Of a stretch of DNA of 64,000 nucleotides, positions 1 to 64,000 are shown piece after piece (the stretch's first letter is position 1; each line of letters opens with the position of its first letter). The DNA is taken from assembly GCF_900104245.1 (NCBI RefSeq), contig NZ_FMXN01000002.1, positions 124,001-188,000 of the forward strand. The letters are read 5' to 3'. The DNA comes from Pseudidiomarina indica (GTDB lineage: Bacteria; Pseudomonadota; Gammaproteobacteria; Enterobacterales; Alteromonadaceae). Under the pieces are notes generated by a model that saw nothing but the letters and a program-made list of their open reading frames with translations, had not been told where the DNA came from and searched no databases. Position numbers and translations under genes: made by a program.

Positions 1-740
1 CGGGTCAGCGGACGCCCCACATACATAAAGTGCCGCCGCAACAACTGTTGCCCATACGCAGACAGCCCCGCGTAAGTATCCGCTTGAATTAAATGATAAC
101 AACAGGGTGCCACATACAAGTTTTGCACCTGATGCTCGGCTCCTGAACGCAGCAATTGCAGATGCAGATCACCACAGGCATGCAAGGCCACCGCGCCATC
201 CACTTGCGCCCACTGCTCATCCAGCCCATGCTGCAACACATCGGCTTGAATAAACTGCTGCGGCAATTGGTGCTGTTGCGCCAGTTGCTGGCCCGCTTCA
301 CACAACGCTGGCTGCCATTCCACACTGCACACTGAATGCTGGTGGGTAAAACTTAGCAAACGCCCTAAATGCCCTTTGCCTGCACACCATTCCATCAGCC
401 GTTGCGGCTGCGTGGGTAACTGCGCCAGCAAAGCTTCGATTTGCGCCAGTTTGCGCCCGCCAATGCCATTGGTGAGCCAAAATGGGATGTCGTACGAAGG
501 CGGTGCAGCGTCGGCCACCTCATCGGCAATATCAGGCAGTACCAATAATTTCGGAAACCAAGGAGAAAAACAGGCAAAACTCAGCCGGCTGTCGGCCGCC
601 AGTTCCTCAATTTCTGCTTCGCTCAAGTTCACCAGGTAGTGAACCAGCGTGGGGTTCCAGTCGGGGCGAGAACACTCAAAGGGCGAAAATTGCCAGTACT
701 TGGCGTACTCAGCAAGCGTGGTGACGTACTGCTTCAGCAT
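1..740 (-). CDS. SAM-dependent methyltransferase-like protein, C-terminus cut by the window edge
   Basis: An uninterrupted minus-strand frame runs from an ATG at 738-740 to base 1 with no stop, so the gene continues outside the window; about 246 residues are visible. Around residues 118-130 it reads MEWCAGKGHLGRLL, a glycine-rich SAM-binding loop of the class I methyltransferase type. An acidic 'VEWQ' strand end follows about 15 residues later, then 'ADVLQHGLDE' and 'VALHACGDLH'. This order fits the Methyltransf_32-like families, whose substrate is generally unknown. A later 'VAPCCYH' is also typical of them. Its start overlaps the last seven bases of the upstream ABC ATPase gene, so it is probably translationally coupled to the export operon. 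Whether it modifies an exported product or is merely co-transcribed cannot be told. Confidence 0.75.
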   Translation of the reverse strand, partial: MLKQYVTTLAEYAKYWQFSPFECSRPDWNPTLVHYLVNLSEAEIEELAADSRLSFACFSPWFPKLLVLPDIADEVADAAPPSYDIPFWLTNGIGGRKLAQIEALLAQLPTQPQRLMEWCAGKGHLGRLLSFTHQHSVCSVEWQPALCEAGQQLAQQHQLPQQFIQADVLQHGLDEQWAQVDGAVALHACGDLHLQLLRSGAEHQVQNLYVAPCCYHLIQADTYAGLSAYGQQLLRRHFMYVGRPLT

Positions 741-1405
741 GAGCTCACACGGCCATCAATCACTTGAATCACTCTTGAGGCATAGCTCAACTCCGCCGGG
801 TTGTGCGTGACCATCACAATGGTTTGCCCCTGCTCATTCAGAGTTTTAAAAATACCCATGATGTTTTCACTGTTCACAGAATCTAAGTTGCCCGTGGGCT
901 CATCGGCAAAAATTATCTTGGGTTGGGTGATGAGCGCCCGCGCAATCGCAACGCGCTGCTGCTGACCGCCCGAAAGCTGATGCGGATAATGATTGTATTT
1001 TTCTTCCAAATCAACTTGCCGCAAATAATCCCGCGCCTTCTCAATTCGTTCTTGTTTCTTCAACTTGGCATGGTAGGTAAGCGGCAAAGAAACATTTTCC
1101 CACACCGTTAATTGAGGAATCAGATTGTAGCTTTGAAACACATAGCCAAAGTACTGATTGCGAATGGCCGCAGCCAGCTCATCATCAAAATAAACGGTGG
1201 GCTCTCCCGCCAGCTGATAGTGCCCAGAGCTGGGCGTATCCAATAAACCCAGAATGGTGAGTAAGGTTGATTTCCCGCCCCCCGAAGGGCCGGTAATTGC
1301 GACAAACTCCCCCTCATTAATGGTTAAGTTCACATCAAACAACACTTGTTGCTCAATGCCACCTAGCTGAAATGATTTCGTTAATTGTTCAACCCGAAGT
1401 AACAT
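734..1405 (-). CDS. ABC transporter ATP-binding protein, LolD/MacB type
   Basis: This 223-residue cytoplasmic ATPase would power the permease encoded two genes upstream. It has every motif of an ABC nucleotide-binding domain: Walker A GPSGGGKST (residues 39-47), Q-loop Q91, signature LSGGQQQ (144-150), Walker B IIFADEP (164-170), the 'TGNLDS' D-loop region and switch histidine H201. The short length, the YVFQSYNLIPQLT stretch and the DEPTGNLD wording are typical of the LolD/FtsE/MacB clade, which works with FtsX-fold permeases by mechanotransmission. The gene follows the HlyD-like adaptor gene by 12 bases and overlaps the methyltransferase gene by 7. The transported substrate is unknown. Confidence 0.93.
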   Translation of the reverse strand: MLLRVEQLTKSFQLGGIEQQVLFDVNLTINEGEFVAITGPSGGGKSTLLTILGLLDTPSSGHYQLAGEPTVYFDDELAAAIRNQYFGYVFQSYNLIPQLTVWENVSLPLTYHAKLKKQERIEKARDYLRQVDLEEKYNHYPHQLSGGQQQRVAIARALITQPKIIFADEPTGNLDSVNSENIMGIFKTLNEQGQTIVMVTHNPAELSYASRVIQVIDGRVSSC

Positions 1406-1417
1406 CCACCGCCCCCG

Positions 1418-2686
1418 TTACTGAACCACTGTTGGGGGTGTGTTGCGCCACTGCCGCCCTTGTTCAAAACTCACCACCAGCTCACCAGCGTTGACCCCAT
1501 CAACAATCACCACTTTCTGCTGCGACACCACCCCAAGGTTCACGCTCCGTTTGGTTAAGGTTTGGTTGTGCGGATCAAACACCCACACATCTTGCCGACT
1601 CTGTTCAGTATTCGCGATACGGCGGTCGGCAAACAAGGTGTTTTCAAGCACTTCAGTCGTGATCTCGACAGTGGCTGATAAATCCTGCCGCAGCAACAAC
1701 CCTGGAGTTGGCTCAAACCGAATAAACACGCTGACAAAGCCGTTATCCACGTTCGGGCTCACCCGTTCCACATCCCCCTCCAGCCAAGTGCCATCCACCC
1801 GAATTCGCGCCTGACTTAAATTGCGAATACGCTGAGCTTCCCGCTCGGGAACTTGGGCGACAAACTGCAAGTCATCGCTGCGTGATAAGGCAACAGCGGC
1901 CGCACCAATGGTCAAATTCTCACCCAACTGAGCATTGATTTTCTGCACTTGCCCGGCTTCATTTGCCACCAGTGTTAATTCCTCGATGTCACGCTCGATG
2001 GCCTTAATTTCGTTCTCCACGTCGGTAATTCTTGAGCGCGCCAAGATATTTTCTTTGTCATGCAAGTTTTCCATCGACGCCAAGGTACGTTGAGCTAAAC
2101 TATGCTGCCGCTGAAGGTTGTGCAAACTTTCACGCGTCGCCATTAAATCCAACGCCGATACCACATCTTGTTCTGCCAACTGTTTTTGCGCTAAATAGCG
2201 GGCTTCCACCACCTTGTACTCGCCCGCCAAACGGGCCACTTCCGCCTCTTGCTGCACAATTTCTAAGGCCAAACGGGCATTTTTCAGTTCATATTCCAAC
2301 TGACTGTTGTGCAGGCGCATTTCTAATTGCGTGCGTTTAAAGAGCAAGTTGTCGTTACTTAGCACCAGCAAGGGCGTTCCGGTTTCAACAAACTGCCCTT
2401 CTTCCACCAAAATATGTTGTACCACGCCTTCTTGCTTCACCGTCACCAAGCTGGGGGTGCGGCTTCTGAATTGCCCATTGGCCACCACCTTCACCGCAAA
2501 ATCGCCCCATTCAACTTGGCTCAACTGCAGTTCATTCAGCGAAATTTTATTTTGATTCAGCTGAAACAGGGTTACTAGCAACACGACTAGGAGGACGCCA
2601 ATGCTCGTTAACCACAGCACGAACCGTCGTTTCTTTTTCTGCGCAACTTGTTGTTGAATTTGTTTGAGGTCCATTTCACGATTCAC
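1418..2686 (-). CDS. HlyD/MacA-family periplasmic adaptor subunit
   Basis: The 422-residue protein has a basic N-terminus (QKKKRR), one membrane anchor at about residues 22-42 and a periplasmic body. Next comes a lipoyl-like half motif ('VVANGQFRSRTPSLVTVKQEG', 'VEEGQFVETGTPLL') and a long heptad-rich coiled coil at about 120-225, followed by the second lipoyl half ('LTLVANEAGQVQKI..LGENL') and beta-barrel regions. This is the membrane-fusion protein layout of tripartite pumps. The ATPase gene lies 12 bases downstream and the permease gene overlaps its start by 11 bases. The start is taken as GTG at 2686; an ATG four codons later (2674) is an alternative just after the permease stop codon. 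It probably bridges the permease to a TolC-type channel encoded elsewhere. Confidence 0.9.
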   Translation of the reverse strand: MNREMDLKQIQQQVAQKKKRRFVLWLTSIGVLLVVLLVTLFQLNQNKISLNELQLSQVEWGDFAVKVVANGQFRSRTPSLVTVKQEGVVQHILVEEGQFVETGTPLLVLSNDNLLFKRTQLEMRLHNSQLEYELKNARLALEIVQQEAEVARLAGEYKVVEARYLAQKQLAEQDVVSALDLMATRESLHNLQRQHSLAQRTLASMENLHDKENILARSRITDVENEIKAIERDIEELTLVANEAGQVQKINAQLGENLTIGAAAVALSRSDDLQFVAQVPEREAQRIRNLSQARIRVDGTWLEGDVERVSPNVDNGFVSVFIRFEPTPGLLLRQDLSATVEITTEVLENTLFADRRIANTEQSRQDVWVFDPHNQTLTKRSVNLGVVSQQKVVIVDGVNAGELVVSFEQGRQWRNTPPTVVQ

Positions 2687-5039
2687 TTCTTAGTAGATTG
2701 GCCGGCGTTAGACGACATTGCTGACGTAACTGCGCCACCGCATAATATCCTGCTCCTGCCAGCACTCCAGTTGCTGCCAAAAGCACAAACACCAAGGTTA
2801 CCACCGTATTTGCACTTAACAAGTGTTGCTGCAAATGGGCATAACTCACGGCAAAAACAGCTGACAAAAGCAACGCAATCCCCCACTCTTGGCCGAGTTC
2901 AATCATTAATGCACGGCTCAGCTGCTGGCGATTAGCACCCATTGCCCGCTGCGTTCCCCACTCGCGATTGCGCATGAGCAACACCTTGGCAATATGCTGG
3001 GTAAAGGCTAAAAACAGCACACTCAACGACAATCCCATCAAGATAAAACAAATCACCATGGTGGTGGTTTCACGGGTCAGCTTGCTGGCAATAAAGTCAG
3101 CCAAGGTGCCTTGCTCTCTGATTTCTAAGGCAAGGTTGTATTCCACAAAATCCCGTTCTAAATCGTCGCTCAGCTTGGCTAAATCCACGTGCTCAGGAAT
3201 GACGATATTGCGGTATTGCAATAAGCTTTTATCGCGCAGATAAATGACCAGCGGCGGGGTTGCGACATGAACGTCATAAAGCAAGTCGTTCACCACTGCC
3301 TGTATTTGGTAGCGATTGTTATGCGCATCTTGCAAGTAGCGGCCAAGCACGTCCTGAGCATCGAATCCACACACCGCCAGCACACTTTGTGATATCGCAA
3401 CATCATTGGGCCCCCAATTATCGGCATGAATATCTTGCCCAGTTATCACCGCAAATGGACTGCCATAAAACCGATTCTCCCACCCATCAAATTGTGCTTG
3501 GCATTGCTCATCATTGAACTGCAAACTCTTAAAACCCAAATTACGATCACCCGGCAACACACTTAAAAATCCAGCCGTGGGAATTCTCTGTTCAATGGCA
3601 CGCATCACACTTTCGAAACGGGGATCAATAGGCCCCTCGCCCGTCCGCATCATGTGTATCATTTGGGCGGTTGGTAAAATATTTTCCGTACCGCGCTGCT
3701 TTAATGCCTGCCAGTGGCTAAACGTCGATAAGGCCAAAAAGACACTGATGGTGGCTAACGCAAATAACAGAATATTTAACCCGCGCACCTGCAAAATAGT
3801 TGCGCGCGTTAGCGTTGTTTTCGCCGTGGTTAAGCCCTTGAGCAGCACCTTCACATTCAGCAATGCAGGCAAACACAGCGCCACAATCACCATGAGCGCC
3901 GCAAACGCCATAACCAAGCTCAACAGCGGCGGCAGTGTGATTGCCAAATGCGCTTTTAGCACCTCCGCAGATAACGCATGGAGCACCCCAAGGCTCAGTA
4001 ACCCCACGCCCGCCGCAACCCACATAATCGGCTGAATAAAATAAATGTTATTTAAAAACAGGCTCCAGCGATGCCCGCCAAGCGCATAACGGCAGCTGTT
4101 CTCATAAGCACGCATCAAATTAAAGCGAGTGATCACACTGACAATGTTCACCACAGTGACCAAAAATAATTGCAGCGCGGCAACCAAAAACAACATCTGC
4201 ATCAGTTGCATGTTGTCCTTGGCTTTCTGGTCAAAAAACGGGCCTTGAATCAAGCCCAAGGTTTTATCATCCGAGCCCAGTAGACTAATCATGCGACGAA
4301 TATCGCCAAACAGATGTTTTTGATTGTCGTATGCCTCGGCAACTTGGGCTCGCAAAATAGCGTGGTCAGTGGCTGGAGACACTTCAATCAAGGTACGAAA
4401 AACAGGAATAAAGTCCGCGATTTGTGCTGCCGAAATATCGGTAAAATGAGTGGCCATCATGGTAAACATTTGGCTCATGCTGGATGCCACAGCGAATTGG
4501 GAAATATCTAAAATAATGTCGGCGGGCTGCCCACCGGGGAATTCAAAACTGTCTTGATCGAAGGTGGCGGTCACCTCGTACAATTGCCCGCCCACGCGAA
4601 TGGTTTCAGGCTGGCCAAATTTGGCTGCAACCGCCGCGCCCACCAAGGTGCACTTCGGGTCACACTGATACCGATGCGCCCCATTGAAGAACTTCGGTTT
4701 CAGCATGGACAGGTATTGGCTATTGGTAAAGATAATCGTTAAATTTTGTTCCTGGCCGAACAACTCTACTTGGTTGTTGTTTTGTGACCACACCAAGCGA
4801 TTTTGCACCCCCGCAATGTCATCCAAAATCTCACTGACAAAGGGGCTAATATGAGACAAAGAACCGCTCGAGTTTTGCACTCCAACCGCAAATAGCTGTT
4901 GATTTCCCTTACTAAAGGCGCCGCCCAACGCAACCATGGCCAATAACGTAATAAACGCAAACAGCAAACCAAAGGCGCTTCCCAGCGTCAGCAGCTCCTT
5001 TTTCGCCTGAACCCAATACCGCCACAATCCATAGTACAT
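2676..5039 (-). CDS. ABC transporter permease with two FtsX modules (MacB-like)
   Basis: This 787-residue inner-membrane permease has an N-terminal TM at about 18-40, a large periplasmic MacB-type core, three TMs between about 280 and 390, a fifth TM near 418-437, a second periplasmic core, and three C-terminal TMs in the last 120 residues. That gives eight helices arranged as two FtsX units, as in LolC/E-like or duplicated 'ADOP'-type permeases. MacB itself has four TMs and an N-terminal ATPase; here the ATPase is a separate gene. A sequence near residue 690, 'RNREWGTQRAMGANRQQL', matches the coupling-helix region ('RxxExGxxRAxGAxxxQ') of FtsX-fold permeases. It sits between a small secreted-protein gene and the adaptor gene in one operon, and probably exports a peptide, lipid or small molecule across the envelope. 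Confidence 0.88.
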   Translation of the reverse strand: MYYGLWRYWVQAKKELLTLGSAFGLLFAFITLLAMVALGGAFSKGNQQLFAVGVQNSSGSLSHISPFVSEILDDIAGVQNRLVWSQNNNQVELFGQEQNLTIIFTNSQYLSMLKPKFFNGAHRYQCDPKCTLVGAAVAAKFGQPETIRVGGQLYEVTATFDQDSFEFPGGQPADIILDISQFAVASSMSQMFTMMATHFTDISAAQIADFIPVFRTLIEVSPATDHAILRAQVAEAYDNQKHLFGDIRRMISLLGSDDKTLGLIQGPFFDQKAKDNMQLMQMLFLVAALQLFLVTVVNIVSVITRFNLMRAYENSCRYALGGHRWSLFLNNIYFIQPIMWVAAGVGLLSLGVLHALSAEVLKAHLAITLPPLLSLVMAFAALMVIVALCLPALLNVKVLLKGLTTAKTTLTRATILQVRGLNILLFALATISVFLALSTFSHWQALKQRGTENILPTAQMIHMMRTGEGPIDPRFESVMRAIEQRIPTAGFLSVLPGDRNLGFKSLQFNDEQCQAQFDGWENRFYGSPFAVITGQDIHADNWGPNDVAISQSVLAVCGFDAQDVLGRYLQDAHNNRYQIQAVVNDLLYDVHVATPPLVIYLRDKSLLQYRNIVIPEHVDLAKLSDDLERDFVEYNLALEIREQGTLADFIASKLTRETTTMVICFILMGLSLSVLFLAFTQHIAKVLLMRNREWGTQRAMGANRQQLSRALMIELGQEWGIALLLSAVFAVSYAHLQQHLLSANTVVTLVFVLLAATGVLAGAGYYAVAQLRQQCRLTPANLLRSES

Positions 5040-5112
5040 CGCTATCCCTTTTCTCCTACTAGCCTGCTACTAGCTATCCTTATCAGAAATCAGGACATTT
5101 TTGTTGGTTTAG

Positions 5113-5577
5113 CTACTCATTGGTCATGAGTGTTTTAATCAGCACATACTCAGTTGTACTCTCAGCCGCATTCTTTTGAAAGAAATTAACTAAGATTTCT
5201 TCAGCTTCTTGGCAGGGTGGGCAAGAACTCAGTTGCGGATCAATAACGTGTAACACAGCAATTTTTTGACCTTGTTGCCAAACCCCCTTATCAGACAAAT
5301 AGGTTTCTAAAAACGTGAACCCTTGATATTGCTGCTTGGTAAGCGACATTTCTGGAATCGCTTGAGGCTCAGAAAAAGCCTCTCGGATTCCTTCCAAATC
5401 GTAGAAAGAAATGGGGTCGCCTTGCTCATTCCACATATAAAGAGCAGGCGCATTATTTGGCATTCCCGAACTTAAAAATTGCATTGCAGGCAACGGAATA
5501 TCATGCTGAAAAATGCTCGGTTTTGCGCTGACAGTTCCAATCATTAAAAAACACAACGCAGCTATCATGACTTTCAT
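5113..5577 (-). CDS. Small secreted protein with a CPPC motif, unknown function
   Basis: I do not recognise this gene. The start is set at the ATG at 5577 because AGGAGGG lies seven bases upstream; a longer reading from 5619 lacks this support. The 154-residue product begins with a clear Sec signal (basic start, IAALCFLMIGTVSA core, cleavage after residue 18). Near the C-terminus a beta-strand-like segment (IAVLHVID) is followed by SSCPPCQEAEEILVNFF, with cysteines at about 119 and 122, then another strand (YVLIKTL). That resembles the beta-CxxC-alpha-beta start of a thioredoxin fold, but the rest of the fold is missing. It is the first gene of the export operon, 73 bases before the permease gene, so it may be a redox partner, an accessory subunit or the cargo. 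Confidence 0.72.
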   Translation of the reverse strand: MKVMIAALCFLMIGTVSAKPSIFQHDIPLPAMQFLSSGMPNNAPALYMWNEQGDPISFYDLEGIREAFSEPQAIPEMSLTKQQYQGFTFLETYLSDKGVWQQGQKIAVLHVIDPQLSSCPPCQEAEEILVNFFQKNAAESTTEYVLIKTLMTNE

Positions 5578-5932
5578 AAATCGCCCTCCTTGAGAATAAG
5601 GGGGGGGAGTTTCCCCCACAATCCTTATATAGAGATGCTGCGCATATGTTAACTAAATGTCAACAATGAGTTTTCCTATTGAAAACAATTAAGTTATTGC
5701 TCTTGCTATGCAGCTCTAGAATCAATTCAAGATTCAGCATGCTCATATCCGAAATAGACGCCATATTTATGAGGTTCCGAACTTTAGTTAATGCCATTTA
5801 ACTGATCGGATCACTCAAATATCAAACATGTTTATCTTGTGTTTCCTCTCCAATTAAACAAAACTAACGTCAGTATCAGTTTTTTCGTAAACGATAACGA
5901 TAAGAAATAACAACCAGGAAATAGGAACAATT
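5578..5932. other. Divergent intergenic region between export operon and TonB-receptor operon
   Basis: This 355-base AT-rich spacer must carry the promoters of both divergent operons. No convincing ORF or RNA gene is visible. Next to the TonB receptor it contains an imperfect inverted repeat at 5860-5883 (described separately) and a short tandem GATAAC-GATAAG at 5893-5904 just ahead of the receptor ribosome-binding site. The rest shows nothing I can assign. Confidence 0.5.
5860..5883. promoter_or_regulatory. Imperfect inverted repeat upstream of the TonB receptor, possible TetR operator
   Basis: The arms AAAACT and AGTTTT are perfectly complementary and enclose a nearly palindromic 12-mer, ACTAACGTCAGT. 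The element lies about 50 bases upstream of the receptor start. Symmetric 16-24-bp sites are usual for TetR-family repressors, and a TetR gene closes this operon at 11842. I saw no second copy in the window, so the assignment is an inference. Confidence 0.35.
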
Positions 5933-8320
5933 ATGGCTACTCAGCAAACTCTGCGAAACCCGCTAAAGCTTTCCCTGTTAAGTTCAGCAATCCTGTTTGC
6001 ACTTACCGCCCCTATGGCTGTAGTCGCACAAGAAACAGACAACGACCCACAAGAGCCGGTGAATACCCGCCAGCTTGAACACATCACCGTCACGGCAGAA
6101 AAAACCGTCAGCACCATTCAAGAAACCGGTATGGTGCTCAACAGCTTCTCTGGCGAAGACTTGCTAGAAGCTGGCGTGAGCGATGTGGATGGCTTGGTAT
6201 CACTTATTCCTAACGTGCAATTGTTAGAGGCCACCGGGGGCGGCGTGCCCGTGGTGTTTATTCGCGGCGTGGGCTTAGCCGACTTCCGCGTCAACAACAG
6301 CCCCGCCGCCGCTTTCTACGATGATGAAATTTACAAGCCATCAGTTGCCTTGATGGCTTCGTCATTTTATGACCTCGAACGAATTGAAGTACTGAAAGGC
6401 CCACAAGGCGGCTTGTACGGCCGTAACGCCAACGCCGGCGCCATCCAAGTGATTAGCGCCAAGCCCAGTTTGGCAGGCAACAGCGGTTACCTTGACTTCG
6501 GCATTGGTGAATATGCCAAAGTGGAGCTCGAAGGTGCCTATAACGCGGTGATCACCGACAAGTTGGCGATGCGTATTTCTGGCCGCCACGTGAGCAGCGA
6601 CAACACCTACATGCACAGTGTGCAGCCCGATGGTGCCGGCTCATTTACCCGCACCGGCCATGGCGCACAAGATGAATGGGCCACGCGCGTGCAGTTCTAT
6701 TACGAAGCCAACCACAAATTCAACGCCAACTTGAAAATCTTTGGTGGCGAAAACAAGTCTGACTTCGACCTGCTCCGCCCTATCGGCATTTGGGAAGGCA
6801 GTGACACCATGGTGCCAGGACTGGCCGATGGCGCACTGACCAATGCTGTGTGTTCGTCGTTGTTAGCGGGCTATCGTGACGACAGCCATTGCGCCACTAT
6901 TACCGGTCAAACGGTCGAAGAATTGGGCTTAGTCGGCGTGCATGACAGCGCCAGCTCCACCATTAACCGCCTCGATAACCGCTCCATTGGCGCGACCTTG
7001 GCCATGAACTACCATACCGACAACGACATTCAGTTGACCTCAATCACCCATTGGGAATCATTTGACCATGCGCGCCCGAACGACTGGGACGCAGTGGGTG
7101 GTTCGTACCAAGACATCTATTACCAAACCGAAATCTCATCGTTTAGCCAAGAATTCCGCTTAGCCTACGATTTCGATAATTTACGCGTGCTTGCGGGCAT
7201 CAACTACGCCAAAGAATCGCTGGATGAAGATTCCACCATTATTGGCACCCAAGGCATTATCCCGGTGGGCTTTGGCCACACCCGCGTGCATCAGCTGTAT
7301 GAGCAAGACGTCGAAGCACTGGCAATTTTCGGCCGAGCGGATTACTCCCTCACCGACCGGTTGAGCCTGATCACTGAATTACGATTTACCAAAGAAGACA
7401 AGAGCTTTGCGGGCCAAACCCATTTATATGGGCCGGTGGGCGGCACCGATCCGAACGAGGGTATGTTGTTAGTTGACGCCACCCAACCGGACGCCAGCTT
7501 TGACGACGTATCGGGCAAAGTCACCTTAAACTACCAAGCCAACCGTGACTTCTTGGCCTATGCCTCATTATCGCGCGGCTTTAAATCGGGCGGTTTCCCA
7601 GGCGGCTTAGTATTAAGTAACGAAGGGGCTGAAAAGTACGATTCAGAAACCATCAACGGCTATGAGTTTGGGGTGAAGTCAGATTTACTTGACCGTCGTT
7701 TGCGTCTAAACGCGTCAGCTTTCTATTACGACTACAGCAACCTGCAAGGCAGCGCGCGGGTTCCAGCCCAAGGCGGGGTCACGCTGGACCGTTTCCAGAA
7801 CATTGGCGACGCGGAAGTGTACGGCTTTGACTTAGAATTAACTTATCTATTAAGCGACAACTGGTTGGTACAGGCCATGGTTGGTCATGCAGAAGGTGAA
7901 ATTACCGACTCTGCAGCCACCCAATTATCGCCATTAACCGGTGAAGAATTTGCGTTAGAAGGCAAAGAGCTGAACTACAAGCCAGATTTCAGCGCCAACT
8001 TGCTCGTGCGTCATGACTTTGAACTGACCAGTGGCTACGGCGGCTTTGCGCAAATTATGTATGACTGGCGCAGCTCACAAAACTTTACCTACATCGGTAA
8101 CCTGGCTGAGCAAACCGTGTTCACCGAAGGTGCGTACGGCAAAGTGAACTTGCAAGTGGGCTTTAGCAAATTTGATAGCAACTGGCAGTTCAGCTTGTTC
8201 GTGAAAAACCTCACCGACACCGAGTATCGCACCAACGCACGGGCCGATGACTTAGGCGGCGCGTACGAAATTTACGGCGCACCACGCACTTGGGGTATCA
8301 AAGCGAACTATCAATTTTAA
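5933..8320 (+). CDS. TonB-dependent outer-membrane receptor
   Basis: The 795-residue protein has a signal peptide (cleavage near 'MAVVAQ', residue ~33), a plug domain starting at 'LEHITVTAEKTVSTIQETG' with 'FIRGVG' near residue 111 and 'LYGRNANAGAIQVIS' near residue 162, and a 22-strand-type barrel ending in aromatic F (KANYQF). The size is normal for the family. The TonB-box region would be the segment around 'HITVTAEK'. It imports an energised ligand across the outer membrane with TonB-ExbBD, which are encoded elsewhere. Downstream lie a MaoC-like hydratase, an acyl-CoA ligase, an MFS carrier and a TetR regulator on the same strand. The ligand is therefore more likely an organic acid, lipid, terpenoid or aromatic compound than a siderophore; that is inference from context. 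Confidence 0.92.
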   Translation: MATQQTLRNPLKLSLLSSAILFALTAPMAVVAQETDNDPQEPVNTRQLEHITVTAEKTVSTIQETGMVLNSFSGEDLLEAGVSDVDGLVSLIPNVQLLEATGGGVPVVFIRGVGLADFRVNNSPAAAFYDDEIYKPSVALMASSFYDLERIEVLKGPQGGLYGRNANAGAIQVISAKPSLAGNSGYLDFGIGEYAKVELEGAYNAVITDKLAMRISGRHVSSDNTYMHSVQPDGAGSFTRTGHGAQDEWATRVQFYYEANHKFNANLKIFGGENKSDFDLLRPIGIWEGSDTMVPGLADGALTNAVCSSLLAGYRDDSHCATITGQTVEELGLVGVHDSASSTINRLDNRSIGATLAMNYHTDNDIQLTSITHWESFDHARPNDWDAVGGSYQDIYYQTEISSFSQEFRLAYDFDNLRVLAGINYAKESLDEDSTIIGTQGIIPVGFGHTRVHQLYEQDVEALAIFGRADYSLTDRLSLITELRFTKEDKSFAGQTHLYGPVGGTDPNEGMLLVDATQPDASFDDVSGKVTLNYQANRDFLAYASLSRGFKSGGFPGGLVLSNEGAEKYDSETINGYEFGVKSDLLDRRLRLNASAFYYDYSNLQGSARVPAQGGVTLDRFQNIGDAEVYGFDLELTYLLSDNWLVQAMVGHAEGEITDSAATQLSPLTGEEFALEGKELNYKPDFSANLLVRHDFELTSGYGGFAQIMYDWRSSQNFTYIGNLAEQTVFTEGAYGKVNLQVGFSKFDSNWQFSLFVKNLTDTEYRTNARADDLGGAYEIYGAPRTWGIKANYQF

Positions 8321-8354
8321 TGAAAACGAAAAATAAATAGGAAAGGACGTCATC

Positions 8355-8846
8355 ATGAATATTAGTGCTGAAGATATTGGCAAAGAACTGGGGGTATCCG
8401 AGTGGATCAGCTTTACGCAAGAAGAAATCGATGCGTTTGGCAAGCTGACTCGTGATATTGACCCGTACCACATGAATCCTGAATGGGCGCAGCAACACAG
8501 CCCATTCAAAACCACCATTGCGTACGGTTTTTTGACTTTATCGATGCTGTCGCACTTTACCCATGAAATTTTGGATTGGCCGACCACCTCCGAGGCCAAT
8601 CCAGAAGGGATCGCACTCAACTATGGGTTTGATAAAGTACGTTTTCTGGCCCCTGTTCCGGTGAATGCGCGTATTCGCTGTCGGTTAACCTTAGCCGCAT
8701 TAGAAGAAGTTCGCCCCGGCGAGTGGTTACGCACCTTCCATTGTGAAGTGGAGTTAGAAGGCTCCACCAAACTGGCTTTGGTGGCCATTTGGAAAGGCTT
8801 ATTCGTTGCGAATGACGCTGGAAAACGCTTAACTTTGGAGAACTGA
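8355..8846 (+). CDS. MaoC-like (hot-dog fold) enoyl-CoA hydratase
   Basis: This 163-residue protein has the hydratase-2 motif of MaoC/PhaJ proteins at residues 29-60: 'GKLTRDIDPYHMNPEWA', with aspartate D34 and histidine H39 in the catalytic spacing, followed by 'TTIAYGFLTLSML', the usual 'iahGfl' substrate-tunnel helix. The family adds water to trans-2-enoyl-CoA to give (R)-3-hydroxyacyl-CoA. The gene follows the TonB receptor by 34 bases, has a good AGGAAAGGA ribosome-binding site, and is almost contiguous with the acyl-CoA ligase gene. Together they suggest CoA activation followed by one step of beta-oxidation-like processing of the imported compound. Confidence 0.85.
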   Translation: MNISAEDIGKELGVSEWISFTQEEIDAFGKLTRDIDPYHMNPEWAQQHSPFKTTIAYGFLTLSMLSHFTHEILDWPTTSEANPEGIALNYGFDKVRFLAPVPVNARIRCRLTLAALEEVRPGEWLRTFHCEVELEGSTKLALVAIWKGLFVANDAGKRLTLEN

Positions 8847-8847
8847 C

Positions 8848-10461
8848 GTGAGTGTGACCCTACCCGATATCGCCTATCAGCAAAAACTCTTTGATCTGGT
8901 CAATTACTGGCGCATTCATACGCCGAATGCGCCCGCAATTATCCACCAAGAGCTGACGCTCGATTATGCTGAACTCGCCACCCAAATTGACCTCTGCGCT
9001 CGTCATCTTAGCGCGCAAGGGGTTGGCCCGGGAGACGTGGTCGCGCTTTATGCACAACCGGGATTAGTGTTCCCCGTGCATTTATTTGCCGCCGCTCGGT
9101 TGGGCGCTATCTGGTTAGGGTTAAACACCAAGTACAGCCCTGCTGAACTGGACTATGTATTGGGCAACGCCCAGCCAAAAAGTATTTGGCTGGATGCCAC
9201 CAGCTTGGCGCACGCCAGCCCACAAGTACAGGAGTTTTTCCGTACGCGGGAAAACCTGTGGGTGTGCACCGCCCTGCAAGTGGATCAGCGAAGCCAACTG
9301 GCCATTGCGCCGGTTGGCACCGCTGAATTAACCGCCGAGCACGTGCTGCAACCCTTGCCAAGTGCAACACTGCCCAGTTACTTTGACATGCCGCCAGCCA
9401 CGCCAACAGCACTGATTTATACCTCGGGAACGACCGGTAGCCCCAAAGGTGCGGTCATTAGCCAATACGCGCTGACCAAGGCGAGCATTAAACAAGCCGA
9501 GCTGCTGAATTTAGAGCAGCCCTCCATTATTAATAACTTGCCCATTAACCACATTGGCTCCATTGGCGATATTACCACCAGCATGATTGCCGCCGGCGGT
9601 TGTGTGGTCATGCAAGCCAAGTTTGATGTGCCAGAAAGCTTTGAACTGATTCAAAAGCATCGCATTACCCTGTGGGGCCAAATTCCGACCATGTTCCAGT
9701 TGGCATTAGCCCACGAAAGCTTTGCCAAGGCTGATTTATCGTCGCTGCAATGCATTTTATTCAGCGGCGCCCCTGCTTCCATCGAGCTCATTCGCCAATT
9801 ACGCAGCATTTGCCCGCGGGTGTTGAACGCCTACGGCATGTCCGAAACCGTGGGTTCGGTGTTATGGGTGCTGGATGGCAGCGATGACGTGTTAGCCAGT
9901 ACAGTGGGCACGCCCGTTGCCAGCGTTGAGTTCCGCTTAGCCAACGAACAGGATCAGCCCGTTGCCGAAGGGGATGTGGGTGAAATCCAGATCCGCAGCG
10001 ACTACTGTTTCTCGTACTATTGGAACAATGAAGCAGCCACCGCCGAAGCCTTCACCGCCGATGGCTACTTAAAAACCGGTGACTTAGGCCGCCAAAACCC
10101 CGATGGCACCGTTGCTTTAGCTGGGCGCACCAAAGAACGCTTCAAATCCGGTGGCTACAACGTGTACCCTCGCGAAATAGAACAAACCCTCAACGCCCAC
10201 CCTGCCGTGCTGGAAAGCATTGTGGTGGCGGTGCCCGATGCGCTGTACCATGAGGTTGGCTTCGCCTACATTCAGCCCAAACCGGGCAGCACGGTCACCG
10301 CCGATGCGCTGAAGGAATACTGCAAAGAACGCTTGGCCAACTATAAAGTGCCAAAATTCATTGCGTTCTTGCACGACATTCCCCAATTAGCCAATGGCAA
10401 AATTAATCGCCAAGCGCTGCGTGAGCAAGCGCTCGAACAGCTTAACAGTGCCACAGAATAG
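8848..10461 (+). CDS. Class I adenylate-forming acyl-CoA synthetase (AMP-dependent ligase)
   Basis: The 537-residue cytoplasmic enzyme would activate a carboxylic acid to its CoA thioester via an acyl-AMP. Motifs are complete: P-loop YTSGTTGSPKG at 191-201, 'NAYGMSET' (A5) near residue 330, 'LKTGDLG' (A7), 'GRTKERFKSGGYNVYPREIE' (A8 hinge) and the A10 lysine in 'LANGKINRQ' near residue 519. Substrate specificity cannot be read from sequence alone. The start is GTG, two bases after the hydratase stop codon, with GGAG seven bases upstream. The MFS gene begins 11 bases downstream. The set resembles fatty-acid, aromatic or steroid-acid CoA ligases found beside TonB receptors in catabolic loci. 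Confidence 0.92.
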   Translation: MSVTLPDIAYQQKLFDLVNYWRIHTPNAPAIIHQELTLDYAELATQIDLCARHLSAQGVGPGDVVALYAQPGLVFPVHLFAAARLGAIWLGLNTKYSPAELDYVLGNAQPKSIWLDATSLAHASPQVQEFFRTRENLWVCTALQVDQRSQLAIAPVGTAELTAEHVLQPLPSATLPSYFDMPPATPTALIYTSGTTGSPKGAVISQYALTKASIKQAELLNLEQPSIINNLPINHIGSIGDITTSMIAAGGCVVMQAKFDVPESFELIQKHRITLWGQIPTMFQLALAHESFAKADLSSLQCILFSGAPASIELIRQLRSICPRVLNAYGMSETVGSVLWVLDGSDDVLASTVGTPVASVEFRLANEQDQPVAEGDVGEIQIRSDYCFSYYWNNEAATAEAFTADGYLKTGDLGRQNPDGTVALAGRTKERFKSGGYNVYPREIEQTLNAHPAVLESIVVAVPDALYHEVGFAYIQPKPGSTVTADALKEYCKERLANYKVPKFIAFLHDIPQLANGKINRQALREQALEQLNSATE

Positions 10462-10472
10462 GATGTAACTTT

Positions 10473-11804
10473 GTGATCAATCAGCAGCTTTCCACCGCGC
10501 GAATTCTTGGTTTCTCTTTGGGTTCGGTGGGCACCGGCCTGTTCGGCACCACTCCCACCGTGTTGCTTTTGTTTTACCTCACCCAGTTGCAAGGCGTGGA
10601 AGCCGGGCTAGCGGGGCTGGCCCTGCTCATTCCCAAACTCTGGGACATGATCACCAACCCCATTGTCGGGCGCTGGAGCGATACGTTTGAATCCAAGTAC
10701 GGCCGGCGCTTGCCCTTTATGCTGCTTGGTGCGTTGGTGATGCCCATTGGCTTGATCCTGATGTTTAGCGTACCGAGCAGCGCCAGCACAACGCTGGCGT
10801 TTTGGTGGGTGCTGATCACCTATTTATTCTCCACCACCGCGTACACCCTATTCGCCGTGCCCTACATTACCATTCCGTCGGAACTTTCCAGTGATCCGAA
10901 CGTGCGGCTGAAAATTATGTCGTACCGCACCTCGGGAGTCATGTTGGGGATTATTCTTGGCTCTGGCTTGCCGCCGCTATTGATTGCCCATTTCGGCCAA
11001 ACCTTGGGAGCCTACCAGCAAACCGCCGTGATTCTGGCACTGATTTGCGTGGTATTTATGCTGTGCAGCATTCTATCGATTCGTTCGTTAAAGCTACTGC
11101 AACCCACCATCAAGGTGGCAAAAATTGGCTTTTTCAAGCAAATTAAAGGCGTGATGACGCCGCTGTTTAGCTACTTGATTATCACCCATATTCTGCAAAT
11201 TATTGCGGTGGGCATTTTGCTGGCCTCGGCCACCTACTTGGCGGTGTTTGCCAACGGCTTCTCGCCCGCTTCGGCCGGTACCTTCTTAAGCGCCACCTTT
11301 ATTACCGCCATGGTGGCCATGCCGCTGTGGCAAAAGCTGTCGCTGCTGACCTCACGAGTCACCGCCTTTGCCATTGGCGCCATCGGTTACATGGTTATTT
11401 CGGTCACCATGTACTGCTTTGGCTTACACATTCCCTACGGGCACTTTATTGGCTTCGGCATCGGCTTCGGTCTTGGCTTTGCCGCCATTCAAATGATTCC
11501 GTACGCGCTGCTCAGCGACACCATTCATCACCACGGCGAGCGCCACGGGTTTGGCTCTGAAGGGGTGTTTACCGGCTTATGGACTGCCACCGAACAATCA
11601 GGCTTGGCCATTGCACCGTTTTTAGTGGGGGTTGCGCTGCAACAAGGAGGCTTCTTAGCGGGTTCCGACACCCAAAGTGACACCGCCACCCACGCCATTT
11701 TGGTCACCGCTACCTTGTTGCCAGCCCTCTTGATTTTGTTGTCATTGTGTTCGTTGTACGCGTTTCAGCGGCGCTACCAAGCAAGCCTTGGCAGTGCCAA
11801 ATGA
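10473..11804 (+). CDS. MFS transporter, GPH (MelB-like) cation symporter type
   Basis: The 443-residue inner-membrane protein has about twelve hydrophobic segments. Near the N-terminus 'LIPKLWDMITNPIVGRWSD' and 'SKYGRRLPFML' match the conserved loop of the glycoside-pentoside-hexuronide:cation symporter family (WD..xDP..G..SD...GRRrP), with N in place of D in the 'DP' pair. Many family members carry organic acids or lipids rather than sugars. The start is GTG at 10473, 11 bases after the ligase stop. In this operon it is probably the inner-membrane step that follows outer-membrane uptake by the TonB receptor. Confidence 0.87.
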   Translation: MINQQLSTARILGFSLGSVGTGLFGTTPTVLLLFYLTQLQGVEAGLAGLALLIPKLWDMITNPIVGRWSDTFESKYGRRLPFMLLGALVMPIGLILMFSVPSSASTTLAFWWVLITYLFSTTAYTLFAVPYITIPSELSSDPNVRLKIMSYRTSGVMLGIILGSGLPPLLIAHFGQTLGAYQQTAVILALICVVFMLCSILSIRSLKLLQPTIKVAKIGFFKQIKGVMTPLFSYLIITHILQIIAVGILLASATYLAVFANGFSPASAGTFLSATFITAMVAMPLWQKLSLLTSRVTAFAIGAIGYMVISVTMYCFGLHIPYGHFIGFGIGFGLGFAAIQMIPYALLSDTIHHHGERHGFGSEGVFTGLWTATEQSGLAIAPFLVGVALQQGGFLAGSDTQSDTATHAILVTATLLPALLILLSLCSLYAFQRRYQASLGSAK

Positions 11805-11841
11805 AATACGCTAACATCAAGCCTTTAGCAGCAATAAGGAA

Positions 11842-12531
11842 ATGAGTTGTTCAACCATGCCCGACTATAGCCATCCAATTTTAAACCGTGACTATCCCCA
11901 GGTGTTGCTGGAGCAGCAGACCGAGTCGCCGGCACCCAAAAAAGGCGAGCGCACCAAACAAACCCTGATTTGGGCGTGCGCTCAATTGCTGAATCAAATT
12001 GGTTACCAAGAACTGCGCGTATCCGATATTTGCGAAACCGCCCAAGTTTCCAACGCCGTGTTCTATCTGTACTTCAAAAACAAAGAAGAGATCACCCAGG
12101 TCACCCTGGAAGCTTTTTCCACGCAAATTTATGAAGCCATGGCACAAAATACCGCCCAAGGGCGCGATAACCGCACGGCGCTATACACCAGTAACTTGGC
12201 GTGGCTGAAAATTGCCCGCCTGAATGCCGGGCTGATGCGCTGCATTTTGCAAGTGAGCTTGGTGATGCCCTCGTTCGCCGACTTCTATGATTCACTGAAC
12301 TCCAGCTACATTATGCGGGTGGCAAAAAACATCGCCAAACGAACCTGCATGCCAGAAGCCAAAGCCCAAATGCTGGTGTTTTCACTCAGCTCCATGACCG
12401 ACGAATTCACCCGCCGCTTACTCAGCGATGTGGATTCCCCGTTGGATTTAGTGATTAAACAAGAATGCCCCACCGACGCAGAGTTGGCAGAGTTTTTAAG
12501 CGATATCTGGTACCAAGCCATTTATAGCTAG
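11842..12531 (+). CDS. TetR-family transcriptional regulator
   Basis: The 229-residue protein has an N-terminal TetR helix-turn-helix at about residues 33-85: 'TLIWACAQLLNQIGYQELRVSDICETAQVSN' followed by 'AVFYLYFKNKEEI', the usual YYHFxxKeeL recognition-end motif. The C-terminal ligand-binding and dimerisation half diverges, as is normal. It is the last gene of the TonB-receptor/CoA-ligase operon, 37 bases after the MFS gene, so it is a good candidate for the local repressor that senses the substrate or its CoA ester. An ATG five codons in (11857) is possible, but AAGGAA lies upstream of the chosen start. A candidate operator is at 5860-5883. Confidence 0.9.
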   Translation: MSCSTMPDYSHPILNRDYPQVLLEQQTESPAPKKGERTKQTLIWACAQLLNQIGYQELRVSDICETAQVSNAVFYLYFKNKEEITQVTLEAFSTQIYEAMAQNTAQGRDNRTALYTSNLAWLKIARLNAGLMRCILQVSLVMPSFADFYDSLNSSYIMRVAKNIAKRTCMPEAKAQMLVFSLSSMTDEFTRRLLSDVDSPLDLVIKQECPTDAELAEFLSDIWYQAIYS

Positions 12532-12562
12532 CCTGCGCCTATGCCTGGCGCACCGCCGCCAG

Positions 12563-13312
12563 CTACAGCTCGGTTAGCCCCCAATGCAGCGCGGTGTGAC
12601 GCACCGCTGCAACATTTTCGGATGCCAGAATATGAATGGGCGTTCGCTCATAGCGCTGCTGCAACTGTAACTGCTGCTGCAACCAACTGACCATGGCTTC
12701 GCCAGAATGAATGGTGCGCACGCCGCCAAAATATTCGGCAATGGGCGTGGCAATGAGTGGAAAGTGCGTACACCCCAGCAGCACCACCTCAGGCCGTGCT
12801 ACCCCCGCAAAATAATGATGTAACGCCGCTTCCAGCACCGGGCCCGAATACAAGGCTTCTTCCACAATGGGCACCAGCATGGGCGTGGCCAACGCCTGCA
12901 CCGAACCGTACCCTAACTCGGCAAGACGTTGCTGATACACCCCTGACTGAATGGTCGAACGGGTGGCAATAATTAAAATGGGTGTGTCTTGGGTAACATG
13001 AGGCAATTGCTGCAGGGCCAACACGCCGGGTTCGACCACGCCGTACACCGGCTTGTTGGAATATTCCTGCATGGTGGCCAGCGCCGTAACACTCACCGTG
13101 TTACAGGCAACCACCACCCCATCGACCGCGGCACCGTTAAAAAACTCAACGGCTTCGAGCGCATAACGCGTGACCGTACTTTTATCTTTGTTCCCGTAAG
13201 GAACCCGCGCCGTGTCACCGTAATAAAGCAGCTCACTAAAATAGCCGCTTTGTTGCAAGGCGCGCGCCACGGTTAACCCGCCTACGCCGCTATCGAATAC
13301 ACCTAGTTTCAC
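12563..13312 (-). CDS. murI: Glutamate racemase
   Basis: MurI interconverts L- and D-glutamate for peptidoglycan. The product reads MKLGVFDSGVGGLTVARAL at the start, then 'YYGDTARVPYG', 'VVACNTVSVTAL' with catalytic cysteine near residue 70, and 'LLGCTHFPLI' with the second catalytic cysteine near 181. Length (about 249 residues) is normal. The start is placed at GTG 13312 because AGAGG lies five bases upstream; a GTG two codons earlier overlaps that site. A PhnA-like gene lies 20 bases upstream on the same strand, and the TetR gene is convergent, 31 bases from the murI stop. Confidence 0.95.
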   Translation of the reverse strand: MKLGVFDSGVGGLTVARALQQSGYFSELLYYGDTARVPYGNKDKSTVTRYALEAVEFFNGAAVDGVVVACNTVSVTALATMQEYSNKPVYGVVEPGVLALQQLPHVTQDTPILIIATRSTIQSGVYQQRLAELGYGSVQALATPMLVPIVEEALYSGPVLEAALHHYFAGVARPEVVLLGCTHFPLIATPIAEYFGGVRTIHSGEAMVSWLQQQLQLQQRYERTPIHILASENVAAVRHTALHWGLTEL

Positions 13313-13332
13313 ACCCACCTCTGCGCGTGGCG

Positions 13333-13680
13333 TTAGTCGTCTTTACCGCCTTGGCGCTTCACAAACTCTGACTTCAGCATCATGTCGCCTTGGCCATCTA
13401 CCTTACAGTCAATGTCGTGATCACCGTCCACAAAGCGCTTAATGACCGCTTTGGTGCCTACTTTTAACACCAACGACGAGCCTTTCACTTTCAAGTCTTT
13501 AATGAGCGTTACTTTATCACCTTCTGCCAATGGCGTGCCATGGGCATCTTTCACCTGTACACTATCATCCTCAGGCACTTCGTTCGGATTCCATTCGTGC
13601 GCACACTCAGGGCAAACCAATAAGGCTTGATCTTCATACACATAACTTGAATCGCACTTAGGACAATTTGGTAAACTCAT
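13333..13680 (-). CDS. PhnA/YjdM-type zinc-ribbon protein
   Basis: The 115-residue protein has an N-terminal four-cysteine zinc ribbon (CPKC at 6-9 and CPEC at 23-26). It is followed by the PhnA domain reading '[25 protein letters not shown]' and '[26 protein letters not shown]'. This matches E. coli YjdM in layout and length. The family was once linked to phosphonoacetate hydrolysis, but that name is not supported for YjdM-type proteins, and the true role is unclear. It is upstream of murI on the same strand. Confidence 0.9.
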
Positions 13681-13803
13681 AATATCTCGCTACTTTTTAT
13701 AAAAATACAATGAATCGGTAGCGCGATCATAGCCTTTTCTGGCAAGAAAGAGAATAATAGGGCTAGAACGGTATCGGAACCGTGATAAATGGGAGCAATA
13801 ACA

Positions 13804-14325
13804 ATGATAAACGATCAACAGCACCAGTACGGTGCAGTTTCAAGGTTCTTCCATTGGTTTACTGCAATTTTAGTGCTGTGGCAGTTCGCCAAATTTTTTG
13901 ACCGCATCAACGATGGGGAGCATTGGGTGGGTGAAACCCTCGTGCCCTACCACATCAACATAGGTGCTTTTCTGCTGGTGTTGGTGATTGCCCGCATGAT
14001 TTGGGCCTTCACCCAACTGAATCAGCGGCCGGTGAACCCACAAGCCGCCAACCTGTGGTCCAAACTCGGTCACATTAGCTTGTATGGCCTGCTTACTGTT
14101 ATGCCGTTACTGGGCATTTGCAAGATGGTCGGCAACGGTTACGGCTTGAAAGTATTCGGCTGCCAACTGGTTGAGCGCGGTGCTGAAATTGCCTGGATGG
14201 CGCAACTGGGGGAATTGCACTCCCCGGTCGCATGGCTCCTGCTGCTGGCCATTGTTGGCCATATTGTGATGGCCGTGAAACACCACCTGTGTGGCGACAA
14301 GCAATTGCTGCGCTCGATGGTTTAA
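13804..14325 (+). CDS. Cytochrome b561-family membrane protein
   Basis: The 173-residue protein has four hydrophobic helices and histidines placed for two b-type hemes: 'SRFFHWFTAILV' in TM1, 'YHINIGAFLLVLV' in TM2, 'KLGHISLYGLLTVMPLLG' in TM3 and 'GHIVMAVKHH' in TM4. This is the YceJ/CybB type, thought to pass electrons from quinol, in some members to superoxide or periplasmic acceptors. The start is set at ATG 13804, with GGGAG about eight bases upstream, rather than the in-frame ATG at 13789. A strong hairpin terminator follows at 14356. Confidence 0.88.
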   Translation: MINDQQHQYGAVSRFFHWFTAILVLWQFAKFFDRINDGEHWVGETLVPYHINIGAFLLVLVIARMIWAFTQLNQRPVNPQAANLWSKLGHISLYGLLTVMPLLGICKMVGNGYGLKVFGCQLVERGAEIAWMAQLGELHSPVAWLLLLAIVGHIVMAVKHHLCGDKQLLRSMV

Positions 14326-14355
14326 CCGCGCTTTTGCCAGCACGCCAGAAATAAG

Positions 14356-14392
14356 AAAGGCCGAGGTGGAGCCAAACACCTCGGCCTTTTTA
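14356..14392. terminator. Bidirectional intrinsic terminator
   Basis: A 13-bp perfect stem (AAAGGCCGAGGTG paired with CACCTCGGCCTTT) with an eight-base loop is followed by a T-run. A-runs on the 5' side make it work on both strands. It separates the cytochrome b561 gene from the convergent small membrane-protein gene. Confidence 0.88.
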
Positions 14393-14414
14393 TGTGACGT
14401 TTAAGTCAACGCGA

Positions 14415-14600
14415 CTATTTAAGTCCCAGCTTTTTCAACAATGAAGCAGCTGGGCAAAACCCTGTGAACGCACTTTGAATAAGGTTGAGGCCAACAAACG
14501 CCGTTAACCAAACAAAGTTCGGGTGAACGTAAGCCGTTAATGCCAACGACACCAACACCATCATTCCAGCAAAAACACGAACACCATTATCAACCGTCAT
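14415..14600 (-). CDS. Small DUF2892-type inner-membrane protein
   Basis: The 61-residue protein has two hydrophobic helices separated by a short turn, reading 'GVRVFAGMMVLVSLALTAYVHPNFVWLTAFVGLNLIQSAFTGFCP'. The 'NL.QS.FTGFCP' ending followed by 'KLG' is characteristic of DUF2892/YgaP transmembrane domains, which occur alone or fused to rhodanese. An AAAGGAG ribosome-binding site sits upstream. Function is unknown; the conserved FCP cysteine suggests sulfur-related chemistry. It is monocistronic between a terminator and the capsule locus. Confidence 0.85.
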   Translation of the reverse strand: MTVDNGVRVFAGMMVLVSLALTAYVHPNFVWLTAFVGLNLIQSAFTGFCPAASLLKKLGLK

Positions 14601-14693
14601 AACAAGCTCCTTTCCACTTTAAGACGATGAGCTCATCATAACTTATTATTTCGCGTTTGTCTAAATTAGATTTTACTGAATATACAACACGTG

Positions 14694-15746
14694 TTACACG
14701 TTGTAGAAGTCGCGGTACCAAGCAACAGTCCGCCGCATGCCCTCAGTGACTGGCGTAGACGGGCGGTAGCCCATATCTTCGGTAAGGTCGGTTACGTCAG
14801 CGTATGTCGCAACGACGTCGCCGGGTTGTATGGGCATAAACTCTTTGGCAATCTCGACGCCGGCGGCGGCTTCAACCGCTTGAATGAAGTCCATCAATTC
14901 AACGGTATCGCTGTTGCCAATGTTGTAAATCTTATAGGGCGCAGACGAGCTGGAAGGATCAGGAGTTAAACCGCTCCAGGAAGCGTTGGCCGTACACGGC
15001 TTTTCAATGACCCGCACCACGCCTTCAACAATGTCATCAATGTAGGTAAAGTCACGCTTCATTTTGCCGTGGTTAAACACCTTAATGGTTTCACCGTTAA
15101 ACGCTGCTTTGGTAAACAAGAACGGGGCCATATCAGGGCGTCCCCAAGGTCCATACACAGTAAAGAACCGCAAGCCAGTACACTGAATGCCGTATAAGTG
15201 GGCATAGGTATGCGCCATCAGCTCATTCGATTTTTTCGTGGCAGCGTACAAGCTCACGGGATGATCCACGTTATGGGAGGTTGAGAACGGCATGGTTTCA
15301 TTCAGGCCATACACCGACGAGCTGGATGCATAGCTTAAATTCTTCACATTATGATGGCGGCAGGCTTCAAGAATATTCATGAACCCGATGATATTTGAAT
15401 CAATGTATGCGTGAGGGTTTTGTAGCGAATAACGTACACCCGCTTGCGCCGCTAGATTACAAACCGCATCAAAACCTTCGGTGGCAAATAGCTGATTAAT
15501 CAGCTCGCGATCTTCAAGAAGCCCTTGAACAAATCGATAGCTGGCGTATTTATCTGATTGAATCAGTTGACCGGGAACAACGGCAGCCCGCGTAAATCCC
15601 GCCTCTTCCAAGCGTCCGTACTTTAACCCAACATCGTAATAGTCATTAATGCTGTCTAAGCCGACCACCTCGTGCCCCATTTCGAGCAATTTCAATGCGA
15701 CGAAGTGACCGATAAAGCCTGCTGTCCCTGTGACTAGAATTTTCAT
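14694..15746 (-). CDS. NAD-dependent sugar epimerase, UDP-glucuronate 4-epimerase-like
   Basis: This 350-residue extended short-chain dehydrogenase has 'GTAGFIGHF' (NAD loop, residues 7-15), 'GLDSINDYYDVGLK' typical of CapI/UDP-glucuronate 4-epimerases, 'NLAAQAGVRYSL', 'SSSVYG' and the catalytic pair Y167xxxK171 (YAATK). The product probably epimerises UDP-GlcA to UDP-GalA or a related sugar for the capsule repeat unit. It is the last gene of the long minus-strand polysaccharide operon, 76 bases downstream of the WecA-like gene. A role in another envelope glycan is possible. Confidence 0.9.
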   Translation of the reverse strand: MKILVTGTAGFIGHFVALKLLEMGHEVVGLDSINDYYDVGLKYGRLEEAGFTRAAVVPGQLIQSDKYASYRFVQGLLEDRELINQLFATEGFDAVCNLAAQAGVRYSLQNPHAYIDSNIIGFMNILEACRHHNVKNLSYASSSSVYGLNETMPFSTSHNVDHPVSLYAATKKSNELMAHTYAHLYGIQCTGLRFFTVYGPWGRPDMAPFLFTKAAFNGETIKVFNHGKMKRDFTYIDDIVEGVVRVIEKPCTANASWSGLTPDPSSSSAPYKIYNIGNSDTVELMDFIQAVEAAAGVEIAKEFMPIQPGDVVATYADVTDLTEDMGYRPSTPVTEGMRRTVAWYRDFYNV

Positions 15747-15822
15747 AACGCTGAATAACCTTTCTAATGTTTCGTTGTATTAATGACTAGCGATGGCGCC
15801 ACAACAAGTCGTTGACGCTGTC

Positions 15823-16896
15823 TTAAAATAATCGAGTTAACACTGCCCATAGTTTCGTTACATAACCGACACTATTAATGGTATAACAATAGACAGCAAA
15901 CACAGCGAAAAACACTGTGAGCACCACGACTTCCGGCACCATCAACCATTCTAGCAGCATCCCTAAAGCTAGAAGACTCAAAGCGTACGTACCAATAATT
16001 CCTAACGTTTGTTTCGTATCACAACCAGCATTTAGGAAAATGTGATGTAGGTGATTTCTATCTGGTTTAAAAGGTGACTGACGCTTATAAATACGTCGTA
16101 CCATGATGGCTAGCATATCCATGATGGGTACCGCGATTAACCACAGCACAGCCACTGGGCGAACTGACGTTCCGCTATCGCTAATATGGCTTGTATTCGT
16201 AAGTAATGCCAATAACCACACAATCGCTAAACCAATAAACATGGAGCCGGCATCCCCCATGAATATCTTTCTTGCGGTTTTCACTGGAAATCCAACGTTT
16301 CTCATCAGGAAGGGAACCAAAGCACAGGTGATCACAAGCGCACTGATGACCGTGAATGTTTGGTTGTGAGTGACCCCAAGCAAGGCAATCCCAAAGAAAG
16401 CTATCGTCGCTAGCAAACCTAACAGACCATCAATGCCGTCAACCATGTTGTAAGCATTCATCGCAGCCATAATTGCTAATAAAGTGAATGGATAGCCCCA
16501 AATTCCTAAGTCTATAACACCTAACCCGAATAGGTTCCCGAGTGAGGAGATATAGGTGCCCGATCCGAATACGATAAGCGATGCTACCGCCAACTGAGCA
16601 ACTATACGTAACCTAACACTCAAATCACAACGATCATCTATTACCCCTATTGCTACCATACAGGTTGATGCGACGATGAATAAAACAAGATCGAGTGAAA
16701 GGTGAAAATAGGTCAAAAACACGATAACGGTTGCCGCAAAAACTGCAATACCACCAACAAGTGGGATACTTCCCACATGCTTCTTACGCTCGCACGGCTT
16801 ATCGACAAGCCCTACTTTCCATGCGACTGGAATTAGCCCCCAACTTAAAAAGCTTGAAAGCAAAAATGCAGAAAGCATTATTAGCCATGCGTCCAT
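15823..16896 (-). CDS. WecA-type undecaprenyl-phosphate sugar-1-phosphate transferase
   Basis: The 357-residue polytopic membrane protein (about ten to eleven helices) starts repeat-unit synthesis by moving a HexNAc-1-phosphate from UDP to undecaprenyl phosphate. Family motifs are visible: 'KKHVGSIPLVGGIAVF' near residue 38, 'VIDDRCDLSVRLR' (DDxxD-like), 'NAYNMVDGIDGL', 'FMGDAGSMFIG' and the histidine motif 'DRNHLHHIF'. AAGGAAG precedes the start. Being at the distal end of the operon is common for polysaccharide initiators. It may also serve as the cell's only WecA, so the capsule may share its first sugar (GlcNAc) with other glycans. Confidence 0.92.
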   Translation of the reverse strand: MDAWLIMLSAFLLSSFLSWGLIPVAWKVGLVDKPCERKKHVGSIPLVGGIAVFAATVIVFLTYFHLSLDLVLFIVASTCMVAIGVIDDRCDLSVRLRIVAQLAVASLIVFGSGTYISSLGNLFGLGVIDLGIWGYPFTLLAIMAAMNAYNMVDGIDGLLGLLATIAFFGIALLGVTHNQTFTVISALVITCALVPFLMRNVGFPVKTARKIFMGDAGSMFIGLAIVWLLALLTNTSHISDSGTSVRPVAVLWLIAVPIMDMLAIMVRRIYKRQSPFKPDRNHLHHIFLNAGCDTKQTLGIIGTYALSLLALGMLLEWLMVPEVVVLTVFFAVFAVYCYTINSVGYVTKLWAVLTRLF

Positions 16897-16961
16897 TGAA
16901 CTTCCTTACTGCGAGTTGATGTTACATCTAGGTTGTTTAAATTTACATGTCTAGCAAAACA

Positions 16962-18149
16962 CTAGCACAGTCCATTGTTACTACTGTTAGGTTGTAGAAT
17001 ACTCGACACTAGCCCACGACTAATCGCCTTTCTCGAGTACTTACTCAAAAACCTCTCTCTCACTTGAATCTCGGAGCTTAATAGCTCAATCCGTTGCACA
17101 GCTTGTTGTACATTACATGGATTGAAGACTGCCGCATTATCAATCTGAGAGCTAACGAACTTAGCAGCATATCCTCCTACACCGGCAAGAATAGGCTTTC
17201 CAGTCGCTGCATATTCAAACAGCTTAGAAGGAAGTACTCTCTCAAATGCGGGGACATCATTAAGATGTAAGAATAATATGTGAGCTTTTGCATACTCAGT
17301 AAGCAGCGTTTCTCTTTTTACCGGGGGCAATATCTCAACGTTATCTAATTCTAGCTCATTAATCTTGCTAACTAGCAACGATCTTTTTCCACCATCGCCA
17401 ATCAATCTAAACTTATAACGTTTGCCCAATGATTGAGCCAGTTCTGGTACAATCAAATGTAGCCCTTGACCATCTCCCATGTTGCCTGCATAAAGAATAA
17501 TCCGCTCGCTATTTTCTTCAAGATTAGTTGGCCATTGGTAGTTCATAAAAACATCATCAATACCATTTGTATAATAGCTGAAAGTTGCTGTCGGATATCT
17601 TTCATCAAAATATGTTTTGAAGCCTTCACTCACTAAGTTGACATGATCAGCTTTTTTGATTGCATATTTTTCTAATGCGCCAAATATTGGAACAGCCCAA
17701 GCCGTGATATACAAGGGAAATACGCCAGAAATAGTATCAACAAAAATATCTCGTATATCCAGATAGAGCTTTGATTTCTGTTTGCGAGCAATATATGAAG
17801 CAAGCACGGCTGTCATTAATCGAGAGGATGTTGCCACAACCATGTTATATCGATTTTTCTTGGCTATTTTTTTTACATAACTAGCATAGTGTCTAAAAGT
17901 TAGTGCTTGATCAAAAAATCCATTTTTATGGTTAGGTAACTGAACCCGATGAATTGAAATATTTTCCCGCTTTTCTATAGCAAGACTATCTGACTTAAAT
18001 GTATGATAACGATTGGGTTGCGTTGTAATAACATCAACTTCACTGTTTTTTGGCAAGCGTTCTGAAAGCTCTTTGATAAGAGCTGTTGCTCTGAATGAAC
18101 CCGCAGATAAATCTGGTTCAAAATAGTAACTTAGAAATAGGATTTTCAT
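16962..18149 (-). CDS. Glycosyltransferase, GT4-like (GT-B fold)
   Basis: The 395-residue protein begins '[28 protein letters not shown]', the Rossmann start of GT-B enzymes such as WbuB. It contains 'ILYAGNMGDGQGLHLI' and, near residue 305, 'VLPSKLFEYAATGKPILAG', the donor-binding EX7E-like region (SKxxEYxAxGkPI). It likely adds one sugar of the capsule repeat on the cytoplasmic face. Its ATG overlaps the stop of the heparinase-like gene (ATGA), indicating coupled translation. Donor and acceptor are not predictable. Confidence 0.88.
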   Translation of the reverse strand: MKILFLSYYFEPDLSAGSFRATALIKELSERLPKNSEVDVITTQPNRYHTFKSDSLAIEKRENISIHRVQLPNHKNGFFDQALTFRHYASYVKKIAKKNRYNMVVATSSRLMTAVLASYIARKQKSKLYLDIRDIFVDTISGVFPLYITAWAVPIFGALEKYAIKKADHVNLVSEGFKTYFDERYPTATFSYYTNGIDDVFMNYQWPTNLEENSERIILYAGNMGDGQGLHLIVPELAQSLGKRYKFRLIGDGGKRSLLVSKINELELDNVEILPPVKRETLLTEYAKAHILFLHLNDVPAFERVLPSKLFEYAATGKPILAGVGGYAAKFVSSQIDNAAVFNPCNVQQAVQRIELLSSEIQVRERFLSKYSRKAISRGLVSSILQPNSSNNGLC

Positions 18150-19765
18150 AATGTGATCAGCATCCCTAGCTTACTCGTAAATTCTACAACAATTCGTTGA
18201 TTTTCAATCTGCTTTCCAAAGCCACAATTCCAGTATGCTGGCTCATTAATCACATTCATGTTATCCCCTTTAAACTCAACTTTAATAACATGACTTTCAT
18301 CCGAGATGTATACAATGCCACCTTCGACTCTAATCCCCCAATCAGGATGAAGGTAAAAATAAGCGCGGGCACTATCTACAGAGTATAAGTTATCCAATAT
18401 AATTAACTGCTCATCTTCTTCTGAAAGCATAACGTGCCGACGATGCCTACATTTTTTAGAGCCATCATAAAACCCTTCAACTTCACATGTTACAGTTCTT
18501 GCTAATGCGCTCGAATTCACTTTAGAGCGGCGGGCGACTCTAAAACCAGACCACATTTCTGAACTACTAATCTCTTTGGCTGCAACAATGGCTGTAACCG
18601 TGTTATGCGCAGCTGATGAACGTTGAAACGAGCGTTCAGCACTAATTCCGTACTCGCTAATTCCAGAGTTCACAAACACACGCTTACCAAAAGCAGACAA
18701 TTCAAAAGAAGAAACTGCTGCATGAGCGTGACCTGGTTGATATGTTGGAGCAATTTCTCCAATATCCATAATCATGTGCAGCTTTTTGGATTTTAATACG
18801 GCGAACCCACTTTCATTAAGTGGCATAGACTGAGAAGAAATATTTAGCTCAGTTGCATATTTCTTAATTGAATAAAAGGTAGGCGCTATACCAAATGTGC
18901 TATCGTTAAAGAAAGGGATATCTCCATCGGGATGTAGCATTTTCTCTAGCCAGCCTACCCCTCGTTGAGCCACTTCAACTAAGTGAGTAACTATTTTTTT
19001 ATTACTATCGCTATCTCGCAATAGGCAAATTAGATCTAATACGTCCCAAATTAGAATGCAGTGATACATCGGTGAGCGTTCATAATGGGCTCCATCAGGA
19101 AGAAACTGCTCTGAAAGTTCATGGCTTAATAGATCAAGTCCTTTTTTTAACCACCTTTCCGCTTCAGGACCCTTGAAGAAATATCCCGCAAAGATGAGTG
19201 CTTTAATATTAGCAAATAGGTGATTTGCTAATATGTGAAATTCAAGCTGTTTCTCCAAGGCTTTAGTTTGTGTGTGCAAACTACTTAAAACCGCGCTTTC
19301 GCACATTTCCGGAAAACGTTTTAGCCATTTTATCCAGTTCACAATTCGTAATGATAGAGGGTAAGGCTCCCAACCGTTTCCATGCATAACTGGGTTTTCG
19401 GTGATCCAGCGCAGTACCAAGTCTCTGTGATAAGAAGTCCGTTCGTTACTACTAGGAGCGTTTAAGTCATCGAAGTAATGTAGGTTGTATAACCATAGTT
19501 TGGGTAAGTTGTGATTATTCCAAGCTTCTCTAGTTGATACATTCTCTTTTTTGTTCAAAAACTCGAACGTATAAGGTGGAAAAAATGACTGTGCTCCAGT
19601 TAATTCCCCTTCCCAACCTTTTTTAGAATCTCGCAACGCTACGGATTGGCTAGTGGCAACCTTAGGCTTAACTCTGATTCGATAAAATAATTGAAACGCC
19701 ACCTGCCGTAGACGAAGGTGGCGTACTGTCCTAAACAATAAAAGCGATTTGCTAATTAGCTTCAT
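18146..19765 (-). CDS. Heparinase II/III-like polysaccharide lyase
   Basis: The 539-residue protein has an N-terminal helical toroid rich in W and H ('[16 protein letters not shown]', '[18 protein letters not shown]', '[16 protein letters not shown]', '[16 protein letters not shown]'). These are the hallmark alpha/alpha-barrel motifs of the family, including the N-H and Y catalytic candidates. The C-terminal beta-sandwich has '[30 protein letters not shown]'. No export signal is obvious. Such proteins recur inside marine capsule and O-antigen loci, where they may trim or edit polymer, as AlgL does for alginate. It overlaps both neighbours by ATGA junctions. The substrate would have to contain a uronic acid such as ManNAcA from wecB/wecC; that is inference. 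Confidence 0.87.
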
Positions 19766-20895
19766 TGTATTTTCAAGAACTGAAGGATTCGCTCACATGC
19801 TTTACCATCGCCATAGGGGTTATGAGCTTGTGACATCGTGGTATACAACGCTGTATCATCAAGAAGCCCTTGAACAGCTTCCCGAATTACTGAGACATTT
19901 GTTCCCAATAAACGTACGGTTCCTGCTTCTACAGCTTCTGGGCGTTCAGTGGTGTCTCGCATCACCAGTACAGGCTTTCCTAACCCTGGTGCTTCTTCTT
20001 GCACCCCACCACTATCGGTGAGTACTAGATATGAGTTCTGCATTAAATGAACAAAGGGCTCATAACCTAACGGCTTAATCAAATGGATGTTATTAAGATC
20101 ACCCAACAAGCGTTTTACTGGCTCTTGTACATTGGGGTTCAAATGCACAGGATAAATAAAATGAACATCGGGGTTGGCTGTCGCTAAATCTTTTAGTGCA
20201 GAACAAATATTTTCAAAACCACTACCAAAGTTTTCCCGACGGTGCCCGGTGACTAAAACGTAGCGATTAGCTAGTACGGAAGTATCTAGTCCTGCTTCTG
20301 TTAAAACCTGATCAATTTGGCTTTTTAGCTCCACCGATGAATCAATTTTATTCACGACCCATTGCAGAGCATCTATAACGGTATTGCCGGTCACGGTAAT
20401 GGTATCTGGGTTAACCTTTTCAGCTAATAAAGCGTCCTGATTCCGCTGGGTTGGAGCAAAGTGTACGGCGGCCAATCGCCCGGTTAGAACACGATTCGCT
20501 TCTTCAGGCCACGGGGAATACATGTCACCAGTGCGGAGCCCTGCTTCAACATGCCCCACAGGAATTTGCTGATAAAATGCAGCTAGGGTTGCAGCAAAAG
20601 TTGTCGCAGTATCCCCGTGCACCAATACCATGTCTGGTTGAAACTCTTGCAATACCTTGCGCAAGCCCAATAACACCCCAGAGGTAATATCATAAAGATC
20701 TTGGCCAGGCTTCATTAGGTTTAGGTCGTAATCTGGCGTGATATCGAATAACTCTAATACTTGGTCAAGCATTTCACGGTGTTGTGCCGTAACACATACT
20801 TTTGCCTCGAAAAACTTATCAGCAGCCAGAGCTTTGACCAAAGGTGCCATTTTAATGGCTTCAGGCCTCGTACCGAATACCGTTAATACTTTCAT
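19762..20895 (-). CDS. wecB: UDP-N-acetylglucosamine 2-epimerase (non-hydrolysing)
   Basis: The 377-residue enzyme converts UDP-GlcNAc to UDP-ManNAc. It reads '[19 protein letters not shown]' at the start, then '[16 protein letters not shown]', '[17 protein letters not shown]', '[10 protein letters not shown]', 'TGHRRENFG' and '[12 protein letters not shown]', all diagnostic for WecB. It overlaps wecC by four bases (ATGA) and the heparinase-like gene by four, so wecC-wecB-lyase-GT form a tightly coupled translation unit. Its product feeds WecC for UDP-ManNAcA. Confidence 0.96.
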
Positions 20896-22103
20896 TGAGT
20901 TACTCCACAGAAGTCTAAAACTTGCGTTCCTTGTGGTATATCAAGTTGTTTAAATTCATTGTGCGCGACTAAAAACGCGATGATGTCAGCATTGTTCGCT
21001 GCTTCAGTTACATCCGTTAACTTATACACTGAATGTTCCTCAACGTTGGGTTCAACAATGTAATAAGTTTCATCGTTCGCTTCTTGCAACACTCGTTGTG
21101 TGATGTAAATAGCAGGTGATTGGCGAAGGTCATCGATATTTGGTTTAAATGCAAGCCCCATCAAGGCCACCTTAGGCGCCTTGCCTTCTTTCAAGGTAAA
21201 CTGGGTAATCGCATCACGAATTTGGGCGGCACACCAAAAGGCCTTATAGTTATTAATTTCGCGCGCTTTACCAATAATTTGAGATTCCATCGGGAACTCA
21301 GCAGTAATAAAGTAAGGATCAACCGCAATACAGTGCCCACCTACCCCGCTACCCGGTTGAAGGATATTGACACGCGGATGTTTGTTCGCCAGCTTGATCA
21401 GTTCCCAAACATTAATGTCCGCTTTTTGACAAATAATTGAAAGCTCGTTAGCAAAAGCGATTTGCACATCACGGGATGAGTTTTCAACCAACTTACACAT
21501 CTCGGCGGTGCGCGCATTCGTGCGATGCAGCTCCCCTTTAACAAACTGACCATAGAACGCACAGGCTTTATCCGTTGATGCTTCATCAACTCCGCCGATA
21601 ACGCGATCATTATGAACCAGCTCATGCATTACGTTACCTGGGAGCACTCGTTCAGGGCAATACGCAATAAACAGTTTGTTCTTCAACTCTGGACGCTGCG
21701 AGTAAATGTAATCTTGCATGCGTTGGGTGGTACCCACCGGCGATGTGGATTCAATAATGTATAGATCGCCTTCTTTCAAAAACGGAATAATGCTATCCGT
21801 TGCTGACTGAATGTACGAAATATCAGGCTCATGGCTCCCCCCTTTAAACGGTGTAGGAACCACCACCAAATAAACATCTGCTGCAACTGGCTTAGTACTG
21901 GCCTTTAGAAACCCTTCTGCGACTGCTTTCGCAACCGCCTGATCAAGCTCAGGCTCAACAATATGAATTTTTCCTGCGTTAATGGTATCGACCACGTGTT
22001 GTGAGATATCAACACCATTGACAGGGATCTTATGTGAGGCGATTAAAGCGGAAGTTGGAAGGCCGATATAGCCCAGACCTAAGGTAACAATGCTCGGTTG
22101 CAT
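20892..22103 (-). CDS. wecC: UDP-N-acetyl-D-mannosamine dehydrogenase
   Basis: The 403-residue NAD-dependent enzyme oxidises UDP-ManNAc twice to UDP-ManNAcA. Visible motifs are the NAD loop '[15 protein letters not shown]' at the N-terminus, 'STSPVGTT', 'CPERVLPGN', '[17 protein letters not shown]', and the active-site segment '[16 protein letters not shown]' with catalytic cysteine near residue 260. '[16 protein letters not shown]' begins the C-terminal domain. It starts with a one-base overlap (TAATG) with the preceding oxidoreductase gene. With wecB it shows that the polymer contains an acidic amino sugar, making an anionic capsule likely. Confidence 0.95.
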
Positions 22104-24232
22104 TAGAGTTGTCCTTTTAAACTTTGTGCTACTTTTACTGACACTCGTGAGACCTCAAAGATCTCATCGGCTAGAATGGGGGTTGGTTTACCTTGTTGAA
22201 TTGCTTGAATGAAAGCCGCTGCGCATGCATTTTGCCCTTTGTCTTGGCTTAAAAGTTTTTTTCCTTTAAAGCCAGGCCATCCGTAACTGCGCAGCGCTTT
22301 AAAGTTATCAAGTTGAAGAACCGCATCGTTGGAGAAAACCTCAATGCGCTCTTTCGGGAATGATTTCCCACCATTTGCCAGATACATAATTGTACCAAAC
22401 GATCCATCGGCAAACGTAAGAGTGATACTTGCTTTATCTTCGCTCACCTCTACACCAGGAACATCACCCATTTTGGTCGCATTAAAGTCAGTAATCTCAC
22501 TACCCGCCAAAAATCGCATTAAATCGATATAGTGACAAGCTTCACCCAAAATACGTCCGCCACCAACATTTGGGTCTTGTGTCCAATGTTCAGCTGGAAT
22601 TGCTCCAGCATTCATCGTCATAATAAAGCTTTTAGGTTGCTGGGTAGAAGACAGCAGCTTTTTCATTAGCTGAACCAAGGGGGCAAACCGACGGTTAAAA
22701 CCAATCATGAGATGTTGCTTGCCAGCGGTCTGCTCATAAGCTGCTTCTAGTTCATCCAATTCTTCCAACGTTAAAGCTAAAGGTTTTTCAACAAAAACAT
22801 GCTTACCTGCGTTCAATGCTAACAACGCCTGCTTCGCATGCAGGTTATGTTGCGTTGCAATCACTACAGTATTGCTTTCACTATCATTATAGATTTCTGT
22901 TTCGTCAGTAACGGTATACGTAAATCCAAGCTTTTTACCATGATGAACCCCGGACACCCCGCCGCTACTTGCTAATGTATGCAGTTTAGCTCCGCCAGCT
23001 TTGAATCCTGGAATAAGTACTCGTGATGCATAGTTGCCCGCGCCTAGAAAAGCACAAACAACATCACTTGGTAAATATTCCTCTTTAGCATTAAGTGTAA
23101 TTTTTCGTCTTAAATCAACTTTGCTTTCATTAGAATTTGGGTAGGATAATAGAATTCCAAGTGCAGATGGGTTAGACAGAGTTTGATAGGCTTCTATAGC
23201 CTCTTCGAGCATATATCGATGGGTGATTAAAGGTTTTACGTTCAAAGCTCCGGTAGACATCATATCTAGCACAGCTTCAAAGTTACGCTGCTCAGTCCAA
23301 CGTACAAATCCCACAGGGTAATCGTGCCCCTTATTTTCATACTCAGGATCATAGCGCCCCGGTCCATATGAACAGGATACCTGGAAGCTCAGTTCTTTTT
23401 CATAGAAATCAGCACGCGATAATTCAAGCCCAACGACTCCCACTAATACAATACGCCCTCGTTTACGGCACATTTGTGCGGCTTGATGTACTGGTTCATT
23501 ACTTTTTGTAGCAGCTGTAATGATTACAGCATCAACTCCTCTTCCTCGAGAAAAAGATGCTGCGATCTCGATGGGATTTTCCCCTTTAGAAAGATCAACT
23601 GTTTCAGCTCCGAAATTACATGCTAATTCACATCGACGAGAATCGAAATCTATTCCCAATACTCGACAACCATGCGCCCGTAAAAGCTGAACCGTCAAGA
23701 GCCCGATCAGCCCCAACCCAGTAACAACAACACATTCGCCTAACGTAGGTTGAGCCAAGCGAACACCCTGCAACCCTATTGACGCCAATACCGTAAAAGC
23801 AGCTGATTCGTCGTCAACATTATCGGGGATTTTTGCACAAAGATTTTGTGGTACACGTACTACCTCAGCATGATGACCATTAGAAACCACTCGGTCTCCT
23901 ATCTCATATCCGGGTACCCTGCTGTCTAATACAATCCCGGCATTACAATATCCAAGAGGAAGGGGCTGATCTAATTTGGACCGAACAGCTTCAAGTGTCG
24001 GCATAATCCCATCAGTGCGAACTTTGTTAAGAACCATTTTAACTTTATCGGGCTGTTGCCTCGCTTTTTCAATAAAGTTAGCTTTGCCAAAATCCACGAG
24101 CATACGTTCAGTACCGGCGCTAACTAAAGTTTGACTACTGGCTATTAGCAGATGCCCTACTTTATTATGAGGACATGGAACATCAGCAAGAATGGTTTCA
24201 CCATTACCTAAGTTTTGAAGAATCTGTTTCAT
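22103..24232 (-). CDS. Two-domain oxidoreductase: zinc-ADH-like plus Gfo/Idh/MocA domain
   Basis: The 709-residue protein is a natural fusion. Residues about 1-360 resemble medium-chain alcohol/sorbitol dehydrogenases ('GYCNAGIVLDSRVPGYEIGDRVV', NAD loop 'VTGLGLIGLLTVQLLRAHG'). Residues about 385-709 are a Gfo/Idh/MocA domain ('CAFLGAGNYASRVLIPGFKAGGA', 'HVFVEKPLALTLEELDEL', 'GFNRRFAPLV'). The same bi-domain protein recurs beside heparinase-like genes and CapK homologues in capsule loci of marine bacteria, from general knowledge. It probably oxidises and reduces a sugar intermediate in two steps, but the substrate is unknown. Its spacing to wecC is nil, so it belongs to the operon. Confidence 0.88.
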   Translation of the reverse strand: MKQILQNLGNGETILADVPCPHNKVGHLLIASSQTLVSAGTERMLVDFGKANFIEKARQQPDKVKMVLNKVRTDGIMPTLEAVRSKLDQPLPLGYCNAGIVLDSRVPGYEIGDRVVSNGHHAEVVRVPQNLCAKIPDNVDDESAAFTVLASIGLQGVRLAQPTLGECVVVTGLGLIGLLTVQLLRAHGCRVLGIDFDSRRCELACNFGAETVDLSKGENPIEIAASFSRGRGVDAVIITAATKSNEPVHQAAQMCRKRGRIVLVGVVGLELSRADFYEKELSFQVSCSYGPGRYDPEYENKGHDYPVGFVRWTEQRNFEAVLDMMSTGALNVKPLITHRYMLEEAIEAYQTLSNPSALGILLSYPNSNESKVDLRRKITLNAKEEYLPSDVVCAFLGAGNYASRVLIPGFKAGGAKLHTLASSGGVSGVHHGKKLGFTYTVTDETEIYNDSESNTVVIATQHNLHAKQALLALNAGKHVFVEKPLALTLEELDELEAAYEQTAGKQHLMIGFNRRFAPLVQLMKKLLSSTQQPKSFIMTMNAGAIPAEHWTQDPNVGGGRILGEACHYIDLMRFLAGSEITDFNATKMGDVPGVEVSEDKASITLTFADGSFGTIMYLANGGKSFPKERIEVFSNDAVLQLDNFKALRSYGWPGFKGKKLLSQDKGQNACAAAFIQAIQQGKPTPILADEIFEVSRVSVKVAQSLKGQL

Positions 24233-24272
24233 TTAAATCTCATATAATATGACGTCGACAAAAAAAGCCTGA

Positions 24273-25604
24273 TTACACGTTCTTGACCAATAAAGGGACC
24301 TTACCTACTTTGGTACGAATCGGTTCGGCAATAACTCTAAATTCAAAATCCAGCTGTACATTAGATGTATCAAAGTACTCAGATGCATCCTCCGGAGTTA
24401 ATTCGTCTCTTGGCGTAACAAGAACAACCACTGCTCCTATACGAGGCTGATATATTTGTATATGTCGAGCTATATCAAATAAGCGATGGTGACGGCCAAA
24501 AACCAGTCCTGTAAGAAATATTTTATTCCCTAATTTATCAAGTACGTACTCACCTTCACGACCATCACTTATTGTAAAACTCTCAAGTAAACCGTGATTT
24601 AAGTTCCCTTCTATCCGATCACCCGTATCATATCTTATCAATGGTGAGGCTCTATTGTAGTAGCTCGTACATATCAAACGACCATCGTCTATCATCTCTG
24701 CAAAGCCATAAGTCACAAACGGAGAATAAATACCAGGAGCACTTTCCTCGTACGCTAATATCGAGCGTTCGGTATGCCCATACCAAGAAATACTTTTACA
24801 GTCTAATATTTTTTCTGTTGTTGAACGTAAATGTGGCGAAGGTAACTCTGATCCAAGAAACATACCTTTTATATGATTACGCATGATTGGTAAGAGCGGA
24901 TGATTGTTGTTATCTAGCCATATCATAAAATCAAAAATAGAACTAGGATAGCCATGTAAGTATTTAGGTGAATATTTATCGAATATTTGAAGAAGTTTAT
25001 CTGCTACGCTTTGCCAACCACTGTATATGTCCACATTGAACTGGTGCCTCGCAGAGTCATACTGGACAACATTTTCTACATCAGCTCTACCGCCAAAAAC
25101 CACCTTTAAATCTGACTGCTTAAATCCAAGCTTTTTCCAGATATAGTGCATATGCGCCCACTCATGCCCAACACTATTGGGCTCGATGTAAAGCTCTAAC
25201 GGATGCCCACTGCTACCCCCGGTATTTTCTAACAAACGACCTTTTATTCCAAATGATCGGAATTCCAGCGGAACACTTTGTAAATCTGCTTTTGTTATAA
25301 TCGGCAAGCTATCCAGTTCATCAAAAGTTTTAAGACTCTCAGGGTTAATACCGTTATTTTGATAAAGCTCTTTGTAGAATGGAATATTATTAAAGGCATA
25401 AACTGCTATAGCTTTAACACGATTAAAAACAAACTCTTTCTTCTGCTCCACTGTAAAATGCTCAGATTCTAGTATCGAACGCTTTCGCGTACGATAAATC
25501 CTGCCAATCCCTGGCCTATAATCATAAGGGATCATTGAGACTGACCTACCAACGAAAGAGGGTAATCGAGTAAAATATTTTTTTGAAAATCGGATGAATC
25601 CCAT
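24273..25604 (-). CDS. CapK/PaaK-like adenylate-forming protein
   Basis: The 443-residue protein resembles phenylacetate-CoA ligase relatives of the CapK group found in capsule loci. It has 'VKAIAVYAFNNIPFYKELYQNNGINPESLKTFDELDSLPIITKADLQ' near residue 70, the nucleotide-binding 'LLENTGGSSGHPLELY' near residue 130, and 'LIRYDTGDRIEG' in the second half, matching the 'YxTGD' motif. True PaaK enzymes make CoA thioesters; the role of CapK homologues is unproven but may be acyl or amino-acid decoration of the polysaccharide. It lies 40 bases upstream of the bi-domain oxidoreductase gene. Base composition is AT-richer than in the core genes. Confidence 0.83.
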   Translation of the reverse strand: MGFIRFSKKYFTRLPSFVGRSVSMIPYDYRPGIGRIYRTRKRSILESEHFTVEQKKEFVFNRVKAIAVYAFNNIPFYKELYQNNGINPESLKTFDELDSLPIITKADLQSVPLEFRSFGIKGRLLENTGGSSGHPLELYIEPNSVGHEWAHMHYIWKKLGFKQSDLKVVFGGRADVENVVQYDSARHQFNVDIYSGWQSVADKLLQIFDKYSPKYLHGYPSSIFDFMIWLDNNNHPLLPIMRNHIKGMFLGSELPSPHLRSTTEKILDCKSISWYGHTERSILAYEESAPGIYSPFVTYGFAEMIDDGRLICTSYYNRASPLIRYDTGDRIEGNLNHGLLESFTISDGREGEYVLDKLGNKIFLTGLVFGRHHRLFDIARHIQIYQPRIGAVVVLVTPRDELTPEDASEYFDTSNVQLDFEFRVIAEPIRTKVGKVPLLVKNV

Positions 25605-25740
25605 ACTTTAACCAATTAATTTAAAGATTATTAAGCGAGACGGATTTATGAAATATCAAGCCACCAAATGATAAGAGCTATTTAGTATAGCTGCCAAATT
25701 AATAGCCATGATATATCGACCGCGACATTAAATATCATAA

Positions 25741-26865
25741 CTATAGATTATGGAGCTCGGCGACCCTATTAAAAAGAAGTGCTATTTTTTCATATCGCTC
25801 TTCCTGATTCCCATAACCAGAAAGAATTATAGACTTTATTCTATTCTTATAACTTTCCACCTCATCATTTTCAGAGGAGACAATTGCATTCATAAGAGAG
25901 ATCTCGGATAAGGAGTCATAATATATCGCATAATCTTGACAAATATCTTTTGCAAAGCTTTCTTTTGGAATAAATATTGGCAAGCCTAGCGCGATAGCCT
26001 CAATATAAACAGTAGAAAATGTTTCAAGGAGACTTGGCAGCACGATAGCATCTGCTTTTTTATATATATCTATGGCTTTAGAGTAGTTATATGGACCTAT
26101 ATTTAAAATCATATTGTCAGAGTTATCGTATCTCTGAGTTAATTCACTAAAGGACTGGTTATCAATTGTAAGTAAAAATTTTACGTTTAATTCACCTCGC
26201 TCTTTCAAAAGCCTAGCAGTCCTAAATAATATTTCTATATTCTTGTGTGAATAATATGCAGATGCACATAAAATAACTTTTGGTCTATCAACCCCAGACC
26301 AAGGCGTATACGACGTTATATTATCAACAAAGTCTGCACCAATCGCATTTGGGATTACAGCTGTTTTATTAATTGGGCATAGAAACCTTTTACAAAACCC
26401 TTTCCTCGAAGTTGGAGTTTGAAAAACATAAAAGTCACCTGACAGTCTTGCTATCCATCCCTTAAACATTGCCGAGCAAATGCTTTTAATTCCTTTTAAT
26501 ATACTTCTATCCCAAAAATAGTTTATTTTTTTTGCGTGGGTAATATAAGGGTTACTTGTTCCCAACATGTGAAATGATTTAAAGCAGAGTAAATTGGGGC
26601 CAGCCATAGTATAAACCAATTGAGGTTTAAACTCTCTCTCTAACCACCGAACTTTGCGCTGTGTATCTAAAACCCTCTTTCGATCATCAAATACGATAAT
26701 GCTTTTATGATTAACCCCCCAGGACTCTAATACTGAATTAACCGGACGCGATACCAAAAATAGATATTCATGCCTTTTATCTTTTAAAGCATAATATATA
26801 AAGTTGGCTGAGTTTTGAACACCGCCTCCTGCAACATTGCTTATACAATTAAAAATTATTTTCAT
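25741..26865 (-). CDS. Glycosyltransferase, GT4-like
   Basis: The 374-residue GT-B type protein has a Rossmann start ('MKIIFNCISNVAGGGVQNSANFIYYAL'), a middle 'VILCASAYYSHKNIEILFRTARLLKERGE' and a donor-binding segment 'ADAIVLPSLLETFSTVYIEAIALGLPIFIP', the E-x7-E motif of GT4 enzymes. It probably adds a sugar to the lipid-linked repeat. The gene is AT-rich, with 136 bases to the downstream CapK-like gene and 124 to the upstream acetyltransferase gene. Sugar specificity is not predictable. Confidence 0.87.
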   Translation of the reverse strand: MKIIFNCISNVAGGGVQNSANFIYYALKDKRHEYLFLVSRPVNSVLESWGVNHKSIIVFDDRKRVLDTQRKVRWLEREFKPQLVYTMAGPNLLCFKSFHMLGTSNPYITHAKKINYFWDRSILKGIKSICSAMFKGWIARLSGDFYVFQTPTSRKGFCKRFLCPINKTAVIPNAIGADFVDNITSYTPWSGVDRPKVILCASAYYSHKNIEILFRTARLLKERGELNVKFLLTIDNQSFSELTQRYDNSDNMILNIGPYNYSKAIDIYKKADAIVLPSLLETFSTVYIEAIALGLPIFIPKESFAKDICQDYAIYYDSLSEISLMNAIVSSENDEVESYKNRIKSIILSGYGNQEERYEKIALLFNRVAELHNL

Positions 26866-26989
26866 ATGGTTAATACCAGAGTGCTATTAAAATTTGTTAC
26901 GCTCGAAGTCCAGGAGATGAGCTAAACTTCAAAAGAAAACAAAAAAATTTAAATACCTTTTGTTCATTTCAATTATTATCAAGTAAAAA

Positions 26990-27472
26990 TTAACTATCGT
27001 TTTTTCTAGGGTGGAATTTTGCAGGTACGCCAACAGCTATACTATTTTTGGGTACATCTCGTGTTACAACAGCATTTGCACCTATAATACAATTTTTACC
27101 TATTTCAATGCTGCCCAAGATAACAGCTCCAGAATATATAATGGTATTTTCACCAATAATTGGGTACGCATTAATACTTGCGCTTGAACGGCCAAGTGTA
27201 ACATTCTGATAGATCGTCACATTCCTACCAAGCTCAACACCACTACCTATAATTATAGAAGTAGGATGTACTAAATTTAATGAAGCATCGAACTTTGATT
27301 CATAAGGCAAAAAAACACCATATTTTCTTTGCAAGCGCCTAGATAAAATAGTTCCCAGTATTTTCAACTTCCGCTCTTTCATAAGCACCATAAGCTTAAT
27401 ATAAAAGTAGACTCTTCGATCTGCCGTTGAAAAAATGAAATTGTATATAGACCTCAAAATATTAAATCCCAC
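26990..27472 (-). CDS. Hexapeptide-repeat (LbH) O-acetyltransferase, CysE-like
   Basis: The product of about 160 residues has left-handed beta-helix hexapeptides: 'IIIGSGVELGRNVTIYQNVTLGR', 'IIGENTIIYSGAVILGSIEIGKNCIIGANAVVTRDVPKNSIAVGVPAK'. The ending is typical of serine acetyltransferase-related capsule acetylases. The start is placed at GTG 27472 because GAGGGTGA precedes it; an ATG at 27496 overlapping the flippase gene end is the alternative. It probably O- or N-acetylates a sugar in the capsule repeat. The flippase gene is directly upstream. Confidence 0.85.
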   Translation of the reverse strand: MGFNILRSIYNFIFSTADRRVYFYIKLMVLMKERKLKILGTILSRRLQRKYGVFLPYESKFDASLNLVHPTSIIIGSGVELGRNVTIYQNVTLGRSSASINAYPIIGENTIIYSGAVILGSIEIGKNCIIGANAVVTRDVPKNSIAVGVPAKFHPRKNDS

Positions 27473-27476
27473 CAGT

Positions 27477-28775
27477 TCACCCTCTTGAGCGAGCATTTTT
27501 TATCATTAAGACAACAAGAACAGATGCAAAACAGTAGAAAACTGAAAGATATATACTTATAACACCTACAAATTTTTCATCTGTTAGTTGAATATAGCCA
27601 GCAAGCTTAAAAATCATTATTAGACCAATGAGTCTCACTATGTTAAGAATAAGATATACATACTGCTTTCCTAGAACATTAATAGCCTCCATAAGAGGGC
27701 TCGATGTAAACTGAAACAGCACAAATGGAGCAAGTATAGAGGCAAACTTCCCTGCCATTGCCCACTCCGCACCAAATAAAAAACCAAACAAACTTTCGGA
27801 TATAAAGTAAACTATAGCTGCACTAGGAATTCCCACATAGAAAAGCTTCTTTTGCACAGAAAGTGTAATTGCATAGATTATGTCTATGTTATTTTTACCT
27901 AAGGAAGCTATTTCAGCATAATAGGCTTTAGACATCGCGGAGCCCATTATACTTATTGGTAAAGACAGTGCTAACATTGCTAAACTAAACTGCCCAGTAG
28001 ATTCCGTTCCAAATAGAATAACCATCATCATAACTGGAGCTTGAATTGAAAATACCATTAACACATGGGATGGCAGCCTAAACCATACAAATCCTTGGTA
28101 GTATTTCGCGATAAGTAACTTTTTTTTCCAAGATAATTTTTTAGCTGAAATATTAAGATTGTTTTGACTAGTTTTTGTTAAACTAAGAACCCCTGCTACT
28201 TGGCTTGCAAAGTGACCAATAAGCATCCCCAAGGGTTTAATTGAAAATAACCCCAGAATTATTTGAGATGAGTTTAACACTAATGATTGAACAAACTGAG
28301 CCCGAGCTAATTTCTTATAAAATTTATATCGAGTAGCCCATAATGTAGATAGTTCATATAGCGCAACACCGGATGCTCCTAAAACAATCAACCAACGCCA
28401 ATCAACTAACTGCTCCATATTCAACCAAACTAAGATAGGCTCCCCAAATAAATACAAAACTATCGAAAAAATTATTGAGGCCAGAAAAATCAACTTAAGA
28501 CATAACGCACGCAAGCCTAACGCCAATAAACCATTATTAGGAAGTGGCAAAGCTAAAACATAACGCAATGTCATGAATGGTGCTAGAACAGTAACAATTG
28601 ATGTATAAAGAGCTAAAACACCATAATCTTCCGGAGAGTATATACGTGTAAGTATCGGAATACTCATCAGGCCAATTATTCGTGCAATGCCTGCACCAAC
28701 TAGCAGGATAAGCATTCCTTTCAAAACACCAATAGACTTATCAGCTAAGATTCTTTGCTTTATCTTGGAAAACAT
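27477..28775 (-). CDS. wzx: Polysaccharide flippase, Wzx/MATE-like
   Basis: The 432-residue protein is almost entirely hydrophobic, with about twelve helices. It begins near the membrane with 'GVLKGMLILLVGAGIARIIGLMSIPILTRIYSPEDYGVLALYTSI', the classic Wzx N-terminus (IPILTRxxSPExYG). It moves the lipid-linked repeat unit across the inner membrane. The start is placed at ATG 28775 (GGAAGAG upstream) because the longer reading translates a T-rich tract. A hairpin plus that T-tract lies immediately upstream and could act as an intra-operon attenuator. Confidence 0.9.
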   Translation of the reverse strand: MFSKIKQRILADKSIGVLKGMLILLVGAGIARIIGLMSIPILTRIYSPEDYGVLALYTSIVTVLAPFMTLRYVLALPLPNNGLLALGLRALCLKLIFLASIIFSIVLYLFGEPILVWLNMEQLVDWRWLIVLGASGVALYELSTLWATRYKFYKKLARAQFVQSLVLNSSQIILGLFSIKPLGMLIGHFASQVAGVLSLTKTSQNNLNISAKKLSWKKKLLIAKYYQGFVWFRLPSHVLMVFSIQAPVMMMVILFGTESTGQFSLAMLALSLPISIMGSAMSKAYYAEIASLGKNNIDIIYAITLSVQKKLFYVGIPSAAIVYFISESLFGFLFGAEWAMAGKFASILAPFVLFQFTSSPLMEAINVLGKQYVYLILNIVRLIGLIMIFKLAGYIQLTDEKFVGVISIYLSVFYCFASVLVVLMIKNARSRG

Positions 28776-28790
28776 CACTCTTCCAGAGTC

Positions 28791-28824
28791 AAAAAAATAA
28801 AAAAACACCTCTATTCATAAGAGG
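28791..28824 (-). terminator. Weak intrinsic terminator or attenuator upstream of wzx
   Basis: On the minus strand a 5-bp stem (CCTCT paired with AGAGG, seven-base loop) is followed by TG, seven Ts, an A and seven more Ts. The stem is short, so termination would be partial. It lies inside the presumed polysaccharide transcription unit, between wzy and wzx. Confidence 0.4.
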
Positions 28825-29279
28825 ATAATCACACTAATTGCGCTTAATAGAAATGAATCATCAAAAAGAAAAGTAAAAAAATAGATATCTGTTGCATTTC
28901 TATAAATTCAATAACTATAAATCCAATATCAACTGAGCAATTATTTAACCATCTAATAACGGGTTATAAAACATAGTAGATTTTTAAGACTATTCTCACA
29001 GAGACCGAGCATACGGGGTGAACATACTCTAGCGTACAATGCAAAAGAACTTTCATAGCTGGCTCGTCTTTAGAAACCATTTTTATTAATCAGCCCTAGG
29101 TAGATTAATCAAACTTTAAAGTGTTGCTCACCCCAGAATAGACTGATAAAAACATTGGACAATAAAGAACATAGAAAGATTTTTATTTCATGACCTCTTA
29201 CATCTCAACAACCTTCACAAATCATATGAATTACCACTGTATTGTCATAAAAAATCACCTTATCAAACAGAGTTATGTA
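28825..29279. other. AT-rich spacer inside the capsule locus, no gene seen
   Basis: About 455 very AT-rich bases separate the flippase and polymerase genes. A 38-codon minus-strand ORF is present but has no recognisable features. I see no RNA gene and no insertion-sequence end. It may be the remains of a lost gene. Confidence 0.4.
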
Positions 29280-30335
29280 CTAGCCTCTATAAAAGCCATT
29301 TCCATAAAGGTAGATATTATTAACAAACCCCACTGACTTAACTGCTAAGTAAAATAAAACCAGAATAAAAGGCCAAGAGTAAACTCGGGTCATTACCAAC
29401 TTCTTCTCGGCCAGCAAAACAAATAAGGTCGCAGAAAAAAATATCATATTTACTCGTTCCCCTCCGAGCAGACCAATTACAACAAAGAAGAATAATATAA
29501 AAACCAAAGTTTTAAAGCCAACTTTTGCACCTCTTGCGATTATGAATGAAACGGCGAGAACAAAGAATTGAATAAATTCAGAGGGATTAAATCCATCATA
29601 TCGAAAATACCCAGTGCCTTTATTAATAAGCCCCTCCATCAGACCTGGAACAAATAAAATTACAAAGCAAATTAAAAGGATTGAGAAAACCCCAATGACT
29701 ATATTTCTATCAAGCTTCCAAGAGGCCAGAACATCTTTAATAGAACGCAAATATGTCTCAGCATTAAAAAACATAAACAACCCAGCTAGTAGTATTATCA
29801 TTTGAAAGTGAGCTAGAATAGAAATAAGCGACATTAACAATCGAAACTTCCTGCCACCAAAGGTTGCCAACAAAGCAAATATAAATGCTATCTTTAATCT
29901 TTCTGTACCTGTAAACAATACAATCAAATAAAAATTAAAAATCAGGAGTAGGACAATTAACCAACTTGCGCCAAGGCACCTCATTGATATCACTAATAAA
30001 GATAGAAGAATTAAATTCAAGACTGTTATATATAGGTTCTTATCAATCCCCAAATAGCTTCCCAACCAGAGGACCACTGGAGAAACTATTTCATAGCTAG
30101 AAACAGTACTTTGCGCAACTGAAAACAGCTCCCTAGCATTTGAGACACTTGCAAATCGTTCATATAACAAATTATATGCCACTTGATCCCCACCAGTATA
30201 ATGAGAAATCAGTGAATACAACGGATATAAAGATAATAGCAATATCAAAACCACTGATAATGCTTCAAATGATTTTAAACCTGATTCTTTATAATTCATA
30301 TTAAATAAACTTATTACCTTTAAATCCAAGAGCAA
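29280..30335 (-). CDS. wzy: Probable polysaccharide polymerase, EpsG/Wzy-like
   Basis: The 351-residue protein has about ten hydrophobic segments, with a larger loop containing 'HYTGGDQVAYNLLYERFASVSN' after the first helix. This matches the EpsG-type Wzy layout ('GxDxxxYxxxY' style loop). A second conserved-looking stretch, 'FTGTERLKIAFIFALLATFGGRKFRLLMSLISILAHFQMIILLAGL', resembles the 'R.....al...a.......aHfs' signature of the family. It would polymerise repeat units in the periplasm. It is the promoter-proximal gene of the operon, about 255 bases downstream of the ops element. Wzy proteins diverge strongly, so this is by topology and position. Confidence 0.75.
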   Translation of the reverse strand: MLLDLKVISLFNMNYKESGLKSFEALSVVLILLLSLYPLYSLISHYTGGDQVAYNLLYERFASVSNARELFSVAQSTVSSYEIVSPVVLWLGSYLGIDKNLYITVLNLILLSLLVISMRCLGASWLIVLLLIFNFYLIVLFTGTERLKIAFIFALLATFGGRKFRLLMSLISILAHFQMIILLAGLFMFFNAETYLRSIKDVLASWKLDRNIVIGVFSILLICFVILFVPGLMEGLINKGTGYFRYDGFNPSEFIQFFVLAVSFIIARGAKVGFKTLVFILFFFVVIGLLGGERVNMIFFSATLFVLLAEKKLVMTRVYSWPFILVLFYLAVKSVGFVNNIYLYGNGFYRG

Positions 30336-30980
30336 TTAAAAGTCTAGCGCTGAAACCCTGCACACACCATTTCAAATAAGCCAAACCACGCGGCTTAAAC
30401 TCAACTCTAAATCAATTGAATATATCAATAATGTTTTTAATATTTTAATAAATAGTGAGATGTCGATTAGTGTCAATGAAGAATAACAAATTCGCCATAT
30501 TTTTATAATAGGCTGACATACATTTTTTTGCATAATGAGTTATATTGCTAACTCACCTTGCTCACTAATCAATATTAGAGAAAACAAAACACGCTACCGC
30601 CCCTAGGTTGCGGCTCCCACGTACCGATCATCTGTCGTTTGTTATGTATCAGGTGGGGGAATATGAAATGGTGTTGTTGAATAGATTGTTATTTTTTATA
30701 TAGTTAGCACAAAACCTGCGATATTTTTTAATAATTCAGTACAGATTTTGAGCTAATTTGGGCTGTTTGATGAAATGTTAAGCAACGCCGCATGCCCCCA
30801 CACGACGCGCTATTAAAGCATATTAGCAAAAAGCCTACAACGTACATTTAACAATTTTTACACTGCACAAATGCTATATAACAAAGGTCACAGCGGTGGT
30901 GGTAGTAGCTGGAACTGTATAGCAAAGCGCTAGCGGGTCTGCAATACTAGTCCCGCTAAAAAACACCAAGGAAATGCGTT
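30336..30980. other. Divergent promoter region between capsule operon and peptidase gene
   Basis: A 645-base AT-rich spacer. On the minus strand it holds the ops/JUMPstart element at 30590-30603 and, further upstream, the presumed capsule promoter. On the plus strand it holds the promoter and AAGGA ribosome-binding site of the peptidase gene. No ORF or RNA gene is convincing. The roughly 250-base leader between ops and wzy is unassigned. Confidence 0.5.
30590..30603 (-). promoter_or_regulatory. ops element (JUMPstart core), RfaH recruitment site
   Basis: Read on the minus strand this is GGGGCGGTAGCGTG, matching the enterobacterial ops consensus GGCGGTAGCGTG, and like the JUMPstart element it has a CTAGGGGCGG lead-in. 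It lies about 255 bases upstream of the first capsule gene and in the same orientation. The paused polymerase at ops recruits the NusG paralogue RfaH, which suppresses termination through long surface-polysaccharide operons. An RfaH gene would be elsewhere in the genome. Confidence 0.88.
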
Positions 30981-33257
30981 ATGAACCATCGTTATTCTGT
31001 GGCAGCCCTACTCGCTCTAATGACCATAACAAGCCATGCGAGTGTGGAACCTGCTCAAATTGAACGCTCGCTTTCGTTGCGAGACCAGTGGATGCCTCTT
31101 ACTCGTGATCTTATGCAATCCCCAACCTGGGCGGCCAGCGGTGATCAGTTTCATTATAAGTTGAGTGTGGAAGGCGGCTTTATGTTCTTCCGTGACAGCG
31201 TGCAACAAGCCAAACCCACGCCGGCTTTTGATCATCAGCACATTGCCACCGCTTTGGCACAAGCCAGCGGCACTACCATTGATGCCATGCACTTGCCCTT
31301 TGATCAGTTTCGTTACACCAATAACGATCAAAGCATTCGCTTCTATTATGCGAACCAATCGTGGCAGTGCCAGTTAACTGAAGTGCACTGTGAAGTGCTC
31401 ACTTGGCCGAACCGCCCTCGCGGGTTCAGTGTGGTACGTGATTTGCGAGTTGAGGCGCATAACCCATTGCGTCCGTCGCCCGATGGCCGCTATCAGGCCC
31501 ATACCGTTGGGTATAACGTCAGCATTCAAACCAGCAATGGTGACACAGTTTTCGCCACCACCGATGGCACCGCCGATAACTTTTATGATCCGGAATCCAT
31601 CCGTTGGGCGCCCGACAGTTCTGCGTTGGTGGTGATGAAAGTCACGCCAGGCACGGCGCGTTATGTTGACCGCGTGCTCAGTGCTCCAACCGATCAACTT
31701 CACCCGCAAACCATCACACAAATTTACCCCAAACCCGGTGATGCGGTGGATATTGACCAGCCCGTATTGATTCACATTGAACGCGGCACAGCACAGGTGG
31801 TTAATAACGAGTTGTTTAGTCAGCCGTACCAAATTGATCGGGTGCAGTGGCAGCCCGACAGCAGTAGCTTTAGTTTCCGCTACGTCGAGCGGGGCCATCA
31901 GCGCGTTCGGTTAATTGATGTAAACGCTGCAACGGCTACGCCGCGAACGGTGGTGGACGAGCACAGTGATACCTTTGTGGATATGTGGGGCGGTTTCTAC
32001 CAAACCTTACAGCAGGGTGACAAAGGTGCCATTTGGTTGTCTGAACGAGACGGCTGGGCACATTTATACCATTACAATGGCAAGGGTGAGTTGGTGAACC
32101 AAGTTACTCGTGGCGACTGGCGCGTCCGCTCGGTGGTGCATGTGGATGAACAACGTCAACAAATCTGGTTTGCGGCCAGCGGCATGTACGAGGGTCAAGA
32201 TCCCTACTACGTTCATTACTTTCGGGTGAACTTTGATGGCTCCGAGTTAACCCCGCTCACCGAAGGTAACGCCCACCATGAGGCGGTGTTTTCTGCCGAC
32301 ATGAACCATTACATTGTGATTCGTTCCCGGGTGGATTTACCGCCAGTGGCCGAGTTACGCCGCAGCGCCGATGCTTCGTTGGTGCGCGTATTAGCCAATG
32401 CCGACATTAGTCGCTTAACGGCTGCCGGCTTCAAGCCACCTAAGCCCTTTGTGGCCAAGGGGCGCGACGGGCAAACGGATATCTGGGGGCTAATTGTGAC
32501 TCCGCAAAACTTCGACCCGAAGCAGCGCTACCCGGTCATCGAAAATATCTATGCGGGGCCACACGACAGTTTTGTGCCGAAAAGCTTCTGGCCGTTTGGC
32601 TTTCATTCAGGTGGCGACAAAGTGATTGGCATGCAAGCCTTGGCCGATTTGGGTTTTATTGTGGTGCAAATTGATGGCATGGGCACCAACAACCGCTCCA
32701 AAGCTTTTCATGATGTGGCGTGGCAAAATCTGGCGGATTCGGGCTTTCCTGATCGCATTTTATGGCACCAAGCGGCGGCCAAACAGTTCCCTTGGTACCA
32801 TATTGCTGATGGCGTGGGCATTTACGGTGCTTCGGCCGGCGGGCATAGCACGGTTGCCGCGTTAGAATTCCATCCTGAGTTTTACCGCGTGGGCGTGGCT
32901 TATGCGGGCAACTACGATAACCGCATGGACAAAATCAGCTGGAACGAGCAATGGATGGGCTACCCTATCGGCGAGCACTATGTGGCCTCTTCAGTGGTGG
33001 AGCACGCCCACAAGCTTACTGGTGCCCTGCTGATTATTAATGGCGAGCAAGACAGCAACGTAGACCCGGCTTCCACCATACAATTGGTCGATGCCTTAAT
33101 TAAGGCGGAAAAGGACTTCGATTTGCTGGTCGTGCACGGTGGCGACCACGCCGTTGGCCGCTCCACCGGCCCCATTCGCTACATTCAGCGCCGCCAGTTC
33201 GACTTTTTCCTGCGCCATTTAGGGCAAAAGGAAACCCCGCGCTGGAATCAGCTGTAG
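30981..33257 (+). CDS. Secreted dipeptidyl-peptidase IV-like serine peptidase (family S9)
   Basis: The 758-residue protein has a signal peptide (MNHRYSVAALLALMTITSHAS), an N-terminal beta-propeller (DPPIV_N) with WAPDS/WQPDS-type blade repeats, and a C-terminal alpha/beta hydrolase. The nucleophile is in 'GVGIYGASAGGHS' near residue 618, the acid in 'GEQDSNVDP' near 690 and the histidine in 'GGDHAVGR' near 722. The nucleophile elbow is GASAGG rather than the usual GWSYGG of DPP-IV. Exact dipeptide preference is therefore uncertain. It likely helps periplasmic degradation of peptides, in keeping with a protein-feeding marine bacterium. It is monocistronic. Confidence 0.9.
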   Translation: MNHRYSVAALLALMTITSHASVEPAQIERSLSLRDQWMPLTRDLMQSPTWAASGDQFHYKLSVEGGFMFFRDSVQQAKPTPAFDHQHIATALAQASGTTIDAMHLPFDQFRYTNNDQSIRFYYANQSWQCQLTEVHCEVLTWPNRPRGFSVVRDLRVEAHNPLRPSPDGRYQAHTVGYNVSIQTSNGDTVFATTDGTADNFYDPESIRWAPDSSALVVMKVTPGTARYVDRVLSAPTDQLHPQTITQIYPKPGDAVDIDQPVLIHIERGTAQVVNNELFSQPYQIDRVQWQPDSSSFSFRYVERGHQRVRLIDVNAATATPRTVVDEHSDTFVDMWGGFYQTLQQGDKGAIWLSERDGWAHLYHYNGKGELVNQVTRGDWRVRSVVHVDEQRQQIWFAASGMYEGQDPYYVHYFRVNFDGSELTPLTEGNAHHEAVFSADMNHYIVIRSRVDLPPVAELRRSADASLVRVLANADISRLTAAGFKPPKPFVAKGRDGQTDIWGLIVTPQNFDPKQRYPVIENIYAGPHDSFVPKSFWPFGFHSGGDKVIGMQALADLGFIVVQIDGMGTNNRSKAFHDVAWQNLADSGFPDRILWHQAAAKQFPWYHIADGVGIYGASAGGHSTVAALEFHPEFYRVGVAYAGNYDNRMDKISWNEQWMGYPIGEHYVASSVVEHAHKLTGALLIINGEQDSNVDPASTIQLVDALIKAEKDFDLLVVHGGDHAVGRSTGPIRYIQRRQFDFFLRHLGQKETPRWNQL

Positions 33258-33326
33258 TAACTCTTATCGTTTTGATAAGTTTTAGGTATCGTCACTGATT
33301 GGTGTACGTATGTTAAGGATAAACAG

Positions 33327-33629
33327 ATGGATATCAAAAAGTTAGCGGCACTAATCAGTGACAAACGTGCCTATGGTAAAAGCTATGGCAATTTAGCCAT
33401 TGCGGTAGAAAGTGACCGTGGTCGAATCTTAAATTCGGCGGCGGTACGACGTTTGCAGCAAAAAACGCAAGTGTTCCCGTTAGAACGCAATGCAGCGGTG
33501 CGTAGCCGACTCACTCATTCGCTAGAAGTGCAACAAAACGGTCGTTTTATTGTGCAGGAAATAGAGAGGTCAAATTCGGAAGCTGATAAGGATCTGTTTC
33601 GAGCCATTGAAAGCATCGTCGAAATTTGA
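33327..33629 (+). pseudogene. dgt: Truncated dGTP triphosphohydrolase (N-terminal fragment)
   Basis: Only 100 residues are present where intact Dgt has about 500. The preserved part is clearly Dgt: '[43 protein letters not shown]', ending at '[10 protein letters not shown]' just before the HD metal motif (CLMHDIGNPPFGH in E. coli). The fragment keeps a good ribosome-binding site (AAGGA), so it may still be expressed, but without the HD residues it cannot be an enzyme. The sequence after its stop has no Dgt similarity that I can see, so the 3' part was deleted or replaced, possibly when the adjacent accessory genes arrived. Confidence 0.85.
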
Positions 33630-33694
33630 TTGCAAAGCGAATATAAAACTCCCGGTGCGATTCACCCATTGAATGGGCTATTGGCAATTTTTGA

Positions 33695-33711
33695 AATTAT
33701 GACTATTGTTA
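33695..33711 (+). promoter_or_regulatory. Promoter element shared by the two Sel1-repeat genes, copy 1
   Basis: The sequence AATTATGACTATTGTTA is identical at 16 of 17 positions to 34694-34710. A plausible sigma70 promoter uses TTGGCA (33681-33686), a 17-base spacer and TATTGT (33704-33709), giving a start about 32 bases before the gene. The repeated placement ahead of both paralogues argues that it is functional or was duplicated with them. Confidence 0.5.
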
Positions 33712-33747
33712 GCATTCATAGAGTCATCATGATGGAACCAATGGACG

Positions 33748-34215
33748 ATGAAACAATTAGTTTGGGGATTATTGCTATTTTGGGTGGTCGGTGCGGCTGT
33801 TAATTTGGCATTTGCGCAAACAAAAATAGAGCGCTACACCACCGGTTGTGAGGCCATGCAGCGTGATCTTTGCTGGCTGGCCGCCGATGCATACCAGCGC
33901 AAAGGTGACATGCAAAAGGCCATTACGTTTTATCGCAAGGCCTGCGCGTTGGATGAAGGCACGTCCTGCCATCAACTCGGCATGCTGTATACCAGTGGCA
34001 AGCACCTTAGCCCATCTCTGACTACCGCGAGTGAGTTTTTTACCAAGGCTTGCGCCCAAAATATCGCAGACAGCTGCTATAACCTTGGGGTGCTATTCCA
34101 GCATGGGTACGGCGTTCAAGCCAATGCGCAACAAGCGCGCGACTTTTTTAGCAAAGCCTGTGACTTGCAGCACGAGAAAGCCTGTGAACGAGCGGCGCAA
34201 GTCACCAAGAAATAA
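33748..34215 (+). CDS. Small secreted Sel1-repeat protein, cysteine-rich
   Basis: The 155-residue protein has a signal peptide (MKQLVWGLLLFWVVGAAVNLAFA) and about three to four Sel1-like TPR-type repeats. Each carries a paired cysteine seven residues apart (CALDEGTSC, CAQNIADSC, CDLQHEKAC) and 'Y.LG.L...G' helices. This is the Helicobacter cysteine-rich protein (Hcp) pattern, in which each pair forms a disulfide across the helical hairpin. Periplasmic or secreted location is likely. The role is unknown; relatives bind peptidoglycan fragments or act as adaptors. It is a shorter paralogue of the gene at 34745 and shares its upstream element. Confidence 0.85.
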   Translation: MKQLVWGLLLFWVVGAAVNLAFAQTKIERYTTGCEAMQRDLCWLAADAYQRKGDMQKAITFYRKACALDEGTSCHQLGMLYTSGKHLSPSLTTASEFFTKACAQNIADSCYNLGVLFQHGYGVQANAQQARDFFSKACDLQHEKACERAAQVTKK

Positions 34216-34309
34216 CGGCGGGCACTATTTGACAACTACCTGGTAAGGTCCTAGATTGGTAACACTACGCATTAAATTGCGGGTTAATGTCACTGAAATG
34301 GGACTTTAT

Positions 34310-34633
34310 ATGAAAGGAATGACAGCATCAGCTTTAGCAGAAGAGATCGGTGCGCGGCTGAAACAAGCTCGATTAAATCAAGACCTCACTCAATCTGAAG
34401 TTGCTGAGCTTGCCGGTGTTTCTCGCAAAACCGTCTTGAATGCAGAAAAAGGCAAAGTTCAGCTCGAATTCATGATTGCCATACTGATGGCGTTAGATCT
34501 CACCGATCAAATGGATCTCTTTCTTCCCAAGCAAGCGATCTCCCCGTTACAACTCGCAAAATTGCAGGGAAAGAAACGCCAAAGAGCCTCAGGCCGACGC
34601 AGTGATAAAGATGAGGAGCCCTTAGAATGGTAA
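34310..34633 (+). CDS. HipB-like XRE-family regulator, probably orphaned
   Basis: The protein of about 108 residues has an N-terminal Cro/C1 helix-turn-helix: 'GARLKQARLNQDLTQSEVAELAGVSRKTVLNAEKGK', followed by 'LEFMIAILMALDLTDQMDLFLP', as in HipB/HigA-type antitoxins whose genes precede hipA. The start is placed at ATG 34310 (GGGA upstream); a longer reading starts at 34256. Its end overlaps the start of a 24-codon scrap of hipA (34627), so the toxin partner has been lost and the regulator is an orphan unless it acts on other loci. Confidence 0.82.
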   Translation: MKGMTASALAEEIGARLKQARLNQDLTQSEVAELAGVSRKTVLNAEKGKVQLEFMIAILMALDLTDQMDLFLPKQAISPLQLAKLQGKKRQRASGRRSDKDEEPLEW

Positions 34634-34701
34634 TGGAAGTCATCAATATCGCGCCCGCGTACGATTTGGCGTATATGCGTGGAAATTATATACAATTCTG
34701 A
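34627..34701 (+). pseudogene. hipA remnant: start codon joined to a C-terminal motif by internal deletion
   Basis: An ATG overlapping the stop of the HipB-like gene opens a 24-codon frame beginning MVMEVINI, like HipA N-termini. It continues directly as APAYDLAYM before a TGA. 'APxYDx' is the conserved segment near the magnesium-binding loop of HipA kinases (compare 'LAPVYDFAPM' in the intact hipA at 37679). This looks like a HipA gene that lost nearly all its interior. The piece is short, so the identification is tentative. Confidence 0.55.
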
Positions 34702-34710
34702 CTATTGTTA
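34694..34710 (+). promoter_or_regulatory. Promoter element shared by the two Sel1-repeat genes, copy 2
   Basis: AATTCTGACTATTGTTA repeats the element at 33695-33711 with one change. A candidate promoter is TGGAAA (34680-34685), a 17-base spacer and TATTGT (34703-34708). It partly overlaps the end of the hipA scrap and lies 34 bases before the second Sel1-repeat gene. Confidence 0.5.
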
Positions 34711-34744
34711 AGGGACATAAGAACAATAGCGGAAAACTCTTACC

Positions 34745-35542
34745 ATGAAGCAACTACTATTAGCTGTCCTGTTATTATTCATTAGCGCTGCCGCCGCCAG
34801 TGACAGCGAGATCACGGCCGAACAGTTAAAAGAGTATGCGGCGGTGTGCGATAAGCAAAAAGACCCTGACTATTGCTGGACCGTTGCCGACCAGTACGAG
34901 AATCAGGGGAAAATGTCGAGCGCTATTGCGTATTATCGCAAAGCTTGCAACCTCGACGACGGACCTGCCTGCCACCGGCTCGGAATGCTCTATCATGAAG
35001 GAATATACGTAAAACAAGACTCCCGGCAAGCCGGCGATTTCTTTGCTTCAGGATGCGACGCAGGCCTTTATTATAGTTGCTATAACCTAGGTTACTTGTA
35101 TAAAGAAGGCATCGGACGTTCAAAGAATGATGCGAAAGCAGTCGACCTCTACTTAAAATCCTGCGAAAACGATGTTGCCTCTGCCTGTTTCAACCTTGCC
35201 TTGCTTTACGAGCGCGGGGATACCGTGGCACAGAGTGATCAGCACGCATTACAACGCTACCAACAGGCCTGCGCCCTCAACCACGCGCTTAGCTGCAACA
35301 ACGCGGGCTACATGCATCAGGCTGGCAGAGGCGCGCCCGCCAACGCCTCCAAAGCCTTCAGCTACTACCAAAAATCCTGTGAATTGAATGAGGGAATCGG
35401 CTGCTACAACGTAGGCTTGCAATATTACAACGGGACGGGTGCCCCGCAAAATACCAACCTGGCCAAGCAATACCTGCGCAAATCTTGCGACTTAGCGTAC
35501 GAAGATGGCTGCAAAAACTACGCGCTGCTCGCGGAGAACTGA
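34745..35542 (+). CDS. Secreted Sel1-repeat protein with about six cysteine-paired repeats
   Basis: The 265-residue protein has a signal peptide (MKQLLLAVLLLFISAAAAS) and about six 36-residue Sel1-like repeats. Each has a C-x7-C pair (CNLDDGPAC, CDAGLYYSC, CENDVASAC, CALNHALSC, CELNEGIGC, CDLAYEDGC) and a following 'N.G..Y..G' turn. It matches the Hcp-like pattern of disulfide-locked helical hairpins and should form an extended superhelix in the periplasm or outside the cell. The N-terminus (MKQLL) and upstream element match the shorter paralogue at 33748, suggesting duplication. No enzymatic motif is visible. A scaffold, immunity or peptidoglycan-binding role is possible, but nothing here proves one. 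Confidence 0.87.
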   Translation: MKQLLLAVLLLFISAAAASDSEITAEQLKEYAAVCDKQKDPDYCWTVADQYENQGKMSSAIAYYRKACNLDDGPACHRLGMLYHEGIYVKQDSRQAGDFFASGCDAGLYYSCYNLGYLYKEGIGRSKNDAKAVDLYLKSCENDVASACFNLALLYERGDTVAQSDQHALQRYQQACALNHALSCNNAGYMHQAGRGAPANASKAFSYYQKSCELNEGIGCYNVGLQYYNGTGAPQNTNLAKQYLRKSCDLAYEDGCKNYALLAEN

Positions 35543-35601
35543 GGGTAATGCCTAGGTGTGGTTGCCAAGGGCATTCAACGTCCCGCTTTGTCAACGCTCA
35601 C

Positions 35602-35630
35602 TTGCGAACCAAATCACTCAAGTATACAAT
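35602..35630 (+). promoter_or_regulatory. Candidate sigma70 promoter of the AbiE operon
   Basis: TTGCGA (35602-35607), a 17-base spacer and TACAAT (35625-35630) form a good promoter. The -10 box overlaps the left arm of the inverted repeat that surrounds the start region, so repressor binding there would block polymerase. Confidence 0.55.
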
Positions 35631-35667
35631 AATGACACATTTAAGGGTCAAAACTGTATACTTGAGT
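35616..35667. promoter_or_regulatory. 13-bp inverted repeat operator of the AbiE operon
   Basis: The perfect arms ACTCAAGTATACA (35616-35628) and TGTATACTTGAGT (35655-35667) are separated by 26 bases. The right arm ends four bases before the antitoxin start codon. Known AbiEi antitoxins bind inverted repeats in their own promoter to autoregulate negatively, so this is the expected operator. The arm next to the ATG leaves no room for a normal ribosome-binding site. Confidence 0.72.
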
Positions 35668-35671
35668 CGCT

Positions 35672-36211
35672 ATGAAACAAACTGAAGCCTTAGAAAAACT
35701 CACTGAATATGACAAGCGCGGACGTTGCATTTTTACCATTTCCGATATGGCTAAGATTTTTCACGCCGATAGCGAGCGCGCACTTCGTGCTGGTATCAAA
35801 CGTTTACAAGATAATGGCATACTTACTCGCATTGCTAATGGTATCTTCCTGTACAGTTTGTCTCACTCCAAAGGGAGTCATACACTCGAACAAATTGCCA
35901 AAACAATTCGGCGGGGTGAATACAATTATGTCAGTTTGGAATCTGCGTTGTCAGAATTTGGGGTTATTTCCCAAATTCCAGTAGATCGCTTGACCGTCAT
36001 GACAACGGGACGTTCCGGAGAGTTCAAGACTCCCCTAGGTACCATTGAATTTACGCACACTAAACGTGATCCTGTAGACATTATTGAAAATACTATCTGG
36101 GTTGATAGACCTCTTAGACTAGCAACCAAACAGACTGCATACCGAGATTTAAAACGTGTTGGGCGGAACACTCATTTGGTAAACAAGGAAGAGCTCTATG
36201 ACGAACTCTAA
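35672..36211 (+). CDS. abiEi: AbiEi-type antitoxin / DUF6088 family transcriptional regulator
   Basis: The 179-residue protein has an N-terminal winged-helix-like segment ('GRCIFTISDMAKIFHADSERALRAGIKRLQDNGILTRIANGIFLY') and a C-terminal part with 'YVSLESALSEFGVISQIPVDRLTVMTTGRSGEFKTPLGTIEF'. This is the layout of type IV antitoxins of the AbiEi/DUF6088 group. It overlaps the toxin gene by 14 bases. It should repress its own promoter through the 13-bp inverted repeat and neutralise the toxin's effect without a direct complex, as is known for AbiE. No Shine-Dalgarno sequence is visible before its ATG. Confidence 0.85.
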   Translation: MKQTEALEKLTEYDKRGRCIFTISDMAKIFHADSERALRAGIKRLQDNGILTRIANGIFLYSLSHSKGSHTLEQIAKTIRRGEYNYVSLESALSEFGVISQIPVDRLTVMTTGRSGEFKTPLGTIEFTHTKRDPVDIIENTIWVDRPLRLATKQTAYRDLKRVGRNTHLVNKEELYDEL

Positions 36212-37121
36212 AGAGAATTTTTCGCAATTAGTGAACAGGGCGATGCAGCAACAAGATGTATCTCATATGCGCCCGGTAATCGAGAAAGAGCTGTTGCACT
36301 ACGATATTTTGTTTGCTTTAGAAAGTAATCGTTTATTAGAGAACCTTACTTTCCAGGGCGGCACTTCGTTACGCCTATGTTATGGAGGGAACCGTTTTAG
36401 CGAGGATTTAGACTTCGTTGGTGGGCGGGACTTCAACTCGGCCATGTTAACAGACATGAAATCATGTATAGAAAAATACATTGGCAATAGATATGGTCTT
36501 GAAGTAACCGTAAAAGAGCCAAAAGATCTTAAAAAAGAAGCCAAATACGCAGACTTGAACATCGATAAATGGCAGATCGCTGTCGTTACTGCTCCTGATA
36601 GAAAAGACTTACCAAAACAAAAAATCAAAGTGGAAGTAGCAAATATTGCAGCTTATACGAGAGAGCCCCTGCCTCTACAAGTGAACTATGACTTTTTACC
36701 TGATGGCTACGGTGACATGCTAATTCTGACTGAAAGTTTGGATGAAATCATGGCTGACAAAATAATTTCTTTACCGGCCACAACCAAATACGTCCGCCAC
36801 CGAGATCTATGGGATTTAGTATGGCTTCACCAGCAAGGGGCAACCCTCAATATTGATTTGGTGAAAAATAAGGTTTCGGACTATCGCCTTCAGAACTTCG
36901 AAGTCATGATAGAACAACTGCTCCAGAAGCTCCCAGAAATGGTAGCGAGCGATGCATTCAGTGCGGAAATGAAACGATTTTTACCAACTGACGTGTTTGA
37001 CCGAACCCTCGGCCAAAACAAGTTCAAAAGTTACTTGAACACTACTCTGCTTACTCTGTTCAAGACAACTCGTGACACATTACAAGGAAGGCTCTCACCC
37101 GCCCCCGAGTTTAAAATGTAA
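36198..37121 (+). CDS. abiEii: AbiEii/AbiGii-family nucleotidyltransferase toxin
   Basis: The 307-residue protein carries the family's nucleotidyltransferase motif: 'FQGGTSLRLCYGGNRFSEDLDF' spans residues 52-73, with GG(T/S) and the metal-binding D-x-D-like pair in SEDLDF. Further on are 'KVEVANI' (third acidic strand) and 'ESLDEIMADKIISLPATTKYVRHRDLWDLVWL', which matches the conserved 'l.EilAeKl.Al..R...RD..Dl..l' helix. Toxins of this family modify nucleotides or tRNA to stop growth and cause abortive phage infection. Length is normal, all motifs look intact, and it is preceded by a matched antitoxin gene, so the system appears functional. Confidence 0.9.
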   Translation: MTNSKENFSQLVNRAMQQQDVSHMRPVIEKELLHYDILFALESNRLLENLTFQGGTSLRLCYGGNRFSEDLDFVGGRDFNSAMLTDMKSCIEKYIGNRYGLEVTVKEPKDLKKEAKYADLNIDKWQIAVVTAPDRKDLPKQKIKVEVANIAAYTREPLPLQVNYDFLPDGYGDMLILTESLDEIMADKIISLPATTKYVRHRDLWDLVWLHQQGATLNIDLVKNKVSDYRLQNFEVMIEQLLQKLPEMVASDAFSAEMKRFLPTDVFDRTLGQNKFKSYLNTTLLTLFKTTRDTLQGRLSPAPEFKM

Positions 37122-37125
37122 TATG

Positions 37126-37191
37126 ATGTACCAGCAAAGTTTGTGAACACATCCTTTTTAAGTCTATGTATTCTAATGGAAATCTCATCGA
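37126..37191 (-). pseudogene. Degenerate fragment of a second hipB
   Basis: On the minus strand this segment encodes 'LKKDVFTNFAGTS', which aligns with 'LKQDVFANLVGVS' in the helix-turn-helix of the intact hipB at 37227. About three quarters of 48 bases match without gaps between about 37132-37180 and 37368-37416. Nothing before or after forms an intact gene. It is the leftover of another hipB copy, lying between abiEii and the live hip operon. Confidence 0.7.
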
Positions 37192-37226
37192 GAACATGGC
37201 CCTATTTTGGGGTAGACGTCAGGAAA

Positions 37227-37682
37227 TTACGTTAGTAGTGATTGTAAAGTACCTGCAGAAGATGGCAGCAACCCAACTTTTAAGCCAAATGGTTTGAATA
37301 CCTTATTAAGAACTTCAGTATTGTAGCTGCCCCGATCGTTCTCTATATCTGAGATTGTTTTTCTTGAGACGCCAACAAGGTTTGCGAACACATCCTGTTT
37401 AAGCCCAAGTATTTTAATGCGAAAATGCTTCAGTGCTTGACCTTGTGTGAGTTGGCCAAGCAAGAGTTGCTTGATGATTTTGTTCGCCTCAGTTCTACGC
37501 TCCGTTTCGCTCACCACTTTGGTGTTTTTTGAAACTTTCGCTTTCGTTGGAGTAATGAGCTGTGTTTGTTCTGCGGACGAACATGCTGCATTGCTATCAG
37601 TCTTCGGCGGCTGCTTATTTCGATTTGCTCTTAAACGAGCGATCACATCTTGTACTGACTCGTTCGTATCTGCCTTACTCAT
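37227..37682 (-). CDS. hipB: HipB-like antitoxin, XRE family, with N-terminal extension
   Basis: The protein of 151 residues has its Cro/C1 helix-turn-helix near the C-terminus: 'LGLKQDVFANLVGVSRKTISDIENDRGSYNTEVLNKVFKPFGLKVGLLP'. This is the usual HipB core, but it is preceded by about 90 polar, lysine-rich residues unlike the compact E. coli HipB (88 residues). The start is ATG 37682, which overlaps the stop of the toxin gene as ATGA. The order is toxin then antitoxin, the reverse of E. coli hipBA. It is expected to bind the two TGAGTA-N6-TACTCA sites upstream of hipA. Confidence 0.85.
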   Translation of the reverse strand: MSKADTNESVQDVIARLRANRNKQPPKTDSNAACSSAEQTQLITPTKAKVSKNTKVVSETERRTEANKIIKQLLLGQLTQGQALKHFRIKILGLKQDVFANLVGVSRKTISDIENDRGSYNTEVLNKVFKPFGLKVGLLPSSAGTLQSLLT

Positions 37683-39040
37683 AACAGCCCCCAACTTTCT
37701 AGCTTATTCGGTATAAAATCAAATCCAATAACTGGCATCTCCAAAATCTGTTCCGGTACCCCTCGTGCGGCTAATCTCTGCTTAAGATCGATACATTGCT
37801 GTGCAACATTTTTAAGCTCTTGTAATAACTCTTCTTTGGGTACGAGATCAGATAAGGCTTCAGCAATCTTGACGAAATCGCATTCTCCCCCAATCTCTAA
37901 TGGGGCTTTCCACTTTGTTGTTCTTGGGATTCCCTCTGGGTCAGCTTTCATTGGTGCAAAATCGTATACGGGAGCCAACTTGATAACCCCATTTCCTTTT
38001 AAAAATGACGTATTTCTACCGTGGTTATCGCTATTACCAAATAAAATGTTAAGAAGATCTCTCTTCACCCATTCAATAACGAATGCCTTGACATCAAATA
38101 CATATCCTTGGCATTTAACCGTATTGCTTTCACTAATTTTTTTGATGAGAGCGCGAATTGTTTCTTCGTGGTCAAGAGTGGCACCTGGCCCCTTATTCAA
38201 AATGGAATACACTGATTCCATGCCAAGTCTCTCAATTTTTTTGTCAACAATTTGAACATCAAATCGAGGAAGCCATAAAGATGGGTAATGAGTTCCCTCT
38301 TCTAAGCGCATGCCTTCGGTAGGTATCGTTTCAACACCCATTGCAGTGAGTTCGTGGTAAAAATAAAACTCAGCTCTTAGGATATTGCAGTCAACAATGC
38401 TTTTTGAGCCTCTCGGATACTTCACTAAATAATGTAAATCATGATTGCTACTGTCGTCTTGGTATGCATCAATCCAAATTTTTTCATGCCCTGTGCAATG
38501 ATCGAAGCCACAACGTAGGAGCAGCTTTGGCGCTTCGCCCCCAGCTCCAGTTGCCCCACCTGCGATCGACCCTCGTTCTTGTGCATAATCAAGAAAATCA
38601 CCTGCTCGATTCTTAACATCATCCATTGAAAAATAGAGATTATCTGCCTTTTCAGAACGTGCTGGCAGAGAATCTTTTATGCGCAAGTTGCCGATGGGAG
38701 CAACCGTACCGTACTTAAGCAAAATATAGTTCTGTTTATCTACGCTAAGGTCTTCAATATCTAGGTGTGTCACCCAAAACCGTCGACTAGCACCGGTAGG
38801 TATAATATCGTCTAAAAACTTCAACCACCCAGGTTTACCCATCTCATCAAAAAAGAGTGCGACAGGATGGTTGAGGGATACAGCATGGAAATCATCTTTT
38901 TCAAGATGATCTATCGCATAGTCCCTGAGGTAGTTAAGCTCAGTCACGGCGAAGTTATTCTGATTGCTTTGAGGGAACGACAGGGTCGCAATATCTACCC
39001 ATTCACCTTTGATAAAAGCCTGTACAGTTAACGTTTCCAT
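37679..39040 (-). CDS. hipA: HipA-like serine/threonine kinase toxin
   Basis: The 453-residue protein has the HipA kinase layout: a glycine-rich loop 'GSIAGGATGAGGEAPKLLLR' with lysine near residue 172, catalytic 'DLLNILFGNSDNHGRNTSF' near 335-350 and the metal-binding 'LAPVYDFAPM' near 360. HipA kinases phosphorylate aminoacyl-tRNA synthetases (GltX in E. coli) and cause growth arrest and persistence. It is longer and more divergent at the N-terminus than E. coli HipA (440 residues). The start is ATG 39040, with GGGGG upstream; a TTG four codons earlier is the alternative. The gene is first in its operon and ends in an ATGA overlap with hipB. Confidence 0.9.
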   Translation of the reverse strand: METLTVQAFIKGEWVDIATLSFPQSNQNNFAVTELNYLRDYAIDHLEKDDFHAVSLNHPVALFFDEMGKPGWLKFLDDIIPTGASRRFWVTHLDIEDLSVDKQNYILLKYGTVAPIGNLRIKDSLPARSEKADNLYFSMDDVKNRAGDFLDYAQERGSIAGGATGAGGEAPKLLLRCGFDHCTGHEKIWIDAYQDDSSNHDLHYLVKYPRGSKSIVDCNILRAEFYFYHELTAMGVETIPTEGMRLEEGTHYPSLWLPRFDVQIVDKKIERLGMESVYSILNKGPGATLDHEETIRALIKKISESNTVKCQGYVFDVKAFVIEWVKRDLLNILFGNSDNHGRNTSFLKGNGVIKLAPVYDFAPMKADPEGIPRTTKWKAPLEIGGECDFVKIAEALSDLVPKEELLQELKNVAQQCIDLKQRLAARGVPEQILEMPVIGFDFIPNKLESWGLL

Positions 39041-39062
39041 CAATACCCCCAAAACCCAACAA

Positions 39063-39080
39063 TGAGTAACATTGTACTCA
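39063..39080. promoter_or_regulatory. hip operator 1, overlapping the -10 box
   Basis: The palindrome TGAGTA-ACATTG-TACTCA contains the -10 hexamer (TACAAT on the minus strand, 39071-39076) of the predicted hipA promoter. It has the same arms and spacing as the site at 39104-39121. Confidence 0.75.
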
Positions 39081-39099
39081 TAAAGTCATTTATATTCAA
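39071..39099 (-). promoter_or_regulatory. Predicted sigma70 promoter of hipA-hipB
   Basis: On the minus strand TTGAAT (39094-39099) and TACAAT (39071-39076) are separated by exactly 17 bases. Operator 1 covers the -10 box and operator 2 lies just upstream of the -35 box. Confidence 0.65.
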
Positions 39100-39103
39100 G
39101 TTT

Positions 39104-39121
39104 TGAGTAATTTGTTACTCA
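39104..39121. promoter_or_regulatory. hip operator 2, upstream of the -35 box
   Basis: TGAGTA-ATTTGT-TACTCA matches operator 1 in both arms and in spacer length. The centres are 41 bp apart, about four helical turns, so both would face the same side of the DNA and allow cooperative HipB or HipA-HipB binding and looping. Confidence 0.75.
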
Positions 39122-39173
39122 ATTAATGTGTTTTCAGCATTTGTAAAAACAGTTCTCTTGCCTATTCCCCAAC

Positions 39174-39203
39174 AAAAAAGCCGCTCAAAATGAGCGGCTT
39201 TTT
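39174..39203 (-). terminator. Intrinsic terminator of ssrA
   Basis: The stem pairs AGCCGCTCA with TGAGCGGCT (loop AAA), and on the minus strand is followed by a run of six Ts. It lies seven bases past the CCA end of the tmRNA. A-runs on the other side make it symmetrical. Confidence 0.88.
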
Positions 39204-39210
39204 ATAAATG

Positions 39211-39569
39211 TGGTGGAGCTGGCGGGAGTTGAACCCGCGTCCGCAATACCTACATCCTCGGTCCTACATGCGTAGTCAGTCTTTTAGTTAATCACCCAGT
39301 CGCCGACAGACAGGCTACTTAAGTGACGAGCCCGATTGGATTTAACGCTTTGGCTCCGGGCGAAGCCTCCACGCGAGTCTGCTTTAGGGTGAACCGACGG
39401 ATCCTAGTCTCACAGACCAAGCGCTAGGGGTCGGGCATAGCGGGTTATTAAGCCGCTAAAGCGTAGTTGTCTTCGTTTGCAACTATTGTGTTGAGGCTTT
39501 TTACGAGGCCTGCCTCACCTCGGCATGCACCTTGGGTTTCGTGTATTCCGTCGAATCCAAATCAGCCCC
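39211..39569 (-). ncRNA. ssrA: Transfer-messenger RNA (tmRNA)
   Basis: The minus strand begins GGGGCTGATTTGGATTCGACG, the conserved 5' tmRNA end, and finishes with GTTGAACCCGCGTCC...CCACCA-type T-arm and acceptor sequences (3' CCA encoded at 39211-39213). The 359-base length is normal. The internal reading frame at 39448-39480 encodes the tag ANEDNYALAA followed by TAA, similar to E. coli ANDENYALAA. tmRNA rescues stalled ribosomes and tags the products for ClpXP. The 3' end of ssrA is a common integration site for mobile islands, and the toxin-antitoxin-rich segment starts directly beyond it. Confidence 0.97.
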
Positions 39570-39642
39570 AAAGCTTATTACTGTGTATCAGTCTATCACT
39601 GATATAAGGGCGTTGTCAGCTATTTCAATGGTCAGCAATGGA

Positions 39643-40812
39643 TTATTTCGGTGGGCTGAGCACCACCACCGCTCGTTGTTTTCGTTTGCCGTAGCCAAAT
39701 GCGCGGCGAAACGTGGCCAAGGGAATGGGCAAGTATTGGCGGCCGGCCGGGGATTGCCACGGCAAGGTGTCCTGATCCGGGTCGTTGATATAAATATAAT
39801 GCTCATCGGCGGCACAAATCAGCACCCAGTGCGGCGCTTTGCTTTCGTCAAACACGTAGGTGCTGATTAACGCCAGCACCAATTTGCCGTGTTGCAAGTC
39901 ATGGTGCAACTGCGCCAGCGAATAATCGCCCACATGAATCGGTACCTTGGCCCGTTCTAAGGCGGCAATATCGGCGTGCTGAATGCGCTCCATAATGGCC
40001 TTTTTCTCCGCGCTTCGCACCGAATCCATCAACAGCGGCCCTGCTTCACTCACGTACACTTCAGCGCCGAGGCCGCGTTTGTGTGCGGCGCGCGCTAACC
40101 CGTGCGGGCCACAACCCCCATGCCCGGAGGTCATAAAGATGGTGGTGGCCTCCCGCCAAATTTCCAATTCTTCGTGCTGTGGGTCGGTGCTGGGAATATC
40201 AAAATGGGCCATGGCCATCAATAAACTAGCGGGCCCGCAGGTAAAGTCCGTGGTTTGGGTTAAATAAGGCACCATTTTCGGGGCTGCCAGCGCATTTTCG
40301 TTGGCCATATAGCGCGGAAGCAGCTTTTGCAGCACCAAAGCATCACTTTCATCGTCGTAATATTCGGGGCGAATTTCTAGATCCACATAGCCCGCTTGGT
40401 GGTAAAACTGAATGCCGGCATGGTTATCGGTTTTCACTTCTAACCGCATCATCAAACAATGACGGGCGTTGGCGTTCGCTTCGGCGTGCTGCAACAGCAA
40501 ATTGCCAATGCCCTGCCCCCGATAATCGGGGTGCACCGCGTGGGAATACAACCGTGCCAGCTCGGTCGCACGGCGGTATAGCACCAAGGCGTACCCCACT
40601 ACCTGTTGCTCGTAGAGCGCCACGGTAAAGTCGCCAATGCCTTGCTCAATGAAGCGCTGAAAGCTGCGGCGGCTGATAAGGTTGGTGACAAAACTGCGCT
40701 GCTCAATTTGCAGCAGGGCCTCAAGATGAGAACGGGTGGCTGGAACCAGCTGGATGGACGCGGGTTGATGCTGAGTTTGGTGTTGCATACGTTGCCTTAT
40801 GAACGGGGTCAC
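39643..40812 (-). CDS. GNAT acetyltransferase fused to a C39-like peptidase domain
   Basis: The 389-residue protein combines an N-terminal GNAT/RimI-like domain (acetyl-CoA loop 'DYRGQGIGNLLLQHAEANA' near residue 97, 'GIQFYHQAGYVDLEI' near 130) with a C-terminal papain-like C39 domain. The latter has 'YLTQTTDFTCGPASLLMAMAHF' with the catalytic cysteine near 190, 'HGGCGPHGLARAAHKRG', and the histidine/aspartate in 'PHWVLICAADEHYIYINDPD' near 330-350. Related fusions exist in Vibrio and other gammaproteobacteria, but their substrate is unknown. They may both acetylate and cleave a peptide, for example in RiPP-like maturation. No peptide precursor gene is visible next to it. Confidence 0.82.
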   Translation of the reverse strand: MTPFIRQRMQHQTQHQPASIQLVPATRSHLEALLQIEQRSFVTNLISRRSFQRFIEQGIGDFTVALYEQQVVGYALVLYRRATELARLYSHAVHPDYRGQGIGNLLLQHAEANANARHCLMMRLEVKTDNHAGIQFYHQAGYVDLEIRPEYYDDESDALVLQKLLPRYMANENALAAPKMVPYLTQTTDFTCGPASLLMAMAHFDIPSTDPQHEELEIWREATTIFMTSGHGGCGPHGLARAAHKRGLGAEVYVSEAGPLLMDSVRSAEKKAIMERIQHADIAALERAKVPIHVGDYSLAQLHHDLQHGKLVLALISTYVFDESKAPHWVLICAADEHYIYINDPDQDTLPWQSPAGRQYLPIPLATFRRAFGYGKRKQRAVVVLSPPK

Positions 40813-40942
40813 AAGCCCATGAAGAAGATTGATTATACGTCAAAAACGGCTATCGCGCAGCGCCTTGAATAATGATAAACTTACGCCCAAAAATTTTGCC
40901 GGGATATTTGCCGGAATATTTGCCTAAGTTGAGGAACCTGCC

Positions 40943-41989
40943 GTGAGCACTGAAAAACCATCTTTAAGTTATAAAGACGCTGGCGTTGATATCGACGCGG
41001 GCAATGCCCTGGTTGAGCGCATTAAAGGCGTCACTAAACGAACCCGTCGGCCAGAAGTGCTGGGCGGCATTGGTGGTTTTGGAGCGCTGTGTGAGCTGCC
41101 AACCAAATATCGGCAGCCGGTCTTGGTTTCAGGCACCGACGGCGTGGGCACCAAACTGCGCTTGGCCATTGATTTAGGCAAACACGACACCGTCGGCATC
41201 GACTTGGTTGCCATGTGCGTGAATGACCTCATTGTGCAAGGGGCCGAGCCGCTGTTTTTCCTCGACTATTACGCCACTGGCAAGCTGGACGTCGATGTCG
41301 CGGCCGATGTGGTTACCGGTATTGGCGAAGGCTGTGTGCAAGCAGGTTGCGCGCTCATTGGCGGTGAAACCGCAGAAATGCCGGGCATGTACGCCCAAGG
41401 CGATTACGACATTGCGGGCTTCTGCGTTGGCGTGGTGGAAAAAGACCAAATTATTGATGGCCAAAAAGTCGCGCCAGGCGATGCCTTAGTCGCGCTAGGT
41501 TCAACCGGCCCGCACTCAAACGGCTACTCGTTGGTGCGTAAAATTTTAGAAGTGAGCGAAACCGACGCGGCTACCACCCTGTTAGATGGCAAGCCGTTGG
41601 CGGAACATTTATTAGCACCGACCAAAATTTATGTGAAATCCGTGCTCAAGTTGCTTGAGCAAATTGAAGTGCACGCCATTTCTCACATTACCGGTGGCGG
41701 CTTCTGGGAAAATATTCCACGGGTGTTACCTGAGCACGCCAAAGCAGTCATTGACGGCAGTAGCTGGCAGTGGCCGGCGGTATTTAACTGGTTGCAAGAG
41801 CACGGTAACGTGGCCACCAAAGAAATGTACCGCACCTTCAACTGTGGCGTGGGCTTGATCATCGCCCTGCCCCAAGCGGTGGCCGAGCAAGCAGTGCAAT
41901 TGCTGCAAGCTGAAGGCGAGCACGCGTGGGTGATTGGCCATGTGGCAGAGCGTGCGGAGCACGAAGAAGCGGTTGAAATTCGTTCATGA
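40943..41989 (+). CDS. purM: Phosphoribosylformylglycinamidine cyclo-ligase
   Basis: The 348-residue AIR synthetase of purine biosynthesis. It starts at GTG (GAGG upstream) with '[20 protein letters not shown]', then '[19 protein letters not shown]', '[31 protein letters not shown]', '[16 protein letters not shown]' and '[16 protein letters not shown]', all close to E. coli PurM. It overlaps purN by four bases, forming the usual purMN operon. No PurR operator was identified. Confidence 0.97.
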
Positions 41990-42624
41990 AACGCATCGTT
42001 GTTTTAATCAGCGGCTCAGGCTCCAACATGCAAGCCATTGTGGAAGCCTGTCAGGCCGGCCGCATTGCCGGGCAAGTGGTGGGCGTTATTAGTAACAAAG
42101 CCGACGTGGCGGGGCTTGAGAAAGCCGCAGCAGCTGGGGTGCCAACGGCGGTATTAAGCCACCGCGATTACCCTACTCGTGAAGCCTATGACGCCGACTT
42201 GCAGCAGCTGATTGACTCATTTCAGCCTGATTTGGTGGTATTGGCGGGTTTTATGCGGATTTTAACCCCAGCCATCACCCGCCATTTTCATGGGCGTATG
42301 CTAAATATTCATCCGTCGTTGTTGCCGAAATACAAAGGGGTGAATACCCACCAGCGCGCGCTGGACGCGGGCGATGAGGAGCATGGGGTCAGTGTGCACT
42401 TCGTGACGGAAGAATTGGATGGCGGCCCGGTCATTTTGCAGGCCAAGGTGCCGATTTTTCCTGAAGATACTGCGGCGGATTTGCAGCAGCGGGTGCATAC
42501 CCAAGAGCATGCCATTTACCCGCTGGTGGTTCAGTGGTTCTGTACCAATCGCTTACGGTTAACCGAGCAAGGCGCTGAGTTAGACGGTGAGCTGTTAGCC
42601 GCTGAGGGCTACGCGGCCGATTAA
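41986..42624 (+). CDS. purN: Phosphoribosylglycinamide formyltransferase 1
   Basis: The 212-residue enzyme transfers a formyl group from 10-formyl-THF to GAR. Motifs are '[18 protein letters not shown]' at the N-terminus, '[15 protein letters not shown]', and the catalytic stretch '[20 protein letters not shown]' with N and H, followed by '[17 protein letters not shown]' with the aspartate. ATGA coupling links it to purM. Its 3' end overlaps the convergent DUF3108 gene by four bases. Confidence 0.97.
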
Positions 42625-43322
42625 TCCAATTCGGCTAAGCGCAACGCGGCCACTTCTTTGCCGTTTTCTCGTTGCACCATTTTCACTAACACGTAATCCA
42701 ACTCCGGCGCGAACCAATAATCGGTCTCGCGCTTGGAGTTTTCTCGGATGCGCGACACTTTAATGGCGGTGACCTTGCCATACGGCAGGTCGTCGAGCAC
42801 TTCGGTGCCACGCACCTCATAAATCAACTCGTCAGGCTTTCCGTTTTCATCCACCACATAATAGTGAAAGCGTTCTTTGCCTTGGCTCACGTCATAGCGC
42901 AGCTGCTCTAAGCTGGCCGCTTCGTCCATGCGGTGCTGCTCAATGTCCACTTCGTACGGGCGCTTGCTGTCGGCATTGATCAATTGCTTGTCGGCATGCA
43001 CAAATTGACCATGAAACTTTTTATCCGAACCTGTTCCAGACCGGTGATAACGGAAGTTAAGGCTGTCAATTTGATCATCTTGGAACTGAAACTCCGACCA
43101 ATAACGGCGGCGATCGGATAAGAACATCCAACTAATTTCAGTTTCGGTATACAGCTGAAAGTTCTGCCCCGTTTGGGTGAGATGCCGCTCAGCTTCACCA
43201 TACTGGCTGCCCCCGCGCGATACTTCGTAATGCGCTTGATAAGGAGTCAGGCCAAGGGCTGCTGTACTACTCGCAAACAACAGCGCCAACACATGCAATA
43301 GAATTCCTTGCGGTAGCTTCAT
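42621..43322 (-). CDS. DUF3108 secreted protein
   Basis: The product of about 233 residues has a signal peptide (MKLPQGILLHVLALLFASSTAALG) and the DUF3108 pattern 'LTPYQAHYEVSRGGSQYGEAERHLTQTGQNFQLYTETE' and 'DLPYGKVTAIKVSRIRENSKRETDYWFAPELDYVLVKMVQRENGKEV'. It probably folds as a LolA-like or beta-sandwich periplasmic protein; the function is unknown. It is almost always next to purMN in related genera, as here. The start is ATG 43322, with AGGAAG upstream. Confidence 0.88.
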   Translation of the reverse strand: MKLPQGILLHVLALLFASSTAALGLTPYQAHYEVSRGGSQYGEAERHLTQTGQNFQLYTETEISWMFLSDRRRYWSEFQFQDDQIDSLNFRYHRSGTGSDKKFHGQFVHADKQLINADSKRPYEVDIEQHRMDEAASLEQLRYDVSQGKERFHYYVVDENGKPDELIYEVRGTEVLDDLPYGKVTAIKVSRIRENSKRETDYWFAPELDYVLVKMVQRENGKEVAALRLAELD

Positions 43323-43521
43323 TGTTCTTCCTAACAAACTGTTTTAGTTAATTTTGTATTCACTATAGCGTAAGACCGCATCCATTTGTCAAAGTTTTTA
43401 TTCCATCAATTTTCTAGCTCAGCAACTTGAAAATTCAGCAAAAAAGGTCTAATCTCAATCAAATCACAACTGGTCTGACCTCCAGCCATTTTCATCAGTG
43501 TTGAACAAGGAGTTGAACAAC

Positions 43522-45972
43522 ATGGGCACCCTTATCTGGCTTCTCATAACCTTACTTGCGTTGGGTGGCTTTCTTTATCATCGCGCCTCATTGCAAATCA
43601 CCAGCCTTGGCATGGTGGGTTTATTTGCCCTCGGAAGCCTCGTTGCAGGCATCGGCTGGGGCTGGTGGCTGCTGTTGGCGATTATTTTAGTTCCGCTGAA
43701 CTTACCCAGTATTCGGCGGAATATTTTGTCGCGCAAAATTCTGGCCATTTACCGGAAAATCATGCCGGAAATTTCGGAAACTGAAAAAGACGCCATCGAT
43801 GCCGGAACCACCTGGTGGGAAGGCGATCTTTTCTGTGGTGCACCGCAGTGGGAAAAACTCCACAGCATTCAGAAGCCTGAGCTCACGGCCGAAGAGCAAG
43901 CCTTTTTAGATGGCCCTTGTGAAGAACTCTGCAAAATGATGAATGATTGGGAAGCGACCCATGAGCTGGCCGATATGCCCGAGCATGTGTGGCAATACCT
44001 GAAAGATGAAAAGTTCTTCGCCATGATCATTAAGAAAGAATATGGCGGGTTGGAGTTTTCGGCCTATGCGCAGTCGCGCGTGTTACAGAAGCTTGCGGGC
44101 GTCAGTACCATTTTAGCCTCTACCGTGGGCGTACCGAACTCGTTGGGGCCCGGCGAATTGCTGCAACACTACGGTACTCAAGAGCAAAAAGATTACTACT
44201 TGCCACGCTTAGCCGCTGGCCAAGAAATTCCTTGTTTTGCGTTGACCAGTCCAGAAGCCGGCTCCGATGCGGGCTCCATTCCTGATACTGGGGTTATTTG
44301 TAAAGGCATGTGGGAAGGTGAGGAAATTGTCGGCATTCGCCTCAATTTCAATAAGCGTTATATTACCTTGGCGCCCATTGCCACGGTGATCGGTTTAGCC
44401 TTTAAGTTGTACGACCCCGATCATTTACTTGGCGATGACGAAGAGTTAGGCATTACCGCTGCGTTGATTCCGCGCGACACCAAAGGGGTGGACGTTGGCC
44501 GTCGTCACTTCCCGCTCAACGTGCCGTTCCAGAATGGTCCAGTGCGCGGCAAAGATGTGTTTGTGCCGTTGGATTACATTATCGGTGGTCCAAAAATGGC
44601 CGGTAAAGGCTGGCGGATGCTGGTGGAATGCTTGTCCGTGGGCCGTGCCATTACCCTGCCCTCGAACTCAGCGGGTGGAGTAAAATCCATTGCCTTGGCC
44701 ACCGGTGCTTATGCGTATATTCGTCGTCAGTTCCGCCTGCCCATTGGTAAAATGGAAGGCGTGGAAGAAGCCTTGGCACGTTTGGCAGGCAACGCCTACC
44801 TGATGGACGCGGTCACCAGTTTCTCAACCAAAGGCATTGATTTAGGTGAAAAGCCGTCGGTGATTTCGGCCATTTCCAAATACCACATGACCGAACGTTT
44901 GCGCTCCTGTGTGGATGACGCCATGGACATTCACGGCGGTAAAGGCATCTGCTTGGGGCCAAGTAACTACTTGGGCCGTGGCTATCAAGGTGTGCCGGTG
45001 GCCATTACCGTGGAAGGCGCGAATATTCTGACTCGTAACCTCATGATTTACGGACAAGGTGCCATTCGCTGCCACCCTTACGTGTTAGAAGAAATGTTGG
45101 CTTCGGCCGAACCTACGCGCAATGGCTTAAGCCGCTTCGATAAAGCGCTGTGGGGCCATATTGGCTTTGGCATGAGTAACTTTGTGCGCTCGCTGTTTTT
45201 CGGGTTGGGTGGCTGGCGTTTGAGTGCCTCCCCGGTGGATGACAGCACTGCCATTTACTACAAAAAAATGAACCGTTTCAGTGCCAACTTAGCGCTGTTA
45301 TCGGACGTTGCTATGGCCACTTTGGGCGGTTCTTTAAAGCGCAAACAGCGGATTTCTGCCCGTTTAGGCGACATGCTCAGCTACTTGTTCATTGCCTCGG
45401 CCACCTTGAAGCGTTTTGACGATGAAGGTCGCCCGAAAGAAGACCGTGTATTGGTGCATTGGGCGCTGCAAGATCTGCTCTATCGCTTGCAAGAAAGCCA
45501 GTTGGCCTTGTTAGACAACTTCGGAACCGTCGGCAAGGTGATGAAAGCCATCATGTATCCGTTTGGCCGCATCATGAAACGCCCATCCGATAAGCTCGAT
45601 CATAAAGTGGCGAAGCTTTTATTGAAGCCGAACGACAGCCGCGAACGCTTAGGCAACGGGCAATTCTTGTCTGCCGATGGCCAGTTTGGTTATTTGGAGC
45701 AAACCTTACGTGATGTGATTGCCGCCGAGCCGTTATTTGACAAGGTCCGCAAAGCAGCAAACGATCGTCGCATACCCTTTATGTTCTTGGATCAAGTGGC
45801 AGAGCAAGGCAAGCGCCTTGGGGTACTGGATGACGATGACGTCGAAGTCTTACGCCGCGCGGAACAAGGTCGCTTACGCGTCATCAGTGTCGATGACTTT
45901 GCCCATGAAGAACTCATTGCCGGTAATCACGCCCGCGAGGTTGCATTAGCCTCCGTATCAGCGGCCGATTAA
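43522..45972 (+). CDS. fadE: Acyl-CoA dehydrogenase FadE
   Basis: The long (about 816 residues) membrane-associated gammaproteobacterial acyl-CoA dehydrogenase carries out the first step of fatty-acid beta-oxidation. It has two or three N-terminal hydrophobic segments ('[21 protein letters not shown]', '[17 protein letters not shown]'), then the dehydrogenase core with '[18 protein letters not shown]' (FAD/substrate), '[38 protein letters not shown]', and a C-terminal domain. The start is ATG 43522, nine bases after AAGGAG; a GTG at 43498 is unlikely. It is monocistronic and closed by a terminator. No FadR or PsrA operator was recognised. Confidence 0.95.
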
Positions 45973-46002
45973 CGCATCGGACAAACTACTTATCCTGATT
46001 CC

Positions 46003-46031
46003 AAGGCCAATCCTCGCGATTGGCCTTTTTT
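46003..46031 (+). terminator. Intrinsic terminator of fadE
   Basis: The stem pairs AAGGCCAAT with ATTGGCCTT around a seven-base loop, followed by a T-run. It lies 31 bases after the fadE stop and before the AbgT-like gene. Confidence 0.88.
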
Positions 46032-46087
46032 GTGTGTACAATTCCGCTCTTATTTATTCAAGGTAACGAAACAGGAGCTGTATTTGC

Positions 46088-47647
46088 ATGACGCAGGCCC
46101 AACAAACAGTAACGAAACGCAATGCATTTACGCGTTTCCTCGACACCGTCGAATGGCTAGGTAACCTCCTACCCCACCCCATTACATTATTCGCAATGTT
46201 CGCCCTTGGCATTATTTTAGTCAGTGGCATTGCGGGTTATTTCGAACTCAGCGCGCAAGATCCTCGCCCAGGTGGCGGTGTGATTGAAGTGGTCAGCTTG
46301 ATGAATGCGGAAGGCTTACAGCGCATTGTTACGGGCCTAGTCACTAACTTCACCGGCTTTACGCCGTTAGGCACGGTTTTGGTTGCCCTGTTAGGGGTGG
46401 GTATTGCCGAGCGCTCCGGTATGTTGTCAGCGGCCATGCGCGGCTTGGTGATGAACGCTCACCCACGCTTGGTAACGGTGGCCGTGGTGTTCACTGGCGT
46501 TGTGTCCAATACTGCCGCAGAACTTGGTTATGTGGTGTTAATTCCGTTAGCGGCCATGATTTTCCATTCGTTGGGACGGCACCCGTTAGCGGGTTTGGCG
46601 GCAGCCTTTGCCGGTGTTTCTGGTGGTTACAGCGCCAACCTGCTGATTGGGACGGTTGACCCGTTATTGGCGGGGATCACCACCAAAGCAGCCCACATCA
46701 TTGATCCGAACTACTATGTTGGGCCCGAAGCAAACTGGTACTTCATGTTCGTTTCGACGTTTTTGATTGCCATTTTGGGAACCTTTGTGACCGAAAAAAT
46801 CGTCGAGCCGAAATTAGGGAAGTACAACACCACTGAAGCTTCGATGGAACTAACCGAACAAAAAATTGAGCCGTTAACCGCTCTTGAAAAGAAAGGCTTG
46901 ATTGGTGCAGGTTTAAGCTTTGCCGCTCTTTGTGCGCTGTTGGCGTTAACCATTGTGCCGGAATGGGGAATTCTGCGGAACCCTGAAACCGGGGGCGTGT
47001 CAGGCTCACCGTTCCTAAAAGGGATTGTGGTGTTTATTTTCATCACCTTCGCCATTCCAGGTTATGTGTATGGACGCATCACCAATGTCATGCGCACCGA
47101 TCGTGACGTCATTAATGCCATGTCTGACAGCATGAGCACCATGGGCATGTACATTGTGTTGGTCTTCTTTGCGGCGCAATTTGTGGCCTTCTTTGACTGG
47201 ACCAACTTAGGCAGTATTCTTGCGGTGAACGGCGCCAGCTTCTTACAGAATGTTGGCTTAACTGGGCCTGCCTTGTTTATTCTGTTTATTTTCATGTGTG
47301 CGTTTGTCAACTTAATGCTGGGCTCAGCCTCGGCGCAGTGGGCCATTACGGCACCGATTTTCGTTCCCATGCTCATGTTAATTGGCTACTCGCCAGAAGT
47401 GATTCAAGTCGCCTACCGTATTGGCGACTCGGTCACCAACATCATCACCCCCATGATGAGCTATTTCGGCCTGATTTTGGCAGTGGCAGTGCGTTATAAG
47501 AAAGATACGGGCATTGGCACCATGATTGCCATGATGCTGCCTTACACCATTGTGTTCTTAATTGGTTGGACGGCGTTATTCTTCTTGTGGGTATTTGGCT
47601 TAGATTTACCGGTCGGTATTAATACCCCCACCTACTACACGCCATAA
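46088..47647 (+). CDS. AbgT-family transporter, paralogue 1
   Basis: The 519-residue inner-membrane protein has about eleven to thirteen helices and AbgT/MtrF features: 'FLDTVEWLGNLLPHPITLFAMFALGI', 'TGFTPLGTVLVALLGVGIAERSGMLSAAMRGLVMNAHPRLVT', 'FAGVSGGYSANLLIGTVDPLLAGIT', and 'RIGDSVTNIITPMMSYFGLILAVA'. Family members import p-aminobenzoyl-glutamate or export sulfonamides and PABA. AGGAG lies ten bases upstream of the start. A second paralogue is at 54156 in the same window. The substrate is uncertain; a peptide or folate-fragment carrier is plausible. Confidence 0.93.
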   Translation: MTQAQQTVTKRNAFTRFLDTVEWLGNLLPHPITLFAMFALGIILVSGIAGYFELSAQDPRPGGGVIEVVSLMNAEGLQRIVTGLVTNFTGFTPLGTVLVALLGVGIAERSGMLSAAMRGLVMNAHPRLVTVAVVFTGVVSNTAAELGYVVLIPLAAMIFHSLGRHPLAGLAAAFAGVSGGYSANLLIGTVDPLLAGITTKAAHIIDPNYYVGPEANWYFMFVSTFLIAILGTFVTEKIVEPKLGKYNTTEASMELTEQKIEPLTALEKKGLIGAGLSFAALCALLALTIVPEWGILRNPETGGVSGSPFLKGIVVFIFITFAIPGYVYGRITNVMRTDRDVINAMSDSMSTMGMYIVLVFFAAQFVAFFDWTNLGSILAVNGASFLQNVGLTGPALFILFIFMCAFVNLMLGSASAQWAITAPIFVPMLMLIGYSPEVIQVAYRIGDSVTNIITPMMSYFGLILAVAVRYKKDTGIGTMIAMMLPYTIVFLIGWTALFFLWVFGLDLPVGINTPTYYTP

Positions 47648-47670
47648 TTCTTGCGAGATTCTCGTGAAAT

Positions 47671-47702
47671 AAAAAAGCCCACCAACTTCGGTGGGCTTTT
47701 TT
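47671..47702. terminator. Bidirectional terminator between convergent genes
   Basis: The 13-bp stem AAAAAAGCCCACC / GGTGGGCTTTTTT with a six-base loop serves both the AbgT-like gene and the convergent Bcr/CflA gene. Confidence 0.9.
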
Positions 47703-47710
47703 GTCTCTTA

Positions 47711-48898
47711 TCATTCACGCCGCAATAAGCGGTACACCAACACAGCGGTTAATCCGCAACCGCCCATCACAAAGACCATGGCCAGTGGGTGATAATGCCC
47801 CAGTACGTTGACCACCGCAGACATCACGCCGGCAATTAAAAACTGCAAGCTGCCAGTCACTGCCGACGCAGAACCCGCGCGCTGTTGCTGTTCAGCTAAC
47901 GCACCCGCCATAGCGTTGGGGAACACCAGCCCCAACGTACTCACGTATAAAAACAGCGGAATGATCACGCCAATCATGCCAAAGCCTTGCCAGCCGGCAA
48001 TGATTAACACAATGGCAATCACCCCAAGCAATGGCAGCGAGAGGTTTAAAATCTTCCGAGATTCACGCCGCGTTAATAGCCACGCGTTGAATTGAGATAA
48101 ACCGATAATGCCGACCGCATTCATGCCGAACAGCCAGCTATAACTGGTGGGTGACATGCCAAAATGCTCAATAAACACCAGCGGCGAGGCGGTGATATAG
48201 GCAAACATCCCCGCTTGCGCAATGCCGCCACTCAATGAGTAACGCAAGAAGCTGGGATCCCGCAAAACCGTCCAGTAAATCGGCAAACTATCACGAATCC
48301 GAATACTCGGGTTCGGCGCATGGGTTTCTGGCAACCGTAGATGCACCGTGGCCATACAGGCAATACCGACCGCGCCGATGATCAGGAAAATAGCCGGCCA
48401 GCCCCACGCCACGGTCACATAAGCCCCTGCCAGCGGCGCTAAAATGGGAGCCACCCCCATCACCAAAATCAGAAAACTAAACACCTGGGCCGAGGCTTGC
48501 GGCGTATACAAATCGCGCACCATGGCGCGCGCAATCACCAGCCCTGCACAAGAGCCTACCGCTTGCAAAAAGCGCAGCACAATCAGGGTTTCTAGGTTCG
48601 GTGCAAACGCACAGGCAAACGACGCCACAATAAACAGGGTGACCCCAAAATATAGCGGTGGCTTGCGGCCAAAACGGTCGGAGGCGGTGCCATACAGCAG
48701 TTGCCCAATAAACAGACCAAGGAAAAAGGAGGTGAGTGATAACTCCACCCGATTGCTTGGGGTGCCGAAATCCGCGGCAATATCCCCGAACGCGGGCAAG
48801 TACATATCAATAGATAACGGCCCGAAGGCCGTTAACAATGCAAGAACAATAACCGTTAAATCAAACTTCGCTCGATCAGAGACTTGATACTGGCTCAT
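47711..48898 (-). CDS. Bcr/CflA-type MFS drug efflux transporter
   Basis: The 395-residue protein has twelve TM segments and the family signature near the N-terminus: 'LTAFGPLSIDMYLPAFGDIAADFGTPSNRVELSLTSFFLGLFIGQLLYGTASDRFGRKPPLYFGVTLF', including motif A (GxxxDRxGRR-like: ASDRFGRKP). 'VIARAMVRDLYTP' follows. It is a proton antiporter for chloramphenicol-, bicyclomycin- or sulfonamide-like drugs or natural metabolites. Its ATG overlaps the stop of the upstream 5'-nucleotidase-like gene (ATGA), so the two are translationally coupled. Confidence 0.92.
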   Translation of the reverse strand: MSQYQVSDRAKFDLTVIVLALLTAFGPLSIDMYLPAFGDIAADFGTPSNRVELSLTSFFLGLFIGQLLYGTASDRFGRKPPLYFGVTLFIVASFACAFAPNLETLIVLRFLQAVGSCAGLVIARAMVRDLYTPQASAQVFSFLILVMGVAPILAPLAGAYVTVAWGWPAIFLIIGAVGIACMATVHLRLPETHAPNPSIRIRDSLPIYWTVLRDPSFLRYSLSGGIAQAGMFAYITASPLVFIEHFGMSPTSYSWLFGMNAVGIIGLSQFNAWLLTRRESRKILNLSLPLLGVIAIVLIIAGWQGFGMIGVIIPLFLYVSTLGLVFPNAMAGALAEQQQRAGSASAVTGSLQFLIAGVMSAVVNVLGHYHPLAMVFVMGGCGLTAVLVYRLLRRE

Positions 48899-50631
48899 TC
48901 CGTGTTCGCCTTAAACTCTATGGTGCTATGCTCGCTGGGGCGACTGAGGGTTGCTTGCTCACGCGCCCAGTTCACGAAGGCTTGGGCATAATCAATGTAG
49001 GTATCCTCCGCACGCCCTTGCGCCGACAGTTCCCCTAATAATTGCCAACCATCGTTTCCTGCCGCCAAAAAGCTATTGGTGACCATGGTATAGCGTTGCT
49101 CCGGATTGATGGGTTGCCACTGATTGTGCTGCCGCACTTCCAAGTGCTCGATGCGTTTCCCCATGGGCGCGGTCATATCCACCGCAAAGCGAATGTTCGC
49201 GCCATGCGGATAAGCACCGTCTGAACCACCCGCCGAAAGCACATAATCCAGCGCTTGTTCCAAGACTTCGTGCACTTCTGCCCCGCTAATGCTCATGGTC
49301 ATTAAGGTATTCGAGAAGGGTAACAACCCATACGCATCGGCAATGCTGAACGAACCCGCGGCAATTTCACGGCGCACGCCGCCCCCGTTTTGCAACGCAA
49401 AGTCAGCGCTCGGCACATTGGCTAAGAAGGCTTGTGCTACCACTTGGTGGGCATCCGATTGCCGCCCGCGCCCGCACTCATCAAAGGGGCTCGGCCCCAT
49501 GCGTTGCATGCATAAGCGCTCACTCACTTGGGTAATCACTTGCGCTGCGAGTTCATCCAACTGAGCTTGGTATTGTTGCAGGTGCGCCACCACTTGTGGG
49601 TGTTCAGCCGTTGCGGTGAATTGTGGCAGCTGTTGAATGGCTTCGGGGGCATCTGTGCTCACCAAGAAGTGTGGCTGTCCGCCGCAATGGCTCACGGCAT
49701 CGCCGTTAAATTGAATTTGCAGCTCGCCCACCACTTGGCTGTATTGCCACGCGTGACCAATGCACACCAAATCCCCCTCGGCGTTGGTCACCTGCATGGG
49801 GTATGGCCCCACGCTCGGGAGGCCATAGCGACCATAATCCCCCAGCAAGGTGTGGGAATCACCGCCAATAATAAAGTCCACCGCCGGCAAGCGTTCGGCA
49901 AGCTCCAAGTCGTTGCGATATTGAATGTGGGTCAGTAGGCCAATTTTCTCGATGCCGAGGCCCCGCAATTCCTCAATATAATGCAGCGCCGTTTCATATT
50001 CGTCGGCAAACTGCGTGGTGGCGTCAGGCTGCGATGAGTTTTTGGTTTTCATGGCAATGTCCAAGCCAATCACGCCAACCTTTTCCCCGTTCACCCGATA
50101 AATCGCATAGGGTTGGAAACTGTCCCACGCTGTTTTGGGAGTTAACGGCGACACGCCCACTTCGGGCTGTACGTTCGCTGCTAACACCGCCGTATTACAT
50201 TCGCTCATGGCAAGGGCATCCAAAAACACCTTCAAGCCCGCATCGCCGTTATCAAACTCATGGTTGCCAAGCGCAAAAGCATCAAAACACACATGGTTCA
50301 TCATTTCGGCATCGGCCACCCCGTTAAACAAGGTGTAAAACAGCGTGCCGGTTACCGCATCCCCCGCATGCAGCGTGAGCACGGCATCATTGTTGGCGCG
50401 AATGGTTTCAATTTGGGTCACCACCCGCGCAAACCCACCGGTTTCCACCCGATAGCGCGTTCCATCCACGTTGATTGCAGTGCGTTGCATGGGCAACAAA
50501 TGCGAGTGGTGGTCATTGATATGGGCAATGGTGAGCTGATAAGGCTCGTCCTTGGGTGCGCTTGCACAACCGGTTAGCAACAAGCCGCCCAAGGCGGCGG
50601 CTAACCAGTGGCTTCGTGTCATTGTTGTCAT
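48895..50631 (-). CDS. 5'-nucleotidase / UDP-sugar hydrolase-like lipoprotein (UshA/NadN family)
   Basis: The 578-residue protein has a lipobox LTGC (C22), so it is anchored to a membrane facing the periplasm. The metallophosphatase domain shows 'IAHINDHHSHLLP', 'LHAGDAVTGTLFYTLFNG', 'FALGNHEFDNGDAGLKVFL', 'LLTHIQYRNDLELAERLP', and 'IIGGDSHTLLGDYG' (di-metal ligands). The C-terminal 5'-nucleotidase domain has 'NGGGVRREIAAGSFSIADAYGLLPFSN' and 'VTNSFLAAGNDGWQLL'. It hydrolyses extracellular nucleotides, perhaps NAD or UDP-sugars, for scavenging. Substrate choice cannot be set from sequence. It is coupled to a Bcr/CflA efflux gene. Confidence 0.92.
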   Translation of the reverse strand: MTTMTRSHWLAAALGGLLLTGCASAPKDEPYQLTIAHINDHHSHLLPMQRTAINVDGTRYRVETGGFARVVTQIETIRANNDAVLTLHAGDAVTGTLFYTLFNGVADAEMMNHVCFDAFALGNHEFDNGDAGLKVFLDALAMSECNTAVLAANVQPEVGVSPLTPKTAWDSFQPYAIYRVNGEKVGVIGLDIAMKTKNSSQPDATTQFADEYETALHYIEELRGLGIEKIGLLTHIQYRNDLELAERLPAVDFIIGGDSHTLLGDYGRYGLPSVGPYPMQVTNAEGDLVCIGHAWQYSQVVGELQIQFNGDAVSHCGGQPHFLVSTDAPEAIQQLPQFTATAEHPQVVAHLQQYQAQLDELAAQVITQVSERLCMQRMGPSPFDECGRGRQSDAHQVVAQAFLANVPSADFALQNGGGVRREIAAGSFSIADAYGLLPFSNTLMTMSISGAEVHEVLEQALDYVLSAGGSDGAYPHGANIRFAVDMTAPMGKRIEHLEVRQHNQWQPINPEQRYTMVTNSFLAAGNDGWQLLGELSAQGRAEDTYIDYAQAFVNWAREQATLSRPSEHSTIEFKANTE

Positions 50632-50648
50632 GAATCAGGCTGCTTCTC

Positions 50649-51581
50649 TTATTTAATCAAACCAATTTCGCGTAACCGCTCCAACAAGTAGTCGTTTGCA
50701 GTAATCGGCTCATGCTTGGCGGGATTCTGCTCAGACACACAGCTTGCTAACGGCGTGATCAACACATCCGGGTTAAAGTGCAAGAAGAACGGAATGGAGT
50801 AACGTGATTTATGGCTATACGGCGCCGGTGGGTTCACCACGCGGTGGGTGGTGGAAGGCAGCACGTCATTGGTTAACCGTTGTAGCATATCGCCGACGTT
50901 ACAGATAATGGCGCCTTCAATAATGGTCACTGGAATCCAGGTGCCGTCTTTGGCCAACACTTCCAGCCCCGGCTCACGAGAGCCCACCAATAAGGTCAAT
51001 ACGTTAATATCTTCGTGCGCACCCGCTCGTACCGAAGGCGTGCCTTCGTCAATAATGGGCGGATAATGCAGCGGGCGCAAAATTGAGTTGCCGAAATTCA
51101 CTTTATCCTTAAAGAAGTCGCGCGGCTGTTGTAAGAACACCGCCAAGGCTTCCAGCACTCGTAGCCCTAACGCATCCAGCGCTTCATACAAGGCTAGAAT
51201 TTTGGGTTTGAAATCAGGCAGTTCCGCTGGCCATACGTTTGGCAATAATTGTGGAAATGGCGGTTCCCCGTCAATTTCACGCCCGACGTGCCAAAATTCT
51301 TTTAAATCGACATGTTTCGCATCTTTGGCAATTTCTGTCCCAAAAGGAGTATAACCGCGCGTACCGCCGCCACCGGGAATGTGGTACTGCTTTTTAACCG
51401 CTTCAGGTAAGGCAAATAAATCGCGACAGATGTCCAACGCATCATCAATCAATTGCTGCTCAATGCCGTGGTTGGTTAAGGCAACAAAGCCATAGCTTTC
51501 ATAGCCTTGCCCCACGTGCTGGGCAAATTCGTTAAAGTCTTTGCCGTACAGGCTCATATCAATATGCGGAATGGATTTCAT
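50649..51581 (-). CDS. 2-oxoglutarate/Fe(II)-dependent oxygenase, isopenicillin N synthase family
   Basis: The 310-residue protein has an N-terminal DIOX_N segment ('IPHIDMSLYGKDFNEFAQHVGQGYESYGFVALTNHGI') and the jelly-roll catalytic domain: the HxD pair in 'RAGAHEDINVLTLLVG', the distal histidine in 'LPSTTHRVVNPP', and 'SRYSIPFFLH' carrying the 2-oxoglutarate-binding arginine and serine. The family covers plant-like dioxygenases, ethylene-forming enzyme and related bacterial oxygenases of unknown function. It is a separate gene with AGGA upstream, 17 bases beyond the 5'-nucleotidase-like gene start, so it may head that transcription unit. Confidence 0.9.
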   Translation of the reverse strand: MKSIPHIDMSLYGKDFNEFAQHVGQGYESYGFVALTNHGIEQQLIDDALDICRDLFALPEAVKKQYHIPGGGGTRGYTPFGTEIAKDAKHVDLKEFWHVGREIDGEPPFPQLLPNVWPAELPDFKPKILALYEALDALGLRVLEALAVFLQQPRDFFKDKVNFGNSILRPLHYPPIIDEGTPSVRAGAHEDINVLTLLVGSREPGLEVLAKDGTWIPVTIIEGAIICNVGDMLQRLTNDVLPSTTHRVVNPPAPYSHKSRYSIPFFLHFNPDVLITPLASCVSEQNPAKHEPITANDYLLERLREIGLIK

Positions 51582-51751
51582 TGGGTTCAGTTCCTAGGGA
51601 GAGATGACTTGAAATTATAGTGTATATGCTAAGGATTTTGGCCGCATGAAACAAGGGTAAATCTTACGTAAACCGCCTTTAGCTGGGGGGATTAAGTTGC
51701 TACCTTTATTTCAGCAATGTTGCAGAACGATACAGCAAAAAGGGAGTTATC

Positions 51752-52315
51752 ATGAAGTTACACCCAGTTCTATTAAGCATTCCAGTGGTGACCCTCACCC
51801 TGTTAGCGGCACCGAGTCAGGCCCAAACGGCGCCTAGCCAGCCTAACTACAGTGCCTATAACTATCTAGGCATTGGTATCAACGACCATGACAACGGGGA
51901 TAGCTTAGTGCTCGAAGGCTCCTACGCCTTTAAAGCGCCCTACTTTGTCAGCGGCTACTACCGTAACTTTGATAACGATGCGGGCGGCAGCAGCGATGCC
52001 TTCAATATCAAACTCGGACGATACTTTTGGCTCAACAATGGCTTAACCGCTGACTTTGGCGTACGTGCTGGTCACGTGGATTTTGGCCCCGTTGACAGCA
52101 ACTTTTATGGCGTGGAAGGGAATCTGCGTCAACGCATTAATCAATTTGAAATTTACGGTGGCATCGGTTGGATTGACTACACCGATGGCGGCAGCGATAA
52201 CCAGTATCAAGTTGGCGTGAACTACTATCTTGATACCAATCTCTCCATTGGCGTTGGCTATCAAGACAGCGAATATGGTGATGGGTTTCGCTTCCGTGGG
52301 AGTTACCACTTTTAA
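51752..52315 (+). CDS. Small outer-membrane beta-barrel protein
   Basis: The 187-residue protein has a signal peptide (MKLHPVLLSIPVVTLTLLAAPSQAQ) and alternating amphipathic strands with aromatic girdles ('YLGIGINDHDNG', 'YFVSGYYRNFD', 'FNIKLGRYFWLNNGLTADFGVRAGHVDF', 'IYGGIGWIDYTDGGSDNQYQVGVNYYLDTNLSIGVGYQDS'). It ends in RGSYHF, the terminal aromatic that BamA recognises. An eight-stranded barrel, OmpA/OmpX-like, is likely. Function is unknown; relatives act as porin-like or adhesion barrels. GGGAG precedes the start. Confidence 0.85.
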   Translation: MKLHPVLLSIPVVTLTLLAAPSQAQTAPSQPNYSAYNYLGIGINDHDNGDSLVLEGSYAFKAPYFVSGYYRNFDNDAGGSSDAFNIKLGRYFWLNNGLTADFGVRAGHVDFGPVDSNFYGVEGNLRQRINQFEIYGGIGWIDYTDGGSDNQYQVGVNYYLDTNLSIGVGYQDSEYGDGFRFRGSYHF

Positions 52316-52364
52316 TTAAATCAGGTATGCTGTGGCACATTCTTTGTTGTTTTGGAGATGCTCC

Positions 52365-53525
52365 GTGCCACAGCTGCCTAGCTTTATACAAATGTACCGC
52401 GAACTCATCGCACTACCTTCTGTTTCTTGCCTTGACCCAAGTTGGGACACCAGCAATAAAGCCATCATTGAAAAACTTGCCAGTTGGCTCGATCTGCTTG
52501 GCTTTCAAGTGGATGTTCGCGAACTGAAACAACCCGGTAAATACAACTTATTGGCCCGCTACGAGCCGGAGCTCGCGCAGCAAGGCGGCTTGCTGTTAGC
52601 CGGTCATACCGACACTGTGCCTTGGGATGAAGGCCGCTGGACTCACGACCCATTTAAACTGCATGAAGCCGACGGCCGCTTATACGGGCTTGGCAGCGCT
52701 GATATGAAAGGGTTTTTCGCGTTTGTACTCGAAGCATTGCGGGGCATTGAGTTAAAACAGCTTACCAAACCTTTGTACATTTTGGCGACCGCCGATGAAG
52801 AAACCACCATGGCGGGTGCCCGTGAATTACATGCCTTCCCTGAGTTTCGTCCTGAATTTGCGGTGATTGGCGAGCCTACTTCCATGACCCCAGTGACCAG
52901 CCACAAAGGCCATTTAACCGAGGCTGTACGCATTATTGGGCAATCGGGCCATAGTTCGAACCCAGCCGCGGGCGTGAATGCCATTGAAGTCATGCACGAT
53001 GTCATCACCGAGCTACGGGGCATTCAAAGCGAATTTAAACAGCGCTATCACGACGCCACCTTCGAAGTGCCCTACCCAACCTTAAACTTCGGAGCTATTC
53101 ATGGCGGCGATGCGGCCAACCGTATTTGTGCCTGTTGTGAGCTGCATCTCGATATGCGCCCCTTGCCTGGCATGAACGTGAATGAGCTCTATGATTTAAT
53201 TGATCATCGCTTAGCAGACGTCAAAGCCCGCTACCCGAATGCGATTTCACTCATTCATATGCACGAGCCTATTCCTGGCTACCGCTGCCGTCACGATGCT
53301 GAAATCGTCAGCATTGCCGAAGAACTGACGGGGAATACTGCGGAACCGGCCAACTACTGTACCGAAGCGCCGTTTGTGCAAGATTTAGGCTGTGAAACCA
53401 TCGTGATGGGCCCGGGCAACATTGCCCAAGCGCATCAACCCGATGAATTTATTTTGGTCAGTGAAATTGCGCCCGCACAGCAACAAATCGAGCAGCTTAT
53501 TCGCCGCGTGTGTGGCGCGCAATAA
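52365..53525 (+). CDS. argE: Acetylornithine deacetylase
   Basis: The 386-residue M20 zinc peptidase-type enzyme hydrolyses N-acetyl-L-ornithine in arginine biosynthesis. It closely follows E. coli ArgE: '[25 protein letters not shown]', '[22 protein letters not shown]' (zinc histidine), '[14 protein letters not shown]', '[17 protein letters not shown]', '[17 protein letters not shown]', and '[11 protein letters not shown]'. The start is GTG 52365, since GGAG sits just upstream and the N-terminus aligns with E. coli; an ORF reading from 52332 is longer by 11 codons. The 3' end overlaps rnhB by 29 bases on the opposite strand. No other arginine gene is adjacent. Confidence 0.95.
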
Positions 53526-54078
53526 CCCGCGCTACTGGCGCAAAACTTCTGCGATGCACTGGACACGCGCCATAGCGCTCCAGTGCTTCTAAATGCATTT
53601 TTGTTGGGTAGGCTTTGTGCTTGGCAAAGTCATACTCAGGGTAAATGGCATGCCATTCCTGCATTTGCCGATCCCGTTCTACTTTCGCCAAAATCGAAGC
53701 AGCGCCAATACACGCTTCCAGCGCGTCCCCGCCCACCACCGCCTCGGCAGGCATCGATAGCTTTGGTAGCTTATTGCCATCTACCAACACTTTGCTGGGC
53801 TGCACCGGCAAGGCTTCCACCGCCCGTTGCATGGCCAGCAACGAGGCCTGCAAAATGTTTAGGCGGTCAATTTCGTCGGCATCACATTGCGCAATGGCCC
53901 AATACAATGCTTTTTGCTTGATTTCTTTGCTCAATAATTCGCGCTTTTTAGCAGACAGCTTTTTTGAGTCCGTAATGCCCTCAATGGGGTGCTGCGGGTC
54001 TAAAATCACCGCAGCAGCGACCACCGGCCCAGCAATGGGTCCGCGCCCTGCCTCATCCGTTCCACAGATCATGCTCAT
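53497..54078 (-). CDS. rnhB: Ribonuclease HII
   Basis: The 193-residue enzyme removes ribonucleotides from RNA-DNA hybrids. Conserved acidic sites are visible: '[21 protein letters not shown]' near the N-terminus (DEAGRG), '[17 protein letters not shown]' (DG), '[23 protein letters not shown]' (D-x3 and SILAKVxRD) and the [10 protein letters not shown] region. Size is normal. It is convergent with argE, overlapping by 29 bases, and divergent from an AbgT-family gene. In many gammaproteobacteria rnhB lies near lpxB; here it does not. Confidence 0.96.
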
Positions 54079-54155
54079 TCATCTTGTTGTTAACAATTGT
54101 TGCGGTATGATACGTTCTTTGCAATCAGAATAACAAGACAACAAGGGGTTTCCTC

Positions 54156-55706
54156 ATGAGTGGTTCAGCAGAATCTACTTCATTACTACAGCGTATCCTA
54201 GATAAGGTTGAAAAAGTTGGTAACAAGTTACCTGATCCAGCTGTAATGTTCTTCGGTTTATTGATTATTGTCTGGGTGTTCAGCTGGTTACTTTCAGGCG
54301 TAAGCTTCGATGCAATACACCCACTAACCGGTGAGCAAGTGGGAGTTACTAACCTATTAGCTGGCGACCAAATGGCTGACTTTCTCGTCAAAATGGTGAG
54401 CACTTTTATGGGTTTTGCACCCTTAGGCGTCGTCTTGGTTGCCATGTTAGGTGTAGGTGTGGCAGAGCGTAGTGGGTTTTTTAACGTCGCTATTAAACTC
54501 ATGCTAAACGTCACCCCAAAAATGTTGCTCACCCCAGTATTAATTCTGGTAGCTATTATCAGTCATACTGCGGTTGATGCTGGTTATGTTCTTGTTATTC
54601 CATTAGGCGGAGTGATTTACTACGCTGCCGGACGCCACCCTTTAGCTGGGATTGCAGCAGCATTTGCTGGGGTTTCAGGTGGTTTCAGTGCCAACTTTAT
54701 TCCATCGGCGATCGATCCATTGTTACAAGAGTTCACCCAAACTGCTGCGCAAATTCTTGACCCCGCCGTTCAACTGAACACACTCAATAACTACTTCTTC
54801 ACTGCTTCGTCAGCTATTATCGTGGTGTTAGTCGGGTGGTACCTCACCGACCGAGTTATTGAGCCGCGCCTACAACGCACCGCCAAGGTGGACGGTGACC
54901 AAAAAGAAATGCCAACCTTGGATGACGTCACCCCGCGCGATCGCAAGGCGTTCTATGCCGCGGTACTGACCATGGTGGCAGGTTTGGTATTACTGTATTT
55001 TTCTGCCACGGCCGACAACACGCCATTAGCAGATAGCACGGGTTCTATTGCATCTTTCCAAGCACCTTTGATGCAAATGATTGTGCCGCTCATTTTCTTA
55101 CTATTCATTATTCCTGGTATCGTGCATGGCTATATTGCCGGCACCTTTAAATCTTCGCAGGACGTGATTGGCGCCATGAGCAAATCCATGGAAGGCATGG
55201 CCTATTATTTAGTCATGGCCTTCTTCTGTGCGCTGTTCATCAAAGCCTTCACCGACTCCAACCTGGGAACCTTAATTTCCATTAAGGGTGCGCAAGCATT
55301 AAGTTCCTTAGAACTCAGTGGTGGCGTGACCATGGTGTTGTTGATTGTGCTAGTGGCAATCATCAACTTATTTATTGGTTCTGCGTCGGCCAAATGGGCG
55401 CTGATTTCACCCATTTTTGTTCCCATGCTCATGCAATTAGGCTATTCACCGGATTTAACCCAAGCCGCCTACCGTGTGGGGGATTCCACCAGTAACATCA
55501 TTACCCCGTTACTGCCGTACTTCCCGTTAGTGGTGGTATATTGCCAACGCTACGTGAAAAATACGGGTATTGGGTCCTTGGTTGCCATGATGCTGCCGTA
55601 TACCATTAGTTTGTTGGTGATCTGGAGCGCCTACTTAGTGCTGTACTGGTTGCTCGGTATTCCGCTGGGTATCCAATCCAGTTACACCTACCCTGTAGCC
55701 GGCTAA
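54156..55706 (+). CDS. AbgT-family transporter, paralogue 2
   Basis: The 516-residue inner-membrane carrier matches paralogue 1 in layout: 'ILDKVEKVGNKLPDPAVMFFGLLIIVWVFSWL', 'MGFAPLGVVLVAMLGVGVAERSGFFNVAIKLMLNVTPKML', 'FAGVSGGFSANFIPSAIDPLLQEFT' and 'YRVGDSTSNIITPLLPYFPLVV'. The AbgT family transports p-aminobenzoyl-glutamate or exports PABA and sulfonamides. AAGGGG precedes the start. An SDR gene follows by ten bases, so the pair forms an operon. The two copies diverge too much to be a recent duplication. Confidence 0.93.
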   Translation: MSGSAESTSLLQRILDKVEKVGNKLPDPAVMFFGLLIIVWVFSWLLSGVSFDAIHPLTGEQVGVTNLLAGDQMADFLVKMVSTFMGFAPLGVVLVAMLGVGVAERSGFFNVAIKLMLNVTPKMLLTPVLILVAIISHTAVDAGYVLVIPLGGVIYYAAGRHPLAGIAAAFAGVSGGFSANFIPSAIDPLLQEFTQTAAQILDPAVQLNTLNNYFFTASSAIIVVLVGWYLTDRVIEPRLQRTAKVDGDQKEMPTLDDVTPRDRKAFYAAVLTMVAGLVLLYFSATADNTPLADSTGSIASFQAPLMQMIVPLIFLLFIIPGIVHGYIAGTFKSSQDVIGAMSKSMEGMAYYLVMAFFCALFIKAFTDSNLGTLISIKGAQALSSLELSGGVTMVLLIVLVAIINLFIGSASAKWALISPIFVPMLMQLGYSPDLTQAAYRVGDSTSNIITPLLPYFPLVVVYCQRYVKNTGIGSLVAMMLPYTISLLVIWSAYLVLYWLLGIPLGIQSSYTYPVAG

Positions 55707-55716
55707 GGATACGCCA

Positions 55717-56502
55717 ATGGATTACTTCCAGGGGAAAACAGTCTGGTTAACCGGTGCCTCGTCTGGCATCGGTTTAGCCATGGCGCAACAACTGGCCGCT
55801 GCCGGGGCTCAGTTAATCTTAACGGCCCGGCGGGCAGAGGTCCTTGAACAGGTCCGCCAGCAGCTCGCCCAGCCTCAGCACCATCGGGTGTTAGCGCTGG
55901 ATTTAAGCCAGCCCGAACAAGCGGCCGCGCAAGCACAAGAAGCCCTCGGCGATACGCAGATTGATATTCTCATCAACAATGCCGGTGTGTCGCAACGTTC
56001 ACTGATTTTAGACACCGATTTGGCGGTATATCGCCAACTCATGGAAATTGACTACTTTGCCGTGGTTGCCCTCACCAAGTTGGTATTGCCTGGCATGGTG
56101 CAACGTGGGTCGGGGCATATTGTAACGGTCTCCAGCGTGGCAGGAAAAGTCGGGACCAAGCTCCGCAGCGGATACAATGGCGCGAAGTTTGGCGTGCTTG
56201 GGTTCATGGACTCCTTACGTGCTGAAACAGCGCATGCTGGGCTCACGGTCACCTCTATTTTGCCGGGCTTCATTAACACTCAAGTGGCGCATAACTCGCT
56301 CACTGGGGATGGCTCGCCCTTAGGCCAAGCAGACCCAGACAACGCTGGCGGTATTTCGGCAGAAGAATGTGCTCGCCGTTCCCTGCAAGCCATCGCAAAA
56401 AGAAAAGATGAAGTGGTGGTGGGTTCCGGCTTGTCGAAGCTAGCGCCCTTTTTGCAGCGTTTTCTACCCGGGTTGGTGCGCCGGATGGTCGCCAACCGCT
56501 AA
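55717..56502 (+). CDS. Short-chain dehydrogenase/reductase
   Basis: The 261-residue classical SDR has the cofactor motif TGASSGIG (residues ~11-18), 'NNAGVSQRS' (NNAG), the catalytic serine in 'VTVSSVAGKVG', and YNGAKFG (YxxxK). The 'TGASSGIGLAMAQQLAAAGAQLILTARR' start suggests NADP(H) use with the arginine pair. The 'GFINTQVAHNSL' after the active site resembles DHRS7-like enzymes. The substrate is unknown. It is probably co-transcribed with AbgT paralogue 2, ten bases upstream, and closed by the terminator at 56526. Confidence 0.9.
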   Translation: MDYFQGKTVWLTGASSGIGLAMAQQLAAAGAQLILTARRAEVLEQVRQQLAQPQHHRVLALDLSQPEQAAAQAQEALGDTQIDILINNAGVSQRSLILDTDLAVYRQLMEIDYFAVVALTKLVLPGMVQRGSGHIVTVSSVAGKVGTKLRSGYNGAKFGVLGFMDSLRAETAHAGLTVTSILPGFINTQVAHNSLTGDGSPLGQADPDNAGGISAEECARRSLQAIAKRKDEVVVGSGLSKLAPFLQRFLPGLVRRMVANR

Positions 56503-56525
56503 CTTTCTTTTCACTGCTCTTGATC

Positions 56526-56563
56526 AAAAAACGTCACCCTGTTGCCAGAGTGACGTTTTTTTT
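56526..56563. terminator. Bidirectional intrinsic terminator
   Basis: The 12-bp stem AAAAAACGTCAC / GTGACGTTTTTT with a 12-base loop lies between the SDR gene and the convergent E2 gene and can stop both transcripts. Confidence 0.88.
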
Positions 56564-56580
56564 AGCTTCAGACGATCAAC

Positions 56581-58125
56581 TTATCTCATATGCACTAACA
56601 TGCTGGTTGGGTCTTCCAAGAACTCTTGCCAACGCTTATTGAAGCGAGCAATGGTTCCACCGTCAATAATACGATGGTCACCCGACCAACTGGCCGTCAT
56701 CAACTTGCGTGCCACTACTTGGCCGTTCGCATCAAAGCGTGGCAGTTCTTGCACTTTACCAAGCGCCACAATCGCCGCCTCAGGCTTATTGATAATTGGG
56801 GTTGCTACCGTGCCACCAATCACGCCGATATTCGAAATGGAAATGGTGCCTCCTTTCATATCTTCTTGGGCAACACGTCCATCTCGAGCCGCTTGGGTCA
56901 AGCGTGAGACTTCTTGGGCAACTTCAATAATCGACTTGTTTTGTACCTGCTTAATATTCGGGACTAACAAGCCAATTTTGGTATCCACCGCCATGCCGAT
57001 GTTGTGATCATCAAAGTAAGTAATTTCAGTACACTCGTCATTCACTTGCGCGTTCATGACCGGGAATTCACTCAATGCCAAGGATAACGCCTTGATGAAA
57101 AACGGCATCATGGTGATCCGAATGCCTTGCTCGGCATACTTTTCTTTCAGCTTCTGCTGTAAGGCAATCAGTTCGGTTAAGTCGAATTCATCCGCATAGG
57201 TGAAGTGTGGAATAGTGCTCACCGACCTCATCATTTGCTTCGCCATGGCCGCTTTCACGCCACGGATTGGTTCCACTCGAGTCCCGCCGGTGCTGGTGAC
57301 CGCAACCGCTGCTGGTGCTGCGATCGCCGCTTCGGCCACTGCGCCACCTTGACGCGCAAAGGCTTCCACGTCTTCTTTCAACACACGGCCTTTTGCCCCT
57401 GAGCCTGGCACCAAACTAATATCGATATCCAGTTCGCGCGCCCGACGACGCACTGCTGGGCTGGCAATGGCTTTGCCTGGCCGCGCTGCAGCGGCTGGCA
57501 CTGTGGCTGCTGGTGTCGTGGTTGCAGTCGTCGAACTTGCCGGCGTTGCCGCTGTTGGCTGTGCGCTTGTAGCAGCTGCTGCCGTGCGAATCGCGTACAG
57601 TGGCGCGTGCACCTTGGCAATTTCCCCTTGCGCATAGTACAGCTTGGCAATCACGCCATTTTCTTTCGCTGGGATCTGCACCAAGGCTTTATCCGTCATC
57701 ACGTCAACAATCGGCTGGTCTTCCACCACCGTATCGCCTTCTTTGACCTGCCATTCAACCACTTCACACTCGACAATGCCTTCGCCAATATCAGGCAAAA
57801 TAAAGTCGGTCACCGCTTCCGCCGCCGTTTGAACAGGTGCTGGAGTTGCTTCAACCGCCGCTGGTGCCGCAGTTGCTGCCGCGGAATCCGCAGTTTCAAT
57901 GGCATACAACGGGGCATGCACCTTGGCAATTTCCCCTTGCGCATAGTACAACTTGCTAATCACGCCATCTTCTTTGGCTGGAATTTGTACCAAGGCTTTA
58001 TCAGTCATCACATCCACAATGGGCTGATCTTCTTTGACTTGATCGCCTTCTTTCACCAACCACTCAACCACCTCACACTCGACTATCCCTTCGCCAATAT
58101 CGGGTAAGATAAAATCTTTACTCAT
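56581..58125 (-). CDS. Branched-chain 2-oxoacid dehydrogenase E2, dihydrolipoyl acyltransferase
   Basis: The 514-residue core subunit has two tandem, nearly identical lipoyl domains (residues about 1-76 and 106-182; lipoyl lysines in 'DVMTDKALVQIPAKE' of each). A proline/alanine-rich linker follows, then a peripheral-subunit-binding domain ('ASPAVRRRARELDIDISLVPGSGAKGRVLKEDVE'), another linker and the catalytic domain ending 'SWSGDHRIIDGGTIARFNKRWQ' with H and D. Branched-chain rather than pyruvate specificity is inferred from the 'ILPDIGEGIVECEVVEW' start, typical of BkdB/Bfmb E2, and from the separate E1 alpha and beta genes upstream. It turns branched-chain 2-oxoacids into acyl-CoAs with E1 and E3. 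Confidence 0.93.
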   Translation of the reverse strand: MSKDFILPDIGEGIVECEVVEWLVKEGDQVKEDQPIVDVMTDKALVQIPAKEDGVISKLYYAQGEIAKVHAPLYAIETADSAAATAAPAAVEATPAPVQTAAEAVTDFILPDIGEGIVECEVVEWQVKEGDTVVEDQPIVDVMTDKALVQIPAKENGVIAKLYYAQGEIAKVHAPLYAIRTAAAATSAQPTAATPASSTTATTTPAATVPAAAARPGKAIASPAVRRRARELDIDISLVPGSGAKGRVLKEDVEAFARQGGAVAEAAIAAPAAVAVTSTGGTRVEPIRGVKAAMAKQMMRSVSTIPHFTYADEFDLTELIALQQKLKEKYAEQGIRITMMPFFIKALSLALSEFPVMNAQVNDECTEITYFDDHNIGMAVDTKIGLLVPNIKQVQNKSIIEVAQEVSRLTQAARDGRVAQEDMKGGTISISNIGVIGGTVATPIINKPEAAIVALGKVQELPRFDANGQVVARKLMTASWSGDHRIIDGGTIARFNKRWQEFLEDPTSMLVHMR

Positions 58126-58139
58126 CGTCTGCGGGCCTC

Positions 58140-59117
58140 TTAGTAGGTCATCGAAGCTTTAATGGCTTCATAGACTTTCAGGTGATCGACAAAATATTCT
58201 TTTTCGTGGCTAAGTGGATACGGGGTATCCAAGCCACATACGCGAGCAATGGGTGACTCTAGGTACAAGAAGCACTCTTCTTGAATGGTCGCCGCCACTT
58301 CGCTAGCAAAGCCGTTGGTTAATGGCGCTTCTTGCGTCACCACCAAGCGTCCGGTTTTTCTAACCGACTCAGCTACGGTATCGACATCCCAAGGTAAAAT
58401 GGTGACCAGGTCAATCACTTCGCACGAGATGCCATCTTGGGCAGCCATTTCAGCCGCTTTTTCAGCAATTTCAACTTGCGCACCCCAAGCAAGAACGGTC
58501 ACGTCCGTTCCTTCTTGCACAATATCCGCTTTGCCGAGTTCGAGCATGTACTCGCCTTCTGGCACCTCACCCACTGCGGCACGATACAAGCGCTTTGGCT
58601 CCATAAACAGCACTGGGTTCGGGTCGAAAATTGCGCTCAACAACAACCCTTTCGCCATGTAAGGGTTGCGTGGCATCACAATTTTCATGCCTGGCGTATG
58701 AGCGAAATAGGCTTCTGGTGATTGCGAGTGATAGTGGCCGCCTGAAATACCGCCGCCGTATGGCGTACGAATGGTCAAGCCACCCACGTTAAACTCATTG
58801 CCTGAGCGATAACGGAACTTGGCCGCTTCGTTCACAATTTGGTCAAACGCTGGGAAGATGTAATCGCCAAATTGAATTTCAGCAACCGCGTAGCTGCCTT
58901 GTGAGGCTAAGCCGTTCGCAAAACCAATAATGCCTTGCTCCACCAGCGGCGTGTTAAAGTTGCGATGGCGGCCGTACTTTTCCGTTAACCCAGAGGTCGC
59001 ACGGAATACGCCACCAAACGAACCAGTATCTTCACCAAAGCTATACACTTTGTCGCTTTTGGCCATTGCGATATCAAGCGCGCTATTGACAGCTTGTAAT
59101 AAATTCATCTTAGCCAT
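58140..59117 (-). CDS. Branched-chain 2-oxoacid dehydrogenase E1 beta subunit
   Basis: The 325-residue transketolase-like subunit reads '[46 protein letters not shown]', '[17 protein letters not shown]', '[27 protein letters not shown]', '[29 protein letters not shown]', and '[19 protein letters not shown]', the typical BCKDH E1 beta pattern including the histidine loop. It starts two bases after the E1 alpha stop, with the GGAGG ribosome-binding site inside the last E1 alpha codons. E2 follows 14 bases downstream. It forms an alpha2-beta2 E1 that decarboxylates branched-chain oxoacids with thiamine diphosphate. Confidence 0.95.
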
Positions 59118-59119
59118 GC

Positions 59120-60316
59120 TTATTTACCTCCATCAATACGCGGCGCGGTTTTCGGATAAGCTTCAGGGTACTTACGGATGTGTGCCTTCAACTCAGCCAA
59201 TTGCTTCTGCAAATGCTTCGGTGGAGTGTCATAAACGTCTTCGATGATCTCATCAATATGCGGAACAGGAATGGTTTCAGCTTCTTTCAATGCCGCCAAG
59301 ACCATGGCCTTTTTCTCTTCATAATTTTGTTCGGCTTGTTCTTCGGTAATCCAACCTTGGTTTTGCAACCATTTTTGGAAACGAACCACAGGATCTTTGC
59401 CTTTCCACGCATTTTCTTCTTCACGGGTGCGGTAGCCAGTTGGGTCATCCGAGGTGGAGTGCCCGGCCATCCGGTAGCTCATGCCTTCAATTAACACGGG
59501 CTCATTGTGCTCAACCGCAAGTTCACGTGCCAGACGGGTTGCTTCGTACACGGCAAACACGTCGTTACCATCCACGCGAATGGTTTTCATGCCATAGGCT
59601 ACACCACGCGGCGCAATCCCGTCACCGCCGTATTGTTCGCCCTGAGATGGAGTTGAAATTGCATAACCGTTGTTACGACAGAAGAAAATCACCGGTACTT
59701 TGTACACCGATGCCATGTTTAAACCCGCGTGGAAGTCACCTTCGGACGCCGCGCCTTCACCAAAGTAACAGATGGTGCAGGTGCCGCTTTTATCCATTTT
59801 TTGGCCGTACGCGTAGCCCGTTGCTTGTGGGATTTGCGTTGCCAGTGGCGAGGCGATGGTCATAAAGTTCAAGTCTGCACAGCCATAGTGCACTGGCATT
59901 TGACGCCCTTTCCCGAAGTCACGCTCGTTGGAGAACAGCTGGTTCATGAACTGTTCAACCGTAAAGCCACGGAACGCCAACGCGCCCTGCTCACGGTATT
60001 GGCCCATGATCATATCTTCTGGAATCAAGGCCGCAGCAGAACCGATACTGGCCGCCTCTTCGCCTAATGACGATAAATAGAAGCTGATGCGACCTTGGCG
60101 CTGTGCCGCGATCATGCGCTCATCAAGAATACGGATAAACTGCATGGTTGAAAAAATCTTCAACGCCAGTTCTTTATCCATCTCGGGGGCTTTCGCACCT
60201 TTACGAATGGTTCCATCTTCAGACAAGATCTGAAACATTGGAATGGTTAACGCCGAGCCATCAATAAATTGTGGCTGGGTGACAATGTCCAATTGATGTT
60301 GTGTATCTTTAGCCAT
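59120..60316 (-). CDS. Branched-chain 2-oxoacid dehydrogenase E1 alpha subunit
   Basis: The 398-residue subunit carries the thiamine diphosphate motif '[38 protein letters not shown]' (GDG-like GEG to NN spacing), '[23 protein letters not shown]', '[12 protein letters not shown]', and '[16 protein letters not shown]' with the phosphorylation-loop serine region of E1 alpha. The start is ATG 60316, with GAGAAAG upstream; a GTG at 60346 is a longer alternative. It is the first gene of the E1a-E1b-E2 operon. E3 (lipoamide dehydrogenase) is not in the window. The 'LSSLGEE' and 'YREQG' wording favours branched-chain over pyruvate specificity. Confidence 0.94.
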
Positions 60317-60402
60317 AACTTTCTCGTTGTAAGAAAAATTGCGCACACTTTACCTTTACGTTAACTGACATGCAAATAAGGTGTACGGTAAAACACCAAA
60401 AA

Positions 60403-61461
60403 TCAGACCAGTTTCAACTGTTCTAAAGCAATGGGTTTGACTAACAATAAAGCCCGCTGCCCTTTCTCTACTTGGGCATTGGGGAAGATAATTCGTTCAC
60501 CGGCTTGCTCCACACGATATTCTTTACTGCCATCGGTGGCCAATAAATAACCCACCTCAAATTCAGTGAAGTTGGCGACATTTTCAGCAAAGTGCAGTTT
60601 GAAATCATCGGTTTCGCGGTTAATGGTACGCTGAACATCAAAAATTTGATGCCGGTTTGGATCAAATTCTGGTAATTGCAGACTGGGTTGGCTGATTAAT
60701 TGGCGCAACATGCGGTCCACGTCGGTAAACCGTGACATGTCATTTTCACCAAACGGCTGCACCTTGCCTAATTCCACCGTAAATCCGTTCGCCTGATGCG
60801 TACGAACGCTGTAATAACTGAACGTGGTGGTAGGCGCTTGATTTAATAGCACCGTGTGAATGCCGCATTCAGCCAAGAAAGTGAGCTGATCTTTACGGTA
60901 CGGGTTATCATGCGGAAACGGGTAAATCACAAACTTTTCAAAGGCCGAGTCGCGAATGGCCGTATGCAAGTCGTAATGGAACCGCTGTGATTGACGATAA
61001 AACCGGGTGACATAGTGTTCCAGCTGTGCTGCACGCTGATGCTCCAGCGATGTTCCCTGTTGGTGCGCGCCACTAAACAGACGGTTCATATTGGTGTCGA
61101 CAAACCGTGTGCCGTTCACCATGGCCAACGGGTTGCCAAACAGAAACAGTACCCGCTGACACACCCGCAACTGACCACTCAGAATGTCTTGTAAGATATC
61201 GCGTACAAGTTCAATCGGGGCCGTTTCGTTGCCGTGAACGCCGCAAGAAATCACCACGTCCTTCCCTGCTGGCTGTTTGGGCTCCACCACAATCACCCCG
61301 GCGTCCCAAAACTCAATGGTGGTGTCATGCACCACCTGCTCAGTGCCCCAATCCTCGGCTTTCGGATCAGGCGTTATGGCAGCGGGCAATGACGCCGGCA
61401 ACGGCTGTTGAATGGCTTCAAAATAACGAGCAATGGTCCACTTCAATACATCTTGACGCAT
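60403..61461 (-). CDS. astE: Succinylglutamate desuccinylase
   Basis: The 352-residue zinc carboxypeptidase-like hydrolase splits N-succinylglutamate to glutamate and succinate, the last step of the arginine succinyltransferase pathway. Zinc ligands are visible in 'ISCGVHGNETAPIELV' (H and E) and 'RFHYDLHTAIRDS' (H), with 'DTNMNRLFSG' and 'GFTVELGKVQPFGEN' (catalytic glutamate). The start is ATG 61461, two bases after the stop of the DUF599 gene; a longer reading upstream encodes implausible sequence. No astCADB genes are adjacent. Confidence 0.93.
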   Translation of the reverse strand: MRQDVLKWTIARYFEAIQQPLPASLPAAITPDPKAEDWGTEQVVHDTTIEFWDAGVIVVEPKQPAGKDVVISCGVHGNETAPIELVRDILQDILSGQLRVCQRVLFLFGNPLAMVNGTRFVDTNMNRLFSGAHQQGTSLEHQRAAQLEHYVTRFYRQSQRFHYDLHTAIRDSAFEKFVIYPFPHDNPYRKDQLTFLAECGIHTVLLNQAPTTTFSYYSVRTHQANGFTVELGKVQPFGENDMSRFTDVDRMLRQLISQPSLQLPEFDPNRHQIFDVQRTINRETDDFKLHFAENVANFTEFEVGYLLATDGSKEYRVEQAGERIIFPNAQVEKGQRALLLVKPIALEQLKLV

Positions 61462-61463
61462 TA

Positions 61464-62189
61464 TTATTCTTCCAGTTCTTGAATCTTTCCGGGCGCTAAC
61501 CCTTTGGTTGCCAACAAGGCACGCAGTACTTTGGAGCGGTATTCGCGACGATAAAGAACCACGACCACCACGGCGGTCGAGGCCATGAATACGTAGGGGT
61601 GCACAAACCAGCATAAATAGGCTAACGCGAAATAATAGGCCCGCAAGCCGTTATTGTATTCATGGCCGGCTTGGTCAATCACTTTTGCGGTTTGCCGCGC
61701 GAACAACTCGCGCTCTTCGTCCGAATAGTCGGTGGAGCGATACTGGGGCGCGCCCCCCATCAGCACTGAGACGAAACCAAATTGTCGAATCGCCCAAGTG
61801 AATTTAAAGAAAGCAAACACGAACACTAAGCTTAACACCGCCAATTTAAATTGGACTTTATCGGCCGAGGTGGGTGCGGTTACCGGGATGTTTTCGAGCA
61901 CTTGCACCACGTTATCGGCCGACGCTAGCAAGGTGAGCACCCCCGCTAACACCAGAATGGTGGACGACGCAAAAAAGGTCACCGTGCGCTCCACGTTGCC
62001 AAGCAAAGCAGCATCAGCAATTTGGTGTTCTTTTCGAGTGAGGGTCCGCATCCAGTCAATTCGGAGTTGACGTAGAATATGCGACAAACTGTAGGTGGTA
62101 CGAGCCCGTAACCGTGCGAATTGAGAGTAACTCACCCACACTGTCACGAAGAAAACGAGTGCGAAAATGTCGATAAACGCCAAATTCAT
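61464..62189 (-). CDS. DUF599-family membrane protein
   Basis: The product of about 241 residues has four or five hydrophobic segments: 'LAFIDIFALVFFVTVWVSYSQF' at the N-terminus, 'TVTFFASSTILVLAGVLTLLASAD', 'FKLAVLSLVFVFAFFKFTWAIRQFGFVSVLMGGAP' and 'GLRAYYFALAYLCWFVHPYVFMASTAVVVVVLYRREYRSK'. 'QAGHEYNNGLRAYYFALA' is a conserved stretch of DUF599. The function is unknown. The start is ATG 62189 with AGGAAGG upstream. It is tightly linked to astE (two-base gap), so they are probably co-transcribed. Confidence 0.85.
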   Translation of the reverse strand: MNLAFIDIFALVFFVTVWVSYSQFARLRARTTYSLSHILRQLRIDWMRTLTRKEHQIADAALLGNVERTVTFFASSTILVLAGVLTLLASADNVVQVLENIPVTAPTSADKVQFKLAVLSLVFVFAFFKFTWAIRQFGFVSVLMGGAPQYRSTDYSDEERELFARQTAKVIDQAGHEYNNGLRAYYFALAYLCWFVHPYVFMASTAVVVVVLYRREYRSKVLRALLATKGLAPGKIQELEE

Positions 62190-62267
62190 GCGGACCTTCC
62201 TGTGGCTAGTCAACCAGCGGCAGTACGTGCCGCTGGTGATTCATAGTTTAAGGTCATTAGTTTAACA

Positions 62268-64000
62268 TTATGTGACGACTTTTTGTTCTTCTGATTCTGG
62301 TGTGGGTGGTTTTGCTAAACCGTACCAGCTAAGAACTTTTCGACTGCCTTGTTTGAAGTCGTCCAAAATCATGTAGAAGCACGGCACCAAGAACAAGGTG
62401 ATCACCGTTGCGAAGAGAATCCCGAATGCTAATGACACCGCCATTGGAATGACCATCTTCGCTTGCATGCTTCGTTCCATCATGATCGGCGCCAGCCCCA
62501 AAAAGGTCGTCAACGACGTCAAGATAATGGCGCGGAATCGCATCACCCCCGCATCGGTCACCGCTTTAAACAAGCCTTCCCCTTGCGAGCGGGCCCAGTT
62601 GACGTAGTTCACCATTACCAGCGAGTCGTTCACAATCACCCCTGATAACGCCAACACGCCAAACAAACTCAGCAAGGAAACTGGCATGCCTAATAGCAAG
62701 TGCCCAATCACCGCTCCAATCAACCCGAATGGAATGACCGACATAAGAATCACGGGCTGAATGTAGGAGCGCAGCGGAACCGCCATCACAGCATAAATCC
62801 CAAACATGGCAATAGCAAAGCCAACGGCCAGCGAGCTGGTCGCTTCTGCTTCATCTTGGGATGCCCCTTCTAGCTTAAAGCCTACTGAGGGGTAGCGGTC
62901 AAGAATGGGCTGAATTTTTTCATCCCGCACTTGCCGCACAATATCAAAGGGCTGCACACTGCTTTTATCCACTCGTGCACGAACGTTCACCGAGCGTTCT
63001 CCATTAATCCGGCTAATGGTGTTGTACCCTTTCGCAAAGCGAATATCTGCCAGTTCGGTAAATGGAATGAGGGAGCCATCCGCGGTACGTAATTTCATGC
63101 TTTCTAAGTTGCCCACGGACTGCCGTTCAGACAACGGGTAACGCACCATCACCTTCACTTCTTCATCGTCACGTTGCACCCGTTGTGCTTCCGCTCCGTA
63201 GAAGGCAAAACGTACTTGTGTGGCTAGGTCTTGCAAGGTAATTCCCATGGCCGTGGCCAGTGGTTTAAGCTCCAACACCACTTCATCATTGCCTTCACCA
63301 AAGGTGTCTTCAATGTCAAAAACGCCTTCAAAACTGGCGAGCTCGTGGCGTAATAGCGTCGCTGCCGCAGATAATTCTTCGAGGTTGCGGCCGGTCAACT
63401 GAAATTCCACGTCAAAGCTACTACCACCCACAATACTGCCTTGGAAGTTCAACGCTTTCACGCCCGCAATCTCTGGCACTTTTTCACGCCATTCATTGAG
63501 AATGGCAAAGCCATCCAAGCTTCTCGACTCCCCTTTTTCGAGCTCTGCAATGATGGTGCCCGTGGTCGCACTGGTTAAGAACACCGTGGTGTGTTTAATG
63601 ATGTTTTCACCAATTTCTTGTTCCGCGCGTGCGTCCACTTCCAGTAGCTTCTGCTCTAACACATTCAAGGTGCGAATGGTCGCCTCTTCGGCTGAACCTG
63701 GCTGCATTTGCACACTGGCACGAATAAAGTCACTGGGAATATCAGGGAAGAACACCCAACGCACCGTCCCACTGGCGATTAATCCAATGGATAAGATAAA
63801 CATTGCGATAAAGGTAGCGACCGTGGCGTAGCGGAATCGCACACACTTTAATAAGAACGGATGATAGTAGGTTCGCGCAATATGCATTAAGCCATCGGCA
63901 ATTTTGTTGCGTACTTTCTGAAACCGATTCAACTTGCTTTCACTACGCGGCGTGTATTTCATGTTGGCCAAGTGCGCTGGTAAAATCAGCTTGGATTCCA
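62268..64000 (-). CDS. RND-family efflux pump, C-terminal half (N-terminus beyond window)
   Basis: The frame is open to base 64000, reading ...SKLILPAHLANMKYTPRSES, so the gene continues past the window edge; about 577 C-terminal residues are visible. They include 'LPAHL' before the cytoplasmic loop, a central TM ('RYATVATFIAMFILSIGLIASG'), the second porter loop ('FPDIPSDFIRASVQMQPGSAEEATIRTLNVLEQ'), 'ISRINGERSVNVRARVDKS', five C-terminal TMs with 'GVLALSGVIVNDSLVMVNYVNWARSQG' and 'RFRAIILTSLTTFLGLAPIMMERS'. These match the heavy-metal/multidrug AcrB-like family. Its adaptor gene would be outside the window. An internal TTG at 63971 is not the true start. Confidence 0.93.
   Translation of the reverse strand, partial: ESKLILPAHLANMKYTPRSESKLNRFQKVRNKIADGLMHIARTYYHPFLLKCVRFRYATVATFIAMFILSIGLIASGTVRWVFFPDIPSDFIRASVQMQPGSAEEATIRTLNVLEQKLLEVDARAEQEIGENIIKHTTVFLTSATTGTIIAELEKGESRSLDGFAILNEWREKVPEIAGVKALNFQGSIVGGSSFDVEFQLTGRNLEELSAAATLLRHELASFEGVFDIEDTFGEGNDEVVLELKPLATAMGITLQDLATQVRFAFYGAEAQRVQRDDEEVKVMVRYPLSERQSVGNLESMKLRTADGSLIPFTELADIRFAKGYNTISRINGERSVNVRARVDKSSVQPFDIVRQVRDEKIQPILDRYPSVGFKLEGASQDEAEATSSLAVGFAIAMFGIYAVMAVPLRSYIQPVILMSVIPFGLIGAVIGHLLLGMPVSLLSLFGVLALSGVIVNDSLVMVNYVNWARSQGEGLFKAVTDAGVMRFRAIILTSLTTFLGLAPIMMERSMQAKMVIPMAVSLAFGILFATVITLFLVPCFYMILDDFKQGSRKVLSWYGLAKPPTPESEEQKVVT

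Follow-up and report, generated by a model that had tools for sequence, protein, structure and literature searches.

Introduction

In E. coli, one RfaH protein is recruited at the ops elements of several unlinked operons (PMC7593976). The side chains of K10, H20, R23 and R73 touch ops, recruitment suffers badly when K10, H20 or R73 is replaced by alanine, and the bases C3, G4, G5, T6 and G8 are those read or paired in the RfaH:ops structure (PMC5995543). Autoinhibition of the protein needs E48, I93 and F130, and R73 is reported to have arisen late (PMC7593976). In two further systems, UpxY of Bacteroides and the CL7 RfaH of Shewanella, the NusG paralog is encoded at a polysaccharide locus (PMC7593976).

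A 2026 preprint (PMC13015549) describes RfaH proteins of Idiomarina baltica, Pseudidiomarina atlantica and P. indica that were assayed in E. coli. Each of the three orthologs is without a few of the ops-binding residues, and, like an E48A mutant, all were active whether ops was wild-type, scrambled or G8C; they were also active without a ribosome site. Since rfaH adjoins long operons in most of that clade, recruitment in cis was proposed. The accessible part of the preprint makes no mention of a search for native ops sites. It was the only open-licence full text on Idiomarina and RfaH that we found, and no report of ops in the genus appeared among the titles and abstract openings of the open-licence literature. 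We equate its P. atlantica and P. indica proteins with the genomes used here by species name.

Here we analyze a window of 64,000 nucleotides from the P. indica genome in which an ops element precedes a polysaccharide operon. Like the leaders of the E. coli regulon (RF01707), this one has an exact core, a 5' extension and a position before a long polysaccharide operon. It differs from that regulon in that the Pseudidiomarina RfaH carries N20, N23, F73 and I130, one ops lies right behind rfaH, and the JUMPstart match falls below the gathering score. With the monomorphic beta-RfaH clade of the preprint it shares the genus group, an rfaH gene beside a long polysaccharide operon, changes at F130 and R73 and a predicted beta-type C-terminal domain; whereas the preprint proposes action in cis, we find ops conserved and a second ops operon that is unlinked. 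Unlike UpxY and CL7 RfaH, the Pseudidiomarina protein is accompanied by ops elements and an unlinked target. Our main reading, to which we give a probability of roughly 0.7, is that the window holds a working ops/JUMPstart leader and that a single RfaH serves both this biosynthesis operon, in trans, and an export operon linked to rfaH.

Results

The ops element and its leader

An almost perfect ops match had been noted on the minus strand, where the reading at 30603-30590 is GGGGCGGTAGCGTG, and its 12-base core proved exact. The leader contains four features.

30590-30601, minus strand: ops core GGCGGTAGCGTG, exact, from sequence match, shuffle control and genus alignment
30590-30626, minus strand: JUMPstart-like block, RF01707 model positions 1-38, 28.4 bits, below the gathering score
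30300-30589, minus strand: intervening leader, 290 nt from ops to the ATG of gene 1 at 30299, from the sequence
30812-30854, minus strand: promoter-like element TTGTTAA-N5-CGTTG-N17-TGnTnTAAT, a pattern shared with the rfaH-linked ops locus

The exact core occurs once in the window, where base composition predicts 0.006 copies (0.20 in the 2.2-Mb genome), and it appeared in none of 100 dinucleotide shuffles. Cores with up to two mismatches are not rare, with four found and 4.35 expected, so the ops claim rests on exactness and context. Both exact copies in the P. indica genome lie ahead of polysaccharide genes; the reversed pattern, used as a control, gave one exact match. The block lies on the non-template strand of the leader, upstream of the first gene, and points toward 14694-30299, the orientation that had been claimed. 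The claimed distance of about 255 bases holds for a start at TTG 30335, which is 254 nt away, but the likelier start is ATG 30299, at 290 nt.

Alignment to RF01707 extends from the first to the last model position. Its 28.4 bits fall short of the gathering score (35), at an E-value of 2.1e-4 for 361 bases searched; a gathering-level scan of the whole window listed no JUMPstart. Over 18 other loci (the rfaH locus of P. indica and 17 from relatives), four pass the curated score, and the P. indica rfaH locus is not among them. When five loci were searched again at E up to 1, two matched, with 23-24 bits, and the rfaH-linked ops site of P. indica gave no match at this threshold.

The promoter-like element of the window consists of a -35 hexamer TTGTAG (30840-30835), a spacer of 17 and an extended -10, TGC-TTTAAT, with its hexamer at 30817-30812. 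It was not listed by a plain consensus promoter scan. The shared pattern was derived from eight ops leaders, and at zero or one mismatch it has eight matches in 26 genomes of the genus, which are those same eight leaders, all at ops loci (two in P. indica and one each in G010, G012, G014, G015, G018 and G020). At up to three mismatches there were 21 matches versus 22 for the reversed control, all mismatch levels pooled, and thus no excess. The element is present at eight of 22 ops sites; the other 14 leaders are without it. A generic extended -10 scan of the 22 leaders averaged 6.7 of 8 versus 5.9 in shuffles, which is unconvincing for any one site, and the result for the window leader was matched by about 20% of shuffles. 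Consensus scanning of 14300-31100 found fewer promoter-like sites than in shuffles (28 versus 46.6) and no excess of terminators (13 versus 14.1). A start of operon transcription downstream of 30590 finds no support in the sequence, in which the promoter-like element sits upstream of ops.

Over 75 nt, the promoter stretch of the window is 83% identical to the rfaH locus of Idiomarina loihiensis and 61% identical to the rfaH locus of its own genome. The alignment score of the two P. indica ops leaders was reached by one of 200 shuffles. We also considered that the leader had been copied within its own genome and set this aside, the window stretch being nearer to that of I. loihiensis.

The genome-wide expectation for exact copies leaves some room for a chance 12-mer, and four further exact copies in the genus do look like chance: those in G006, G008 and G015 lie over stop-free frames of 697, 124 and 185 aa, and the 1.8 kb downstream of the copy at G041:C1 contain no ORF of 100 aa on its strand. 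The window copy is set apart by its place, its orientation, the end-to-end JUMPstart match, the shared promoter-like element and the identity with I. loihiensis over the promoter stretch. On this context, and on the shuffles, we reject chance as a highly improbable explanation. The window element is real and, as far as can be judged from sequence, very probably functional. Taken by itself it is ordinary, a textbook ops of a known kind.

The polysaccharide operon

Twelve same-strand ORFs lie between 14694 and 30335 (the first starting at ATG 30299 or TTG 30335), and 11 of them have a family match, ten by Pfam and 24273-25604 by NCBIfam only, below cut-offs. This bears out the twelve-gene, 16-kb polysaccharide operon of the original prediction. 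Counted from ops, the features are as follows.

29280-30299, minus strand: gene 1, hydrophobic, probable Wzy polymerase, labeled from sequence and place, no family match
27477-28808, minus strand: gene 2, Wzx-type flippase (Polysacc_synt_3, Pfam)
26990-27496, minus strand: gene 3, hexapeptide-repeat transferase (Pfam)
25741-26865, minus strand: gene 4, glycosyltransferase (Glycos_transf_1, Pfam)
24273-25604, minus strand: gene 5, adenylate-forming/PaaK-like, weak (no Pfam match; NCBIfam E 1.8e-13, below cut-offs)
22103-24232, minus strand: gene 6, two-domain oxidoreductase (ADH_zinc_N and GFO_IDH_MocA, Pfam)
20892-22103, minus strand: gene 7, UDP-sugar dehydrogenase (Pfam)
19762-20895, minus strand: gene 8, UDP-GlcNAc 2-epimerase (Pfam)
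18146-19765, minus strand: gene 9, heparinase II/III-type protein (Pfam)
16962-18149, minus strand: gene 10, glycosyltransferase (Glycos_transf_1, Pfam)
15823-16896, minus strand: gene 11, Glycos_transf_4 (Pfam)
14694-15746, minus strand: gene 12, NAD-dependent sugar epimerase (Pfam)
14356-14389, minus strand: terminator-like hairpin 3' of the operon, 13 pairs, 8 of them G-C (terminator scan)

We take gene 11 to be a WecA-type initiating transferase. The operon has a G+C content of 0.40 and the leader region one of 0.36, compared with 0.51 to the left, 0.47 to the right (30981-39000) and 0.515 beyond. Ahead of wzx lies an AT-rich gap of 470 bases (28809-29279) without a sizeable ORF; it could represent a decayed gene or a second start and contains a consensus promoter-like site at 29248-29221. 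Because of this site inside the operon, genes 2-12 may have a start of their own, and the single twelve-gene transcript is putative. A terminator-like stem was also seen at 28824-28808, directly ahead of wzx.

Wza, Wzb and Wzc are missing from the window operon and are found on the unlinked rfaH locus. Of the four proteins that together define a Wzx/Wzy-type capsule locus (Wzx, Wzy, Wza and Wzc), the window thus has Wzx and, probably, Wzy. Among the 26 genomes, the heparinase-like gene has homologs in two others, G004 and G019. Each of these has the heparinase homolog, together with homologs of the window glycosyltransferase, dehydrogenase and 2-epimerase genes, on the same strand and some 12-26 kb past the wzc gene of the rfaH-ops locus. 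The simplest reading of these sequences would be one locus that such relatives have in a single place and that P. indica has in two pieces, each with its own ops.

The tmRNA gene (ssrA) at 39211-39569 suggested an integration site. We tried and rejected an island at this position: the ten ORFs scanned between 33327 and 42624, which include HipA- and AbiEii-type genes, contained no integrase, and just a 14-base piece of the ssrA 3' end (CGCCAGCTCCACCA) recurs, at window position 6949. Among these ORFs are an AbiEii-type gene with a DUF6088 partner near the tmRNA gene (35672-37121) and a HipA_C protein with an HTH partner adjoining it (37227-39052). The left-flank genes (cytochrome b561, YjdM and a racemase) occur together in G010, and the 18-kb stretch that holds them there has none of the window operon genes. 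The right-flank peptidase is without a close homolog in the genus, the best being 29-31% identical, and synteny therefore gave no defined insertion point.

RfaH and a second ops site

The P. indica genome (2.2 Mb in 31 contigs) has two NusG-family genes. The one on contig 23 scores as NusG and the one on contig 14 is RfaH, passing the cut-offs of both TIGR01955 (145.6 bits; cut-off 144.5) and NF006534 (140.4; cut-off 124). The TIGR01955 cut-off is passed in just 12 of the 26 genus genomes. The genome-wide checks that had been proposed thus found both of their objects, a single RfaH homologue and, downstream of its gene, a second exact ops copy. On a contig without the main rfaH, we also saw a match to the last 26 RfaH residues only, possibly a second rfaH fragment.

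The window ops is on contig 18, at least about 220 kb from rfaH as judged by the contig ends. The second exact ops lies 187 bp downstream of rfaH and is followed on its 3' side by a small secreted-type ORF, two large ORFs and then wza, wzb and wzc. The large ORFs received no NCBIfam label; from their place and size they presumably resemble GfcC/GfcD or YjbG/YjbH. This locus holds the sole Wza-like match in the genome, and no polysaccharide genes were seen in the 5 kb after wzc, where translations were judged by eye. The two ops sites are each preceded by a similar promoter-like element. RfaH acting in trans on the window operon would be the simplest account of an ops that is unlinked to rfaH and precedes an operon without export genes of its own.

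Conservation across the genus

We searched 26 genomes of the genus; the set of named records that we also used consists largely of the same genomes, and the two sets are not independent. All 21 genomes that bear rfaH have the ops block, 19 with an exact core and two with one change (G007 and G019). The block lies 97-344 bp downstream of rfaH in 18 of the 21, about 2.5 kb behind it in G009 and about 5 kb behind it in G041. In G040 it adjoins a remnant of rfaH, some 14.5 kb upstream of the gene's intact copy. Ops and remnant are at C11:362191 and 362575-362763; the remnant has an in-frame stop, and the intact rfaH is near a wza remnant, which points to a remodelled locus.

In the named records, RfaH relatives come from 12 Pseudidiomarina and one I. 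loihiensis, together with a MAG locus and a partial fifteenth; these names fit the 'marine' label that the locus had been given. An exact ops lies 98-351 bases past the common reference end of rfaH in 13 of the 14 full-length loci, and the exception, P. gelatinasegens, matches G040 by contig and coordinates. Five genomes are without rfaH. Three of them (G001, G016 and G023) are incomplete and gave no match. In the two complete ones, the exact 12-mer of G008 and the extended-pattern match of G021 both fall inside long coding frames. An unlinked second ops occurs in one of the 26 genomes.

In an alignment of 22 genus ops sites, ten of the 12 core columns show no variation and two agree in 21 sites. 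Twenty of the 22 have the exact core. Conservation is partial in the block upstream of it (about -27 to -1), and outside about -28 to +14 no column exceeds 0.62 bits. Invariance of the core is partly built in, because sites were chosen by near-match to it. Two observations are not built in by this choice, namely that no rfaH-bearing genome is without ops and that 18 of the sites are within 350 bp of rfaH. As ops and rfaH are mostly adjacent, their joint presence or loss partly reflects linkage and shared ancestry. Judged on the alignment, conservation in the genus is evidence of selection on the site and not independent evidence of RfaH dependence.

Such selection could also act on a block that works mainly as a strong transcription pause or as a leader RNA hairpin (JUMPstart), coupling transcription to translation or to NusG, with RfaH secondary. 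The ops element is an exemplar of the consensus pause (PMC5995543), and JUMPstart has a predicted stem (RF01707; PMC2864571). Pausing alone, however, hardly requires the loop and stem bases C3, G4, G5, T6 and G8, which are unchanged in 22 of 22 sites, and it leaves the tie between ops and rfaH across the genus unexplained. We consider a mainly pausing or hairpin function quite unlikely.

Three genomes (G011, G040 and G041) are without a full-length Wza ortholog and have a weak Wza-like match inside a frame of 866-927 aa, which starts at most about 0.6 kb downstream of ops. From this large frame behind ops, it seems that export operons of a second class are also served by the element. Full-length Wza orthologs are likewise missing from G007 and G022. 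An order-level relative, G037, has 12 exact ops copies where the other 39 genomes have 0-2, and residue 10 of its RfaH is R; it is a candidate for a large RfaH regulon.

RfaH residues and predicted structure

At the positions where E. coli RfaH has H20, R23, R73 and F130, the P. indica protein has N20, N23, F73 and I130; it keeps K10, E48, I93 and R138. Of the canonical ops-reading set (K10, H20, R23 and R73), only K10 is therefore kept, and the canonical autoinhibition set (E48, I93 and F130) is broken at residue 130. The picture is similar across the genus. K10, E48 and R138 are present in 21 of 21 RfaH sequences, R23 is replaced by N and F130 by I or V in all of them, and residue 20 is N in 19, H in one and Q in one. 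Residue 73 is F, Y or L throughout and aromatic (F/Y) in 20 of the 21.

AlphaFold2, run on a shallow alignment of 13 sequences, predicted a C-terminal domain built of strands, without a helical hairpin (mean pLDDT 79; 60-80 in the C-terminal blocks), an outcome that depends on alignment depth. The first Foldseek match was a NusG model, and the first E. coli RfaH chain, 6c6s_D from the complex with RNA polymerase, ranked second (TM 0.56, rmsd 8.4). A single-sequence prediction was discarded at a pLDDT of 32.

Outside the genus, we aligned 32 loci (25 from the family and seven from the order, those with DNA, a subset of the genomes searched). R73 is present in 27 of them, and F or Y at residue 130 in 29. 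An ops with zero or one change lies within 1.5 kb of 19 of the 27 loci with R73 and of none of the five without it. In the sister genus g44, all three aligned RfaH sequences have Y/F73 and V/I130. None of the four g44 genomes (G068, G111, G142 and G169) has an exact ops within about 18-19 kb of rfaH, and two one-change matches lie on the strand opposite to rfaH; on this sequence evidence, these relatives may be truly ops-free. Loss of R73 can thus accompany a lack of nearby ops, with the present genus (g1) as the exception. Whether R73 was primitively absent from the genus or lost, both are possible on a tree rooted on a very long NusG branch. Exact ops cores near an rfaH that encodes L73 were seen at two of the five loci without R73: that of G121 (9182) lies about 9 kb downstream on the same strand and that of G112 (818) on the opposite one.

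These residue changes lend some weight to the view that the clade has a constitutive RfaH whose action is in cis, on the adjoining operon, the window ops being a relic of little effect that arrived with its operon. The assays in E. coli with altered ops or without a ribosome site, the missing ops-binding residues and the position of rfaH beside long operons in most of the clade (PMC13015549) fit this view, as do the changes at F130 and R73 in 21 of 21 genus proteins, the beta-type C-terminal domain of the 13-sequence model and g44, with such an RfaH and no exact ops nearby. A relic should decay, yet 20 of 22 sites keep an exact core between near-random flanks, and two of the species that supplied RfaH for the assays, P. 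atlantica and P. indica, have an exact ops some 107-146 bases behind their rfaH gene. Moreover, the window operon is unlinked to rfaH, so that recruitment in cis cannot serve it. We judge a constitutive protein with a relic ops to be improbable, if somewhat less so than a block that mainly pauses transcription.

Discussion

Our preferred reading remains a working ops/JUMPstart leader that a single RfaH serves in trans. RNA polymerase would start at a promoter about 210 nt upstream of ops, pause at ops and take up the cell's single RfaH, which is encoded on another contig. With RfaH on board, the polymerase, and the ribosome coupled to it, would traverse the AT-rich biosynthesis operon of 16 kb. 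Expression of the export operon next to rfaH (wza-wzb-wzc) would depend on that same RfaH and on a similar promoter and ops, and a single control would thereby cover polymer synthesis and export despite their separated genes. An RfaH without R73 and F130 would use ops either via a changed reading pocket or through recruitment favored mainly by the pause.

Against this reading stand the JUMPstart score below gathering, the changed RfaH residues, the activity of orthologs without ops in E. coli, the limitation of the unlinked site to one of 26 genomes and the g44 genomes without exact ops near rfaH. Given those residues and the ops-independent activity of the orthologs, the E. coli rule of 'no ops, no RfaH' is not simply transferable. 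Silence or polarity of the locus without RfaH, and a requirement for RfaH in any host that receives it, stay predictions of the original observation. At the same time, the preprint proposes that RfaH of this clade needs no ops (PMC13015549), and yet 21 of 21 rfaH-bearing genomes have the ops block. Conserved ops and an ops operon unlinked to rfaH mean that the proposal of ops-free recruitment in cis does not simply fit. The two could be reconciled, we infer, if ops increased recruitment at the RfaH levels of the native cell and the assay in E. coli bypassed that effect.

A more specific possibility, which we put forward tentatively and with more doubt than confidence, is that a non-autoinhibited RfaH, having lost F130 and being without the R73 side chain, still reads ops specifically via a different pocket, in trans. 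The aromatic residue at position 73 (F/Y) could, for example, stack on the flipped-out T6. If this were true, sequence-specific recruitment would be separated from fold switching, with a non-metamorphic RfaH recruited at ops in trans.

A kept ops together with an RfaH without R73 and F130, and with two unlinked operons apparently served, is an unusual variant of the RfaH/ops pairing. It makes testable the question of whether sequence-specific recruitment evolved before autoinhibition, with it or without it.
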